The notes beneath the pieces are model-generated. The model was not told where the DNA came from and ran no database searches. It saw only the letters and a program-made list of their open reading frames with translations. Shown here piece after piece: positions 1 to 43,251 of a stretch of DNA of 43,251 bases. The stretch comes from a virus. How positions within the stretch are numbered: the stretch's first letter is position 1; the number at the start of each line of letters is the position of its first letter. The stretch covers positions 1-43,251 of the IMG/VR virus record IMGVR_UViG_3300044977_000143. One strand, 5' to 3'. A program made the position numbers and the translations under genes.

Positions 1-1180
1 GCACGGTCGAGGGACCGGTGCCGCCACTCGATGTCGCGCTCAGGACGAGGGGGTTCAGGTCGCAGTTCGAGATCGTGTTGTTCTGGATGCGGACGTTCGT
101 ATTGTTCTGCACGTCGGTGATGCAGGGGCCGGTGAAGCCGGAGGTATAGCCGCCGTTGTAAGTGATGCCGAGGATGGCGACGTTTGAAGCGTTGATCTGC
201 CACGCCCCGATATTCTGCGGGAAGGTCCCTCCGGAAGCGTTGTAGGCTTTGTTGATGGTGACGGTGCCGGGCTGGGCAAAAACCGTGCAGGAATTGTTGT
301 TGGCAATCTGGGCTGCCTGTTTGTAGGTCCCGGGCGGGAAGTAGACCGGATAGGTCGCGCCGGAGCATTCGTTGAATGCGTTCTGGATCGCCGTCGAGGA
401 ATCCGCAACCCCTGTGGGGTCGGCGCCATAGAGCGGACAGGTCACGTCGATGTAAGGACTGGGGCCGCAAATCTGAAACTCGGTGATTCCGTTTGAGGCA
501 CTGAAGGCGGTGCCCGGGATGGCTGCGAACGCCCCGCTGACGTTGCCCTGCATCGAAAGGGAAGGGGAGCCAGGGGAACCGCTTGCGGTGTGGCAATTTC
601 CGTCGAAGCCCAGATACTGCGTACCCGTGCAAGTGGACCAGAGGGCGGTGATGTCGGTGTAGGCGGCGATGCTTGGAACGCCAGTGATGGTTGTGTTCTT
701 CAGAAGCCCTGTGGCGAGGCCGGAGAGAGCCGTTCCGTTGATGCCTTTGACCGTCGGGGAGGGAAGTGTGCCATTGAGATCTCCGCCCGCGGTGCTGCTG
801 ATAAAAGCGGCCGTGCCGAAGGCGGTCCCGTTGCTCTTGGTGCAGGTGATGATACCGGTTGAGACAACGATCGAGCAGTCGCCGGTCATCGTGAAAGCGC
901 CGAAGGATGTGCCGGCATTGTTGTACTGAATCTGGTTGGCGCTGCCGCCCGGATTTCCGGCGCCGCCGGTGCAGGCGATGTTGAAACCACCGGAGGTGTA
1001 GGTCGCGGTGCAGCCCGTCGTGAAGTTGAGTTTGAAGTAGTTGACACCCGTGCCCGCGGTGACACCGTTGTTCTGGACCTGCAGAATGGCGGGCTGTTTC
1101 GCCTGGGCGGCCGCAAAGCGAGGGAGCATCAAGATCGACAACAGGAGAAAACAGAACGCGAATTTGCGCCCATGATTCAT
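1..1180 (-). CDS. Tail fibre/tailspike with pectate-lyase-like fold, partial (3' end beyond window)
   Basis: I translated this frame by hand. It is open from an ATG at 1180 to the left edge (393 codons, no stop), so the C-terminus is missing. GGAG lies about 8 bases before the ATG. Residues 1-26 form a Sec-type signal peptide: basic MNHGRK, a leucine-rich core, then an AAAQA cleavage-like site. Near residue 134 is the DLNGTLPSPTV motif seen in many phage tail-fibre shafts, followed by GLATGLLKNTT. From about residue 250, YGADPTGVADSSTAIQNAF and YFPPGTY match the start of the pectate_lyase_3 right-handed beta-helix family, followed by short Asn-rich rungs. The likely role is receptor binding or polysaccharide depolymerisation at the tail. 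The signal peptide is odd for a virion protein. It is the third of three consecutive fibre-like genes. Family call is good; enzymatic activity is unproven. Confidence 0.85.
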   Translation of the reverse strand, partial: MNHGRKFAFCFLLLSILMLPRFAAAQAKQPAILQVQNNGVTAGTGVNYFKLNFTTGCTATYTSGGFNIACTGGAGNPGGSANQIQYNNAGTSFGAFTMTGDCSIVVSTGIITCTKSNGTAFGTAAFISSTAGGDLNGTLPSPTVKGINGTALSGLATGLLKNTTITGVPSIAAYTDITALWSTCTGTQYLGFDGNCHTASGSPGSPSLSMQGNVSGAFAAIPGTAFSASNGITEFQICGPSPYIDVTCPLYGADPTGVADSSTAIQNAFNECSGATYPVYFPPGTYKQAAQIANNNSCTVFAQPGTVTINKAYNASGGTFPQNIGAWQINASNVAILGITYNGGYTSGFTGPCITDVQNNTNVRIQNNTISNCDLNPLVLSATSSGGTGPSTV

Positions 1181-1222
1181 GCGGGAACTCCAGTGTTTAA
1201 GGGGTTTCTGTGGTGTGCGTCT

Positions 1223-1969
1223 TCAGGGGGTGCAGGGCGCGTGATTGGCCGGGGTGGTCCCGTTCAACGTGCCGTTCAAAACATTTCCACTGAGATCAGG
1301 CTCTTTCGAGGATCCGCTTGCGCCCCAAAGAGGGAAGTAGCCAACAGGTTTCGGCAGCCCCATGCGCCGCGCGGTCGGCCCCATCGGGCAAACCGTGGCC
1401 AGCGCTTGTTTGAAACCTGCGGAGAGATTCGATGGCCAGACTGCCACTTCGGCGATGATGCCGTGGGCCGGATATAAACCGTTGCCCTGCGCGCCGATGG
1501 TGAAGTTCGTGCCGCCGGCCGAAATATTTGCGCTGTCCCAGCTCGTCGTCTGACTGCAGAAAGTTCCGCCGTTCACGATCAGCCCGGTAGAGCTGCCGGA
1601 GACGGAATACATGATGATCTGATACCAGTGATTCAGCGTGACGGCCGTCGGGCAATTCCCATAAGAGGTTCCGGTGACCGAGCCGCAGCAACCAACCGCC
1701 CAGGTTAGTTCTCCGGCGCTGCCGGTGCCGTAGGCGATTCCCACCGCGAACTGGCTTCCCGATGTGCTGAACAGGTAGTGACACACGGCGCATTGGGTAG
1801 CCGTCGAAGTCGGATACCACCAGAAGGAAACAGTTTCGTTGCCGGTTGAAATATCAAGGGGCGTCGAGATTCCGTTCGCCGAGATGTAGTCGCTGGTCCC
1901 GTTGAACGAACGCCCCGCCCAGAGCGGCATAGCGAGGACTAAAGCAAGAATGAGAGTGAGGCGCTTCAT
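1223..1969 (-). CDS. LamG/concanavalin-A-like tail adhesin with signal peptide
   Basis: 248 residues. The start at 1969 overlaps the stop of the previous fibre gene (ATGA), so the two are probably translationally coupled. Residues 1-18 (MKRLTLILALVLAMPLWAG) form a clear Sec signal peptide. The mature part, from RSFNGTSDYI through VSFWWYPTST, HWYQIIMYSV and GIIAEVAVWPSNLS, has the usual order of a LamG/concanavalin-A jelly-roll domain. Such domains bind carbohydrate, so a receptor- or glycan-binding tail appendage is likely. Several cysteines (CAVC, GCCG) could form disulfides, which would fit an exported or extracellular protein. The gene lies between two other fibre-like genes. Confidence 0.8.
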   Translation of the reverse strand: MKRLTLILALVLAMPLWAGRSFNGTSDYISANGISTPLDISTGNETVSFWWYPTSTATQCAVCHYLFSTSGSQFAVGIAYGTGSAGELTWAVGCCGSVTGTSYGNCPTAVTLNHWYQIIMYSVSGSSTGLIVNGGTFCSQTTSWDSANISAGGTNFTIGAQGNGLYPAHGIIAEVAVWPSNLSAGFKQALATVCPMGPTARRMGLPKPVGYFPLWGASGSSKEPDLSGNVLNGTLNGTTPANHAPCTP

Positions 1970-3525
1970 AACACAAAATGCGGATACACGTTGATATTGG
2001 CCGTGGGCGCGGTTCCCGTGGGCGCGGTGCCGATCTGGATCACGAGGATCGAACCATTGGAAAGCGTGGATTGCACGTTGAAGGTCTTCGTCACCCGGTT
2101 GTTCGCGGTCGATGTGGTCGTGAAAGTCTGGTTCGCCGCCGAGGTCAGCGAGCCGATGTTCATCGTCCCGGAATTGATCACACCGTCCGCATAGGTGATT
2201 AACGCGGTGTGGCCGGCGGTCGAATCGGAGCTCCACACGTCGACGACGACAGTCGCTCCGGCCTGCGCTGTCGGGACGTAGACGGTGCAGTTGAAGTAAG
2301 TCGTTGTGCTGAAAACGAACTGCCACGAGGCGAGAAAATAATTGGTGAGCGAGGTGACCGTCGGGAAACTGTTTCCGGTTTCATCCGGGGTGCAGTTGTC
2401 GAGCGTCGGATTGCCGCCGCCGCCGGCGCTGGGCGTGCAGGTGCCTCCGAGGGTGCAGGTTGTCCCATCCACCGTCATGCTCGGGTTCACCAGCATGGCG
2501 TTGGTCACCCCGCCGTTCGCGATGTTCAGACTGGTGCTCCCACCGAGCGATACCGAGCCGCCGCCCGCGAGGCCTGCCCCAGCGGTCACCGTCAGGGAAG
2601 AATTCGCGAGAGCCGCATTCGGGATAGGATCGGCCGCAACCGTGAGATCCGGAACAGTGCTCGCATTGGTGACCGTCGGCACGAGCCACGAAGGCCAGGA
2701 TCCGCTTGGCGCGAGGAAGCCGGTGACTGTGCCCGAACCTACGCCGGCGCCCTGATTGCAGTTCCATGCGCCATTGACGTAGACCGCGAGCGCACCGGTG
2801 CTGCCGCCGGTGCAGGGGTTTGATCCCGGCATGGCATCGCTCACAATCACCATCGTGGCGAAGCCGGTGAGCAAGCTCAGTTCTGAGAAAGGCACCGGCC
2901 CGAGGCTCATGCCGTTCGTTAGGCTGAAGGACGTGCTCGCCCCGGTCCAGCCTGCGATTCCGTTGACCGGTTGGTTGATCGTCTGGCTGTTCGACGGGTT
3001 GCCGTAGATTTCAGTGAAGCCCGGCACCGGCGGCGGCTGGCTCATCGGATCCGCGGTGATGATGTTGAACGTCCCCAGGCTCGCCGCGTTCCCGCAGGTC
3101 GAGATAGAGGCGCTCGCCGAGCAGATCACGTAAGGGATGCCATCCCGCAGCGGGTGGGAGGCGTCCTTCATGGCGGTGACTTCGTAGTAAGTCGAGATCA
3201 CGTTGCCGCAGGTGATCTGGTCGTTGCCGATGATCTGGCCGACGATCGCGGATCCCGGAGTTGCCGGCCGAAGGTCGAAAGAATCCTGCACCACGGCATT
3301 GGACTGGCCCGGCATGACCGGGATGTTGTCGCCGCAGTTCACGAGCTGGAAGTGCAGATAGGCCGTGCGGTAGAGGTTCGCGACGCCGGTGGTCATCGTC
3401 CCGGTGGTCAGGTTGGTGTTGATCGAGACCTGCCCAGAGAGCGGCGCGGAGAGCGAAGCTGCCAGCAATAGACCGGCAACGAACAGGCAAAGATTTCGCA
3501 TCATCTTGCTCATCATCCAGGTCAT
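1966..3525 (-). CDS. Tail fibre protein with N-terminal signal sequence
   Basis: 519 residues. The ATG at 3525 overlaps the stop of the terminase nuclease gene (ATGA). The open frame extends further upstream but only as an arginine-rich shadow of the terminase gene. Residues 1-32 contain a hydrophobic segment (LCLFVAGLLLAASLSAPLSGQ) like a signal peptide; internal methionines at 4, 5, 8 and 9 are alternative starts. The central part has GLAGGGSVSLGGSTSLNIA and GGVTNAMLVNPS, typical of phage tail-fibre shaft repeats. The C-terminus is Thr/Ser/Asn-rich and beta-predicted. The likely role is host adsorption. It sits directly after the terminase genes and before two further fibre-like genes. Confidence 0.8.
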   Translation of the reverse strand: MTWMMSKMMRNLCLFVAGLLLAASLSAPLSGQVSINTNLTTGTMTTGVANLYRTAYLHFQLVNCGDNIPVMPGQSNAVVQDSFDLRPATPGSAIVGQIIGNDQITCGNVISTYYEVTAMKDASHPLRDGIPYVICSASASISTCGNAASLGTFNIITADPMSQPPPVPGFTEIYGNPSNSQTINQPVNGIAGWTGASTSFSLTNGMSLGPVPFSELSLLTGFATMVIVSDAMPGSNPCTGGSTGALAVYVNGAWNCNQGAGVGSGTVTGFLAPSGSWPSWLVPTVTNASTVPDLTVAADPIPNAALANSSLTVTAGAGLAGGGSVSLGGSTSLNIANGGVTNAMLVNPSMTVDGTTCTLGGTCTPSAGGGGNPTLDNCTPDETGNSFPTVTSLTNYFLASWQFVFSTTTYFNCTVYVPTAQAGATVVVDVWSSDSTAGHTALITYADGVINSGTMNIGSLTSAANQTFTTTSTANNRVTKTFNVQSTLSNGSILVIQIGTAPTGTAPTANINVYPHFVL

Positions 3526-4658
3526 CGGCGTCCCTTTCGCGCTTCCTCGGCCAGGCGCTGGCGGATGTTGCCGCCGTAGTAGGTGGGCTGCCCCGGTTCT
3601 TTTTCGCGTTCTTCGTCCTGGATCTTCGAGAGCCCCAGCATCGCGGTGGTCATGTCGTTCTCTTTGAACAGCTTGTCGACGCGCTCGGCGACGCGGCGCT
3701 GCAGGGGTTTCCGGGCCGGCTCGGGATAGGAAAGCAGCAGGTACTTCATGCAGTCGCGCGCGTGATCGTCTTTCTGGACGATGGCTTCGGAAGCGTTTCG
3801 GGTGAGCAGTTGCTGGGCGGTCAGTAACTCCCGGCGCGTGCGCATCAACTCCCACAGCAGGTTCGGGCAGTCCCATCCGTGCATTCCGTGGACCGGCCGC
3901 TCCGAGTAGTTCCGGCAAACGATCTTCACCGTGGGTTCGCGCTCGTCGAGATTCGCCCAGTGCGCGAGCAGGCGCGCCGCGAAGCTCACATCGGAGTGAT
4001 CTCCATGAAACGGTGAGAGAAAATCGATCCCGTTCTCGGCGTAAATCTCACTCAGTGATTTGGCTCGTTCGCCTCGGCGCACCGGCACATTGGCGTGAAT
4101 GTTGAGCGGGAAGATCGACGGATCGGCGTAGCAGTTCTCGAGCCTTCTGAGGTCGGGCATCTCGCGCAGACTGTCCGCGTGGTCCCAGATCTCGGCGCTC
4201 GGCTGGTAATACTCACCGCAGAAATAGTGCGTGCCCTCGAAGTCCGAGTAGCAGCGCTCCATCACGGTGGGGCTGGCGCGGCCATGATCGAAGCCGGCAT
4301 CCATCTTCCAGTCGGGTTCAGGCCGCCAGCGCGGATCTTCGATGACGATCTTTTTCCAGTGGGTCGTGAGTATCTCGGCGAAGACCAATTCTCCGCCGCC
4401 GGCTTCATCCATGATGTCCTGCTCACGGTCCCAGTCGGCTTGCGACGTGTACTTTTTCCGCTCCGCCTTTTTCCAGTCTGGATTCAAGTCCGGGTTTCGT
4501 TCGGGGTGGACGGAGTAGTGCAGCCGGACCACGGGGATTCCGCCTTCGGTGCGGCGGATGCGCTCTCCCGGACGCACTTCTACGTCGGCTTGTGCCGGCA
4601 GGTGCTTCGTCAGCTCCAGCGCCTTGCTGACATCACTCACTGGTTCGGCTCGAGCCAT
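3522..4658 (-). CDS. Terminase large subunit, nuclease part
   Basis: 378 residues, carrying the RNase H-like nuclease of a TerL that is split over two genes. The acidic residues expected for metal binding are visible: D120 and D124 in DAGFDHGR, D179 in YADPS, and D297/D298/D302 in DDHARDCMKYLL. The N-terminal GGIPVVRLHYS segment matches the usual linker between the two TerL domains. The ATG lies two bases after the TAG of the ATPase gene, in another frame. This domain would cut concatemeric DNA during headful packaging. The C-terminal tail is charged and may contact the portal. The family call is secure; whether the two polypeptides act as a complex is inferred. Confidence 0.85.
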   Translation of the reverse strand: MARAEPVSDVSKALELTKHLPAQADVEVRPGERIRRTEGGIPVVRLHYSVHPERNPDLNPDWKKAERKKYTSQADWDREQDIMDEAGGGELVFAEILTTHWKKIVIEDPRWRPEPDWKMDAGFDHGRASPTVMERCYSDFEGTHYFCGEYYQPSAEIWDHADSLREMPDLRRLENCYADPSIFPLNIHANVPVRRGERAKSLSEIYAENGIDFLSPFHGDHSDVSFAARLLAHWANLDEREPTVKIVCRNYSERPVHGMHGWDCPNLLWELMRTRRELLTAQQLLTRNASEAIVQKDDHARDCMKYLLLSYPEPARKPLQRRVAERVDKLFKENDMTTAMLGLSKIQDEEREKEPGQPTYYGGNIRQRLAEEARKGRR

Positions 4659-4660
4659 CG

Positions 4661-5434
4661 CTAGTATTCCGCGCTCCTCGTGATGCCCCGACGGGCGTCC
4701 GCATACCAGCCAGGCCCGGCGCTCGAGTTGAAGATGATCTTGCCGCGCACGGCGGAAATGGCCTCGTTGTAGCACTCGCCGGCGTCGGCCTGAAACGAGC
4801 TTTCGTCATTCAGGTAGCCCCACGGGTGATAGGAGCGGACCTGGTCGGCGCCGCCGGGGATGCCGACGATATAGCCGCCGGCGGCGAAGCTGAGAGAGTG
4901 TTCCGGCTGCAGATCGATCGGCTTGGTCAGAGGATATGCATCCTGCAACCATTGCGGCTGCCGTCGATAGAGGCACTTCGCGTACTCGACCAACTGGATA
5001 ACCTTGTCGTCTTTCTGGGTCTGAAACAGCACGCCGCGATGAGGCACGCGCATGGCGTGCAGAGTCAGATACGCGACGCAGGCCCAGGACACCATCAGGT
5101 CGCGAGACTTCTCGATCCACGTAATCTGCTCGGCGTCGAAAATCTGAAACAGGTCTTTGAAATATTCAAATGTCGGGAACTTCTCGTAAGGTGACGGCCG
5201 CTGTTCTTCAACCCAGTGTTCGTTATAGGTTTCGGTGTGCTCGGTCACCCAGGTGTAGGTATCGCGCGTGGCGGCTTCGGCCTTGGCGTCGCGCTCGGCC
5301 ACTTGCACGCTGAGATCCTCGGCGGGCTTGTAGCGCGAGATCTCCGCGAGCTTTTGGCGCACTTGCGCATGGGCCTTCCAGGGATCGAGCCGAACGCGCC
5401 AATCCACAAGCTGCGGGATGGAGCTAACCTTCAT
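4661..5434 (-). CDS. Terminase large subunit, ATPase part
   Basis: 257 residues, the packaging-motor ATPase half of TerL. The Walker A-like loop is EKSRDLMVSW (K109), the deviant form used by many phage terminases. FQTQKDD follows, and Walker B is the YLNDESS segment with D210 and E211. The protein ends soon after NSSAGPGWY, the coupling motif, where an intact TerL would continue into the nuclease. I chose the ATG at 5434, which overlaps the TerS stop by 11 bases; the ATG at 5461 is an alternative, and neither has a strong ribosome-binding site. The nuclease half follows after a two-base gap. Confidence 0.85.
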   Translation of the reverse strand: MKVSSIPQLVDWRVRLDPWKAHAQVRQKLAEISRYKPAEDLSVQVAERDAKAEAATRDTYTWVTEHTETYNEHWVEEQRPSPYEKFPTFEYFKDLFQIFDAEQITWIEKSRDLMVSWACVAYLTLHAMRVPHRGVLFQTQKDDKVIQLVEYAKCLYRRQPQWLQDAYPLTKPIDLQPEHSLSFAAGGYIVGIPGGADQVRSYHPWGYLNDESSFQADAGECYNEAISAVRGKIIFNSSAGPGWYADARRGITRSAEY

Positions 5435-5930
5435 TAACAGAATCAACAGGAGCCGTGGCATAGCGATCAGGCCAGCGGCCGGTGCGGTGAAATTCTTCGA
5501 GCTCCTCAATCGTCCAGCCGGCGAATGGATCGTGGTCGGAGTACTTGCTGGATAGCCCGAAGATGTCCACCAGTTCACGGAGCGCGCTGACTCTGGTGGA
5601 ATCGCTGTCGGCAGTTTGCGATAAATCATCGAGCCGGTTGATGATGTCGTTGCGTGTGACCGTGACTCCGCGGGACTGCTGTTCGCCGACTCCGGCAAGA
5701 AACGCATCCTGCTTCTGCCGGATAGCCTTCTGCACGTTCGGGCGGTGAAACACCCGGTTGCCGATCGCGCCGGCGCTTTTCGGCGGAGATCCGGCAGCGA
5801 TCGCGGCTTCTCGCTGGTTGCCTGCAAATGCGGTGACAAATCGCGTCTCGTATTTACTGAGTGGCTTGTCTTCCGGGGCGCGTTTTGCTTTGCGCGGCTT
5901 GGGCTTTGGTGCTTTGCCCTTTTTCTTCAT
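5424..5930 (-). CDS. Terminase small subunit
   Basis: 168 residues. The lysine-rich N-terminus is followed by LSKYETRFVTAFAGNQREAA, then AAIAAGSPPKSAGAIGNRVF and a VQKAIRQKQ helix. This is the HTH arrangement of the terminase_2-type small subunit, which binds packaging sites. The middle (VTRNDIINRLDDLSQ) is the helical oligomerisation region, and the acidic C-terminus is as expected for docking on TerL. AAGGA lies 9 bases before the ATG. It directly precedes and overlaps the TerL ATPase gene. Confidence 0.85.
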   Translation of the reverse strand: MKKKGKAPKPKPRKAKRAPEDKPLSKYETRFVTAFAGNQREAAIAAGSPPKSAGAIGNRVFHRPNVQKAIRQKQDAFLAGVGEQQSRGVTVTRNDIINRLDDLSQTADSDSTRVSALRELVDIFGLSSKYSDHDPFAGWTIEELEEFHRTGRWPDRYATAPVDSVNEG

Positions 5931-5986
5931 GGTCGAGGGTCCTTGCTTGTCTCGAGGTGAGGTGGTGCATGGAAGTCACTGAATTC

Positions 5987-8900
5987 TTATTGGGCAACGG
6001 CTTCGGTGGCCGCTGCGGGCCGAGATTGCCAGCCATAGACGCGGGCGCGCGCTTTCTTCTCGCGCAGAATCTTTTCGAGCATCTTGATCTCTTTGTCGTC
6101 CTTGTCGTCGCGCGCGGCCTCGAGCACCTTTTCCACTTCGCCGATGGTGAAGTTGTGGACCGTGTCTTCGAGCGGATCGAGGCGCGCCCGGTGCTCCAGG
6201 CTCAGAATTTGGCGGTGCGTGAGCTCGTGATTTGCTTCGGCGTCCTGCAGGGGTTTCCGATTCCCCTGGCGGAGCTGGTCGAGGATCTCGCGGCGCTCCA
6301 CCCGGTTGGCGTGATCTTCCGGAGATTCGGCTTCGGTTCCGACTTTCGACGCGGCGATGTCGCCGGCGACCTTCTCCGCGCGGCTCTTGCCGAACTGAAC
6401 CCCGGCCTGCTGCCAGAAAAAACGCTTTTTCTGTGCTGAGGTTTCCGCCTTTTTGTATTGCCCGGGGACGCCGAAGTCGCCCTGGAGGAAGTGTCCAATC
6501 TGGTCGACCTGGGTTTGCCAGTCGGCGTGCGGATCGTAAATCTGGTGGCCGGTGAAGAGATCGTGATTGAATCCCAGCTCCACCGCGCCCTTCGTGATGG
6601 GTGACGGGGTAATGACTTTCTGGATGGCGGAGCTCGCATCCTGCTTGCCCTGAGCCACCTGTACGGCGGCGTCGACCAGCCCCGCCGGTCCGGAGCGACG
6701 CAGCCGCGCATGCTCGTCTCCGGTCAACTCTTTCGCGAGCTTGTCGAGGAAGGGGTAGAGAACCATGGTGATTAACCCCAGCATCGCCAGGCGGTCCCAG
6801 CCTTTGCCGGATTCCTCTGCTTTCGTGCGGCCCGGTGTTGGCTCCTGCGCGCCCAGCGCGGCTTTCCCCGCTTCGGCGAAACTCTTCAGCAGTCCGTAGT
6901 GGTAAGCGCCAAACCATGACACCATCGGATGCCCCATGGCTTTTGCGAGCCAGCGTTGGTCCAGGATGCGCGAGGGCAAGCGATATTCCGGGATGATGCG
7001 GCCCGCTTCTTTCAGCGCGTCGGCGAGCGAGACTCCGGGGTGCTCCATCTGGTACTGATAGGCGGACTGCAGATACATCACGTCGGAAGAGAACCAGGCG
7101 GCAATGGATGAGGGTTTATGGAGTAAGTTCAGCAGATTGCCGTGCTCGATTCCGAGGGACTTTGCCAGCTCCATCGCCCACGATTCTTTTTTGTCGAGGC
7201 CTTCGGCGATGCGCTCGAAGAATAGTTTGTGAACATCCTGCAGGTCTTCGCGATGAGACTGCAGGGCGCCGCCGGCGTCGAGTGCGGCCTTGAAATCGTC
7301 ATTCTTCGTGAGCACGGCGTTAATGGCCTTGTTGCCGCTCTTGTAGATGACGTTCCATTTCCACGGCGCGAAACCGGTCAAGCCCTTCTCGAATCCCCAG
7401 GAGATTGCGACGTTGGTTGGGTGGACGATCGGGTTGATCAGATAGGCGGCGCGCAAAAATCTTTGCGCGGTTTCGAGCACTCCAAACTGGCCCTTGTCGA
7501 GGCGTTCGGCGTAGTCGTTCAGAACTTCCGCGGTGCGGGGCTCGAAGTAGTAGCCATGGAGCTGGGGCAGGGAAGTGGCTTTCCAGCCTTTTGGCGGGTT
7601 GCCCGGTCCCTTCCAGGCAATCTCTTTGAATTCTGGCGAGGCTTTGTAGGCATCGAGAAAGCGCATGGCGCGCACGGCGCGGCTGAGTTGAATGTTCGAA
7701 GAGAGCAGCGACGCAAAGGCGGAGTGGTAATACTCGAGGTCCGTGTTCGCCTCGATCTCCTTGGTCGTTGCCTGCGTCACTTTCCAGTCGTATCCGTCCG
7801 GCCCTTCGACGATCTTTCCCTTTTCGTAGAACACGGAATTCGGCTCGCCCTCGGGGAAGGTCTCGTTTTCAACCGGAGAGCGGCCCTTGGCGTTTTTCAC
7901 TTCGCCCAATTCAGTCGGTTCGCCGTTCACCCACATCGTTGCTTTGCCCTGTTTGATCGAGACTACGCGGCGCTCGCCGTCCGGGGACTCGATGGCCATC
8001 ATGGTGCGGGTTTTGGTCTGCGGCGCCGAGGTCGAAAGGGTGCCGCGCTTGCCCACGCCGCGCACGCCGCGCGCGATGCGATCGAGCATCCCGCCTTTCG
8101 ACTTCACCGATCGGGAAACGTAGTTCTCGACTGGCACGCCGCCGTCGGTCAGTTCTTGATACAGGTCCGCATTCTGTTCATCGAGCGGCAGCGCGACGTC
8201 GTCGAGCCAATCGTCCTGGCGCGCATCGAGAGGGACGTTCTCCGGATCCTCGAGGTGGTCATAGATGGCGGCGTCGGATGCCTGCGTTAATCCCTGTTTC
8301 TTCAACTTCTCGAACGTGTCCTTGGCGCGGAGCATGTCGGCATGGGTGGAAGCGTCGAGGGTATCGAGGCCGCGCTGCAGATCGCGCGCAAGCTTCGTGG
8401 CGCGCGCAACTTCGCGGACGTAGTTGCCGACGGTGCCGGCGGCTTCCGCGACGGCGCGGGTTAGTTCGCCGGGGCGCGCTTCGCCGGATTCGCCTTTGAT
8501 CAGATTGCGGAGAACCGAATCTCCTTCCTCCGGTTCTTCCTCGCCGCTGCCCTTGTCCGCGCTGGCGTCGATGTCAGAAGCAACCTCTTGCTCGAGCGCG
8601 GCCTGGAATTCGTCAATGCCGAGGCGCTGATTGACTTCGCGCAACTCTCGCCGCGCGGCCGTGAGTTCCTTGGTGTCGAAAGCCTTGTCTTCCTTCGCGA
8701 CCTCATCGAGGCGCGCGATGCGGTCTTTGCGGAACTTTATGGCGTCGTCGAGCTCCTCAATCAAACCGGAAAGATTCCGCAGTACGCTTTCGGCGGAGTG
8801 CACGACGGAGGCGAGCGTCGCGGATGGCGCCGTGTAGGTGCCATTCGTCAGTCCCTCGATCGCTTCTGCGCCCCGCGCCTCGCCGCCCCAGGAGCGGTAG

Positions 8901-11900
8901 AGGGTCGGGTAGGGAACGCGGTATTCGAGATATTCGACCTGGTCGCCGCCCGGCTTCAGGGCGTTCACGTCCTTCAGTTTCGGCTCGACGATGATCGGCA
9001 ATCCGTTCAGCTTCAGGTGCAGGTTGCTGAGGGGGACCGGCTGCTGTTCTAGCCATTCTTTCGCTGTAGCGCGATCACCGAACTTCTCACCCAGGATCTC
9101 GAGACTGAACGTCTTCCCGTCCGGCCCGGTGGCCTCGCGGTGGTTTGCCGCGGCCTGCTCCATCGACGCTTTTCCCGCCTTGAAGCGCGCGACGCGATTC
9201 TCTTCGGCTTCGATCAATCCCTGGCGCTGACGGGCCTGCGCATCGTGCTGTTCAGAGAGGATCTCCTGTTTGCGGATCTTCGCCTCGAGCTCCATCTTCC
9301 GCTTGACGTCGGGATTGCCGGAAGCGATCGCTTTCATTTCCTCGTAAGACAAGACCGAGTCGGAGGCCGCGTCGGTGATCGTGTCACCCACATCTTTTCC
9401 CGCGAGCGCCTGCCAGATGAATTTCGCTTTCCCCTCGAGCGTCTGTCCCATGTAGGCGTCGAAGGAGTGCTCGGTCGCGTACCAGTAGAGTCTGACGACC
9501 GGGTTTGTGTTGCCCTGCCGCTCGATGCGGCCGGTGCGCTGCTCGAGCTCGCCCGGCTTCCAGGGGAAATCAACATGGTGCTCGGCGATGAGTTTCCGCT
9601 GGGCATTGGTGCCGGCACCCATCTTTTGTGTCGAGCCCAGCAGGACGCGGACTTTACCCTCGTTCACTTCATCGAAAAGGGCCAGCTTCTTGTCGGCGTT
9701 GTCGTAATCGTGGATGATCGCGATCTCATTCTTCGGGATGCCCTGCTTCACCAGCAGATCGCGGATCTCGTGGTAGAGGTTGAATTCTTCTTTCTTCGTG
9801 GCCGGGTTGGTGTAGCGGAAGCGATCGGCGAAGATCATCTGTGTGACCTTGTTGGCTTCGCCGTCCTTGTATTCCTTCACCACGTTCTTCACGACATCGT
9901 GAATCTTTGAATACTGGCCGGAGGCGGAAGGGTTCAGCAGCCGCGGGTCGGTTGCCGCCAGCCGGCCCTCGGTGACGACCGAGAGCATATTGTCTTCCTC
10001 GGGCTTCGGCTTGCTGAAGTACTCCATCTTCACGCGCTTGCCAACGTTGCCGGTCTTGGGGTCGGTGTACTCCTCCATCACGGGCTTGTTCGCGTCATCG
10101 AGCACCGGAACGCCTTCGCCGCGGATCGCCGCCGCACGACGAACCAGATTCCGCACGATCGGCTCAATATCAGGGTTTTTCACGGTGACGATCTTCGGGC
10201 CGCCGCCTTCGATCTTGGGGAGTAGCGCTTTCAGCTCCGGCAGATCCTCGTTGGTCTTCACGTCGGCGAAGGAGTTGAACATCCGTTGCAGTTCCTGGAC
10301 GTTGGTGAACTCGGCGAACTTCGACCGCGGTTTGTAGCTCTCGGCGTCCGGGGAAAGCTCCATCGCGGTGATGATCTTTCCGAAATTGGCGGCCCAGTCG
10401 TCGAAATAGCGGATCCCGGCCTTCTCGAGCACGTCGGGCGCGACGTAGCGGATCATGTTGTACATCTCCGCCATGGTGTTCTGCACCGGCGTGCCGGTCG
10501 CGAAGTAGACTCCCCGGTTATTGTTGCGCTCGAGGAGATAGTCAGTCTTCATCTTCAGCCGCGTGGCGCGCTTGGCGTTGCCCTGCGCGAGGCCGGCTAC
10601 GCGCTGCATCTTGGTGTAGAACAGCAAGTTCTTATATTCGTGAGCCTCGTCGACGAAGAGGGTGTCGATGCCGGTATCGTCGAAGTTGATGGCCTTGTCC
10701 GACTTCAGGTTGGCGAGCGAAGCGATCTTGGCCTCGAGGTTCGCCTTCGACTTTTCCATCTGCTTGACGGAGCGCTTCATCGCCCGGCTGGATCCGCGAT
10801 CCTGATAGCCGCGGCTTTGTGCTTCCATGCCGCGAATCGTCTCTTCCAGCTCGTCGAGGTCTTTTTCGAGCGTCTTACGCTGGCGTTCGGCCGAAATGTC
10901 CATCAGGTTGAAATGGGAGTGCGGCATGATGATGGCGTCCCAATCGTTGTTCGCCATCTTCGCCATGGCAATCTGGCGGTTCTTCGCGCTGAAATCGTCT
11001 TTCCCCACCACCATGACGTTCGCGCCCGGGTAGAGCTTCGTCCAGTCGCGCGCCCACTGCTCCACCAGGTGGTTCGGCACGGCGTAGAGAATCTTCTTGG
11101 CAAGCCCCAGCCGGCGCAGCTCCGCACCGCTCGCGATCATGTTGTAAGTCTTGCCGGCGCCGACGACCTGGGCAATCAGGCCACGGCCCTGCTGAACGTT
11201 GCGCCAGATCCCGTCCCGCTGGTGCGGCATAAACTGGCTGTCGCGCAAGACTGAGAGATTCGCGCCGGGGAACGTGAGATGGGAACCGTCCGCCTTCGGG
11301 GCGACCAGGTTGTTGTATTTGTCGTTGTAGAGCCGCGCCAGCTTCGGCGACCACTCAGCGTGATCCTTCATCCACTTCGAGAAGTTGTCGCTGAGTCTCT
11401 CCTGGAGTTCGCGCGCGGCGATCGTCCGTTGCTGGTTCACCACTTTCCGCTCCGCCTGCTTCCCGTCGTCGTTGACGTAGGTCTGCAGATCGTAGGAGGT
11501 CGGCTGCTTCAGGTTCAGCGCCAGTCCCATCAGGTCGGTCGCGGAGAATTCCGCATTGCCGTACTGACTGATGTTCTCGGCGGAGTCTCTCGTGTTGTCG
11601 ATGCTCCATGTGCCTGAATTGTTGGTGACCTTGACGTCGTGGGGTTGCTTCAGGAACTTGGTGAGAAAGTGCTGGGTGGCTTCGTTCGGGATCCAGGTCG
11701 CCCCAGGCCGCACGGCGATGCGCTCGATCGGCTTATCGGCCGGGATGACCTTTTCGAGTGCGTCGACGTTGGCCTGGTACTCCTTGTTTCCCTGCGCGAC
11801 GGCCGCTTTCGCGTCGGCGAGCTTATCCCGCACGTAGCCCGAGAGATAGTCGTCGGCCATCTTGTAGTCACCGCCGACCGGATCCCGGTAGACCAGGCCT

Positions 11901-14900
11901 TTGTCTTCGAGATCTTTCGCTAACTCCGGCAATTCCTTGCCCGAGAGTTGCGCCATGAACTCGAGGTCAGGCCGGCCGCGTTCGTTCAGCACCTGAAACA
12001 GCGCGTCCTTGGTGTTCGCCGACAGCGCGGTCAACTGCTCGCGCGGGAAGATGGTGCGGCGCGTGAAGATCTCCGCCGGCGTGGTCTTTTTGGTCGTCTT
12101 GTTGAATTGCTCGAGTGCAGCCAGGCGCGGGTAGTAGGGATCCTGACCGAAGACGTTCGAGGCCGCGGAGCTGCGTACCAGGCCGTGTTTGTCGATGTAG
12201 GCTTTGTAGCTCGAGAGCAACGCTTTTTGCTTCTGCTCCACCAGTTTGTTCCCGATGTCGTCGTTCGGGACCGTCTTCATTGTGTACATCAGGTCGGTGA
12301 GCGCGTCGCGCAGCTTGATGAGTTTCGTGATGCGATCTTTTTCTGCCGGCTTGGCTTCTCCGATGAAGGGATTCAGTAGAGTGGCGCCGTTTTTCTTTTG
12401 GTAAATCTGTCCTTCCGGACCAAGGAAGTAGTTGCCATCGATCAGGTTCTCAGGCGCCAGGTTCAGGGTCTCGGCAGGGAAGAGGCGCGTCGATTTGTAA
12501 TCGTCGATGACGTTCTTCGGAACGCGTTCGAGCGCTTCCTTTAGTTGCTCATCGAACGGCTTGTCTTTGTCCGGCAACAGGACGAGGTCGTTCGAGCCGT
12601 ACATTCTTCGGGAAATCGCAAGCTTGCCGAGCATGTTCTCGGGGTGCTTGTCGAAATACTCGTTCAGGTAGTCGGTCGCTTTGCCGCCGTCCTGCTCGTG
12701 CGGGGCTTCGACGGGAACGACTTTCTTGAAGGGCTCGCCTTCGCTTTCGACGCCAGGCGCGCGCTTCTGGAAGATCAGCAGGTCGGTCGTGACGTGCGTG
12801 CCGGCGGTTTTCTCGAAGGTCGTTGCCGGGAAGCGCAGCGCAAAGATCAGGTCGGCCTTGTTGGCCATGACCTCGCGGATCCGCTCGTTCGGTTTGTCGA
12901 GCGTCCCGGTCGAGGAGATCAGCGCCGCCACGCCGCCCGGGCGGAGCTTGTCGAGGGACTTCACGAGGAAGTAATCGTGGATGCGCGCCTTCAGCTTGGG
13001 ATAGTGCGGATCGAAGATTTCTTCGCCGAAGGGAACGTTTCCGATCACCATGTCGACGGAATTGTCCGGCAGCATCAGGTCGACGAAGTTCTTGTTGAAC
13101 AGGTTCGCCGACGGGTAAAGCAGCTTGGCGATGTTGAACGTGGTGGGATCGAGCTCGTTGCCGATCGCCTGACTCTTGCCGCGGATCGCCTTCGGCATCA
13201 TGCCGAAGAAGTTGCCGCTGCCCATCGAAGGCTCAAGCAGCGTCCCGCCGCTGAAACCAAGGCGTTTGGCGGCGTCCCACATGAAACGCACGATCTGCGG
13301 GGAAGTGAAATGCGCGTTGATGGTCGAGGCGCGGGCGCGCGTGATCTCATCCTCGCTCATCAACTCCTGCAACTGGCGATGGGCTTCAATCCATTTCTTC
13401 TGCTCGCCGTAGGGCGCATCGTAGGGCCGGAAAGTATGGGGTAGCGCGCCCCAGCCCACGTAATGAGCCAGTGCGTCCCGGTCTTCGTCGGTGAGTTTGG
13501 CTTCGCCGGAGAGGACTTTCTTGAGGATGTTGAGGGCTTTCAGGTTCCAGGCGAGGCGTTGGGTGGTGCCGGCGGAAACGCTGAAGTCTTCAGGGTGAGT
13601 AAACCAGTCGGCGTTCTTGCGGGAGGCTACGCTTTCTGTTCTTCGAGCTCCGCGTCCTCCGGCAGGCTCTCCGACGGCAGGAACAGATACTCGTTCGCCA
13701 GTTCCTGTGCCTGGTCCTGGCTCAACCCCTTCTTTTCCGCGTCCTGAAACACTCGGACTGCGTTCTCCGCCGCGCTGTCGAGGCGCTGGTTCAGTTGATT
13801 GCTCTTTTCGAGCGACTTCACCAGCTTGGGGTTCCACTCGCGCCAGTTCCGCTCCGCGTCCGCTCGCAGGACTGGGAACCTCGCGTCTTCCTTCAGTGGC
13901 AGGCTTGGGCTGTTCATGGCCGGCTCCGGGCTCTATTGTAAAGCCTTTTGGAGGCGATGGAGCAAGGTTTTCTTTCTCTGGGATGCTCTGGCCGCGGAAG
14001 GTGAAAGGGTGCTTTTTTCGGTAGGCTTGCTCTTTTTCAACCTTATTCAGGTCCTTGGTGAGCGCGGCCTTGGCGTTGTCTGGGATCCCCGGGGAGGCCA
14101 GCGCCGCGTTGATTTGCCTTGCGTGTGCGACCAGGGTCTCATCGCTGGCGTCTTTCAACTCGGCTTCGAGCGAGAGTTTGGTCTGCGGCGCCGCCGCTTC
14201 CTCCGGCTGCCCCTTACTGAGGCCGTGAGTCACGAAACTCGGCAAGACGTGACCGGTCTCGGACTTCTTCTCCGGGACGATCTGCGGGGTGACAGGCTTG
14301 AGCGTTTTCTCCTGCGGCTCACGAGACAGTTCTCCGGGTTTCACTACACGGATACCGCCCTGCTGATCGCGAATTTCAACTCCTTCTTGTCGAGTGACGG
14401 CGGCACCCGGCGGCCAGACCGGCTTCATCACGAGCGTTGCGTCGCCTTCAACCTTGACTCGCCGGCCCTCGTGGTAGACGAATTCTCCCTTTTTGAATCC
14501 GCCGGGGATCTCCTTCTCTTTCGGTTTTAGATCCTCCAGGTCGGTATGTACTCCGACATCCCCGAGCGCTCGCTGCCATCGGCTCCAGTCATCAGGCCAA
14601 GCGTTGTTTCCCCATTCACTCACCGCTTTCGTTGCGGCCGCGACGACAGCCTGTCTCCGATCGTCTTCACCTGGAAGGTTCAGGGCACGAGTCAGAGCGG
14701 CTTTTTGCTTCTTGTAGTCCGCCTGCGAGAATTCATCCTTGCGTGCTGCCGGCGTCTCCGGCTTCGCTTCCACCGGCTTGCTGCGCCAGGCTTCCCGCCG
14801 CGGCTCTGGCTTCTTTCCCTCAAGCTTCACCACCTGCTGCTGGCCCTGCTTGTCGGTGATGGCGACTTCGTCGACGGTGAATTTCTTGCCTTCGGTGACG

Positions 14901-17812
14901 CTCATCCCCACGTAGCGATCGGCCTTTTCTGGATCCACGTAGGCGATGGTCGCGTGCGGTTTGTATTCCTTGAATGAGGGTTCCGCGAATTCGCCGTGCT
15001 TCTCGAGCTCGGCGTTCAGCCGATGCAGTTCCGGGGCTTCGATCGGCGCGATGATCGGCGCTGCGCCTTCGCTGTGTTCACTGACGGGGAATTTCTCGGT
15101 CTTGCCTAGAGTCGCTTCGAACGGGGATTGTTCGGAGAGGAACTTGCGGACGCCTTCAGTGTCGTCACCCTTGATGCCGTAGCGGACGGTGACGTGATTG
15201 CCGCCTTCCCCAATTTCTTTTCCCTTGCCGGCGAGGTCAGAGTCCGAGATGCGCGCGCGGGCTGATTCTAGGGCTTTGGCGGCTTCACTCTCGGCGGGGA
15301 TGTTGGCTTGGGTGCTACCGAATTTGTACTTGGTTGCGGTCGCTGGAAGATTTGCAGGACTCGCCGCTCCGGATCGTAGTTGATCTCGACCGGGCTGTGC
15401 TGCTCCATGTTCTCCAACGACTCCGGCGTGAGTAGCTTCTTGAGGTCGAATTCCTGATGGAAGCTCATCGCCCGATTCTAATGCTCCGGGCCCACGTCCG
15501 GGAACAACGCCTCCGGCGACTCCTTCATCACCCGCAACAGTTCCTTGTCCGAGATGCTCAACTGATTCACCGGGACGCCCAGCCGGCTCGCCAGATCCCG
15601 GCGCAGATCCGGCAACAGGGCTTCCATTTGTAGGTCGATGATCTGCAGGTGCGTGAGCTTCGCCATGTGCGGATTCTACCTTTCCCGGTTCATTTGCCCC
15701 GCCTTTTTCTCCCAGCCCCTTGGTGATGAATCCGCCCGGCTTCGGCCGCTCCCCGAGTTCCATTTCCAGATTGCGGGAGTGGGTCACAATGATCGGCTTT
15801 TCACCCTTTGCTACCATCGCGTTCACGTCTGCGAGCGCCGCGTCTTGCCGGGTGCGCGCCTCGTTCCAACTCTCGCCGCCTTCCGGTTTCTTGTCCGGAT
15901 CGTTCTCGTAGCCTTCCCATATCGGCGTGGCCTCGCCAACTTTCAGGCCTTCGGTTTCCGGAACGTGCTGCGGGCGCAGGCGGGAATCTTCGGTGACGGG
16001 AATGCCGAGTTTCTTGCCGACGATCTCTGCAGTTTGTTTCGCGCGTGGAAGATCGGAGGTGACGATGGTGGTTGCGCCGGCGTCTTTTAGATCGTCGGCG
16101 AGTTTTGCGGCGGCTGCTTTCCCGCGCTCGTCGATCGGTTCGTCGGTCCAGCCGGCTACGGTTTCGTTCGCGCCCGCTTTGTCGAGCTTGGTTGCGCCGT
16201 GACGCGCGAAGATGATTTGACCCTTGGAGGCTTCCTCTTTCGTTGTGGACTCGATCGCGTTTTGAGGACCGCCAGCACCATTTGCCGGAGGAGTTTCAGC
16301 AGGCTTCGCCGTCGGCGCCGCGACAGCTTCGGGTTGAGGTGCAATGTTACTTGCGCCTGCATTGGCTGATTCTACTCCGGGAGTTGGGGCTGGGGTCGAG
16401 GGTCCTTCGGCGCTCCCCAGCCCCGGTGCGGGCGCGCCAGCCGCTTTCAATTTTGCCGCTCCGATCGACACTCGTTCGCCAGCATCCGTGACGACTCGCG
16501 TGATGTTCATCCGCGGGTGTGCGTGCGCGATCGTGCCTTCGCGGCCGTCGGGCAGTACTACTCGATCGCCTTTTTGGAACTTTGGAGATTCTTCTGCTGT
16601 TGCGGCCGCTGCCGTCGCAGTCTGCGGATTTTCGTCGAGCGTAAATCCGGCGGGAGGGGCGGGAACTGGTTCGCTTGCTGCTTTTTTGGCTTGCGCATCC
16701 TGGCGTCCGATTTCTTCGTTGATGTATTTCTGGGCGAGACTCTCGGCCTGCTTCTGGTTCGAGATGATTCGTATCTTGCCGTCTGGCCCGACAAACTTTC
16801 CTTGCTGCAGGAGCAATTCGGCGAGCTTGGCGTGGGTTTCAAGCGTAGCCTGGGCGCGCATCTCCTGCGGCAGCTTGGCGATCACATCTCCCACTTCGGC
16901 TACATCCTGGGCGGTGATTTCGTGCATGGGCAGCGGTGGCGCAGGTGCTCCCGGCGGAGGCGCGGGTGACGGCGGAGGAACGGTTTGCCCCTCGATCGTC
17001 GGTCCCTGTGTGGCCAGCGGTCCACCTCGCGGCGTCCGCGGGATCCTGATCTCTTTCGGATTCGCCGTCGTCCCACCCTTGAGAATGACTTCGGTTGGGG
17101 TGATCTCGATACCGCCGCCGACGCCTCCCCGCATGGTGACCTGGCCGGCCGGGTTGCCGGTTTCGACGTTGTGGCCGGTCTGGATCTCTGGGCGTAGGCC
17201 TGCGTGGAGCAACATCGGCAGGAGCCAGGCGAGGTTCGATGCGGACTCCTGCACTTCAGGGCGCGCGTGGAGCGCTTCGGCTCCCTTTTCTACCGCTTTG
17301 CTGGCGACGTAGCCTTCTCCCATACCTTTGACCATGGGGCTGGTGACTGCGCGGTAAATAGCGCTGCCCACGGTTGGGGCTTCCTCGACTGCGGCTCCGG
17401 CTTCGAGCGCCGCCTTTCCGATAATGGGCGAAGCGGCTTCCGCGGCATCGCTCGCCAGTCCCAAAGCGCCGGGAAGTCGCTCCCCGGGTGTGGTTACCTG
17501 CTCCAGGTGCTTGGTGGTCTTTACCGACGGCGTTGCGGCGACGGGCGTGCCGCTTTCGTAGCCGAGATCTCCGGAAAGAGCCCCGGCAACGACTCCAGCG
17601 CCACGTTTCCAAAGCGAAGGCTCTGGCGGCGCCGCGGCGGGCATATTTCCACTCCAACTCGGCCGGCGCTGGTTCATTGTGACCGGAGCCTGGTCGCTGT
17701 CGGCGTCGAGCATGAACCCTTTCGGCGGGGCAGGAATAGACGCAGGAGCAGCTCCTTCGTCCTCGAGGACGAATCCTTTGGGGGGAGCAGGGATGGCGGT
17801 GCTGAGACCCAC
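5987..17812 (-). CDS. Giant polyvalent protein: phosphatase, 2H phosphoesterase, adenine methyltransferase, helicase
   Basis: 3941 codons from a GTG start. Visible parts in order: PAPPxGF motifs near residues 8-14 and 27-33, another near 390; an SH3-like strand set (KGDRVVLPDGREGT); a histidine phosphatase at about 530-700 with ARHGAT (H538) and THSRN (H678); a 2H phosphoesterase at about 830-985 with HVTV (H873) and HATI (H953); a fourth PPKGF motif at 1291; an N6-adenine methyltransferase at about 1490-1690 with EPSMGSGNFF (near 1531) and IGNVPFGE (N1592); an SNF2-like helicase at about 2200-2800 with GAGKT (K2221), DEAH (D2388), ATGTPVQNT and QRTGRIERQGN (Q2758); then about 1100 mostly helical residues with a hydrophobic stretch near 3675. 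The methylase-helicase pair resembles DarB-type antirestriction proteins that enter with phage DNA. The gene lies between internal virion protein genes and terminase, fitting a packaged, injected protein. Low-complexity linkers separate the domains, and three hold nested frames. Confidence 0.85.
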   Translation of the reverse strand: MGLSTAIPAPPKGFVLEDEGAAPASIPAPPKGFMLDADSDQAPVTMNQRRPSWSGNMPAAAPPEPSLWKRGAGVVAGALSGDLGYESGTPVAATPSVKTTKHLEQVTTPGERLPGALGLASDAAEAASPIIGKAALEAGAAVEEAPTVGSAIYRAVTSPMVKGMGEGYVASKAVEKGAEALHARPEVQESASNLAWLLPMLLHAGLRPEIQTGHNVETGNPAGQVTMRGGVGGGIEITPTEVILKGGTTANPKEIRIPRTPRGGPLATQGPTIEGQTVPPPSPAPPPGAPAPPLPMHEITAQDVAEVGDVIAKLPQEMRAQATLETHAKLAELLLQQGKFVGPDGKIRIISNQKQAESLAQKYINEEIGRQDAQAKKAASEPVPAPPAGFTLDENPQTATAAAATAEESPKFQKGDRVVLPDGREGTIAHAHPRMNITRVVTDAGERVSIGAAKLKAAGAPAPGLGSAEGPSTPAPTPGVESANAGASNIAPQPEAVAAPTAKPAETPPANGAGGPQNAIESTTKEEASKGQIIFARHGATKLDKAGANETVAGWTDEPIDERGKAAAAKLADDLKDAGATTIVTSDLPRAKQTAEIVGKKLGIPVTEDSRLRPQHVPETEGLKVGEATPIWEGYENDPDKKPEGGESWNEARTRQDAALADVNAMVAKGEKPIIVTHSRNLEMELGERPKPGGFITKGLGEKGGANEPGKVESAHGEAHAPADHRPTNGSPVAGSAPGSGEPAGRPGESVEHLGQGTVAGDEGVAGGVVPGRGPGALESGDELPSGIRPQEATHAGVVGEHGAAQPGRDQLRSGAASPANLPATATKYKFGSTQANIPAESEAAKALESARARISDSDLAGKGKEIGEGGNHVTVRYGIKGDDTEGVRKFLSEQSPFEATLGKTEKFPVSEHSEGAAPIIAPIEAPELHRLNAELEKHGEFAEPSFKEYKPHATIAYVDPEKADRYVGMSVTEGKKFTVDEVAITDKQGQQQVVKLEGKKPEPRREAWRSKPVEAKPETPAARKDEFSQADYKKQKAALTRALNLPGEDDRRQAVVAAATKAVSEWGNNAWPDDWSRWQRALGDVGVHTDLEDLKPKEKEIPGGFKKGEFVYHEGRRVKVEGDATLVMKPVWPPGAAVTRQEGVEIRDQQGGIRVVKPGELSREPQEKTLKPVTPQIVPEKKSETGHVLPSFVTHGLSKGQPEEAAAPQTKLSLEAELKDASDETLVAHARQINAALASPGIPDNAKAALTKDLNKVEKEQAYRKKHPFTFRGQSIPEKENLAPSPPKGFTIEPGAGHEQPKPATEGRREVPSPASGRGAELARVEPQAGEVARKEQSTEPAPRQRGGERSPSVSGRGKEGVEPGPGTGTGERVSVPAVGEPAGGRGARRTESVASRKNADWFTHPEDFSVSAGTTQRLAWNLKALNILKKVLSGEAKLTDEDRDALAHYVGWGALPHTFRPYDAPYGEQKKWIEAHRQLQELMSEDEITRARASTINAHFTSPQIVRFMWDAAKRLGFSGGTLLEPSMGSGNFFGMMPKAIRGKSQAIGNELDPTTFNIAKLLYPSANLFNKNFVDLMLPDNSVDMVIGNVPFGEEIFDPHYPKLKARIHDYFLVKSLDKLRPGGVAALISSTGTLDKPNERIREVMANKADLIFALRFPATTFEKTAGTHVTTDLLIFQKRAPGVESEGEPFKKVVPVEAPHEQDGGKATDYLNEYFDKHPENMLGKLAISRRMYGSNDLVLLPDKDKPFDEQLKEALERVPKNVIDDYKSTRLFPAETLNLAPENLIDGNYFLGPEGQIYQKKNGATLLNPFIGEAKPAEKDRITKLIKLRDALTDLMYTMKTVPNDDIGNKLVEQKQKALLSSYKAYIDKHGLVRSSAASNVFGQDPYYPRLAALEQFNKTTKKTTPAEIFTRRTIFPREQLTALSANTKDALFQVLNERGRPDLEFMAQLSGKELPELAKDLEDKGLVYRDPVGGDYKMADDYLSGYVRDKLADAKAAVAQGNKEYQANVDALEKVIPADKPIERIAVRPGATWIPNEATQHFLTKFLKQPHDVKVTNNSGTWSIDNTRDSAENISQYGNAEFSATDLMGLALNLKQPTSYDLQTYVNDDGKQAERKVVNQQRTIAARELQERLSDNFSKWMKDHAEWSPKLARLYNDKYNNLVAPKADGSHLTFPGANLSVLRDSQFMPHQRDGIWRNVQQGRGLIAQVVGAGKTYNMIASGAELRRLGLAKKILYAVPNHLVEQWARDWTKLYPGANVMVVGKDDFSAKNRQIAMAKMANNDWDAIIMPHSHFNLMDISAERQRKTLEKDLDELEETIRGMEAQSRGYQDRGSSRAMKRSVKQMEKSKANLEAKIASLANLKSDKAINFDDTGIDTLFVDEAHEYKNLLFYTKMQRVAGLAQGNAKRATRLKMKTDYLLERNNNRGVYFATGTPVQNTMAEMYNMIRYVAPDVLEKAGIRYFDDWAANFGKIITAMELSPDAESYKPRSKFAEFTNVQELQRMFNSFADVKTNEDLPELKALLPKIEGGGPKIVTVKNPDIEPIVRNLVRRAAAIRGEGVPVLDDANKPVMEEYTDPKTGNVGKRVKMEYFSKPKPEEDNMLSVVTEGRLAATDPRLLNPSASGQYSKIHDVVKNVVKEYKDGEANKVTQMIFADRFRYTNPATKKEEFNLYHEIRDLLVKQGIPKNEIAIIHDYDNADKKLALFDEVNEGKVRVLLGSTQKMGAGTNAQRKLIAEHHVDFPWKPGELEQRTGRIERQGNTNPVVRLYWYATEHSFDAYMGQTLEGKAKFIWQALAGKDVGDTITDAASDSVLSYEEMKAIASGNPDVKRKMELEAKIRKQEILSEQHDAQARQRQGLIEAEENRVARFKAGKASMEQAAANHREATGPDGKTFSLEILGEKFGDRATAKEWLEQQPVPLSNLHLKLNGLPIIVEPKLKDVNALKPGGDQVEYLEYRVPYPTLYRSWGGEARGAEAIEGLTNGTYTAPSATLASVVHSAESVLRNLSGLIEELDDAIKFRKDRIARLDEVAKEDKAFDTKELTAARRELREVNQRLGIDEFQAALEQEVASDIDASADKGSGEEEPEEGDSVLRNLIKGESGEARPGELTRAVAEAAGTVGNYVREVARATKLARDLQRGLDTLDASTHADMLRAKDTFEKLKKQGLTQASDAAIYDHLEDPENVPLDARQDDWLDDVALPLDEQNADLYQELTDGGVPVENYVSRSVKSKGGMLDRIARGVRGVGKRGTLSTSAPQTKTRTMMAIESPDGERRVVSIKQGKATMWVNGEPTELGEVKNAKGRSPVENETFPEGEPNSVFYEKGKIVEGPDGYDWKVTQATTKEIEANTDLEYYHSAFASLLSSNIQLSRAVRAMRFLDAYKASPEFKEIAWKGPGNPPKGWKATSLPQLHGYYFEPRTAEVLNDYAERLDKGQFGVLETAQRFLRAAYLINPIVHPTNVAISWGFEKGLTGFAPWKWNVIYKSGNKAINAVLTKNDDFKAALDAGGALQSHREDLQDVHKLFFERIAEGLDKKESWAMELAKSLGIEHGNLLNLLHKPSSIAAWFSSDVMYLQSAYQYQMEHPGVSLADALKEAGRIIPEYRLPSRILDQRWLAKAMGHPMVSWFGAYHYGLLKSFAEAGKAALGAQEPTPGRTKAEESGKGWDRLAMLGLITMVLYPFLDKLAKELTGDEHARLRRSGPAGLVDAAVQVAQGKQDASSAIQKVITPSPITKGAVELGFNHDLFTGHQIYDPHADWQTQVDQIGHFLQGDFGVPGQYKKAETSAQKKRFFWQQAGVQFGKSRAEKVAGDIAASKVGTEAESPEDHANRVERREILDQLRQGNRKPLQDAEANHELTHRQILSLEHRARLDPLEDTVHNFTIGEVEKVLEAARDDKDDKEIKMLEKILREKKARARVYGWQSRPAAATEAVAQ
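13627..13917 (-). CDS. Small protein nested inside the giant gene, other frame
   Basis: 96 residues on the same strand as the giant gene but shifted by one base. The ATG has GGAG about 9 bases upstream and an in-frame stop just before it. The product looks like a normal folded, helical protein (ADAERNWREWNPKLVKSLEK, then QDQAQELANEYLFLPSES), reminiscent of small phage proteins ending in a 'YLFLPxE' segment. By hand count about 81% of its third codon positions are G or C. The giant frame over the same bases has only about 35% and reads as a Gly/Pro/Arg/Glu-rich linker. Codon use therefore favours this frame as the selected one. It sits immediately after the fourth PPKGF motif and before the methyltransferase. 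Function unknown. Confidence 0.65.
   Translation of the reverse strand: MNSPSLPLKEDARFPVLRADAERNWREWNPKLVKSLEKSNQLNQRLDSAAENAVRVFQDAEKKGLSQDQAQELANEYLFLPSESLPEDAELEEQKA
15268..15468 (-). CDS. Small protein nested inside the giant gene (second of a pair)
   Basis: 66 residues, in the same shifted frame as the other two nested genes, starting ten bases after the stop of its partner. The first 43 residues (MSFHQEFDLKKLLTPESLEN, then VEINYDPERRVLQIFQR) look like a genuine folded protein. The last 22 residues are Pro/Ser/Lys-rich and coincide with the point where the giant frame begins its 2H phosphoesterase domain, so they are probably only an overlap tail. No good ribosome-binding site is visible; translation may depend on coupling to the partner. 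No function is recognised. Confidence 0.5.
   Translation of the reverse strand: MSFHQEFDLKKLLTPESLENMEQHSPVEINYDPERRVLQIFQRPQPSTNSVAPKPTSPPRVKPPKP
15478..15666 (-). CDS. Small helical protein nested inside the giant gene (first of a pair)
   Basis: 62 residues in the frame shifted by one base from the giant gene, over giant residues of about 716-778. The product is a regular amphipathic helical protein (LTHLQIIDLQMEALLPDLRR, then LSISDKELLRVMKESPEALF). By hand count roughly 87% of its third positions are G or C, against about a third for the giant frame, which here is a Gly/Ala/Pro/Glu-rich linker between the histidine phosphatase and 2H domains. An in-frame stop precedes the ATG, and a purine-rich GGGAAAGG lies somewhat far upstream. 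No family is recognised. Confidence 0.55.
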   Translation of the reverse strand: MAKLTHLQIIDLQMEALLPDLRRDLASRLGVPVNQLSISDKELLRVMKESPEALFPDVGPEH

Positions 17813-17819
17813 GGTTTAG

Positions 17820-18392
17820 CTAGTCGCTGCCTTGACTGGCTTCGTTTGCCTGTCCTTGCTGCGGTTCGGAGGCGTCGTCGGCGGCCGCGGCAGACTCAAG
17901 GGCGGCGATCACTCCGTCCGAGCTTTTCGTTCCTTCGTCGGCCATCTTCTGCAGTTTCTCGTCTGTGCCTTCGGTGCTCGCTTCCCACTTCGCGCGCAGT
18001 AGTTCGTTCTCGCGGCGTTCGGCGTCGAGTTGGGCGCGGGACGCATCGAGGGCTTGCAGCAGTCGAGCCGAGTTCTCTGAATCACTCAACTCTTCCCAGA
18101 GGATTTCCTCTGCCTCATCGTGGCTTGCGTGGGGAACGTCGTGCGCGATCGCGATCGAGTTCTGGTAGTCCGCGCCGTTCATGGCCTTCCCTGTGGGGTA
18201 GAGCAGCGACACGCGCGGGAAGTCCTCGCCTTCGACGTGGACCTCGAGGAGAACGATCGCGTCCACCACTTCGAGTTTGGTGGGAACGGGGATGTGGTGA
18301 CGGGTTGCTTGCCCCGCGCTGCCCGGTCTCAGTCGGGCGTGGCCGGTCGCGATCCGGTGCTGGAATTTAACTGCTTTGCCGAGGAAATCCAT
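17820..18392 (-). CDS. Virion-associated protein with coiled-coil C-terminus, function unknown
   Basis: 190 residues. AAGGAG lies 11 bases before the ATG. The first 90 residues look beta-rich (LEVVDAIVLLEVHVEGEDFP, RVSLLYPTG). Residues of about 95-140 are a charged helix or coiled coil (LLQALDASRAQLDAERRENE). The Ala/Ser/Gln-rich end is disordered. It lies between a coiled-coil protein gene and the giant polyvalent gene with tight spacing, so it is probably part of the same injected or internal-virion set. I do not recognise its family. Confidence 0.7.
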   Translation of the reverse strand: MDFLGKAVKFQHRIATGHARLRPGSAGQATRHHIPVPTKLEVVDAIVLLEVHVEGEDFPRVSLLYPTGKAMNGADYQNSIAIAHDVPHASHDEAEEILWEELSDSENSARLLQALDASRAQLDAERRENELLRAKWEASTEGTDEKLQKMADEGTKSSDGVIAALESAAAADDASEPQQGQANEASQGSD

Positions 18393-18395
18393 AAA

Positions 18396-19799
18396 CTATT
18401 TCGCTCCTTGAGATTGAGGTACGAGCATCCACTGCCCGGTTGATTTGTAGTAGCCGATCTTGGTCTTGCCGTCCGACGCGGTCTTCGCCGGCGTCTCACC
18501 CTTCGGTCCCATCGCCGTGGGAACACCTTCATCTTGTTTGGCGGCAGGTTTCGCGGCTGGTCCTGGCGCAGCGCTTGATGCAGGAGGAGCCGCGGCCGAT
18601 TGCGTTCCCGGCTTCGCGCCATTTCCGCGCCACGATTCCACGTCCTGATGTGTGGCTTCGCCGCCGGCGGCGTTGATCTCCGCTTCGTAAGCGTCCTGGG
18701 CGTCTTGCTGGGCCTGTTTGAAATTGTCCTCGGCGGTTTTGCGCGCCTCCGGGTCACTCCCCGCCAGTTCGGTTTCTCGGTCGTAGGCGGTCTTTGCTTT
18801 TTGCAACGCCGTGGCTTTCCTCGACTCGATCGCGACCGACTGGGAGGGCTTGGCTTTGTTGCCTTTATCGACCTGCCGGTCGCGCGCGTCCGCGAGCTGC
18901 TTGCGGATGTCGATCATCGCGTGCTGCATCTCGTACCACTCGGCGTCGCGGGTTTTCTTCTCTTCCAGTTCTTTTTGTTTCTCGTCGAGCAGGTCCTGAG
19001 CCTTCTCGATGTTTCCCTTGGCGACTTCGTCGCGTACCTTCTCGATCGCGTCTTTGTATTCGGAGTTTGTGATGGCGTTGTAGCGCTCGATGTCGAGCTG
19101 CCCTTGTTCGTGCGCGGTTCGCTCGGCCGCCTCCGCGAGTGGCGTGCCTTCCTTGTCCATCTGCAGTCGCTGGGTCCACGGCGCGAGCGCTCGTTCACGG
19201 TTTGCGGTCGCCTCGTTCAGCCGCCGGTTGGTCACTTCGCTCGCGACATTGCCGGCGTTCGATGGATCCTTGAGTTGCGTGGCTCCGAGTGCGAAACCCG
19301 CGAGCCGCTCCCACCATTTGGGCCGCAGTTGCTGCGGATCGAGCCGGTTCGCCTGGTCCGCTTGCTGGTAGCCGGAAAGATCAGATTGATACTGCTTCAG
19401 TGCCGGATTCAGATACGACGCCAGGTCGGGACTCTTCGGCATGGCCGGCGCGGCGGGTTGCGCGGCCGGCTGCGGGCTGATCCGCGAGAGCATGCCGCGA
19501 CTCTCAAGGTCATCGGTTGAACCTGTTGCGGCCGGACCTTTCGGTACGGAGGGATCGTCGGTGACTGGAGGAACTTTTCCCGGCGTCGCGGGCGCGACGT
19601 TCGCGCCAGTTGGCCCGAGATTTGTACTGGCTGCAGGGAGAGGCTGTCCCGTCGGCGGTTGCGCCACGACGGGGGATGCCATGGGCGGCCTGCCGGCTAC
19701 CGGAAGCCCTGCTCCAAGCGGTGCGCCGGGAGGGGCAGTCTGGCGTTTCAGCGCCGCAACCAACTCCGCCGGCATTGGTGGAACGATGAAGCCGCCCAT
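18396..19799 (-). CDS. Probable internal virion protein with long coiled coil
   Basis: 467 residues. GGGAGG lies five bases before the ATG. The N-terminal 130 residues are Pro/Ala/Gly-rich. A WWERLAGFALGATQL segment follows at roughly 165-180. Then comes a long charged helix (IEKVRDEVAKGNIEKAQDLL, DEKQKELEEKKTRDAEWYEM) reaching about residue 380, another Ala/Pro-rich linker, and a short C-terminal module (GYYKSTGQWMLVPQ). Length, composition and position between the Hint protein and the giant protein suggest an internal or ejected virion component. No enzymatic motif is visible. Confidence 0.7.
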   Translation of the reverse strand: MGGFIVPPMPAELVAALKRQTAPPGAPLGAGLPVAGRPPMASPVVAQPPTGQPLPAASTNLGPTGANVAPATPGKVPPVTDDPSVPKGPAATGSTDDLESRGMLSRISPQPAAQPAAPAMPKSPDLASYLNPALKQYQSDLSGYQQADQANRLDPQQLRPKWWERLAGFALGATQLKDPSNAGNVASEVTNRRLNEATANRERALAPWTQRLQMDKEGTPLAEAAERTAHEQGQLDIERYNAITNSEYKDAIEKVRDEVAKGNIEKAQDLLDEKQKELEEKKTRDAEWYEMQHAMIDIRKQLADARDRQVDKGNKAKPSQSVAIESRKATALQKAKTAYDRETELAGSDPEARKTAEDNFKQAQQDAQDAYEAEINAAGGEATHQDVESWRGNGAKPGTQSAAAPPASSAAPGPAAKPAAKQDEGVPTAMGPKGETPAKTASDGKTKIGYYKSTGQWMLVPQSQGAK

Positions 19800-19800
19800 T

Positions 19801-20811
19801 CTAGCCTCCCACCTCCACTGCCAGCGCTCGCTCTTTCATTAATCGCTCGCAGGCTTCATCGCTGGCCACATGGCCGACTCCGTAAGCCCAGACTCCGTCC
19901 GCCCGGTAGCTGTGTGATCCTTTAGTTAAAACGCTGAAGACCCGGGCCACTCCCGCCGGTTCGACGCGGATTACCCTGCTCGGGCCGAGCGCCGTCATCA
20001 CAAACATGCCAAACGATTCAAGGGCGAGCGTGAAGCTGTCGCCCGGCGAGGCAAACGCATGCGTCCACGAATTGCGCGTCCGGCAGCCGTTTTCTGTGAC
20101 CACCCGGATACACGGGTGGTAGCTCGACTGAATTCCCTCGATCTCCTGCGCTTCGTCGTCGAGGCCCGCGATTCGATCTCCGATCGCTAGGCTCTCGACC
20201 GGCTTCTCGCTGCCGTCCGCCATCAGGTAGAGGGAACCTTCGGCGGGACATGCTGCTCCTCCGGCCGCTCCGCCCGTCGCCGAGATTGCCGAAGCCGCGA
20301 GCTGCATGTTGGCCAGGTCTTCCTGCGTCAGATCGTTCAGCGCGGACGATTGGCCTCTCTGCGCCGTCGAATACAGTCCGGTTTGCAGTCCCGCCGCCTG
20401 CAGCGGTTGCTGCGCCAGGTTCAACTGGTAGCCGATATTCTTCGTCCAGTCGCCCGCGGTTTGTTCCGCCCCTAACTGATTCCCCAGGCGCATCTTCTGC
20501 AGCGCCAGATTCGAGATTGCTCCGTTGGTCGCGGTTGAGTTCTCTCCGCCGGTCCGCACCTGGTTCGAACGGATCTGCGCGTCGGCGGCGTTGTTCTGTT
20601 GATCGAGCGCTCCGGAACGGAGTTTGTTGACCGCTGCGAGGTACTGCGGGTTGAGGTAGGGGTCGGCTCCGACCATCTTCCCCGAGCGCAAATTGGCCTG
20701 GTCCGTACTCGCTTGGGTGAGGTCCCCCTGCGCATTGTTGTAGGACTGAGTGGCCTGGGTGCCGTAAGTGTTGTTGGCCGTCTGTTGCGAACTTCCTGGT
20801 CTTTGCGGCAT
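19801..20811 (-). CDS. Virion protein with C-terminal Hint (intein-like) domain
   Basis: 336 residues. Residues 1-185 are Asn/Gln/Ala-rich and helical, like an internal or tail-tip structural protein (LGAEQTAGDWTKNIGYQLN). A Hint fold starts at C188: ACPAEGSLYLMADGSEKP followed by VESLAIGDRIAG, the classic N-terminal splicing block. A TxxH-like element follows at WTHAF (H251), and VFSVLTKGSHSYRADGV is the later beta block. The expected C-terminal His-Asn pair plus nucleophile is absent, as the chain ends ERALAVEVGG. Complete splicing is therefore unlikely; N-terminal thioester cleavage, as in Hedgehog-type or bacterial intein-like proteins, is possible. The gene follows the GNAT-like gene. 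Confidence 0.75.
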   Translation of the reverse strand: MPQRPGSSQQTANNTYGTQATQSYNNAQGDLTQASTDQANLRSGKMVGADPYLNPQYLAAVNKLRSGALDQQNNAADAQIRSNQVRTGGENSTATNGAISNLALQKMRLGNQLGAEQTAGDWTKNIGYQLNLAQQPLQAAGLQTGLYSTAQRGQSSALNDLTQEDLANMQLAASAISATGGAAGGAACPAEGSLYLMADGSEKPVESLAIGDRIAGLDDEAQEIEGIQSSYHPCIRVVTENGCRTRNSWTHAFASPGDSFTLALESFGMFVMTALGPSRVIRVEPAGVARVFSVLTKGSHSYRADGVWAYGVGHVASDEACERLMKERALAVEVGG

Positions 20812-20815
20812 GGGA

Positions 20816-21265
20816 TTAGGACCTTATCCGGAGATCGAGCGCCATGTGGCGCAAGCCGGCGCGCTCCTCAAAGTGACGAATCTGCCCTTGCACCGGACAC
20901 TGCACGGCCTGAAGCGCTTCGGTGATTCTCTTGGTATCGTGGCCGAGCCACTCCGGCACGAAACAACGAATCGAGCGAAACCCGTGTTCCATCAGCATCC
21001 CCGAGACCAGCGGCGCCCGCGCCATCGCGGCGGCGGTAAATCTCGGGTCGCGCGAGAACATGCAATACTCGGGCACGGCTTCGAGCGTGTGCACGCCGAT
21101 CACCCGTCCTTCACTCATCCCGACTTCAGCGAGTAAAACCGGGTGTTTCGTGAGGTCGCAGAAATCCATCGGTTGACCGAGCACATTGTCCTGCTCTTGC
21201 TTGAGCTCGAGCGCTACGCCGAGATCTGATTCCCGGTAAGGCCGCCATCTGATCTCTGCGCTCAC
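20816..21265 (-). CDS. GNAT-fold-like virion protein (tentative)
   Basis: 149 residues with a GTG start overlapping the previous stop (GTGA). The pattern IRWRPYRESDLGVALEL at the N-terminus, a central strand (VIGVHTLEAV), the helix after PRFTAAAMARAPLVSGMLME and FRSIRCFVPEWLGHDT fit a degenerate GNAT acetyltransferase fold. Proteins of this sort occur among phage internal virion or tail genes. The classical Q/RxxGxG/A acetyl-CoA loop is not evident, so catalysis is doubtful. It sits between a small structural protein and the Hint protein. The family assignment is tentative. Confidence 0.6.
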   Translation of the reverse strand: MSAEIRWRPYRESDLGVALELKQEQDNVLGQPMDFCDLTKHPVLLAEVGMSEGRVIGVHTLEAVPEYCMFSRDPRFTAAAMARAPLVSGMLMEHGFRSIRCFVPEWLGHDTKRITEALQAVQCPVQGQIRHFEERAGLRHMALDLRIRS

Positions 21266-21753
21266 GAGACGAAAGGTCCTAGAACCTGTGACTGGTTGAA
21301 ATTGATTCCGTCAAAACTCGAATCGAGCGAGACCCATTTCCTCTGGCCGGTGCCATACTTCGAGACCTCGTAATAGGTCTGCTGCCCGATCGGCAGCGTA
21401 TCCGGCACGGCGAAGTCCGCCGTCGAGGAAAAGCGCAGGCGGTGCTGAATCGGCGTGTGCGGCTGATTTCCCTTGCCGGCGAATTCCGGGTTCGTGATCT
21501 GCACGATGAAGACGCCGGGCTTTGTGCTCGCCGCAACCGTCGCCGCCGGCGGCGGGCTACTCACGGGCGAAGACGACTTCAGGCTGATCGTTCCCCCACC
21601 CACTCGGGTTTCGACTTGAGAGAGTCGGGCGCCGAGACTACGGAAGGCGCGCAGTAGTTCGTTCGGGTTGCCATGCGCCGCCGCCTGGTAGCTCGGGTTC
21701 GGGCGCGTGAAGCTCACGCGCTGCCGGCTCGTGAAGTAGGGAGTGCTGCTCAT
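21262..21753 (-). CDS. Small phage structural protein, function unknown
   Basis: 163 residues from the ATG at 21753, which overlaps the previous stop (ATGA); the upstream part of the open frame is a shadow. The N-terminal helix (ELLRAFRSLGARLSQVETRV) is followed by a Ser/Pro/Ala linker and a beta-rich C-terminal domain (QHRLRFSSTADFAVPDTLPI, then RKWVSLDSSFDGINFN). This helix-linker-beta layout suits a tail or collar component attached through its N-terminus. No named family is recognised. Confidence 0.65.
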   Translation of the reverse strand: MSSTPYFTSRQRVSFTRPNPSYQAAAHGNPNELLRAFRSLGARLSQVETRVGGGTISLKSSSPVSSPPPAATVAASTKPGVFIVQITNPEFAGKGNQPHTPIQHRLRFSSTADFAVPDTLPIGQQTYYEVSKYGTGQRKWVSLDSSFDGINFNQSQVLGPFVS

Positions 21754-21965
21754 TTCTCGTCGCTGTAAATGTCGCAGGCCATCACGATGCGATTGCCGTC
21801 GCGGCTTTCGAGATACCAGCCGCTCTCGCAACTTCGACTCATGTAAATGGTTTCGCGCAAAGTTTGCTCGTCGCCGAACGCGCTGGGCGGTGCGGTGGCT
21901 ATGACCGCGGTTACAGCCGCGATCACCAAAGCGGCGCACGCGAATCGGAGAACAATACGTCTCAT
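21750..21965 (-). CDS. Small secreted or membrane-anchored protein
   Basis: 71 residues. The ATG directly follows the TAG of the nozzle-like gene. Residues 1-32 form a signal peptide or N-anchor: MRRIVLRF, then a hydrophobic alanine/valine-rich run ending PPSAFG. The remaining 39 residues contain two cysteines (SRSCESGWYLESRDGN, MACDIYS) that could pair outside the cytoplasm. No lipobox is seen. An exported 39-residue domain inside a virion operon suggests a host-surface role such as superinfection exclusion, but that is inference. Confidence 0.6.
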   Translation of the reverse strand: MRRIVLRFACAALVIAAVTAVIATAPPSAFGDEQTLRETIYMSRSCESGWYLESRDGNRIVMACDIYSDEK

Positions 21966-24900
21966 CTAGCTCGATCCCTGATCTTCCGGCGTGCCCGCGG
22001 TCCGGACCTTGCCGTACTTCACGCTGCGATGCAGTTCGAAGCCGGCGCCCGCGATCGCGAGCCCCGTGTCAGGATCCTCGTTGGTGTAGAGCACACTGAA
22101 AAGCTCATTCACCTCCTCGGACAGGCCCAGCACTCGCGAGTCCGGCAGACCGTCCGACAGGTCGAGCGTGACCGCGGCCAGATCGGCGTTCGGGTCTTCG
22201 GTCACCGGCGTGATGCAGAGAGGGTTGAGGTTTCCGAGCCCTAGCGCGCGCGCCTTCATCTTGTCCCAGATCAACGTCTGAAGTTCGGGCGACTGGGCGA
22301 AGGCTGGCTGGTACTGCGCCTGAATTGCGGCGCTGTTGTCTTCCATTTGTTCCGGCACGCTCATGTCGATATAGCCGGTCGCGCCTTCTGCCTGGGCAAC
22401 TCCGCTCAAGCAGAACACCACCTGGCGATGCACGATGATCGGACTCGGCGGAGACGGGAGTTTTCGCTGGATCACCTTCACGAGCCGGAAGGAACCGCCC
22501 GAGGCGGCGCCGTCGTTGTCGGACCAGCGCCGACCGTGGGGATTCGGCATCAACTCCCCGGTCATGGTGAGCATCAGCGGTTCTTCCCAGCCATTGAAGT
22601 AGTTCAGGACCAGATCGTGATTGGGAACGGTTGCGCCGTCGAGCGGCAGCGCGACATGGATTTCCTTGCGCACATTGTCGATCGAAACGCAGACCTGCGC
22701 GCTGGCGCTTTTGTTCAGCCGGTCCCAGGTGCCTTGCTTTTCCTGTCCCACCTGCATGGCGACGCCCTGGTGGTAGCGATACAGTCCGGAATCTTCGTCG
22801 AAATAAACGATGAAGTCGTCGGCCGCATCCCAGGCTCGCGGACCGCAAGGGCCATGCCCGAACCAGCGCCGTGAAACTCCCCACTCATTCGGCGTGCTCG
22901 AGCCGACCGTGATTTCGTAGCCGCTTTTTTCTTTCAGGGAAATCAGCTCGCCGGAGATGGTCTCGATAAAACCGCGCGTGCGCTGGCCGTTTGATTCCGC
23001 GACGCCGAGGATCCCGCCGGGGCTTGCGATGTTCGCCGCGTCGCCGGGGTTTGAGAAGTAGTGGCTTGAATCCTGGCCGATGGTGTAGACCAGCATGTTC
23101 AGCGATTCAGAAAAGAAAATGTTGACGCAGCTCGGGGCGGGAATGGTTGATAGCTGCGGGGTGACGTCGGCCGCGTTGGCTAAATCGTTGTCGATCGCAT
23201 CAAGGATGATGCCCGGCAACCCCACCAAGAGTCCGCCGGTAGTGCTGGCTGCGGAGAGTGTCGAAGATTGCCAGGTCGCCGTTCCGGCAAGCGGCGTCGT
23301 CGAGCCGGGAAGTTGATTCTGACTGACCGAGAGCACGACAAACTGTCCAACAAAACTTGGGTCCGCCGTGCCCACCACCTGGATCCGCATTCCGGGCTCA
23401 AGGTTTGCGACGTCGGTAATCTGCGCCGAGACGATGCCGCTCGCGAGGCGGCTGAGACTGGTGATGGATACGGGGTTGTTCTGTCCCATCGCGTCGGTCG
23501 GCTGGGTGGGAACCAGGCTGACGGTGCCGCCGGCATACCCTGTGCCCGGCCCAACGCCGGCCCACTCAACGGTGTTCTGGTTGACCTGCGCGAGCACAAA
23601 TACGCCGTCAAACCAGCCGTTCGGTGTGCCCGAGACCTGGATTGTGTCGCCCGCCTGCAGGCCGCTGGTCGAGGATAAGAGCGCCGTAACCGCGCCATTG
23701 ACCGCGCCGATCGACTGGATGGTCGCCGAAAACGGGGTCACCGGATCTTGTGCCGGGATATAACTGAAGGGTCCGGCCTGCACTCCGCCTTCTACGCTCC
23801 AGGCCGCGATGTCCTCCGCGATGAATGGTCCGCCCGGCGGCAAAACTGCGACTGGCGTGGGCTGTACGATCCCGCCGGAGGTTTGGGTTACCTCTCCACC
23901 ACTGGAACTGCTATTCGGTCCCGTCTGCGACCACTGCAACTGGGTGCTTGTGACCGAGGTCAGTACAAATGTTCCATCGTAGGTGGGGTCGGTGACATTG
24001 TTGACCTGCACCTCTGCGCCCACGATAAAGTTGGCCGTGTTGTCGAGCGTTGCTGTGACTACGTCACTTGAGCGCGCAATCGCGGTGATGTTGCCTTGGC
24101 CCTGCTGTGGGCCGCCGCCGCTGACCAGGGTGATCGTGCCGCCGCCCGCTCCCTCAACATCTACGTTGGACCCAACCTGCTGCCATAAAATTCCCCAGCC
24201 TGGAGGAAGCGGTGCGCCTCCGGTGGGGTTCGGTACGAATCCAACATTTGAGAGGGTGCCGGTAATCTTGAAGGTGCCGTTAAAAGAAGTGTCAGTCACA
24301 CCCGCGATGGTGATAATCGCGCCAACTACGAACCCCGCTGGAGGCGTGGTGGGCTGAGTCCCGCCGCAAAACGCGGCCGCTCCCTGGTTGTTCTGGCGGG
24401 CGATATAGGTGATGATCTCCGACAGGTTGGTGCCAACGCCGGCGCCGGTAGGCACAACGACTCCTACTCCGGTGTAGCCGGTGCCAGTGTCGTCGGTGCC
24501 GCTCTCGGCCCAGGTAATTGTTCCCCCGCCACCCAGGTTCGGCGTGACGGCGGTGATGGTGAAGGGGCCGCCGTTAAAGTTGGTGGCTGTCCCTTCGACG
24601 CCGGCAACACTGATCTCCGCTCCAACCGTGAGTCCCTGGAGGGAATTCACCACTGCCGTGACCACGTTCGACGCCCGGTTGATCGAGGCAATCAGATCCT
24701 GCGGGGTCACGAAGGCGGAAGCCCCGCTCGCGCTCGTCGCGGTCCCACCTGCAGAAGCTTCTACCGTGGTGACCCCGGTCTGCGTCCAGATCAGAGTGGC
24801 GCCGCCGTATTGATTCGGAGACACGCCGGTCAGGGTGAAAGTGCCATCGAAATCGCTGTTGGTGACGCCGGCGATGATGACCTGCGAGCCCTGCGCGAAT

Positions 24901-26579
24901 CCGGCCAGCAGGTCTACGGTGCAGGTGACGACACTATTGGCCGCACGCTGGATGAAGGTGATGTTCGCGGTGCCGCTCTCGGCGATCGAGGAGAGGAAGT
25001 TAAATAGCAGCGGGCTGCCGGGATCGATCGGGACCAGGCTGTCGTTCAGGTCTACGCGCTCGACTGCCAGATAACGCGGTCCCGCGGAGCCAATGAAAGG
25101 CAGCTTCGTCAGGCCCGCGGTCGGAGTGCCGCGCGAGGTGAACAACGTGCCGCTATTGGGGATCGAAGAGATGACAACCGGCTCATAGACCGGGGCGCCG
25201 CTTGCGTACTGATAAAACTGGGTGGGCGCGGCATCGCCGTGAGCCACTGCCGCGACATACACGTTCAGGCAATTCAGGTTCGGCCACTTCACAACGGGAT
25301 CAGTGAGCCCAAGAACCGAGATCAGCCATTGCGGCATGCGCGGGCCGCCGTAGCCGGCGGCGCCATAGGCGGCGGGAACTGTCGGCCCCGGATTTTCATT
25401 CTCCTGCTGGAAAAAGACTTCGATGATGTCGGCGGCGACGCTGTTCTCGTAAACGATGGGCTGGGTCCACTGGCTTTCCCCGAGCGCATTCTGATAGGCG
25501 AACGCGACGTACACGTCTTGGCCGGATGGAATCAAACCCGCCGGCGCGCCTGCCTGACCCTTGACGCTGATCACCAGTTCAGGGGCTTCGGGTTGGGGAA
25601 CGAATTGCGCCGCGCCCGGAGTCCACTCCACCCATTGCGACGGGCCATTCGGATCAGTGGCCGCCGCGGGCACCGAGCCAGGCGATCCGGAGGTGGTGTC
25701 CGTCATGGTGCCGCCCGTGCCCGAGAGAGTTCCAAAGCCAACGGCTTGGGTCCATGTGATCGTGTTTGTGCCGATCGCGCGAATAATCCATGTGCCGTTA
25801 AAGGCTGATGCGCTACAGCCGGCGACCGTGATGCTGTCCCCGACGAACATACCGGCGGTACTGCTTACCGTGGCGATGGGATTGCCAATCCCTCCCCCAC
25901 CTTTCACGGAAATAATGTTCGCGACTGGATGAGGGCCGGCGACCACCGCATAGCCATCGAGCGTGGGCCATGTTGGCTCGATATTCCCCGCGGCTCCGGG
26001 GATGATGCAGCGGAACCAGCGCGAGGGATTCTGCGAGGTTCTGACCACATCCCCGACCAGGTAGTAGGTTCCTGGCGTCCAGATGGCCCCGATGGGATTC
26101 TGTGAAACCGGGCTGACGACTCCAGTCGGCCCGTCGATGACCTGCGGCGGGCCAAGCGCGCTCAAGAGATTTGAGAACGCCATGTAGATGCGGTTGTAGG
26201 CCTTCGCCGTCTGCATCGAGGCGCCGGTCGGCAATGGAATCGGAACGGTCAGGGGAACCATCGTCCCGCTGCCCACCGGTGTCTCCTGCAGCAAATCTCC
26301 GTTGGTGTCGAAGGCGATCACCAATTGCTGCGGGTTATTCACCAGCACGTCGAGCGCTTCGACGCCCGTCATGTCGAACGGAGGGACACTCGGCGTCGAC
26401 GGCTCGATCTCGTAGGACATGGTGTGGGAGTAGCCGTCGCGCACACGCACGCTGCGCTTGCGAAAACGCATGTTGCGGCAGATCGGAGCAAGTCCCATGG
26501 GGATCTGCGTCGGATCGTCGTAATCCGCACCTCCACCCAACTCTTTGTCGGGGAAGGGAACGTAGCCGGTGAAATCCAT
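21966..26579 (-). CDS. Large tail nozzle-like protein with repeated Ig-like modules
   Basis: 1537 residues. The N-terminus (DYDDPTQIPMGLAPICRNMR, FRKRSVRVRDGYS) resembles podovirus tail-tube/nozzle proteins, and the C-terminal third (LVYTIGQDSSHYFSNPGD, then ISLKEKSGYEITVGSSTPNE and DDFIVYFDEDSGLYRYH) has the beta-propeller-like pattern of that family. Between them lie about seven related modules of 70-100 residues, beginning near residues 220, 538, 627, 720, 830, 955 and 1038. Each follows I-x-x-I-x-R...V-G-x-x-I-x-V-x-G-V-x...F-x-G-T-F-x-L...W-x-Q-x-G-x...G-G-T. They probably form surface-exposed Ig-like decoration or fibre-docking domains. The start at 26579 follows the small membrane protein gene by four bases. 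Confidence 0.75.
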   Translation of the reverse strand: MDFTGYVPFPDKELGGGADYDDPTQIPMGLAPICRNMRFRKRSVRVRDGYSHTMSYEIEPSTPSVPPFDMTGVEALDVLVNNPQQLVIAFDTNGDLLQETPVGSGTMVPLTVPIPLPTGASMQTAKAYNRIYMAFSNLLSALGPPQVIDGPTGVVSPVSQNPIGAIWTPGTYYLVGDVVRTSQNPSRWFRCIIPGAAGNIEPTWPTLDGYAVVAGPHPVANIISVKGGGGIGNPIATVSSTAGMFVGDSITVAGCSASAFNGTWIIRAIGTNTITWTQAVGFGTLSGTGGTMTDTTSGSPGSVPAAATDPNGPSQWVEWTPGAAQFVPQPEAPELVISVKGQAGAPAGLIPSGQDVYVAFAYQNALGESQWTQPIVYENSVAADIIEVFFQQENENPGPTVPAAYGAAGYGGPRMPQWLISVLGLTDPVVKWPNLNCLNVYVAAVAHGDAAPTQFYQYASGAPVYEPVVISSIPNSGTLFTSRGTPTAGLTKLPFIGSAGPRYLAVERVDLNDSLVPIDPGSPLLFNFLSSIAESGTANITFIQRAANSVVTCTVDLLAGFAQGSQVIIAGVTNSDFDGTFTLTGVSPNQYGGATLIWTQTGVTTVEASAGGTATSASGASAFVTPQDLIASINRASNVVTAVVNSLQGLTVGAEISVAGVEGTATNFNGGPFTITAVTPNLGGGGTITWAESGTDDTGTGYTGVGVVVPTGAGVGTNLSEIITYIARQNNQGAAAFCGGTQPTTPPAGFVVGAIITIAGVTDTSFNGTFKITGTLSNVGFVPNPTGGAPLPPGWGILWQQVGSNVDVEGAGGGTITLVSGGGPQQGQGNITAIARSSDVVTATLDNTANFIVGAEVQVNNVTDPTYDGTFVLTSVTSTQLQWSQTGPNSSSSGGEVTQTSGGIVQPTPVAVLPPGGPFIAEDIAAWSVEGGVQAGPFSYIPAQDPVTPFSATIQSIGAVNGAVTALLSSTSGLQAGDTIQVSGTPNGWFDGVFVLAQVNQNTVEWAGVGPGTGYAGGTVSLVPTQPTDAMGQNNPVSITSLSRLASGIVSAQITDVANLEPGMRIQVVGTADPSFVGQFVVLSVSQNQLPGSTTPLAGTATWQSSTLSAASTTGGLLVGLPGIILDAIDNDLANAADVTPQLSTIPAPSCVNIFFSESLNMLVYTIGQDSSHYFSNPGDAANIASPGGILGVAESNGQRTRGFIETISGELISLKEKSGYEITVGSSTPNEWGVSRRWFGHGPCGPRAWDAADDFIVYFDEDSGLYRYHQGVAMQVGQEKQGTWDRLNKSASAQVCVSIDNVRKEIHVALPLDGATVPNHDLVLNYFNGWEEPLMLTMTGELMPNPHGRRWSDNDGAASGGSFRLVKVIQRKLPSPPSPIIVHRQVVFCLSGVAQAEGATGYIDMSVPEQMEDNSAAIQAQYQPAFAQSPELQTLIWDKMKARALGLGNLNPLCITPVTEDPNADLAAVTLDLSDGLPDSRVLGLSEEVNELFSVLYTNEDPDTGLAIAGAGFELHRSVKYGKVRTAGTPEDQGSS

Positions 26580-26583
26580 TTAG

Positions 26584-26706
26584 TTATCGAGGAACACAGC
26601 AGAGCAGCAGAAACACCACGAGCCCCAGGAAAGTAGGGAAGTGGCGGCTGAAGCGCCCGCGATCCGGGCGCGCCAGCCGGTTGGGTGGGATCACAACTGG
26701 GCGCAT
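26584..26706 (-). CDS. 40-residue single-membrane-span protein
   Basis: I chose the ATG at 26706, which has GAGG about 8 bases upstream; the longer open frame to 26775 is serine/arginine-rich shadow of the preceding gene. The product is basic for 20 residues (RLARPDRGRFSRHF) and then has one membrane segment, FPTFLGLVVFLLLCC, ending VPR. A tiny membrane protein among tail genes could act in lysis or at the membrane during DNA entry, but nothing identifies it. It fills the gap between two structural genes exactly. Confidence 0.5.
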   Translation of the reverse strand: MRPVVIPPNRLARPDRGRFSRHFPTFLGLVVFLLLCCVPR

Positions 26707-26716
26707 CGGTGAGGCC

Positions 26717-27295
26717 TCAGTTGTATTTCGCGGGAACGCGGACCTTGATGATGATGGGCTGCGCGCCGACGGCAACCAGATCTGCCGCTACGCTTGAATA
26801 GAGGCCGCTTGCGAGTTCGGTGCCGCCCGTCGAAAAGATGCGCATGATGTAGTTCGCGTTCGTCGGGTTTACGGCGTTCTGCTCGATCTGAAATTCGTAG
26901 CCATAGACTGGCGGAACTTCAAAAGCCGAGCTCGCAGGCAGTGCATCCGTGTTGGCAGTCGTTCCGCCGGTGGAGTTCGGCAGGCCCAGGACGCCGGGCA
27001 GCTTGGTGCGCGCGCCGTAGCCGGGATTGAGCGGCGTCTGGAAGTTGAGCACTTCGCCTTTGACGCCGATCGCGCCGCCCTGGGTGTAGCTTCCTGAAAG
27101 AGCGACGCTGTAGATTTTGTAGACGACGTTCTCGCCGGCGGCGCGCTGGTTCGAAAGCCAGGTTAGGGTGTTCGCGGCCATGATGATGCAGTTGAGAAAG
27201 GGCGCGAGAAGGAACCGCATAAACTTCGGCAGCTTCGGCAGATTCGGCTTTCGCTTCTCTACTTCAGTGCCAACGTAAGTGAGTTTGACCGACAT
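26717..27295 (-). CDS. Phage structural protein (decoration or head-tail type)
   Basis: 192 residues. AGGGGA lies about 9 bases before the ATG. Residues 25-45 include a hydrophobic stretch (FLLAPFLNCIIMAANTLTWL), then VALSGSYTQGG, YGYEFQIEQNAVNP and IIIKVRVPAKYN. The pattern of a short leader, 'SGSYxxGG' and a terminal beta-strand resembles small conserved virion proteins encoded next to the connector genes of many phages. It follows the adaptor-like gene. The exact role is not known. Confidence 0.6.
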   Translation of the reverse strand: MSVKLTYVGTEVEKRKPNLPKLPKFMRFLLAPFLNCIIMAANTLTWLSNQRAAGENVVYKIYSVALSGSYTQGGAIGVKGEVLNFQTPLNPGYGARTKLPGVLGLPNSTGGTTANTDALPASSAFEVPPVYGYEFQIEQNAVNPTNANYIMRIFSTGGTELASGLYSSVAADLVAVGAQPIIIKVRVPAKYN

Positions 27296-27328
27296 GGTGT
27301 GTGTTCCCCTTTACAAAAGTTGTGATCT

Positions 27329-28093
27329 TTAGCCAACGACCGGCGGCGTGAACGGCCCCATACCGACCGGCCCGGGCCACTGCGTCCGGCGGCCGCCGAG
27401 TCGCACTGGTTCTGACATCTGCGCCTTGGCGAGCATGCAGACGAAGTCGTTGTCCGCCTTCTCCGCCGCCTTCTCAAACCACATATGGACTTCGCTTGCT
27501 TCGCCGCCCGGTGCAACGCCGCTGATGGCTTCGCAGGCCCAGTAGGCGAAAATGTTGATCGCGCCCTTCACGAAACTCGCCGCGTCGTCGGAGGCGAAGT
27601 TCGGAAGAAAGTCTCCCCGGACGCGGAGATCGACGATCTGATTGCAGGGACTGATCCAGATCAGGCCGGCGCGCCACTCGTAGGAATCGACCGACTGCGA
27701 TTCCGACGCCACCTGCCCGGGCACGGTCGAAGTATTGGTGTCGACAACCTTGCCGACCATCGGCACGGAATTCCAACTGAGGTCATCCTGCCCGGTGATG
27801 CGCCACTCAACCGGGGATGAGCCGTCGGTTGAGTCCGGCATGACCAGGTTCGCGAGTGGGCCGCCATCGGCCTGGTACGCTGCCAGGTTGATGGTGTTGG
27901 CCGGAACTGCGGTCAACACCACCACCTGGGTATCAAAGTTCAGCCCGAGCGCCTGGAAACGGTTGTTAACGTCGGTCGAGATGATGCCGATCCACTTGAT
28001 GATGTAGTCGTAATCGGCGTAGCTCGACTTCGAACCGTAGGCCGCTGCCAGCATCGTCTGGCAGCGCAGGGCCACACTTTTGATCAGCGGCAT
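27329..28093 (-). CDS. Putative head-tail adaptor (tail tubular protein A-like)
   Basis: 254 residues. The ATG directly follows the TAG of the upstream zinc-ribbon gene. It begins with a helix (LIKSVALRCQTMLAAAYG), contains a beta-rich middle (VEWRITGQDDLSWNSVPMVG, WRAGLIWISPCNQIVDLRVR) and a second helical bundle (AASFVKGAINIFAYWACEAI). The alpha-beta-alpha layout and position before the large nozzle-like gene fit the adaptor ring of podovirus tails. The assignment rests on layout and context, not on a motif. Confidence 0.5.
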   Translation of the reverse strand: MPLIKSVALRCQTMLAAAYGSKSSYADYDYIIKWIGIISTDVNNRFQALGLNFDTQVVVLTAVPANTINLAAYQADGGPLANLVMPDSTDGSSPVEWRITGQDDLSWNSVPMVGKVVDTNTSTVPGQVASESQSVDSYEWRAGLIWISPCNQIVDLRVRGDFLPNFASDDAASFVKGAINIFAYWACEAISGVAPGGEASEVHMWFEKAAEKADNDFVCMLAKAQMSEPVRLGGRRTQWPGPVGMGPFTPPVVG

Positions 28094-29203
28094 CTATTCG
28101 TCGGCTTTCTGTTCTTTCTGCTCTTTCTGCTCTTTGTCTTTGTCTTTCTTGCTGCCCTTCGCGCTGGCTTTGCTCAACTCTTCGAGGTGCTCGTCGAGCG
28201 GCTTGACGTTGTGCAATCCGAGCGTCTTCAACTGCTCCTTGGTCATGCGCCGCGCGGTCAGCAATCCACCTTCAGTTTCGATGGTGTAGAGGTGGCCGTA
28301 AGCCTTGAAGGGGTCAATGATGTAACCGCACCCGCCACACTTCACGGATCGGGCGTTCACCTCCGCGGCGCACATCGGACACTCGGCGGTACGAGTGATG
28401 TTGTTCGCGCTGAATCGCTCGTCGAACCAACTGGGTGGCTTTGCGACCACTCCCACGTTGACCAGGTACTGCACGCACTGGCGGTAGCGGTTGCCACGGA
28501 CCTCGCGCAGTTCCTCTTTCGAGCCGCTGCGGTGCGCGCTCGTGGCCTGATCCATGCAGGCCTTCATGTGGGTGAGAAGGCGGTCGAAACCCGCCGTGCA
28601 CGCGGCTTCGATCGAATCGGCCCGCTCGTCTTTGGTGAGCCACCCCGTCAGGGGATTGCCCTTACCGTTGTCGAGCCAGGTGCCATCGGCGCTTTGTGGC
28701 AGATTCGCGCCTTCGTAGACCACGATGCCGCCCTGCGACTTGTAACTGTTTTGCTGGTGGGCCATGTCGCGCGCCAGATCGATCGGCAGCGCCACGCTCG
28801 CCCGGATTTCAGCGTAAGAGTCGGCTTCGCCTTTACCGCGGAAGCGCGTGCCCACGGAGATGTGCGGGACGGAGCAGACGTAGTGGGTGTAGGGAATCGA
28901 GAGGCCGTTGGCGAATCTCAGCCGCGGCTGATGCTCTTTCCAGCTATCCGGTTCGATCGGAACGCCGTAAAGCCGTGGGGTGGTTGAGTGCACGGCGCCG
29001 TCAAGCGTCAGGCTCCACGGAGCGAAGCGGATGACCGAGGCGTGCTTGAATCCACGCATCTCCAGGTCGCGCCAGGTCTCCTCATAGATTTCAAGGCGCT
29101 CGCGTTCGGCGGGCGCAAGTTGCGGGTTCTGACTGAGTTTGCCTCGGGGTGCTTGTGGACTAACCATTGCTTCCACGTAGTCCGGTGAGTGGGTGACTGC
29201 CAT
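28094..29203 (-). CDS. Phage protein with C-terminal zinc ribbon, function unknown
   Basis: 369 residues. AAGGAG lies 7 bases before the ATG, one of the best ribosome-binding sites in the window. The first 260 residues are mixed alpha/beta (SVALPIDLARDMAHQQNSYK). A zinc ribbon is formed by C275, C278, C289 and C292 (ECPMCA, KCGGCGY). The tail is a lysine/glutamate repeat (KEQKEQKEQK) of about 30 residues. Position between the capsid and adaptor genes suggests a virion or assembly role, perhaps connecting DNA or other proteins through the zinc ribbon. Confidence 0.65.
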   Translation of the reverse strand: MAVTHSPDYVEAMVSPQAPRGKLSQNPQLAPAERERLEIYEETWRDLEMRGFKHASVIRFAPWSLTLDGAVHSTTPRLYGVPIEPDSWKEHQPRLRFANGLSIPYTHYVCSVPHISVGTRFRGKGEADSYAEIRASVALPIDLARDMAHQQNSYKSQGGIVVYEGANLPQSADGTWLDNGKGNPLTGWLTKDERADSIEAACTAGFDRLLTHMKACMDQATSAHRSGSKEELREVRGNRYRQCVQYLVNVGVVAKPPSWFDERFSANNITRTAECPMCAAEVNARSVKCGGCGYIIDPFKAYGHLYTIETEGGLLTARRMTKEQLKTLGLHNVKPLDEHLEELSKASAKGSKKDKDKEQKEQKEQKADE

Positions 29204-29234
29204 TGTGTTGCTCCTTTAGGCGGCGTCGACGTGC

Positions 29235-29263
29235 TTGGGACGGCGCGAGTGTGGTGCTAAACT
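29235..29263 (+). promoter_or_regulatory. Possible sigma-70 promoter for the plus-strand gene
   Basis: TTGGGA at 29235-29240 and TAAACT at 29258-29263, separated by 17 bases, match four of six consensus bases each. Transcription would begin about at the ATG (29271), giving a leaderless message, which would fit the absence of a ribosome-binding site. The match is weak. Confidence 0.3.
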
Positions 29264-29270
29264 TTTGGGC

Positions 29271-29681
29271 ATGCGTGTGGAACGTCGGCTCAGCGCGCTG
29301 TTGGCGCGGATCAGATACAAAAAGGGTTGGGACTTCTCCGTGAGCGCGATGTATGGCAGCGACGGGCAAGAGTCACCGCGAACGCTCATTCTCCACGCGA
29401 CGCACTCAGAGCCAGACGTCAACAATCCCGCAAAAACCGTAGCTCTGGTCATGAACCAGTGTCTCGACACAGAGGAGATGAACTCCCTGAGCGACAGGCA
29501 ATTTGTGGAGTGGATTTTCAAGGTCGTCTCGGAAGCTGAGTTACATGAGGTAAAAGAGTGGTTCAAGTTCAACGGGGAGTGTGTCGAGAACCCGCATCCG
29601 CAGGACTTCTATCCGATACCCGAAATGCCGTATTCATTCCGCGACCTGATGGCCGCCGCCGATTTCCGGAGAAAAGATTAG
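29271..29681 (+). CDS. Phage protein of unknown function, the only plus-strand gene
   Basis: 136 residues from the ATG at 29271, preferred over upstream in-frame starts because the sequence becomes protein-like there (MRVERRLSALLARIRYKKGW, then HEVKEWFKFNGECVENPHPQ). A similar alpha/beta arrangement, with a basic N-terminal helix and a later 'HEVxEWFxxxGxxxxxPH' segment, is familiar from small conserved phage proteins of unknown role. It is inverted relative to every other gene, diverges from the zinc-ribbon gene and converges on the 288-residue gene with a four-base overlap of stops. No ribosome-binding site is seen; a promoter-like pair lies just upstream. Confidence 0.7.
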   Translation: MRVERRLSALLARIRYKKGWDFSVSAMYGSDGQESPRTLILHATHSEPDVNNPAKTVALVMNQCLDTEEMNSLSDRQFVEWIFKVVSEAELHEVKEWFKFNGECVENPHPQDFYPIPEMPYSFRDLMAAADFRRKD

Positions 29682-30544
29682 TTCCCGACGTGCCCGATCG
29701 ACTTCCCGGTCCTAGCCTCGATCCGTTTCGCGAGATCCTCCCGGATCCGTCCCGCCTCTAAACTTGTGCCCAGCAGAATCGGCTTCGTGATCTCGGCGAA
29801 GCGCGCGATGTTCTCCTCGCGCTGTTTCTGCAGGGCTTTCTTTTTCCGGTCGCGCCACTCACTGAGCGCCGCGAGCATACGGAAGCTTGGATCGGCAATG
29901 TGATCCGGTTTGTTCCGGTTGTATTCAAACTGCGCGATCGCGCGCTCCATCCAGGAATGCGACGGGAGTTTGTCGAAGGTCGCATAAGTCATCGACTTCG
30001 TTGCCAGGTCGATGCCTTCGCAGAACGTCCAGTACATCCCTTTCTCGGGCCACGGGCCGAGGCAATCGAGGTTGGTGCCGGGAACCTTCCACGATTCCCA
30101 CCACTCGCGCGAGCAACCGCCGGCGCCTGGCTCCCAGCGCAAGAGCACCCAGCCTTCTAGCAGCGGCCAGCGCTCGACCCAGCGCATCTCTTTCACGATC
30201 CGCAGGTGTGGGTTTGAAACGTGCATCCCGCGCGGCTTCTCGACCAGAATCGTTTCTTCGTGGCCGCGCGTGCCCGGAATCTTGGTCGAGACCGGGACAA
30301 TTTCCGTCTCTGCGTCGAATTCGAGGCGCCCACAGTCGCGTCCGTCCACTTCCTCGGGATAGTCGAAGAACTCCGCGCCCTGCAGGAAGCGAACTTCCGA
30401 AGCGATGACCGCGAGATAGTTGTTCTCGCCGTAGGGATTGCGGCCGCCGACGTCGCGCAGGAACTTGTACACATCGTCCGTGCACCGGCAGTTTGGCGGA
30501 AATTCGTTGTCGCGCCAGAGGGGGCGTTTGATCGAGGTTTTCAT
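29678..30544 (-). CDS. Conserved-looking phage protein downstream of capsid, function unknown
   Basis: 288 residues. The N-terminus (RPLWRDNEFPPNCRCTDDVY, GGRNPYGENNYLAVI) and the middle (RWVERWPLLEGWVLLRWEPG) resemble a type of protein often encoded just after the phage capsid genes, with an 'NPYGExxYxxV' pattern and tryptophan-rich strands. The last 70 residues are a basic helix (SEWRDRKKKALQKQREENIA). No ribosome-binding site is visible before the ATG. It is separated from the capsid gene by a terminator and an inverted repeat. Function unknown. Confidence 0.65.
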   Translation of the reverse strand: MKTSIKRPLWRDNEFPPNCRCTDDVYKFLRDVGGRNPYGENNYLAVIASEVRFLQGAEFFDYPEEVDGRDCGRLEFDAETEIVPVSTKIPGTRGHEETILVEKPRGMHVSNPHLRIVKEMRWVERWPLLEGWVLLRWEPGAGGCSREWWESWKVPGTNLDCLGPWPEKGMYWTFCEGIDLATKSMTYATFDKLPSHSWMERAIAQFEYNRNKPDHIADPSFRMLAALSEWRDRKKKALQKQREENIARFAEITKPILLGTSLEAGRIREDLAKRIEARTGKSIGHVGN

Positions 30545-30568
30545 GGGATGGGATTGATGGGGAGCTTA

Positions 30569-30636
30569 GAAGATGCAGAGAAGCGAGAAGGTAGACCCTC
30601 CCCCAAGAAATCTGCTAACTCACTCACTGCATCTTC
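30569..30636. repeat. Inverted repeat GAAGATGCAG...CTGCATCTTC
   Basis: Perfect 10-base arms at 30569-30578 and 30627-30636 are separated by 48 bases, in the gap between the capsid terminator and the 288-residue gene. It could be an operator or a leader-RNA structure for the distal genes. No clear promoter was found beside it. The gap 30545-30699 holds nothing else apart from the terminator. Confidence 0.45.
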
Positions 30637-30657
30637 GAAGCGCTCCACGAAAGAAAT

Positions 30658-30685
30658 ACCGGGGCGGCATCGCTACCGCCCCGGT
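30658..30685 (-). terminator. Rho-independent terminator after the capsid gene
   Basis: ACCGGGGCGG and CCGCCCCGGT form a perfect 10-bp GC-rich stem with an 8-base loop, about 15 bases after the capsid stop. In the minus direction it is followed by the T-rich TATTTCTTTC. It would end or attenuate transcription after the most needed product. Confidence 0.8.
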
Positions 30686-30699
30686 GGTGTGGCTTCGTT

Positions 30700-31974
30700 T
30701 TAGTACCCGTAGGCGCTGCCGGCGGGCACTCCGTTGCCGGTGATGACGCCCTGCGCCGCGGCGTTGTCGAGATAGAATTGCTTGAAATCGACAAGGCACG
30801 AGGCGTACTGCAGGTTCGGCGTTCCACCCGCGTTGTAGGTGGAATACACCCTCTGCCCGAAGAACTGCAGCCAATACGGATCGGCGAACTTCACCCGTCC
30901 GAAGCTGTCGGGCACGATCATGTACCACGCTTGCTGATCGGCATGCTGCCCTTCGACGATCAGCTCGCCTTCGAGCGACACCGCCCCGCGGAAGAACGGA
31001 TCGAACCCATCGGCCTTCCCACCTTGCAGCGGGATGTATTCCATGTCGTAGCCGATTTCCTTCAGCGAGTTCACCTGGGTTTCGTGCGTGTACCAGAAGG
31101 TGCCCTTCATCGCGGCTTTCTTGACGCGAGCGTTGCGCTGAAGCTTCAGCAACATGATGGCCGAGCGGGTGATCGGGTTTCCGCCCATGTCGAAGCCGTT
31201 GGCGACGACTTGGGGTGTGGTGGCCCGGTTGATGCCGTGCAGGTTGCCCTGAGTCGAGTAGCTGACCAGGTAGCGCAACCCGTTGATCCAGACCGGGGTG
31301 CCATCGGTCAGGCCGCCGTAGCGAACGATGTCGTTGGCGGCGGATCCCGCCGGAGCAGCGCCCGTGTAGGCGAAGCTGTTCTGGCTGCCGATGAACGCCA
31401 CTTTGTTTTGCAGAGTGAGCGAGCCGCGGGTCAGGTTGCCGGCCGGGTTGACGATGTCAACGGTCTGCCCGATTTCGATGTTGCGGGCGCCGAAGGGCAT
31501 CGTGTTGAGCGTGGCGGTTCCGTTTGCAGGAGCCGCGGCGAGAGTCGCAAGATTGCCGGTGCCATCGGTGTGGAGGCCGATGTCGAGCCAGTTCTTGTGC
31601 ATCTCGGTCAAGTCCGCGAGGGCTTCGTTGACCACGTTGGCGATGGCCACGCCGGCGACCTTCTCGCCGATCAGGGCCACTTCTTCGGTCCAGTTGGTGG
31701 CAACCGAAATACCGGTCGGGGTCACGCCGCCGGCGATCCACTGCGGGGCGCTGCCGAGAGGCGCTGCGCCGCCGTCCGGGTTCACGTAGCGGGAATCGCC
31801 GCCCGCCATCGCGATCTTCTCGACGATACGGAACAAACGATTCGAAACACGGGTCGCGCGGGTGTTGGTGAAGCGCGAAGCCAGGGTGTCGGCGGTGATC
31901 AGCACGGCCGGGATCTGCTCCTGCACGCCCTCCAGCGTCAGGTTCAGCATCTGAAATACATCTAAAGTGGACAT
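30700..31974 (-). CDS. Major capsid protein
   Basis: 424 residues. GGAG lies 8 bases before the ATG. The sequence has the features of an HK97-type capsid protein without a long delta domain: a helical start (LDVFQMLNLTLEGVQEQIPA), an E-loop-like region, the long spine-like helix near TNWTEEVALIGEKVAGVAIA, NVVNEALADLTEMH, and P/A-domain segments (VWINGLRYLVSYSTQGNLHG, AWYMIVPDSFGRVKFADPYW). It is preceded by a scaffold-like gene and followed by a terminator, the expected arrangement for a highly expressed capsid gene. No protease gene is nearby. The call is from pattern and context. Confidence 0.75.
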   Translation of the reverse strand: MSTLDVFQMLNLTLEGVQEQIPAVLITADTLASRFTNTRATRVSNRLFRIVEKIAMAGGDSRYVNPDGGAAPLGSAPQWIAGGVTPTGISVATNWTEEVALIGEKVAGVAIANVVNEALADLTEMHKNWLDIGLHTDGTGNLATLAAAPANGTATLNTMPFGARNIEIGQTVDIVNPAGNLTRGSLTLQNKVAFIGSQNSFAYTGAAPAGSAANDIVRYGGLTDGTPVWINGLRYLVSYSTQGNLHGINRATTPQVVANGFDMGGNPITRSAIMLLKLQRNARVKKAAMKGTFWYTHETQVNSLKEIGYDMEYIPLQGGKADGFDPFFRGAVSLEGELIVEGQHADQQAWYMIVPDSFGRVKFADPYWLQFFGQRVYSTYNAGGTPNLQYASCLVDFKQFYLDNAAAQGVITGNGVPAGSAYGY

Positions 31975-31997
31975 GAGGTTTTCTCCGTTGTGGGTGG

Positions 31998-32019
31998 GCG
32001 CAGAGTACCGGCTCCGCGC
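31998..32019 (-). other. Hairpin just upstream of the capsid gene
   Basis: GCGCGGAG and CTCTGCGC (minus strand) form an 8-bp stem with one G-U pair and a six-base loop, between the scaffold stop and the capsid ribosome-binding site. No T-tract follows, so it is not a standard terminator. It may stabilise or process the capsid message. Confidence 0.35.
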
Positions 32020-32032
32020 AGGGCTTCAGGCC

Positions 32033-33601
32033 TCACACAGCCGTGGGCAGCTTCTTCAACTGGGTGATTGCTTCCCAGTACTCCCGGCTTCCGACTTCCG
32101 CGTTCGGGTTCTTGGCCCGCGCCATGTCGAGCGCCTTCTTGCCGATGTCTTCAGAAGAGGTCGCTGCCGGGTGAGTCTGCACGGTGGTTCCGGTGGTACG
32201 CGGTTCCATCGCGCTTGCCGTCGACTGTGAGTCGATTTTGTCTTGTCGGGCTTTGTTCGCGTCGACGACTGGTGCGCCGATCTGCCCGACGACGGTTTCG
32301 AGAATCTTGACGACTCTCTCCGCCATGTACTGTTTGTTGAGGGCCACTCGCCGCTGCTCGTAATCAGGAGCATTGGGAGACAGAAGATCGCGCTGTTGCT
32401 GGTAGAGATTGTTGTTCACCATCTGGCCGACCAGCTTCGACCAAACGGTTTCTGCCACTAAAGTCTTCAACTCCGCCGAGAGCGCGGTTTTGTCGAGGAA
32501 GTCCTTGATAATCGGGGCCACGTACTTGTCGGTCTGGCTGATGATCCGCTCTTCCTTCTGATCGAGCGCGGCCTGGGTGGTCTTGGCGTCGCGTTCCTTG
32601 GACTCTTTCTCGATCTTGTCGGCGCGAGCGAGTTTCTCCTGCACGTCCTTCGGCAGTTTGGCGACGTCGGCCGTTCCGTCTGCGCCCGGTTTCTTGTAGC
32701 CGCCTTTAATGAAGTTGCCGAGAAATTCCGCGGCTCCCTTCAGGTCAGTGGCGAAGGCTTTGTCTTCGTCCGTCGTCGCGGCTTTCAACATCATGTCGGC
32801 GAGTTCGACGATCTTCTGGTCGCGCACAGCCGCGGAGTAATCGATCAACTTGCCGATGGATCCGTCGTTTTTGAACGCGCCCGGAATATCAGGATCCGGA
32901 ATCGGTTGGCCTTTCTCGTCCCGGATGAACGACATCGGAACCAGGGTCTCCATCATGAACTTGTCGAAGTCCTGCACCGTCTGCACGGCGGGCAGTTGGG
33001 TTTCGAGGAGCTGGAAGTTTGCGTTGCCCTGCAGCGCCACATCGAGCGCTTCTAGGCTCGGCACACGTTCGAGGAATTGCGCGGTCTGCGCGGCCAGGCG
33101 AGCGTTCGCGGTCAGGGTTTCGACCGACAGGCCTTTCTCCTTGAGGAATTCCTGCACGGCGGCGGGCGCGTCGGTGAGCGCGGCGGCGATCTTCTCGGCG
33201 GGCAGCGGACCCATCTTGTCGAGTGGGTTCGGCTCGGCCGCGGGCTTCGTCTCAGCCGCTGCGGGTTTCGTCTCGCCTTCGGTCTTGGGCGGTTCAGCAA
33301 CCGCAGGTTTCGTCTCGGTGGGCGTTGCCGCGGCCGGCTTCACTTCTGCAGCGGGCTTGGTAAGAGATTTCTCCGCGTCGGCGGCGGCCTTCGACACAAT
33401 CTCAGAGAGCGATGGCGCGGCCGGTGCTGCTGCAGGCGCTGCGGGTTCGGCGGCCGGCGCTGCTGCCGGTGCTGGATCGGGCGAGGAAGCGGGAGCGCTT
33501 GGTGCGGCTGCCGGCGCTGGGTCAGCTACAGCCCCAGCGGCGAAAAACAACGTACCGCTGTAGAGAAACCAGTGCAACAACTTGCTGATGAGTAAGTTCA
33601 T
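32033..33601 (-). CDS. Scaffold-like protein with N-terminal hydrophobic leader
   Basis: 522 residues. AAAGGA lies 7 bases before the ATG. It lies directly upstream of the capsid gene, the standard place for a scaffolding protein. Residues 1-27 are hydrophobic (LLHWFLYSGTLFFAAGAVAD) and look like a signal sequence. Residues 28-150 are Ala/Pro/Lys-rich and disordered. The rest is helical and charged (ARADKIEKESKERDAKTTQA, EERIISQTDKYVAPIIKDFL), ending with GSREYWEAITQLKKL. Acidic, helical and low in aromatics, it fits a scaffold that leaves or is digested. The hydrophobic leader is unusual for one. Confidence 0.65.
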   Translation of the reverse strand: MNLLISKLLHWFLYSGTLFFAAGAVADPAPAAAPSAPASSPDPAPAAAPAAEPAAPAAAPAAPSLSEIVSKAAADAEKSLTKPAAEVKPAAATPTETKPAVAEPPKTEGETKPAAAETKPAAEPNPLDKMGPLPAEKIAAALTDAPAAVQEFLKEKGLSVETLTANARLAAQTAQFLERVPSLEALDVALQGNANFQLLETQLPAVQTVQDFDKFMMETLVPMSFIRDEKGQPIPDPDIPGAFKNDGSIGKLIDYSAAVRDQKIVELADMMLKAATTDEDKAFATDLKGAAEFLGNFIKGGYKKPGADGTADVAKLPKDVQEKLARADKIEKESKERDAKTTQAALDQKEERIISQTDKYVAPIIKDFLDKTALSAELKTLVAETVWSKLVGQMVNNNLYQQQRDLLSPNAPDYEQRRVALNKQYMAERVVKILETVVGQIGAPVVDANKARQDKIDSQSTASAMEPRTTGTTVQTHPAATSSEDIGKKALDMARAKNPNAEVGSREYWEAITQLKKLPTAV

Positions 33602-33638
33602 GGGATTGTCCTTTGGGTTGTGCTTTGGGTGTGGTGCT

Positions 33639-33860
33639 TTAGGCTTTCTTCAGTTGCCCGTCACTCCACGCATCGAGCGCGGGGTGCTTGTTGAACTCGA
33701 TTCGGCCGGGCAGTGGCGCGGGCAAATTCACGATTGAGACGCGGCCATAGGTGCGAATCAGTCCGTGCGCGACGCGGAGTGGGGCAGGGCTCCACACCAT
33801 GCCGTTCATGTTCAGCGTCCACTGCGTCTTACGGATTTGCTTCTTGTCTTTGTCAGGCAT
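33639..33860 (-). CDS. Small protein with QWxLNMN motif, function unknown
   Basis: 73 residues, starting six bases after the portal stop, without a clear ribosome-binding site. The basic N-terminus contains IRKTQWTLNMNGM, which closely matches KRKAQWALNMNK at the end of a small protein upstream of the portal. The remainder is beta-rich (GRVSIVNLPAPLPGRIEFN) and ends in a charged helix. The shared segment suggests a common binding partner. No family is recognised. Confidence 0.6.
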   Translation of the reverse strand: MPDKDKKQIRKTQWTLNMNGMVWSPAPLRVAHGLIRTYGRVSIVNLPAPLPGRIEFNKHPALDAWSDGQLKKA

Positions 33861-33866
33861 GGCGCA

Positions 33867-36383
33867 TCACATGATCGACATTGGTGCTGGTCCGGCGCCG
33901 GGCTGGGGTGGCACTGGCCCTGGTGTTGGCGCTCCTGCGGGCGGTCCCGGCGCGTTCGGCGCATCCGGACCGGCCGTCGCGCCTCCTCCACCTGGTCCGG
34001 GCATCGGCGGCGCCATCGCGGCCTGCTGCATCTCGCGCAGCTTCTCGAGATAAAGCATCAGGTTGTCGAAGCCTTCTGGGAAGTCCTTCAGCAACTGGCC
34101 GCCCTCCTTGAGGCCGTACACCACCACAACTTCGATCGCCTGGTCCCAGTAATCTTTGAGGAGGTCTGGGTTCGGCTGCACGCTGCACTGCTTGATCTGG
34201 ATCGGTGGGCCGCCCGGGACAAGGGGATTCGGCATGTCCACCGGTACCGGCTCTTGCTCGATCAGCTTCGCCACATCGGTCTGCACCCAGCGCCGCGCGT
34301 CCTCTTCCGGCAACTGCATGTCGGGAGGCCCGAGGTAGCGGATCATCTGCCGGCGATTCTGGTAGTTGTTCAGAATCTCCATCAATATCGGGTTCTCTTT
34401 GCCGCGCGAGAGCACGAACTCGATCATCTTCATGTAGAGATCGCGTTGTTGTTCGAAGCCCATCGGGTAAGCCTGGTCGGCTTCGGGGTGGGCGTGGGCT
34501 TTGCCGGCGAGATCGGCGAGGCGGATGGGAGCGTTCCTAAAGTCGGGTGAGTCTTCGTCCTGGATCACGTCGTAGACGTCGTCAACGGCGTTTTGCGCGA
34601 AGCAGTCGACGCTCAACATCGAGGCGTGCGCGGTTTCCTGCCGGATCTGGTCCCAATCGCCCCACAGCACGCCCATGGCGACGCGCAGGGCTTGCTCCTG
34701 GCCCTTGGCGGTGTCGATGTCTTTCTGAGTGCCGCCGTAGGTCTGGGGAACGATGCGGGTCAGGAGTTGGATCGCCATCTTCAGCGATTCCGATCGTTTG
34801 AAGACTTCACCGGAGATTTCCGTCTTCAGTTGCATGAAGACGTCATTCATCGAGCGCCCGTCGTCTTTCGACATCGGGATGCCGAGCATGCGGCCGGGCG
34901 GGAGATGTTGATTGTTCAACTGGCTGCCCACCAGCTTCATGTTGTAGATCAGCGGGCCGCAGGCGATGCGATCGCAATACTCCTGCAGCGTGTTCTCGTT
35001 GTCGTTGATCTCGTCCTGAATCGGCATGGCCGGCTGGACGCGCGAGGGCGGGTAGAGTCCGAGATCGGTGCGGAGTCCGGCCCAACTCCATTCCTTGTGC
35101 ATGGCGCACTTGCGGCCGTCGAGCGGATCGTCGCCGAGAGTGGCGAGGCACAATCCTTCCGGGAAAGCGTCGTGCATCTTCTTCGCATCGTCCCGGTTGT
35201 CGAGGTAGTCGTAGGAATCGGGCTGGTAGAACGTGCGGTGATAGGTGGGGAGTTGCTGCGGCGTGATGATGCCGCGCTGAATGCTGGGGGAAAGAGCGCG
35301 CATACGCGCAATCCGCTCCGTTTCCCCCTCTGGTGAAGTCGAGTCGGCGCCTTTCTTGACCAGGTCCCAGGCGTCCGGGTACATGCCGCGCAACGCACCA
35401 GAAAAGATTTCACACTCCAGATCGATCAGCGGCGTATTCAGCAGCGGGTAGGCGCTGTCGGCCCGCGCCATGGGCATCGCATCGACCTGCAGCACGTGGA
35501 AGATCGATTGCTGGACTTGCCCTTTAACAACCTTCTTTTTTCCGGTCACCACTGGCATGTTCGCGGTGATGCCAGGGAAGAAGTGTTGCGAGCCGAGAGG
35601 CGCGCCACAGCCGGCACAGGTGGTTCCCGCGGGCTCCTGCATATCGCCCGTGATTTCGGTCGGGTTGTCGGTGCCGCAGTTTGGGCAGGAATAGCGGTGG
35701 GGAACGACTTGCTGCGCTCGCCAGTCGATGACGTCTTCATAGACCGGCTCGCACAGCCGCTCATCCATCGTCCAGCGCGTGTGGCGGAAGTAGCTGCCGG
35801 CGTAGAAGAAAGCCTTGAGCTGCTGCTCTAGCATCTGGCTTTCGTTGTTTTGCCGGCCGATCATGCGAGCCGCGCGGCTCCGGGTCTCGGCGGCGCGGTT
35901 GTCGAGATCGTCTTCGGCGTTGTCGGGCCACCACTCCACGCGCGGAATCGAGGCTTTCAGGACGGAGACGTAAACGCCTTCGAGGAACTGGATGTAGTTG
36001 TGGGAATACTGGTAGAGGTTCGCCAGGTTGGCGGCGTTGTTCGCATCGGCCAGGCCTCCGGAGAAGGTCGACGACATGAACGGGTTGTAATAGGAGTTGG
36101 TGTAGGGATCGAGGATGACGAACTGGTTGTCTTTCGAATACTCGATCGCCTTCAGCGTGTCGCGGATCTTCATGCGGCGCTGAATCGCCCAGCTCTCTTT
36201 GAGCTCCCGCCGGATGGTGATCAGGTTGCGACACACGTCCGACTTCAACCCCATGGCGTCGAGCCGCTCCTGGATCTTGCCGCGGGCGGGATTCGAGCGG
36301 GCAGGCTCCGCCGACTGCTTGTATTGGCTGGGATCGATCGGAGGCTTCGAGAAAAGCCCGTTAGGTTGTGGGGTGAGACCCAT
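33867..36383 (-). CDS. Portal protein with embedded zinc ribbon
   Basis: 838 residues, a plausible length for a podovirus-type portal. The wing and stem regions are suggested by MKIRDTLKAIEYSKDNQFVI, NYIQFLEGVYVSVLKASIPR, PVVTGKKKVVKGQ, EISGEVFKRSESLKMAIQLL and VPQTYGGTQKDIDTAKGQEQ, the last two typical of portal helices before the crown. A zinc ribbon is formed by C233, C236, C256 and C259 (CPNCG, CAGCG). The last 60 residues are Pro/Gly/Ala-rich and disordered. It heads the portal-scaffold-capsid set. The A of its ATG is also the last base of the preceding small gene's TAA, and no ribosome-binding site is seen, so re-initiation is likely. Confidence 0.8.
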   Translation of the reverse strand: MGLTPQPNGLFSKPPIDPSQYKQSAEPARSNPARGKIQERLDAMGLKSDVCRNLITIRRELKESWAIQRRMKIRDTLKAIEYSKDNQFVILDPYTNSYYNPFMSSTFSGGLADANNAANLANLYQYSHNYIQFLEGVYVSVLKASIPRVEWWPDNAEDDLDNRAAETRSRAARMIGRQNNESQMLEQQLKAFFYAGSYFRHTRWTMDERLCEPVYEDVIDWRAQQVVPHRYSCPNCGTDNPTEITGDMQEPAGTTCAGCGAPLGSQHFFPGITANMPVVTGKKKVVKGQVQQSIFHVLQVDAMPMARADSAYPLLNTPLIDLECEIFSGALRGMYPDAWDLVKKGADSTSPEGETERIARMRALSPSIQRGIITPQQLPTYHRTFYQPDSYDYLDNRDDAKKMHDAFPEGLCLATLGDDPLDGRKCAMHKEWSWAGLRTDLGLYPPSRVQPAMPIQDEINDNENTLQEYCDRIACGPLIYNMKLVGSQLNNQHLPPGRMLGIPMSKDDGRSMNDVFMQLKTEISGEVFKRSESLKMAIQLLTRIVPQTYGGTQKDIDTAKGQEQALRVAMGVLWGDWDQIRQETAHASMLSVDCFAQNAVDDVYDVIQDEDSPDFRNAPIRLADLAGKAHAHPEADQAYPMGFEQQRDLYMKMIEFVLSRGKENPILMEILNNYQNRRQMIRYLGPPDMQLPEEDARRWVQTDVAKLIEQEPVPVDMPNPLVPGGPPIQIKQCSVQPNPDLLKDYWDQAIEVVVVYGLKEGGQLLKDFPEGFDNLMLYLEKLREMQQAAMAPPMPGPGGGGATAGPDAPNAPGPPAGAPTPGPVPPQPGAGPAPMSIM

Positions 36384-36556
36384 TAGAAAATGAATTGGTG
36401 CGGCCCAGTGTTGGGTCCAGAACTCGGCGTTATCTGGACGACTGTGTCATGTAAAGAGCGTGCTGGTCTCCGCACCAAACCCTTGCGATACACCGCTTCA
36501 TCCGGGCCGATGGTGTCGTGCTCCGGATGCGCGGGATCAAACAGAACGGTCCACAT
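36383..36556 (-). CDS. 57-residue protein directly upstream of the portal
   Basis: Read by eye from the gap before the portal. The ATG at 36556 has AAGAGAA about 9 bases upstream, and the TAA shares one base with the portal ATG. The product begins MWTVLFDPAHPEHDTIGPDE and ends TGPHQFIF; it is His/Pro-rich with a hydrophobic start. It fills the gap without spacing and follows the overlapping style of its neighbours, which supports it being real. Function unknown. Confidence 0.6.
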   Translation of the reverse strand: MWTVLFDPAHPEHDTIGPDEAVYRKGLVRRPARSLHDTVVQITPSSGPNTGPHQFIF

Positions 36557-36574
36557 GGCGAGCGTTCTCTTGAA

Positions 36575-36880
36575 CTAGGACTTCCGGCGCAACTGATGCA
36601 GCGGGTGGCTGGGAGGAACCGGTTCGGTGGGCTCTCCGCCTTCCATGTCCATCGAGCCGCCTTTGCCTTCGTGGGCGTCCATCAGGTTGTCGATGTGCTT
36701 GTGCAGGTCGGCCCTGTCGCCGTGGGAGAAGAGTTTCTCGTTCTTCTCGTCGTCGCCCGTGGGCATCGCGATCTCGCCCTTCTCCCCCGAGTCCATGACC
36801 GGGTTGTGCCGCACTTGGTAATGCGTGCCGGCTTTCGGTTCGATCGAGATGTTGTGAAACTTCTTGTTCTTCTTCGCCAT
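36575..36880 (-). CDS. Small charged protein ending in HPLxxLRxK tag
   Basis: 101 residues. GGAG lies 8 bases before the ATG. The N-terminus is lysine-rich (MAKKNKKFHNISIEPK), the middle is acidic and His-rich (HGDRADLHKHIDNLMDAHEG), and residues 91-101 are SHPLHQLRRKS. That ending is shared, with small changes, by three other small proteins within 2.5 kb. No fold is recognised; it looks largely disordered. Confidence 0.7.
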   Translation of the reverse strand: MAKKNKKFHNISIEPKAGTHYQVRHNPVMDSGEKGEIAMPTGDDEKNEKLFSHGDRADLHKHIDNLMDAHEGKGGSMDMEGGEPTEPVPPSHPLHQLRRKS

Positions 36881-36891
36881 GTGAAAGTCTC

Positions 36892-37302
36892 CTAGGCCGT
36901 CGCCGGGGTTCTGCTCTTATCGAGTACCTCTTCGAGTCGCTTCGCTGCTTCAGCCCGCAGCATGGCTTCGTGCCCGGCCGCGGCTTCTCGCTCCGCCTTC
37001 TCCATCTGTGACATCGAGGTCAGCTCGATGTGTTTGCGGATGGCGCTCGGGCGCGTCCCGACTTCAGCGATCACTTTGCTGATTCCGGTCAGTTCCTCGG
37101 GCGCGGCTGCCGGCGTCGTCGCCGCAGAGTCATCCGGTTTCTGTGCGAAGCGCGGGTCCAGGTGGAAGCCGGTCGAGCGGAAGTTGATCTCATCCACCAC
37201 GCGGGCATGCGCGAGCTTGGTCTCGGCCAGTTCTTTCTTGAGTTCAAGGATCTGCTGTTCGCGGTCCTCGAAGCGCGCGCGGGATACGAAAGGCCACTTC
37301 AT
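36892..37302 (-). CDS. Small coiled-coil protein, function unknown
   Basis: 136 residues, starting with an ATGA overlap. Residues 10-45 (RFEDREQQILELKKELAETK) and 95-130 (EKAEREAAAGHEAMLRAEAA) are charged amphipathic helices, joined by an Ala/Pro/Thr linker and a short helix (GISKVIAEVG). It is probably an assembly or head-completion factor given its place before the portal. No family is recognised. Confidence 0.65.
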   Translation of the reverse strand: MKWPFVSRARFEDREQQILELKKELAETKLAHARVVDEINFRSTGFHLDPRFAQKPDDSAATTPAAAPEELTGISKVIAEVGTRPSAIRKHIELTSMSQMEKAEREAAAGHEAMLRAEAAKRLEEVLDKSRTPATA

Positions 37303-37478
37303 GCCTTAGTCTCCGGTTTGGGAACGAGCTTGATCGTTACCTCGCGTCGCGGCTTCCAGTTCGGCTTTGGCAGTGCGAAGAGCATCCTTCGACCGTACAA
37401 GTCGTTCACCGAGTTCACCGCCTCGGTGACCAGGTCCGCGAGCTCCTGCGGCGTCGGTGATGTTTTCGCTACGACCAT
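37299..37478 (-). CDS. 59-residue protein, function unknown
   Basis: Read by eye from a gap in the open-frame pattern. The ATG at 37478 overlaps the end of the preceding gene by 10 bases, and the TGA overlaps the next ATG (ATGA). The product (TPQELADLVTEAVNSVNDLY, then basic PKPNWKPRREVTIKLVPKP) has an N-terminal helix and a basic beta tail. Overlaps at both ends and GC-rich third positions support a real gene. Confidence 0.6.
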   Translation of the reverse strand: MVVAKTSPTPQELADLVTEAVNSVNDLYGRRMLFALPKPNWKPRREVTIKLVPKPETKA

Positions 37479-37852
37479 TCCGTCACTTGGACGTTTGTGG
37501 CGGTCGAGGTTGCGCTCACCAGCTTTGCGTAAGGCGTGGCAGGAATCGAGTTCCCAGCCGGATCCGTCATCGCCGGCGCCGCCACACCTGCCTTTGACCG
37601 CCAGGAGTTGTCGCCGATCGACCAGATCAGACCAGGAGGCAACCCGTACTGCGTGACGTAGCCATCGTCGGGCAGCGTGAGGATCAGCCCTTGCGGCGCG
37701 TAGGTGTCACTGGTGCCTTCCGGCGGGCATTCGGTGATCTCGACGTACTTGGCGAACTTCGACGCGCTGATCAGCGCAAGCGCGCCGCCGGCCGCGGCTA
37801 TGGCAACGACTGTGCGCTTCGGGTTCGATTGTCTGGTGGTGGGTTCCGTCAT
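37469..37852 (-). CDS. Small protein with N-terminal membrane segment
   Basis: 127 residues. GGGAG lies 7 bases before the ATG. Residues 12-32 (RTVVAIAAAGGALALISASK) form one hydrophobic segment after a basic start, so it is either membrane-anchored or weakly secreted. The rest is a compact beta-rich domain (LTLPDDGYVTQYGLPPGLIW) with one cysteine. No family is recognised. It lies within the small-gene cluster upstream of the portal. Confidence 0.65.
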   Translation of the reverse strand: MTEPTTRQSNPKRTVVAIAAAGGALALISASKFAKYVEITECPPEGTSDTYAPQGLILTLPDDGYVTQYGLPPGLIWSIGDNSWRSKAGVAAPAMTDPAGNSIPATPYAKLVSATSTATNVQVTEWS

Positions 37853-37868
37853 TTACATTCTCCCAGAG

Positions 37869-38063
37869 TTACATGCGGCGAGGCTTGGCGCGCAGTTTGT
37901 TGAGCGGGTGATCCTGGTACTCGGTCTTGCCGTGTTTGGCGGCGTCGGCTTCGCTGGCTGCGATAGCGATCGCTTGCGCGGGGTTCGTCACCAGCGGGCC
38001 ATTCTTCGAGCCGGAGTGCAGTTGGCCTGCTTTGAACTTCGGCATGACTTCACTAGCTGGCAT
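37869..38063 (-). CDS. Small DUF6496-like protein with C-terminal HPLxxLRAKPRR tag
   Basis: 64 residues. VMPKFKAGQLHSGSKNGPLV followed by TNPAQAIAIAASEA is the pattern I associate with the short DUF6496 family of phage and bacterial proteins of unknown function. Residues 51-64 are DHPLNKLRAKPRRM, the shared tag at the very C-terminus. It starts four bases after the stop of its neighbour, which carries the same tag near its own N-terminus. Confidence 0.7.
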   Translation of the reverse strand: MPASEVMPKFKAGQLHSGSKNGPLVTNPAQAIAIAASEADAAKHGKTEYQDHPLNKLRAKPRRM

Positions 38064-38067
38064 GCGA

Positions 38068-38337
38068 TCACTTGTTCATGTTCAGCGCCCACTGCGCTTT
38101 CCGCTTCATCTTGGTGGACGCATCGGGTTCGCCTTTTACGTGGCGCGCGAAGTCGAGCGCTGAGCCATAACCTGCTTTGTGCGCGGCTGCCGTGAGCGTG
38201 CCTTCCGTGCCCTTCGCTTTGAAGTCCTTCGCCGCGTCGCTGAGGCCGTGCTTCGGCTTTGCTCTCAGCTTGCGGAGCGGGTGATCTTTCGAAGTGGCTT
38301 CCATGGTGAGGTTCTGGATGGAGTTGGCGTCGGTCAC
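38068..38337 (-). CDS. Small basic protein with HPLxxLRAKP and QWxLNMN motifs
   Basis: 89 residues. I chose the GTG at 38337 because it overlaps the previous stop (GTGA), like its neighbours; GTG at 38346 or the ATG at residue 12 are alternatives. Residues 18-29 are DHPLRKLRAKPK. The middle (GTEGTLTAAAHKAGYGSALD, FARHVKG) resembles a short HTH-like phage protein family in which 'GTFTxxA...FARxV' recurs. The end is KRKAQWALNMNK, matched in the gene just after the portal. It is the only protein carrying both shared motifs. Confidence 0.7.
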   Translation of the reverse strand: MTDANSIQNLTMEATSKDHPLRKLRAKPKHGLSDAAKDFKAKGTEGTLTAAAHKAGYGSALDFARHVKGEPDASTKMKRKAQWALNMNK

Positions 38338-38513
38338 TTCCGCCACGCGACAATTTCAAACCTACCGACACAGCCTTCGCCGCCTGGCTTGTGCTCATCG
38401 AGCGCAGTGACGAGGACTGAGAAGATTTCGTAGCCTTTGTTCTCGAGTAGATTCAATATTCTCTCAAGATCGAGTGGATCGAGAGCCCGGAAGACTTTCC
38501 AAGTTTTCTTCAT
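38334..38513 (-). CDS. 59-residue alpha/beta protein, function unknown
   Basis: Read by eye from the gap. The ATG at 38513 lies seven bases after the previous stop; the TGA overlaps the next GTG. The product (MKKTWKVFRALDPLDLERIL, then GYEIFSVLVTALDEH and RFEIVAWRK) alternates helix and strand like a small folded domain of the 'GYEVxSV...FxIVA' type. No function is assigned. Tight coupling on the downstream side supports it. Confidence 0.6.
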   Translation of the reverse strand: MKKTWKVFRALDPLDLERILNLLENKGYEIFSVLVTALDEHKPGGEGCVGRFEIVAWRK

Positions 38514-38519
38514 CGAAAC

Positions 38520-38693
38520 TCAGAACTTACGATTCAGCGGCGGAGGCAGGTGTGCGGCCCGTTCTAGTTCTTCGAGCACCGCCTTGAGCGCGTTCTTGAG
38601 ATGCGCTTCGGCTGTGGATGTCGGCTCGCACTGCTCCAGGTGATAGCGGAGCGCTTCGCGGTTCGACATATTCCTGGTGCTTAGGTCGCTCAT
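38520..38693 (-). CDS. 57-residue helical protein, function unknown
   Basis: Read by eye. The ATG at 38693 overlaps the stop of the 76-residue gene (ATGA). The product (SNREALRYHLEQCEPTSTAE, then AHLKNALKAVLEELERAAHL) is almost wholly amphipathic helix, suited to oligomerisation. It ends PPPLNRKF. No family is recognised. Confidence 0.6.
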   Translation of the reverse strand: MSDLSTRNMSNREALRYHLEQCEPTSTAEAHLKNALKAVLEELERAAHLPPPLNRKF

Positions 38694-38920
38694 CCCACTA
38701 TTACCCCGTCGAGCAACTCAATCGGAACCCCCATAAACGTGACGCGCCGATCATCGTCCGGAGGGAGAATCGTAATCTCACTTCCCACCGCACAGGCGTC
38801 TTTCACTAGGGCCGCGAATTGAGCCGTGGTCAGCTTTAGGCGAATGGGCCTAACGCCGCGATCCTCGAATGATCGCAAGAGATCAGCGAGAGCGTCCCTA
38901 ACTGGCGTACCCGAAATCAT
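38690..38920 (-). CDS. 76-residue protein, function unknown
   Basis: The ATG at 38920 overlaps the previous stop (ATGA). The N-terminal helix (VRDALADLLRSFEDRGV) is followed by LKLTTAQFAALVKDACAVGS and beta strands ending RVTFMGVPIELLDGVIVG, a small alpha/beta fold with a 'GVPIE' hairpin common to short phage proteins. Function unknown. Confidence 0.6.
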   Translation of the reverse strand: MISGTPVRDALADLLRSFEDRGVRPIRLKLTTAQFAALVKDACAVGSEITILPPDDDRRVTFMGVPIELLDGVIVG

Positions 38921-39315
38921 CCCGCCATCCTACGCGGCTTCGCCCGCAACTGCTGCAGGGGATGATCGGCCGCCGGCGACTCCTGCGTCGTCATCCCACT
39001 GGTGTCCGCCTGCTCGCTCTTGTCCTGAGCCTCGGAGCCGTACTTGCATTCTCCGCAGCGGAAGGAGTCGACCGACTCATCCTGCGGCTCGAAGAAGTTG
39101 CAGCAGCCGAGATCGAGCGAGACTCCGCCCTGGACGTCTACTTTCGAGCAGCCGCCATCCTTCTGCGCGCCGGCCAGTTCCATGTAGCCGGCCTGCGCTT
39201 CAGGTATCTTTGCCGAGTTGTTTGGATCGGGAGAGACTCCGGACGGAGCTCCGCCTGGTGCCGAGGTTGCGGCAGAGGCAGGTCCGCCCGGAGTCATGTC
39301 GAACGGCATAACCAT
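38917..39315 (-). CDS. Cys-rich small protein with C-terminal HPLxxLRAKPRR tag
   Basis: 132 residues. A cysteine cluster of GGCSKVDV, LGCCNFFEP and FRCGECKYG in residues of about 55-95 could bind zinc or an iron-sulfur centre. The elements resemble a common phage Cys protein (CxxC...C.KVxG...C..F.P), but here the CGEC pair comes last rather than first. Residues 117-130 are DHPLQQLRAKPRRM. The N-terminus is Pro/Gly/Ser-rich. It heads the run of ten small genes. Confidence 0.7.
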   Translation of the reverse strand: MVMPFDMTPGGPASAATSAPGGAPSGVSPDPNNSAKIPEAQAGYMELAGAQKDGGCSKVDVQGGVSLDLGCCNFFEPQDESVDSFRCGECKYGSEAQDKSEQADTSGMTTQESPAADHPLQQLRAKPRRMAG

Positions 39316-39327
39316 CGGAGGCCCGCC

Positions 39328-40977
39328 TTAGTTGATTTGGTTGATGGTGAGCTTCTGTAGCGTGGGACCAGTCGTTTCCGCAGAGGTGGTCTGCGAGAAC
39401 ACGACATAGAGCAAGTCCTGGTCCTGCACGTCCGCGGTGATTGCGCCCGTGTCCTGCTCCGAGGTAGCTATCCCTAATGTTCCGCCGGCTTCTGCAGCGT
39501 CGATCAGGAATCCGCCCGGTTGAATCGAGCCAGTGGTGCCCGTGGCCTGAGTCTGCAGGGTGCAGGTGAAGTCAACCGAATAGGCCACAGTGGTGGTCGA
39601 GTGGACTTCGAGCTCGGTGCAGAGCGCTTTCGGGGTGCCGGTGGTGAAGTCGGTGATGTCGCCAACTTCGACCAGCACTTCCGGAGCGGTGCCGCCCGTG
39701 GTCGGGGTGTAGTTGAACTTGCCGTGGATTTCGATGTCGCGCGGCAGGAAGTTCAGGTAGCCAGTCGGCAGCACCACGGTTCCAAGCACTCCCAACTGGG
39801 AAGCGGTAAGCGCCGGGGTTGCCGTGAAGGCCGCATATTCCGTCTGGAAGCCAAGAGAAGGCCTCTGCGAGGGCACGTAGGCGAACGTGGTGTGGTTCTG
39901 GATGTTCGGGTTGTAAGTGTTCGCGAGTCCGCCGGCCACCGGATACAGCGCGAATGTGGTCAGAGGCTTCGAGACGAAAGCGTTCGAGGCGCTCTGATTG
40001 TAAGCGGTATTCGCGAGGGCACAGGCCGGGGTGACGGTCTCGATCGTGGTCAGCGTGCAATACGCCGAGCTCGCCGGGAACCAGTAGGCGGTGGCATAGG
40101 AAAGGCCGACGCCGAAGATCCAGCCGACTTGACCGGTGGCAGCCGCGGGCGCCAGGAATTCAATCTGGACCGCGCCGGCTGAGGTGTAGTGCGCCGTGGC
40201 CGAGGCCTGGCTCACTCCGCCCATCACATCCACGTAAGCGACCCAGACGTACTGCGCCGCGTTGGTGAAGCCGCCCGAGGCCACGGTGATCGAGGTATCG
40301 CAAACGGTGTTCGAACCCGTACAGCCAGAAGCCGAACCGACGCGAACAGCCGGAGCGCCTGTCGATGTCGTTAGCGCGCTGGTTGGCTGCGGATTCCAGT
40401 ATTGCAGCGCGCCGGCGCGGAGATCCTCGATCTGCACCGTCGGATAGACCTGCGCGGTCGACAACATCGTGTTGGTGATGTAGGAGCTCTGCTCGATTGT
40501 GACTACGCCGAAACCTTTGGAGATGGCGTAGTTGATGGCCGCTTCGAGTCCGTTGTCCGCGGCGCTGATCGAGAAGCCCGGGTTGACGTGGGAGTTCGAG
40601 AACGTCGCGGTGAACGAGCAGTTAAAGGGGCTGATGGTCGATGGCCCGGTAACCGGCGTCGGCTGCGTGACCGCAGTCGGAGTGACGGTTTCGGTATTGG
40701 CGCCGTCGGTGATCAGCAGCGGCGTGTTGGTCGCGATCGGGTAGACCTCTTCGTAAGCCGTGCCGACCTTGACGTAGCAGCCATTCAGCGTCACAGTCTG
40801 CGCGCCGGAAGAAATCCCGGTCTGCGACTGCAACTGCCATCTGCCGAATTCATCCGCCATGACGCGACCGTTCGCGTTGGCTGGATATTTCGGGTTCGAG
40901 AGAGCCTGGCCAAAAGCCGCGGCTGTCGCGAGCAGCAGAGTTAGAGTTGCGAAAACAGTAGTGAAACGCGACTTCAT
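39328..40977 (-). CDS. Secreted-type virion or adhesin protein
   Basis: 549 residues from the ATG at 40977, which has GGAGG 7 bases upstream; the longer open frame to 41352 is an arginine-rich shadow. Residues 1-25 (MKSRFTTVFATLTLLLATAA, then AFGQA) are a clear Sec signal peptide. The mature part is Thr/Ser/Ala/Asn-rich and beta-predicted, with paired cysteines (SGCTGSNTVCDTS, YCTLTTIETVTPACAL) that could form disulfides. A head fibre, decoration protein or phage-encoded surface adhesin is plausible. No enzymatic motif is visible. Confidence 0.7.
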   Translation of the reverse strand: MKSRFTTVFATLTLLLATAAAFGQALSNPKYPANANGRVMADEFGRWQLQSQTGISSGAQTVTLNGCYVKVGTAYEEVYPIATNTPLLITDGANTETVTPTAVTQPTPVTGPSTISPFNCSFTATFSNSHVNPGFSISAADNGLEAAINYAISKGFGVVTIEQSSYITNTMLSTAQVYPTVQIEDLRAGALQYWNPQPTSALTTSTGAPAVRVGSASGCTGSNTVCDTSITVASGGFTNAAQYVWVAYVDVMGGVSQASATAHYTSAGAVQIEFLAPAAATGQVGWIFGVGLSYATAYWFPASSAYCTLTTIETVTPACALANTAYNQSASNAFVSKPLTTFALYPVAGGLANTYNPNIQNHTTFAYVPSQRPSLGFQTEYAAFTATPALTASQLGVLGTVVLPTGYLNFLPRDIEIHGKFNYTPTTGGTAPEVLVEVGDITDFTTGTPKALCTELEVHSTTTVAYSVDFTCTLQTQATGTTGSIQPGGFLIDAAEAGGTLGIATSEQDTGAITADVQDQDLLYVVFSQTTSAETTGPTLQKLTINQIN

Positions 40978-41057
40978 GGTGTTGCCTCCGATGGAATGGT
41001 GAGAGTTTTTGATTGACTGAGAACTAACTGGAAATTGACCGTGCATCTGTGGGGAAA

Positions 41058-41381
41058 TCAGAACTGGGGTGGATCGAGCACTTCGCTGTGACCGACGGAA
41101 CTGGTCCACGGAACCGGCAAGCTCCGCAGTTTGCGCTCTGCGTTGGTGCGCTCGTGGTGGATCGTGCCGTCGCGATGGTCCTGGACGACTTTGTTGTACG
41201 GGTTCCACCTGACGGAATCTTTGTCGCTCCAGCGCTTGAGCGCATCCATCGCGAGGAGCTCGGGAACGACCTGGTCGGAATACCGGCCCACGGTGGCGTG
41301 AGCTATCAGGCGGATCGAGCACCAATAGACCAGGCTGCGCGGCGTCCGCCATGCGAGCCAGATCAGGATGCGCTCTTTCAT
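41058..41381 (-). CDS. Conserved-looking small phage protein, function unknown
   Basis: 107 residues if the ATG at 41381 is used; the ATG at 41396 adds MDLAR but lies inside the -10-like element, so I prefer the shorter form. The pattern KERILIWLAWRTPRSLVYW, CSIRLIAHATVGRYSDQVVP, ELLAMDALKRW is familiar from short proteins found in many phages, with an amphipathic or membrane-associated helix at the N-terminus. The C-terminal 50 residues are hydrophilic. Function unknown. Confidence 0.65.
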   Translation of the reverse strand: MKERILIWLAWRTPRSLVYWCSIRLIAHATVGRYSDQVVPELLAMDALKRWSDKDSVRWNPYNKVVQDHRDGTIHHERTNAERKLRSLPVPWTSSVGHSEVLDPPQF

Positions 41382-41393
41382 TCTAGCTAGGTC

Positions 41394-41422
41394 CATATAG
41401 AATCAATCACTTAGAGGGTCAA
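41394..41422 (-). promoter_or_regulatory. Probable sigma-70 promoter for the structural operon
   Basis: Minus-strand TTGACC at 41417-41422 (five of six consensus bases), 17 bases, then TATATG at 41394-41399 (four of six). It lies in the 140-base gap after the recombinase gene, the largest gap ahead of the virion genes. Transcription would begin near 41387, giving a very short leader to the ATG at 41381. The rest of the gap 41397-41536 shows no gene. Confidence 0.5.
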
Positions 41423-41536
41423 ACTATCCATTTTTCGCCCGGATTTGTGTTTCCAATCCCTCGTAAGTTGTTGATGTTTCCTTTCGGTCGTTTGGGAACG
41501 GGTTGCGTGTCCAAAGGTATGAGAGGGAAACACTTT

Positions 41537-42145
41537 TCAGGCCGATTTACGTGCGGCTGCTGACAAACTTCGGGCGCCGATGCGTTGCCGGTAGCGGGTC
41601 GTTCGACTCGGCCCCTTCTCTGGATCGATGCGCCGGCCGGGCACATGGCCCTCCGCGCGCGCCTTCTTCAGCCCGTCGCGGGTTCGCTCGGCAATGATGT
41701 TTCGTTCGAAAGCAGCAAAGAGCGCGAGGATCCCAAAGATCACCTGGCCCATTGCCGAGGTGACATCAAACTTGTCGCTTACGCTGATAAATTCCACCTT
41801 CGCGTCGCGCAGCTCCCCTACGACCGTGTATAGGTGGTGCACCGAGCGTCCCAGTCGATCCAGTCTCCAGACGGCCAGCAGATCGATATCACGCAAGCCT
41901 TTGGTCGCGTCCGCCATCAGGCGATCGAGTTGAGGGCGGGATGCTTTGGTTCCGGAGACGCCGCGGTCGACGTACTCCTCGACGATCGTGTGTTTGTTGG
42001 CTGCGGCCCAGTCGCGCAGCTCCCGGAGTTGAACTTCTGGATCCTGGCCGCGGAACTGGTGAGAGGCGTCGCTGTGAGAGGAAGGATTTTTGCCGCAGAG
42101 CTCACACTTGTCGGTCGAGACGCGGGCGTAGAGGGCGACGTTCAT
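41537..42145 (-). CDS. Serine recombinase (resolvase/invertase type) with Cys/His insert
   Basis: 202 residues. The ATG at 42145 overlaps the previous stop (ATGA); the upstream extension MCRLQVSRRFSFR is shadow. YARVSTD carries the catalytic Ser10. VDRGVSGTKASRPQLDRLM and WRLDRLGRS (residues 93-101) are standard resolvase motifs, followed by the long helix (GQVIFGILALFAAFERNIIA). Between Ser10 and the QDPEVQLREL helix is an unusual insert with C14, C17, H24 and H29. After residue 170 only about 30 basic residues remain, so the normal C-terminal HTH is short or absent. It may serve as integrase, resolvase or fibre-gene invertase; no inverted site was found. Confidence 0.85.
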   Translation of the reverse strand: MNVALYARVSTDKCELCGKNPSSHSDASHQFRGQDPEVQLRELRDWAAANKHTIVEEYVDRGVSGTKASRPQLDRLMADATKGLRDIDLLAVWRLDRLGRSVHHLYTVVGELRDAKVEFISVSDKFDVTSAMGQVIFGILALFAAFERNIIAERTRDGLKKARAEGHVPGRRIDPEKGPSRTTRYRQRIGARSLSAAARKSA

Positions 42146-42372
42146 GCGGAATGAAAATCTTCTAGACACCTGCAGCCGGCACACTCAAGATGTTTGCCGA
42201 GGATGCAGGCTTCGCACATCGCGCCCGAGTGCGCTGAGTATTTTGAGCGGGCGCGGCGCATTTTCGTCACCATGCCGCGCATTCGAAGAAAGCGATCGGG
42301 GTTGATCACCAGGATCTCGAACGGGGCGTAGGGAACAAAGTTCTGCGCGGAGGTTTGTTCGGTGGGGTTCAT
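42142..42372 (-). CDS. Small Cys-rich putative zinc-binding protein
   Basis: 76 residues. The ATG overlaps the previous stop by one base. After an unremarkable N-terminal half (FEILVINPDRFLRMRGMVTK) there is a cluster CEACILGKHLECAGCRC with five cysteines and a histidine, suitable for one zinc ion. It is coupled to the serine recombinase and could be a regulator or partner of it, but nothing in the sequence proves this. Confidence 0.6.
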   Translation of the reverse strand: MNPTEQTSAQNFVPYAPFEILVINPDRFLRMRGMVTKMRRARSKYSAHSGAMCEACILGKHLECAGCRCLEDFHSA

Positions 42373-42644
42373 CAGAATAGCTGTTTGAGGAAGGCGATGA
42401 TCTCGGGCGCTCTCGCTACGGCTGCAGCCACGAGGATCACAATGATGTGGTGCCGGAATTTCTGCTGCTCCATCTTGCGGAGCTTCTGGAAGGCCAGGTC
42501 ATCATTGTGCAGCAAGGATTTCGGCGAGTAGTCGCCCTGGTACTGCAGGGAGCGATCGATCTTGTTGTAGGTGCCGAGCCGCTTGGCTAACTGGATCGCC
42601 GATTCTAATTTGGGGTCCTGCATGGGTCCGAGGGCAAAGCTCAC
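42372..42644 (-). CDS. Small protein with C-terminal membrane segment
   Basis: 90 residues from a GTG directly after the previous TAA; the ATG at 42623 (MQDPKLESAI) is an equally possible start. The N-terminal 65 residues are hydrophilic and helical. Residues 67-90 (HHIIVILVAAAVARAPEIIA) form a hydrophobic helix ending FLKQLF, so the protein is probably tail-anchored in the membrane. A role in lysis or exclusion is conceivable but unsupported. Confidence 0.55.
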   Translation of the reverse strand: MSFALGPMQDPKLESAIQLAKRLGTYNKIDRSLQYQGDYSPKSLLHNDDLAFQKLRKMEQQKFRHHIIVILVAAAVARAPEIIAFLKQLF

Positions 42645-42902
42645 TTACTTAATCAGGCCGCGTCGTAGTGCTTGAGCAACGCCATGGGCGGCGTGGTCGG
42701 CACCCAGTTTCAGCAGCGCACTGTGACGAAAGTGTTTCACGGTTCCTTCGGCTAGTCCCAACAGTTGGGCGGTGCTTGCGCAGGTTTCGCCGTCCGCTGC
42801 AAGCTGCAGGGTTTCGATTTCGCGCGGGCTTAACTCGGGATGCCGCATGGCTTCCGCCTCCATTTGCGAATACTCCCGGATGGGCCGCGCCAGGGTGCTC
42901 AC
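42645..42902 (-). CDS. Stand-alone LuxR/GerE-type HTH regulator
   Basis: 85 residues. The GTG start overlaps the previous stop (GTGA). From residue 24, LSPREIETLQLAADGETCAS, then TAQLLGLAEGTVKHFRHSAL and LKLGADHAAHGVAQALRRGL, is the complete four-helix LuxR/GerE DNA-binding domain. There is no receiver or autoinducer domain, so, like GerE, it acts as a bare HTH. It probably controls phage transcription, perhaps the switch to the structural operon that begins about 1.3 kb downstream. Confidence 0.85.
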   Translation of the reverse strand: MSTLARPIREYSQMEAEAMRHPELSPREIETLQLAADGETCASTAQLLGLAEGTVKHFRHSALLKLGADHAAHGVAQALRRGLIK

Positions 42903-43251
42903 ACTCGCGCCTCGATCCGCGCCGCCGGCAGTACCTGGTTGGAAAATAAACTCCTCGAGGAGACGTAAATCCTGCGCCGCGGGGTGTAGCCGTCGATCCA
43001 GTTGCCGTCGCCGGCCATTGCGGTCTCGTAGTGGAGTTTGTCGCCGTAGCAGCGCGGTTTTGAGAAGGGAAGCAAGTTGCCTACGCCTAGCGGGCCGTCG
43101 ATGACGTAGGAGATCAGGGCATGTGTGGCTTCTTCGGCCTGTTCGCGCATCTTGATGAGCGCTTTCGAGATGCGATAGGCGAATCCTTTGCGCACCAGGT
43201 AGCTGGCCACGGTGCGATTCACTTTGCGAACGGGGATCTCCGTTTCGCCCT
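42899..43251 (-). CDS. Hypothetical protein, 5' end possibly beyond window
   Basis: The frame is open to the right edge (GETEIPVRKVNRT precedes the first in-window start, GTG at 43222), so the true start may lie outside. In-window sequence: RKGFAYRISKALIKMREQAE, ATHALISYVIDGPLGVGN, YTPRRRIYVSSRSLFSNQVL. It is alpha/beta with no motif I recognise. Its stop overlaps the start of the LuxR-type gene. Confidence 0.6.
   Translation of the reverse strand, partial: GETEIPVRKVNRTVASYLVRKGFAYRISKALIKMREQAEEATHALISYVIDGPLGVGNLLPFSKPRCYGDKLHYETAMAGDGNWIDGYTPRRRIYVSSRSLFSNQVLPAARIEARV

What the first reader, a model, noticed from the sequence alone, without database searches (positions are those of the whole stretch)
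5987..17812. A 3941-residue injected-type polyvalent protein that may defeat several defence systems
Seen: one frame joins a histidine phosphatase (H538, H678), a 2H phosphoesterase (H873, H953), an adenine methyltransferase (NVPF at 1592), an SNF2-type helicase (K2221, D2388) and about 1100 helical residues. Known: polyvalent proteins such as P1 DarB enter with DNA and block restriction, and the anti-CBASS enzyme Acb1 is a 2H phosphodiesterase that cuts cyclic nucleotide signals. Inference: the 2H and histidine-phosphatase domains remove nucleotide second messengers (CBASS, Thoeris or Pycsar type), while the methylase-helicase protects entering DNA. Having both phosphoesterases fused to a DarB-like core is the strongest candidate here for a new system.
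Basis: partly seen in the sequence, partly recalled or inferred. Interest (0 to 1): 0.85.

Follow-up and report, generated by a model that had tools for sequence, protein, structure and literature searches.

The report
Cysteine-free giant ejected polyvalent phage protein
A soil phage encodes one 3,941-residue protein, built without a single cysteine, that is probably shot into the bacterium with the DNA carrying a DNA-protecting methylase-helicase plus two phosphate-ester enzymes, one of them a relative of enzymes that erase bacterial alarm molecules.

Summary
Domains: histidine phosphatase 533-682, 2H phosphoesterase 826-1002, DarB-like methylase-SNF2 core 1297-2924, conserved C-terminal module 2783-3941. 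It is a podovirus giant polyvalent protein of the Bcep22/JC1 DarB-like type. 2H domains in such proteins, and their possible use against nucleotide signalling, were already proposed in 2017; the histidine phosphatase was not described there. New support for ejection: the protein has 0 cysteines (about 37-43 expected). Across 44 giant 2H polyvalent ORFs the rate is 0.024% against 1.11% for neighbouring ORFs; the two genes just upstream are cysteine-free too, as in the N4 and JC1 ejection trios. The 2H domain looks fully active (9 invariant columns in 65 relatives, all around the two HxT motifs), and Acb1 is its best solved sequence relative; but it misses Pfam's Acb1 cut-off and its fold equally resembles RNA-end enzymes, so the substrate is open. 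The phosphatase keeps R-H-R-H, but a proline sits where PhoE has its proton-donor glutamate. It is found in only three related contigs. Verdict: ordinary delivery class, new cargo combination.

The parts
5987..17812 (-). whole polyvalent ORF, 3941 aa, GTG start, 0 cysteines
16256..17812 (-). residues 1-519: low-complexity Pro/Ala/Gly-rich N-terminus with three PAPPxGF repeats and a ~80-aa conserved segment (about 296-380) shared with other giants
15680..16255 (-). residues 520-711: histidine phosphatase, branch 1 (R537, H538, R590, H678 kept; P614 aligned with the PhoE proton-donor Glu)
14807..15337 (-). residues 826-1002: 2H phosphoesterase (HVTVRY at H873, HATIAY at H953)
9041..13924 (-). 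residues 1297-2924: DarB-like N6-adenine methylase + SNF2-type ATPase core
13028..13039 (-). methylase motif IV, N1592-V-P-F
11150..11152 (-). Walker A lysine K2221
10649..10651 (-). DEAH-box D2388
5990..9466 (-). residues 2783-3941: C-terminal module shared by giants with different enzyme cores; candidate packaging/ejection module
17820..18392 (-). 190-aa cysteine-free ORF just upstream; homologous to the gene just upstream of the giant in L017 (same contig as L003); by position like JC1 gp67 / N4 gp52
18396..19799 (-). 467-aa cysteine-free ORF upstream; by position like JC1 gp68 / N4 gp51

Best explanation
This is the giant third ejection protein of a short-tailed phage, probably of Acidobacteriota. 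It is packaged in the head, threaded out through the tail after two smaller cysteine-free ejection proteins, crosses the oxidising periplasm without risk of disulfides, and refolds at or in the cytoplasm next to the entering DNA. Its conserved C-terminal module is probably the packaging/ejection part; the other modules are exchangeable cargo. The DarB-like methylase-SNF2 core protects entering DNA from restriction. The 2H domain is an active metal-independent phosphodiesterase that most probably cleaves a host nucleotide signal (Acb1-like), giving protection before any phage gene is expressed. The histidine phosphatase is a divergent companion acting on a phosphorylated small molecule or protein. 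Shown by sequence: domains, catalytic motifs, selection, cysteine exclusion, synteny. Inferred: ejection in this phage, all substrates, anti-defence role.
For: Class: PHROG DarB-like E=0; 118 phage records match the core, among them many phages with ~60-kb genomes; MCP matches a podovirus capsid model, 32.6 bits, below its cut-off. Virion: the related JC1 gp69 (4,515 aa) found by MS with 51 unique peptides, PMC9144972. Ejection: 0 Cys in 3,941 aa, about 37-43 expected, P=2.6e-19 at the window rate; 44 giant 2H ORFs have 32 Cys in 132,395 aa against 1,252 in 112,862 aa in neighbouring ORFs, 44 of 44 lower; inside the 2H domain 0/6,577 in giants against 23/3,867 in short proteins, although the tree forces at least 9 switches between contexts. 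Upstream ORFs: 32 of 33 without Cys. N4 vRNAP, gp51, gp52 and JC1 gp69, gp68, gp67 all have 0 Cys, P1 DarB has 9; PMC3715699 links Cys absence in the vRNAPs of N4-like phages to passage through tail/periplasm. 2H: 9 invariant columns in 65 relatives = the two HxT motifs and flanks; AF2 pLDDT 94.5; best PDB sequence match Acb1 9q2g, 3.4e-6; 58 of 65 members match Pfam Acb1 at E<=0.01. Signal theme: other 2H giants carry RelA/SpoT-like or GGDEF domains upstream of 2H.
Against: The window 2H scores 22.6 bits against the Acb1 cut-off of 27, and matches the general PF13563 better. Foldseek ranks plant CPDase and Usb1 (RNA-end enzymes) level with the penguinpox cGAMP PDE and above Acb1. A proline replaces the expected proton-donor Glu of the phosphatase. 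No proteomics exists for this phage, and the C-terminal module has no characterised relative. None of the ten annotated-phage DarB-like proteins examined carries 2H or the phosphatase, so neither is needed for the DarB function.
Confidence: 0.55

Rival explanations
1. The 2H (with or without the phosphatase) works on RNA rather than on signals: as a Usb1-like RNase or a CPDase that opens 2',3'-cyclic phosphate ends, with the phosphatase removing the resulting phosphate, so that cleaved tRNA is repaired or host RNA is degraded.
For: Top folds are CPDase 1jh6 and Usb1 6pfq; PMC5512222 prefers an RNase or 2'-5' oligoadenylate role for this 2H type; one scanned 2H ORF also has an RNase domain, PBECR3.
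Against: By sequence profile Acb1 is the best solved relative, CPDase weaker; PMC5512222 never saw these 2H domains together with RNA ligases; frequent partners are RelA/SpoT-like and GGDEF domains.
Confidence: 0.25
2. The histidine phosphatase is a protein or N-P bond phosphatase (SixA-like or Sts-like) that resets host phospho-signalling, independent of the 2H domain.
For: The position of the PhoE proton-donor Glu is Pro in all three copies; N-P bonds need no such donor (general knowledge of SixA). Animal Sts/UBASH3 proteins also fuse 2H and HP, and their HP targets a tyrosine kinase, PMC10218301. Weak SixA match, 1.9e-4.
Against: Closest solved relatives are small-molecule phosphatases: PhoE, GpgP; CobC E=2.3e-16 beats SixA.
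Confidence: 0.2
3. The 2H and phosphatase modules are passengers without function, carried along by recombination.
For: 2H is strongly mosaic: 86% identical between window and L007 while the core is 36%; the phosphatase is rare and lacks a usual catalytic residue.
Against: Both HxT motifs invariant in 65 sequences; dN/dS 0.13-0.16 against 0.35-0.38 in linkers; the R-H-R-H phosphate pocket is kept in all three copies.
Confidence: 0.08
4. The protein is made late but not ejected; it works only in the infected cell or in assembly.
For: P1 DarB is linked to head morphogenesis (literature) and has normal cysteine; no proteomics exists for this phage.
Against: Cysteine exclusion in the protein, its upstream partners and the class; JC1 gp69 in virions.
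Confidence: 0.06

Closest known systems
DarB-like antirestriction giants of Bcep22/JC1-type podoviruses (JC1 gp69, PEp14, LASTA, VvAW1)
   Same: methylase-SNF2 core about 32-37% identical, 3600-4900 aa, 0-1 Cys, cysteine-free genes upstream, late-gene position
   Different: the ten examined lack both the histidine phosphatase and the 2H domain
2H-containing polyvalent proteins of Iyer et al. 2017 (PMC5512222)
   Same: 2H domain in a multidomain transferred protein; counter-signalling role already suggested
   Different: no histidine phosphatase described there ('phosphatase' 0 occurrences); cysteine not discussed
Acb1 (anti-CBASS 2H phosphodiesterase)
   Same: HxT/HxT tetrad; best PDB sequence relative (9q2g, 3.4e-6); aromatic F908 and mostly aromatic residue 947 align with base-stacking W74 and F107
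   Different: below the Pfam Acb1 cut-off; a domain of a giant ejected protein, not a small gene product made in the cell; Acb1 lid residues E141/W147 could not be placed
N4 virion RNA polymerase with gp51/gp52
   Same: giant cysteine-free third ejection protein after two smaller cysteine-free ones
   Different: cargo is an RNA polymerase; no homology sought or found
Phage P1 DarB
   Same: methylase motif NVPF, Walker A, DarB arrangement
   Different: 9 Cys in 2255 aa, no 2H or phosphatase
Animal Sts/UBASH3 (TULA) proteins
   Same: 2H phosphodiesterase and histidine phosphatase in one chain (PMC10218301)
   Different: opposite domain order, UBA and SH3 domains, cellular signalling; probably convergent

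Membership tests
Polyvalent proteins (PMC5512222) | several unrelated catalytic domains in one large protein of an invasive element | tested here: met
   four catalytic domains by Pfam/PHROG in a viral contig
Polyvalent proteins (PMC5512222) | protein is transferred with the DNA | not testable with these tools
   indirect only: Cys exclusion, synteny, MS of the JC1 homologue
DarB-like methylase-helicase | N6-adenine methylase motif IV followed by SNF2 Walker A/DEAH | tested here: met
   N1592VPF, K2221, D2388; phrog_10089 E=0
DarB-like methylase-helicase | antirestriction activity | not testable with these tools
   needs plating on restricting hosts
2H phosphoesterase superfamily (PF13563) | two HxTx motifs and fold, curated cut-off 27 bits | tested here: met
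   45.7 bits, H873/H953 invariant, AF2 94.5, Foldseek hits all 2H
Acb1 anti-CBASS (PF23474) | score above the family cut-off of 27 bits | tested here: not met
   15.6 bits whole protein, 22.6 bits domain alone
Acb1 anti-CBASS (PF23474) | cleavage of cyclic di/trinucleotides | not testable with these tools
   enzyme assay needed
Histidine phosphatase branch 1 (PF00300) | RHG, second Arg, second His of the phosphate pocket | tested here: met
   R537/H538, R590, H678; 93.8 bits against 21.7
Histidine phosphatase branch 1 (PF00300) | proton-donor Glu at the PhoE E83 position | tested here: not met
   P614 in window, Pro in L003 and L006; another acid nearby (E619/E621) may serve
N4/T7-type ejection-protein trio | small, medium and giant cysteine-free genes in a row | tested here: met
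   467, 190 and 3941 aa, all 0 Cys; the sizes match N4 and JC1, but the medium gene comes before the small one here
N4/T7-type ejection-protein trio | sequence homology to known ejection proteins | tested here: not met
   no blastp match of the 467- and 190-aa ORFs to JC1 gp64/67/68 or N4 gp51

The most novel reading that the evidence does not exclude
The phosphatase and the 2H domain are a two-step signal eraser delivered with the DNA: 2H linearises a cyclic nucleotide alarm to a 3'-phosphate product (as Acb1 does) and the adjacent phosphatase removes that phosphate, so immunity is disarmed before any phage gene is expressed. The two travel as a cassette between unrelated helicase cores (DarB-type in window/L003, Strawberry-notch-type in L006).
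Probability: 0.15. Interest if true: 0.8.

Novelty: new variant of a known kind. Interest (0 to 1): 0.55.

Why it matters
If right, these phages carry anti-signalling enzymes pre-made in the particle, so nucleotide-based immunity could be blunted at time zero, unlike Acb1, which must be expressed. The class-wide absence of cysteine, also inside domains whose short relatives have it, gives a simple computable test of which phage proteins are threaded through the periplasm. I found this stated for N4-type polymerases and a few similar large proteins, not for DarB-like or 2H polyvalent giants. It turns 'possibly injected' into a testable call for many giant proteins.

Tried and rejected
Phosphatase relatives: the viral-contig scan gave only the two known contigs, the genome-contig scan none; GenBank phages and plasmids gave only housekeeping-type phosphoglycerate mutases. 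PAPPKGF repeats as a class-wide motif: only in window and L003, dropped. Deciding the 2H substrate by fold: not possible, all 2H subfamilies score alike. Highest-scoring PDB hits of the phosphatase profile to designer PPR proteins are artefacts of a repeated helix. A Gram-positive contrast for cysteine was unclear: Streptococcus phage 1/1820. Considered Apyc1/Tad homology: Apyc1 is an MBL-fold metal enzyme, and neither domain here resembles that. Homology of the upstream genes to N4/JC1 ejection proteins: none found by blastp.

Full report
Observation. The 3,941-aa frame at 5987-17812 is on the minus strand and is stop-free from a GTG. Pfam gives histidine phosphatase 533-682 (1.5e-26), 2H 869-990 (1.1e-9), SNF2 (1.5e-7) and ResIII (4.7e-7); PHROG gives DarB-like antirestriction over 1297-2924 with E=0. 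A second contig, L003, has a colinear 4,156-aa protein. Nei-Gojobori dN/dS between the two is 0.06 (core), 0.10 (C-terminus), 0.13 (2H) and 0.16 (phosphatase), against 0.35-0.38 in two linkers; dS is near saturation, so only the ranking should be used.

Setting. The record is a 43,251-base virus contig, probably incomplete, since the L003 contig is 71 kb. A capsid gene at 30700-31974 matches a podovirus capsid model below its cut-off. The DarB-like core matches 118 phage records, among them podoviruses with ~60-kb genomes such as JC1. The same 2H domain occurs in Acidobacteriota genome bins and in Tunturiibacter phage Tunturi_5, so an Acidobacteriota host is likely (inference). JC1 gp69, the DarB-like giant of a Burkholderia podovirus, was found in virions with 51 unique peptides (PMC9144972).

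Ejection signature. The protein has no cysteine; 37 are expected from codon-position base composition and about 43 at the rate of the other ORFs (P=2.6e-19). I extended this to 44 giant (1200 aa or more) non-redundant 2H ORFs from viral contigs: 32 Cys in 132,395 residues (0.024%) against 1,252 in 112,862 (1.11%) for other ORFs of the same loci, lower in 44 of 44 loci. Short 2H proteins have 0.62%. Inside the 2H domain alone it is 0 of 6,577 in giants and 23 of 3,867 in short proteins. On the 2H tree the giant/short label needs 14 changes, at least 9 of them forced by well-supported branches, so cysteine goes with context rather than with one lineage. The first ORF of at least 250 aa upstream lacks cysteine in 32 of 33 loci. 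The same holds for N4 vRNAP/gp51/gp52 and JC1 gp69/gp68/gp67, but not for P1 DarB (9 of 2255), and for the DarB-like giants of PEp14, VvAW1, Atu_ph08, LASTA, Y7, USP_25 and Itty13 (0-1 Cys in 3640-4914 aa). For N4-like phages absence of cysteine was linked to passage through tail and periplasm (PMC3715699). Caveats: large genes of one class share descent outside the 2H domain; the neighbour sets are mechanical ORFs; the upstream genes have no sequence match to known ejection proteins.

Modularity. The C-terminal module 2783-3941 is shared with L006 (about 54% identical), whose methylase-helicase is of another type (Eco57I methylase + Strawberry-notch helicase), and with L007 (63%), whose core is only 36% identical while its 2H is 86% identical. 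This suggests a constant delivery part and exchangeable cargo (inference). The phosphatase and 2H occur together, in the same order, in window, L003 and L006, on two different helicase cores. No other locus fetched by the searches has the phosphatase.

2H domain. Sixty-five relatives have nine invariant columns: H873, T875, Y878, G879, P952, H953, T955, Y958, V959. The AF2 model has pLDDT 94.5. By sequence profile the best solved relative is Acb1 of Burkholderia phage BCSR5 (3.4e-6), then YjcG (7e-4), CPDase (3e-3) and FBB1 Acb1 (7e-3). 58 of 65 members match Pfam Acb1 at E<=0.01, but the window domain scores 22.6 bits, under the cut-off of 27. Two Acb1 base-stacking positions align with F908 and residue 947, aromatic in 64 of 65 and 48 of 65 members; the first is also Phe in YjcG, so it is weak evidence. 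Foldseek ranks CPDase, Usb1, penguinpox cGAMP PDE, LigT and Acb1 close together; the nearest viral folds are other phage 2H proteins. The chemistry is thus well supported and the substrate is not. Other 2H giants have a RelA/SpoT-like domain upstream of 2H in at least eight loci (two above the Pfam cut-off) or a GGDEF domain (two, both above), which favours a nucleotide-signal theme (inference).

Phosphatase. Nearest solved relatives are PhoE and GpgP, by sequence and by fold (the model is moderate, pLDDT 71.7). The phosphate pocket R-H-R-H is kept, but 'RLREIHLGDWEG' of PhoE aligns with 'RLRPQHVPETEG', so the usual proton-donor Glu is Pro, identically in all three copies. That PhoE E83 is the donor is general knowledge, not tested here. 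The domain may use another acid (E619 or E621), prefer a good leaving group, or be weak. This does not support a claim that it removes cyclic nucleotide messengers; histidine phosphatases are phosphomonoesterases or mutases.

What is known. PMC5512222 described the methylase-SNF2 dyad with DarB as archetype, named 2H among polyvalent domains, and proposed that it acts as an RNase or degrades nucleotide signals. New here, as far as the held library shows: the histidine phosphatase in such a protein, its pairing with 2H, and cysteine exclusion for DarB-like/2H giants. One parallel: animal Sts/UBASH3 proteins also combine 2H and histidine phosphatase in one chain (PMC10218301), probably by convergence.

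Scores. Ejected polyvalent protein: about 0.9. DarB-type protection: about 0.8. 2H acts on nucleotide signals: about 0.5. Phosphatase takes part in the same pathway: about 0.2-0.25. Combined statement: 0.55.

Noticed in passing
44 giant 2H ORFs in viral loci; window 5987-17812: Class-wide absence of cysteine in giant polyvalent proteins and in the gene just upstream, also within a domain (2H) whose short relatives have cysteine.
   Followed up: yes
L028, L029, L032, L024, L018, L035, L019, L005 upstream of 2H: RelA/SpoT-like domain upstream of the 2H domain, often directly before it; could synthesise or sense alarmone-like nucleotides next to a phosphodiesterase.
   Followed up: partly
L018:8729-9331, L049:7854-8453: GGDEF domain (above the Pfam cut-off) between N-terminus and 2H in giant polyvalent proteins; no GG[DE][ED][FL] motif was found by regex.
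   Followed up: partly
window 19801-20811, residues ~188-336: Hint/intein-like domain (CPAEGSLYLMADGSEKPVE..., PF05203 3e-4, below cut-off) at the C-terminus of a small late protein next to the ejection genes.
   Followed up: partly
L014 (Tunturi_5 gp321, 1362 aa): A cultured Tunturiibacter (Acidobacteriota) phage has the same 2H domain in a protein annotated NUDIX, with a stretch resembling the ART region of L009: a tractable system to test.
   Followed up: partly
window 20816-21265: 149-aa ORF that reads like a GNAT acetyltransferase (no Pfam match), in the same relative position as acetyltransferase genes upstream of DarB-like giants in JC1, LASTA and Itty13.
   Followed up: no
window 41537-42184: Serine recombinase (Resolvase, 1.3e-40) near the right end of the contig, suggesting a temperate phage.
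   Followed up: no
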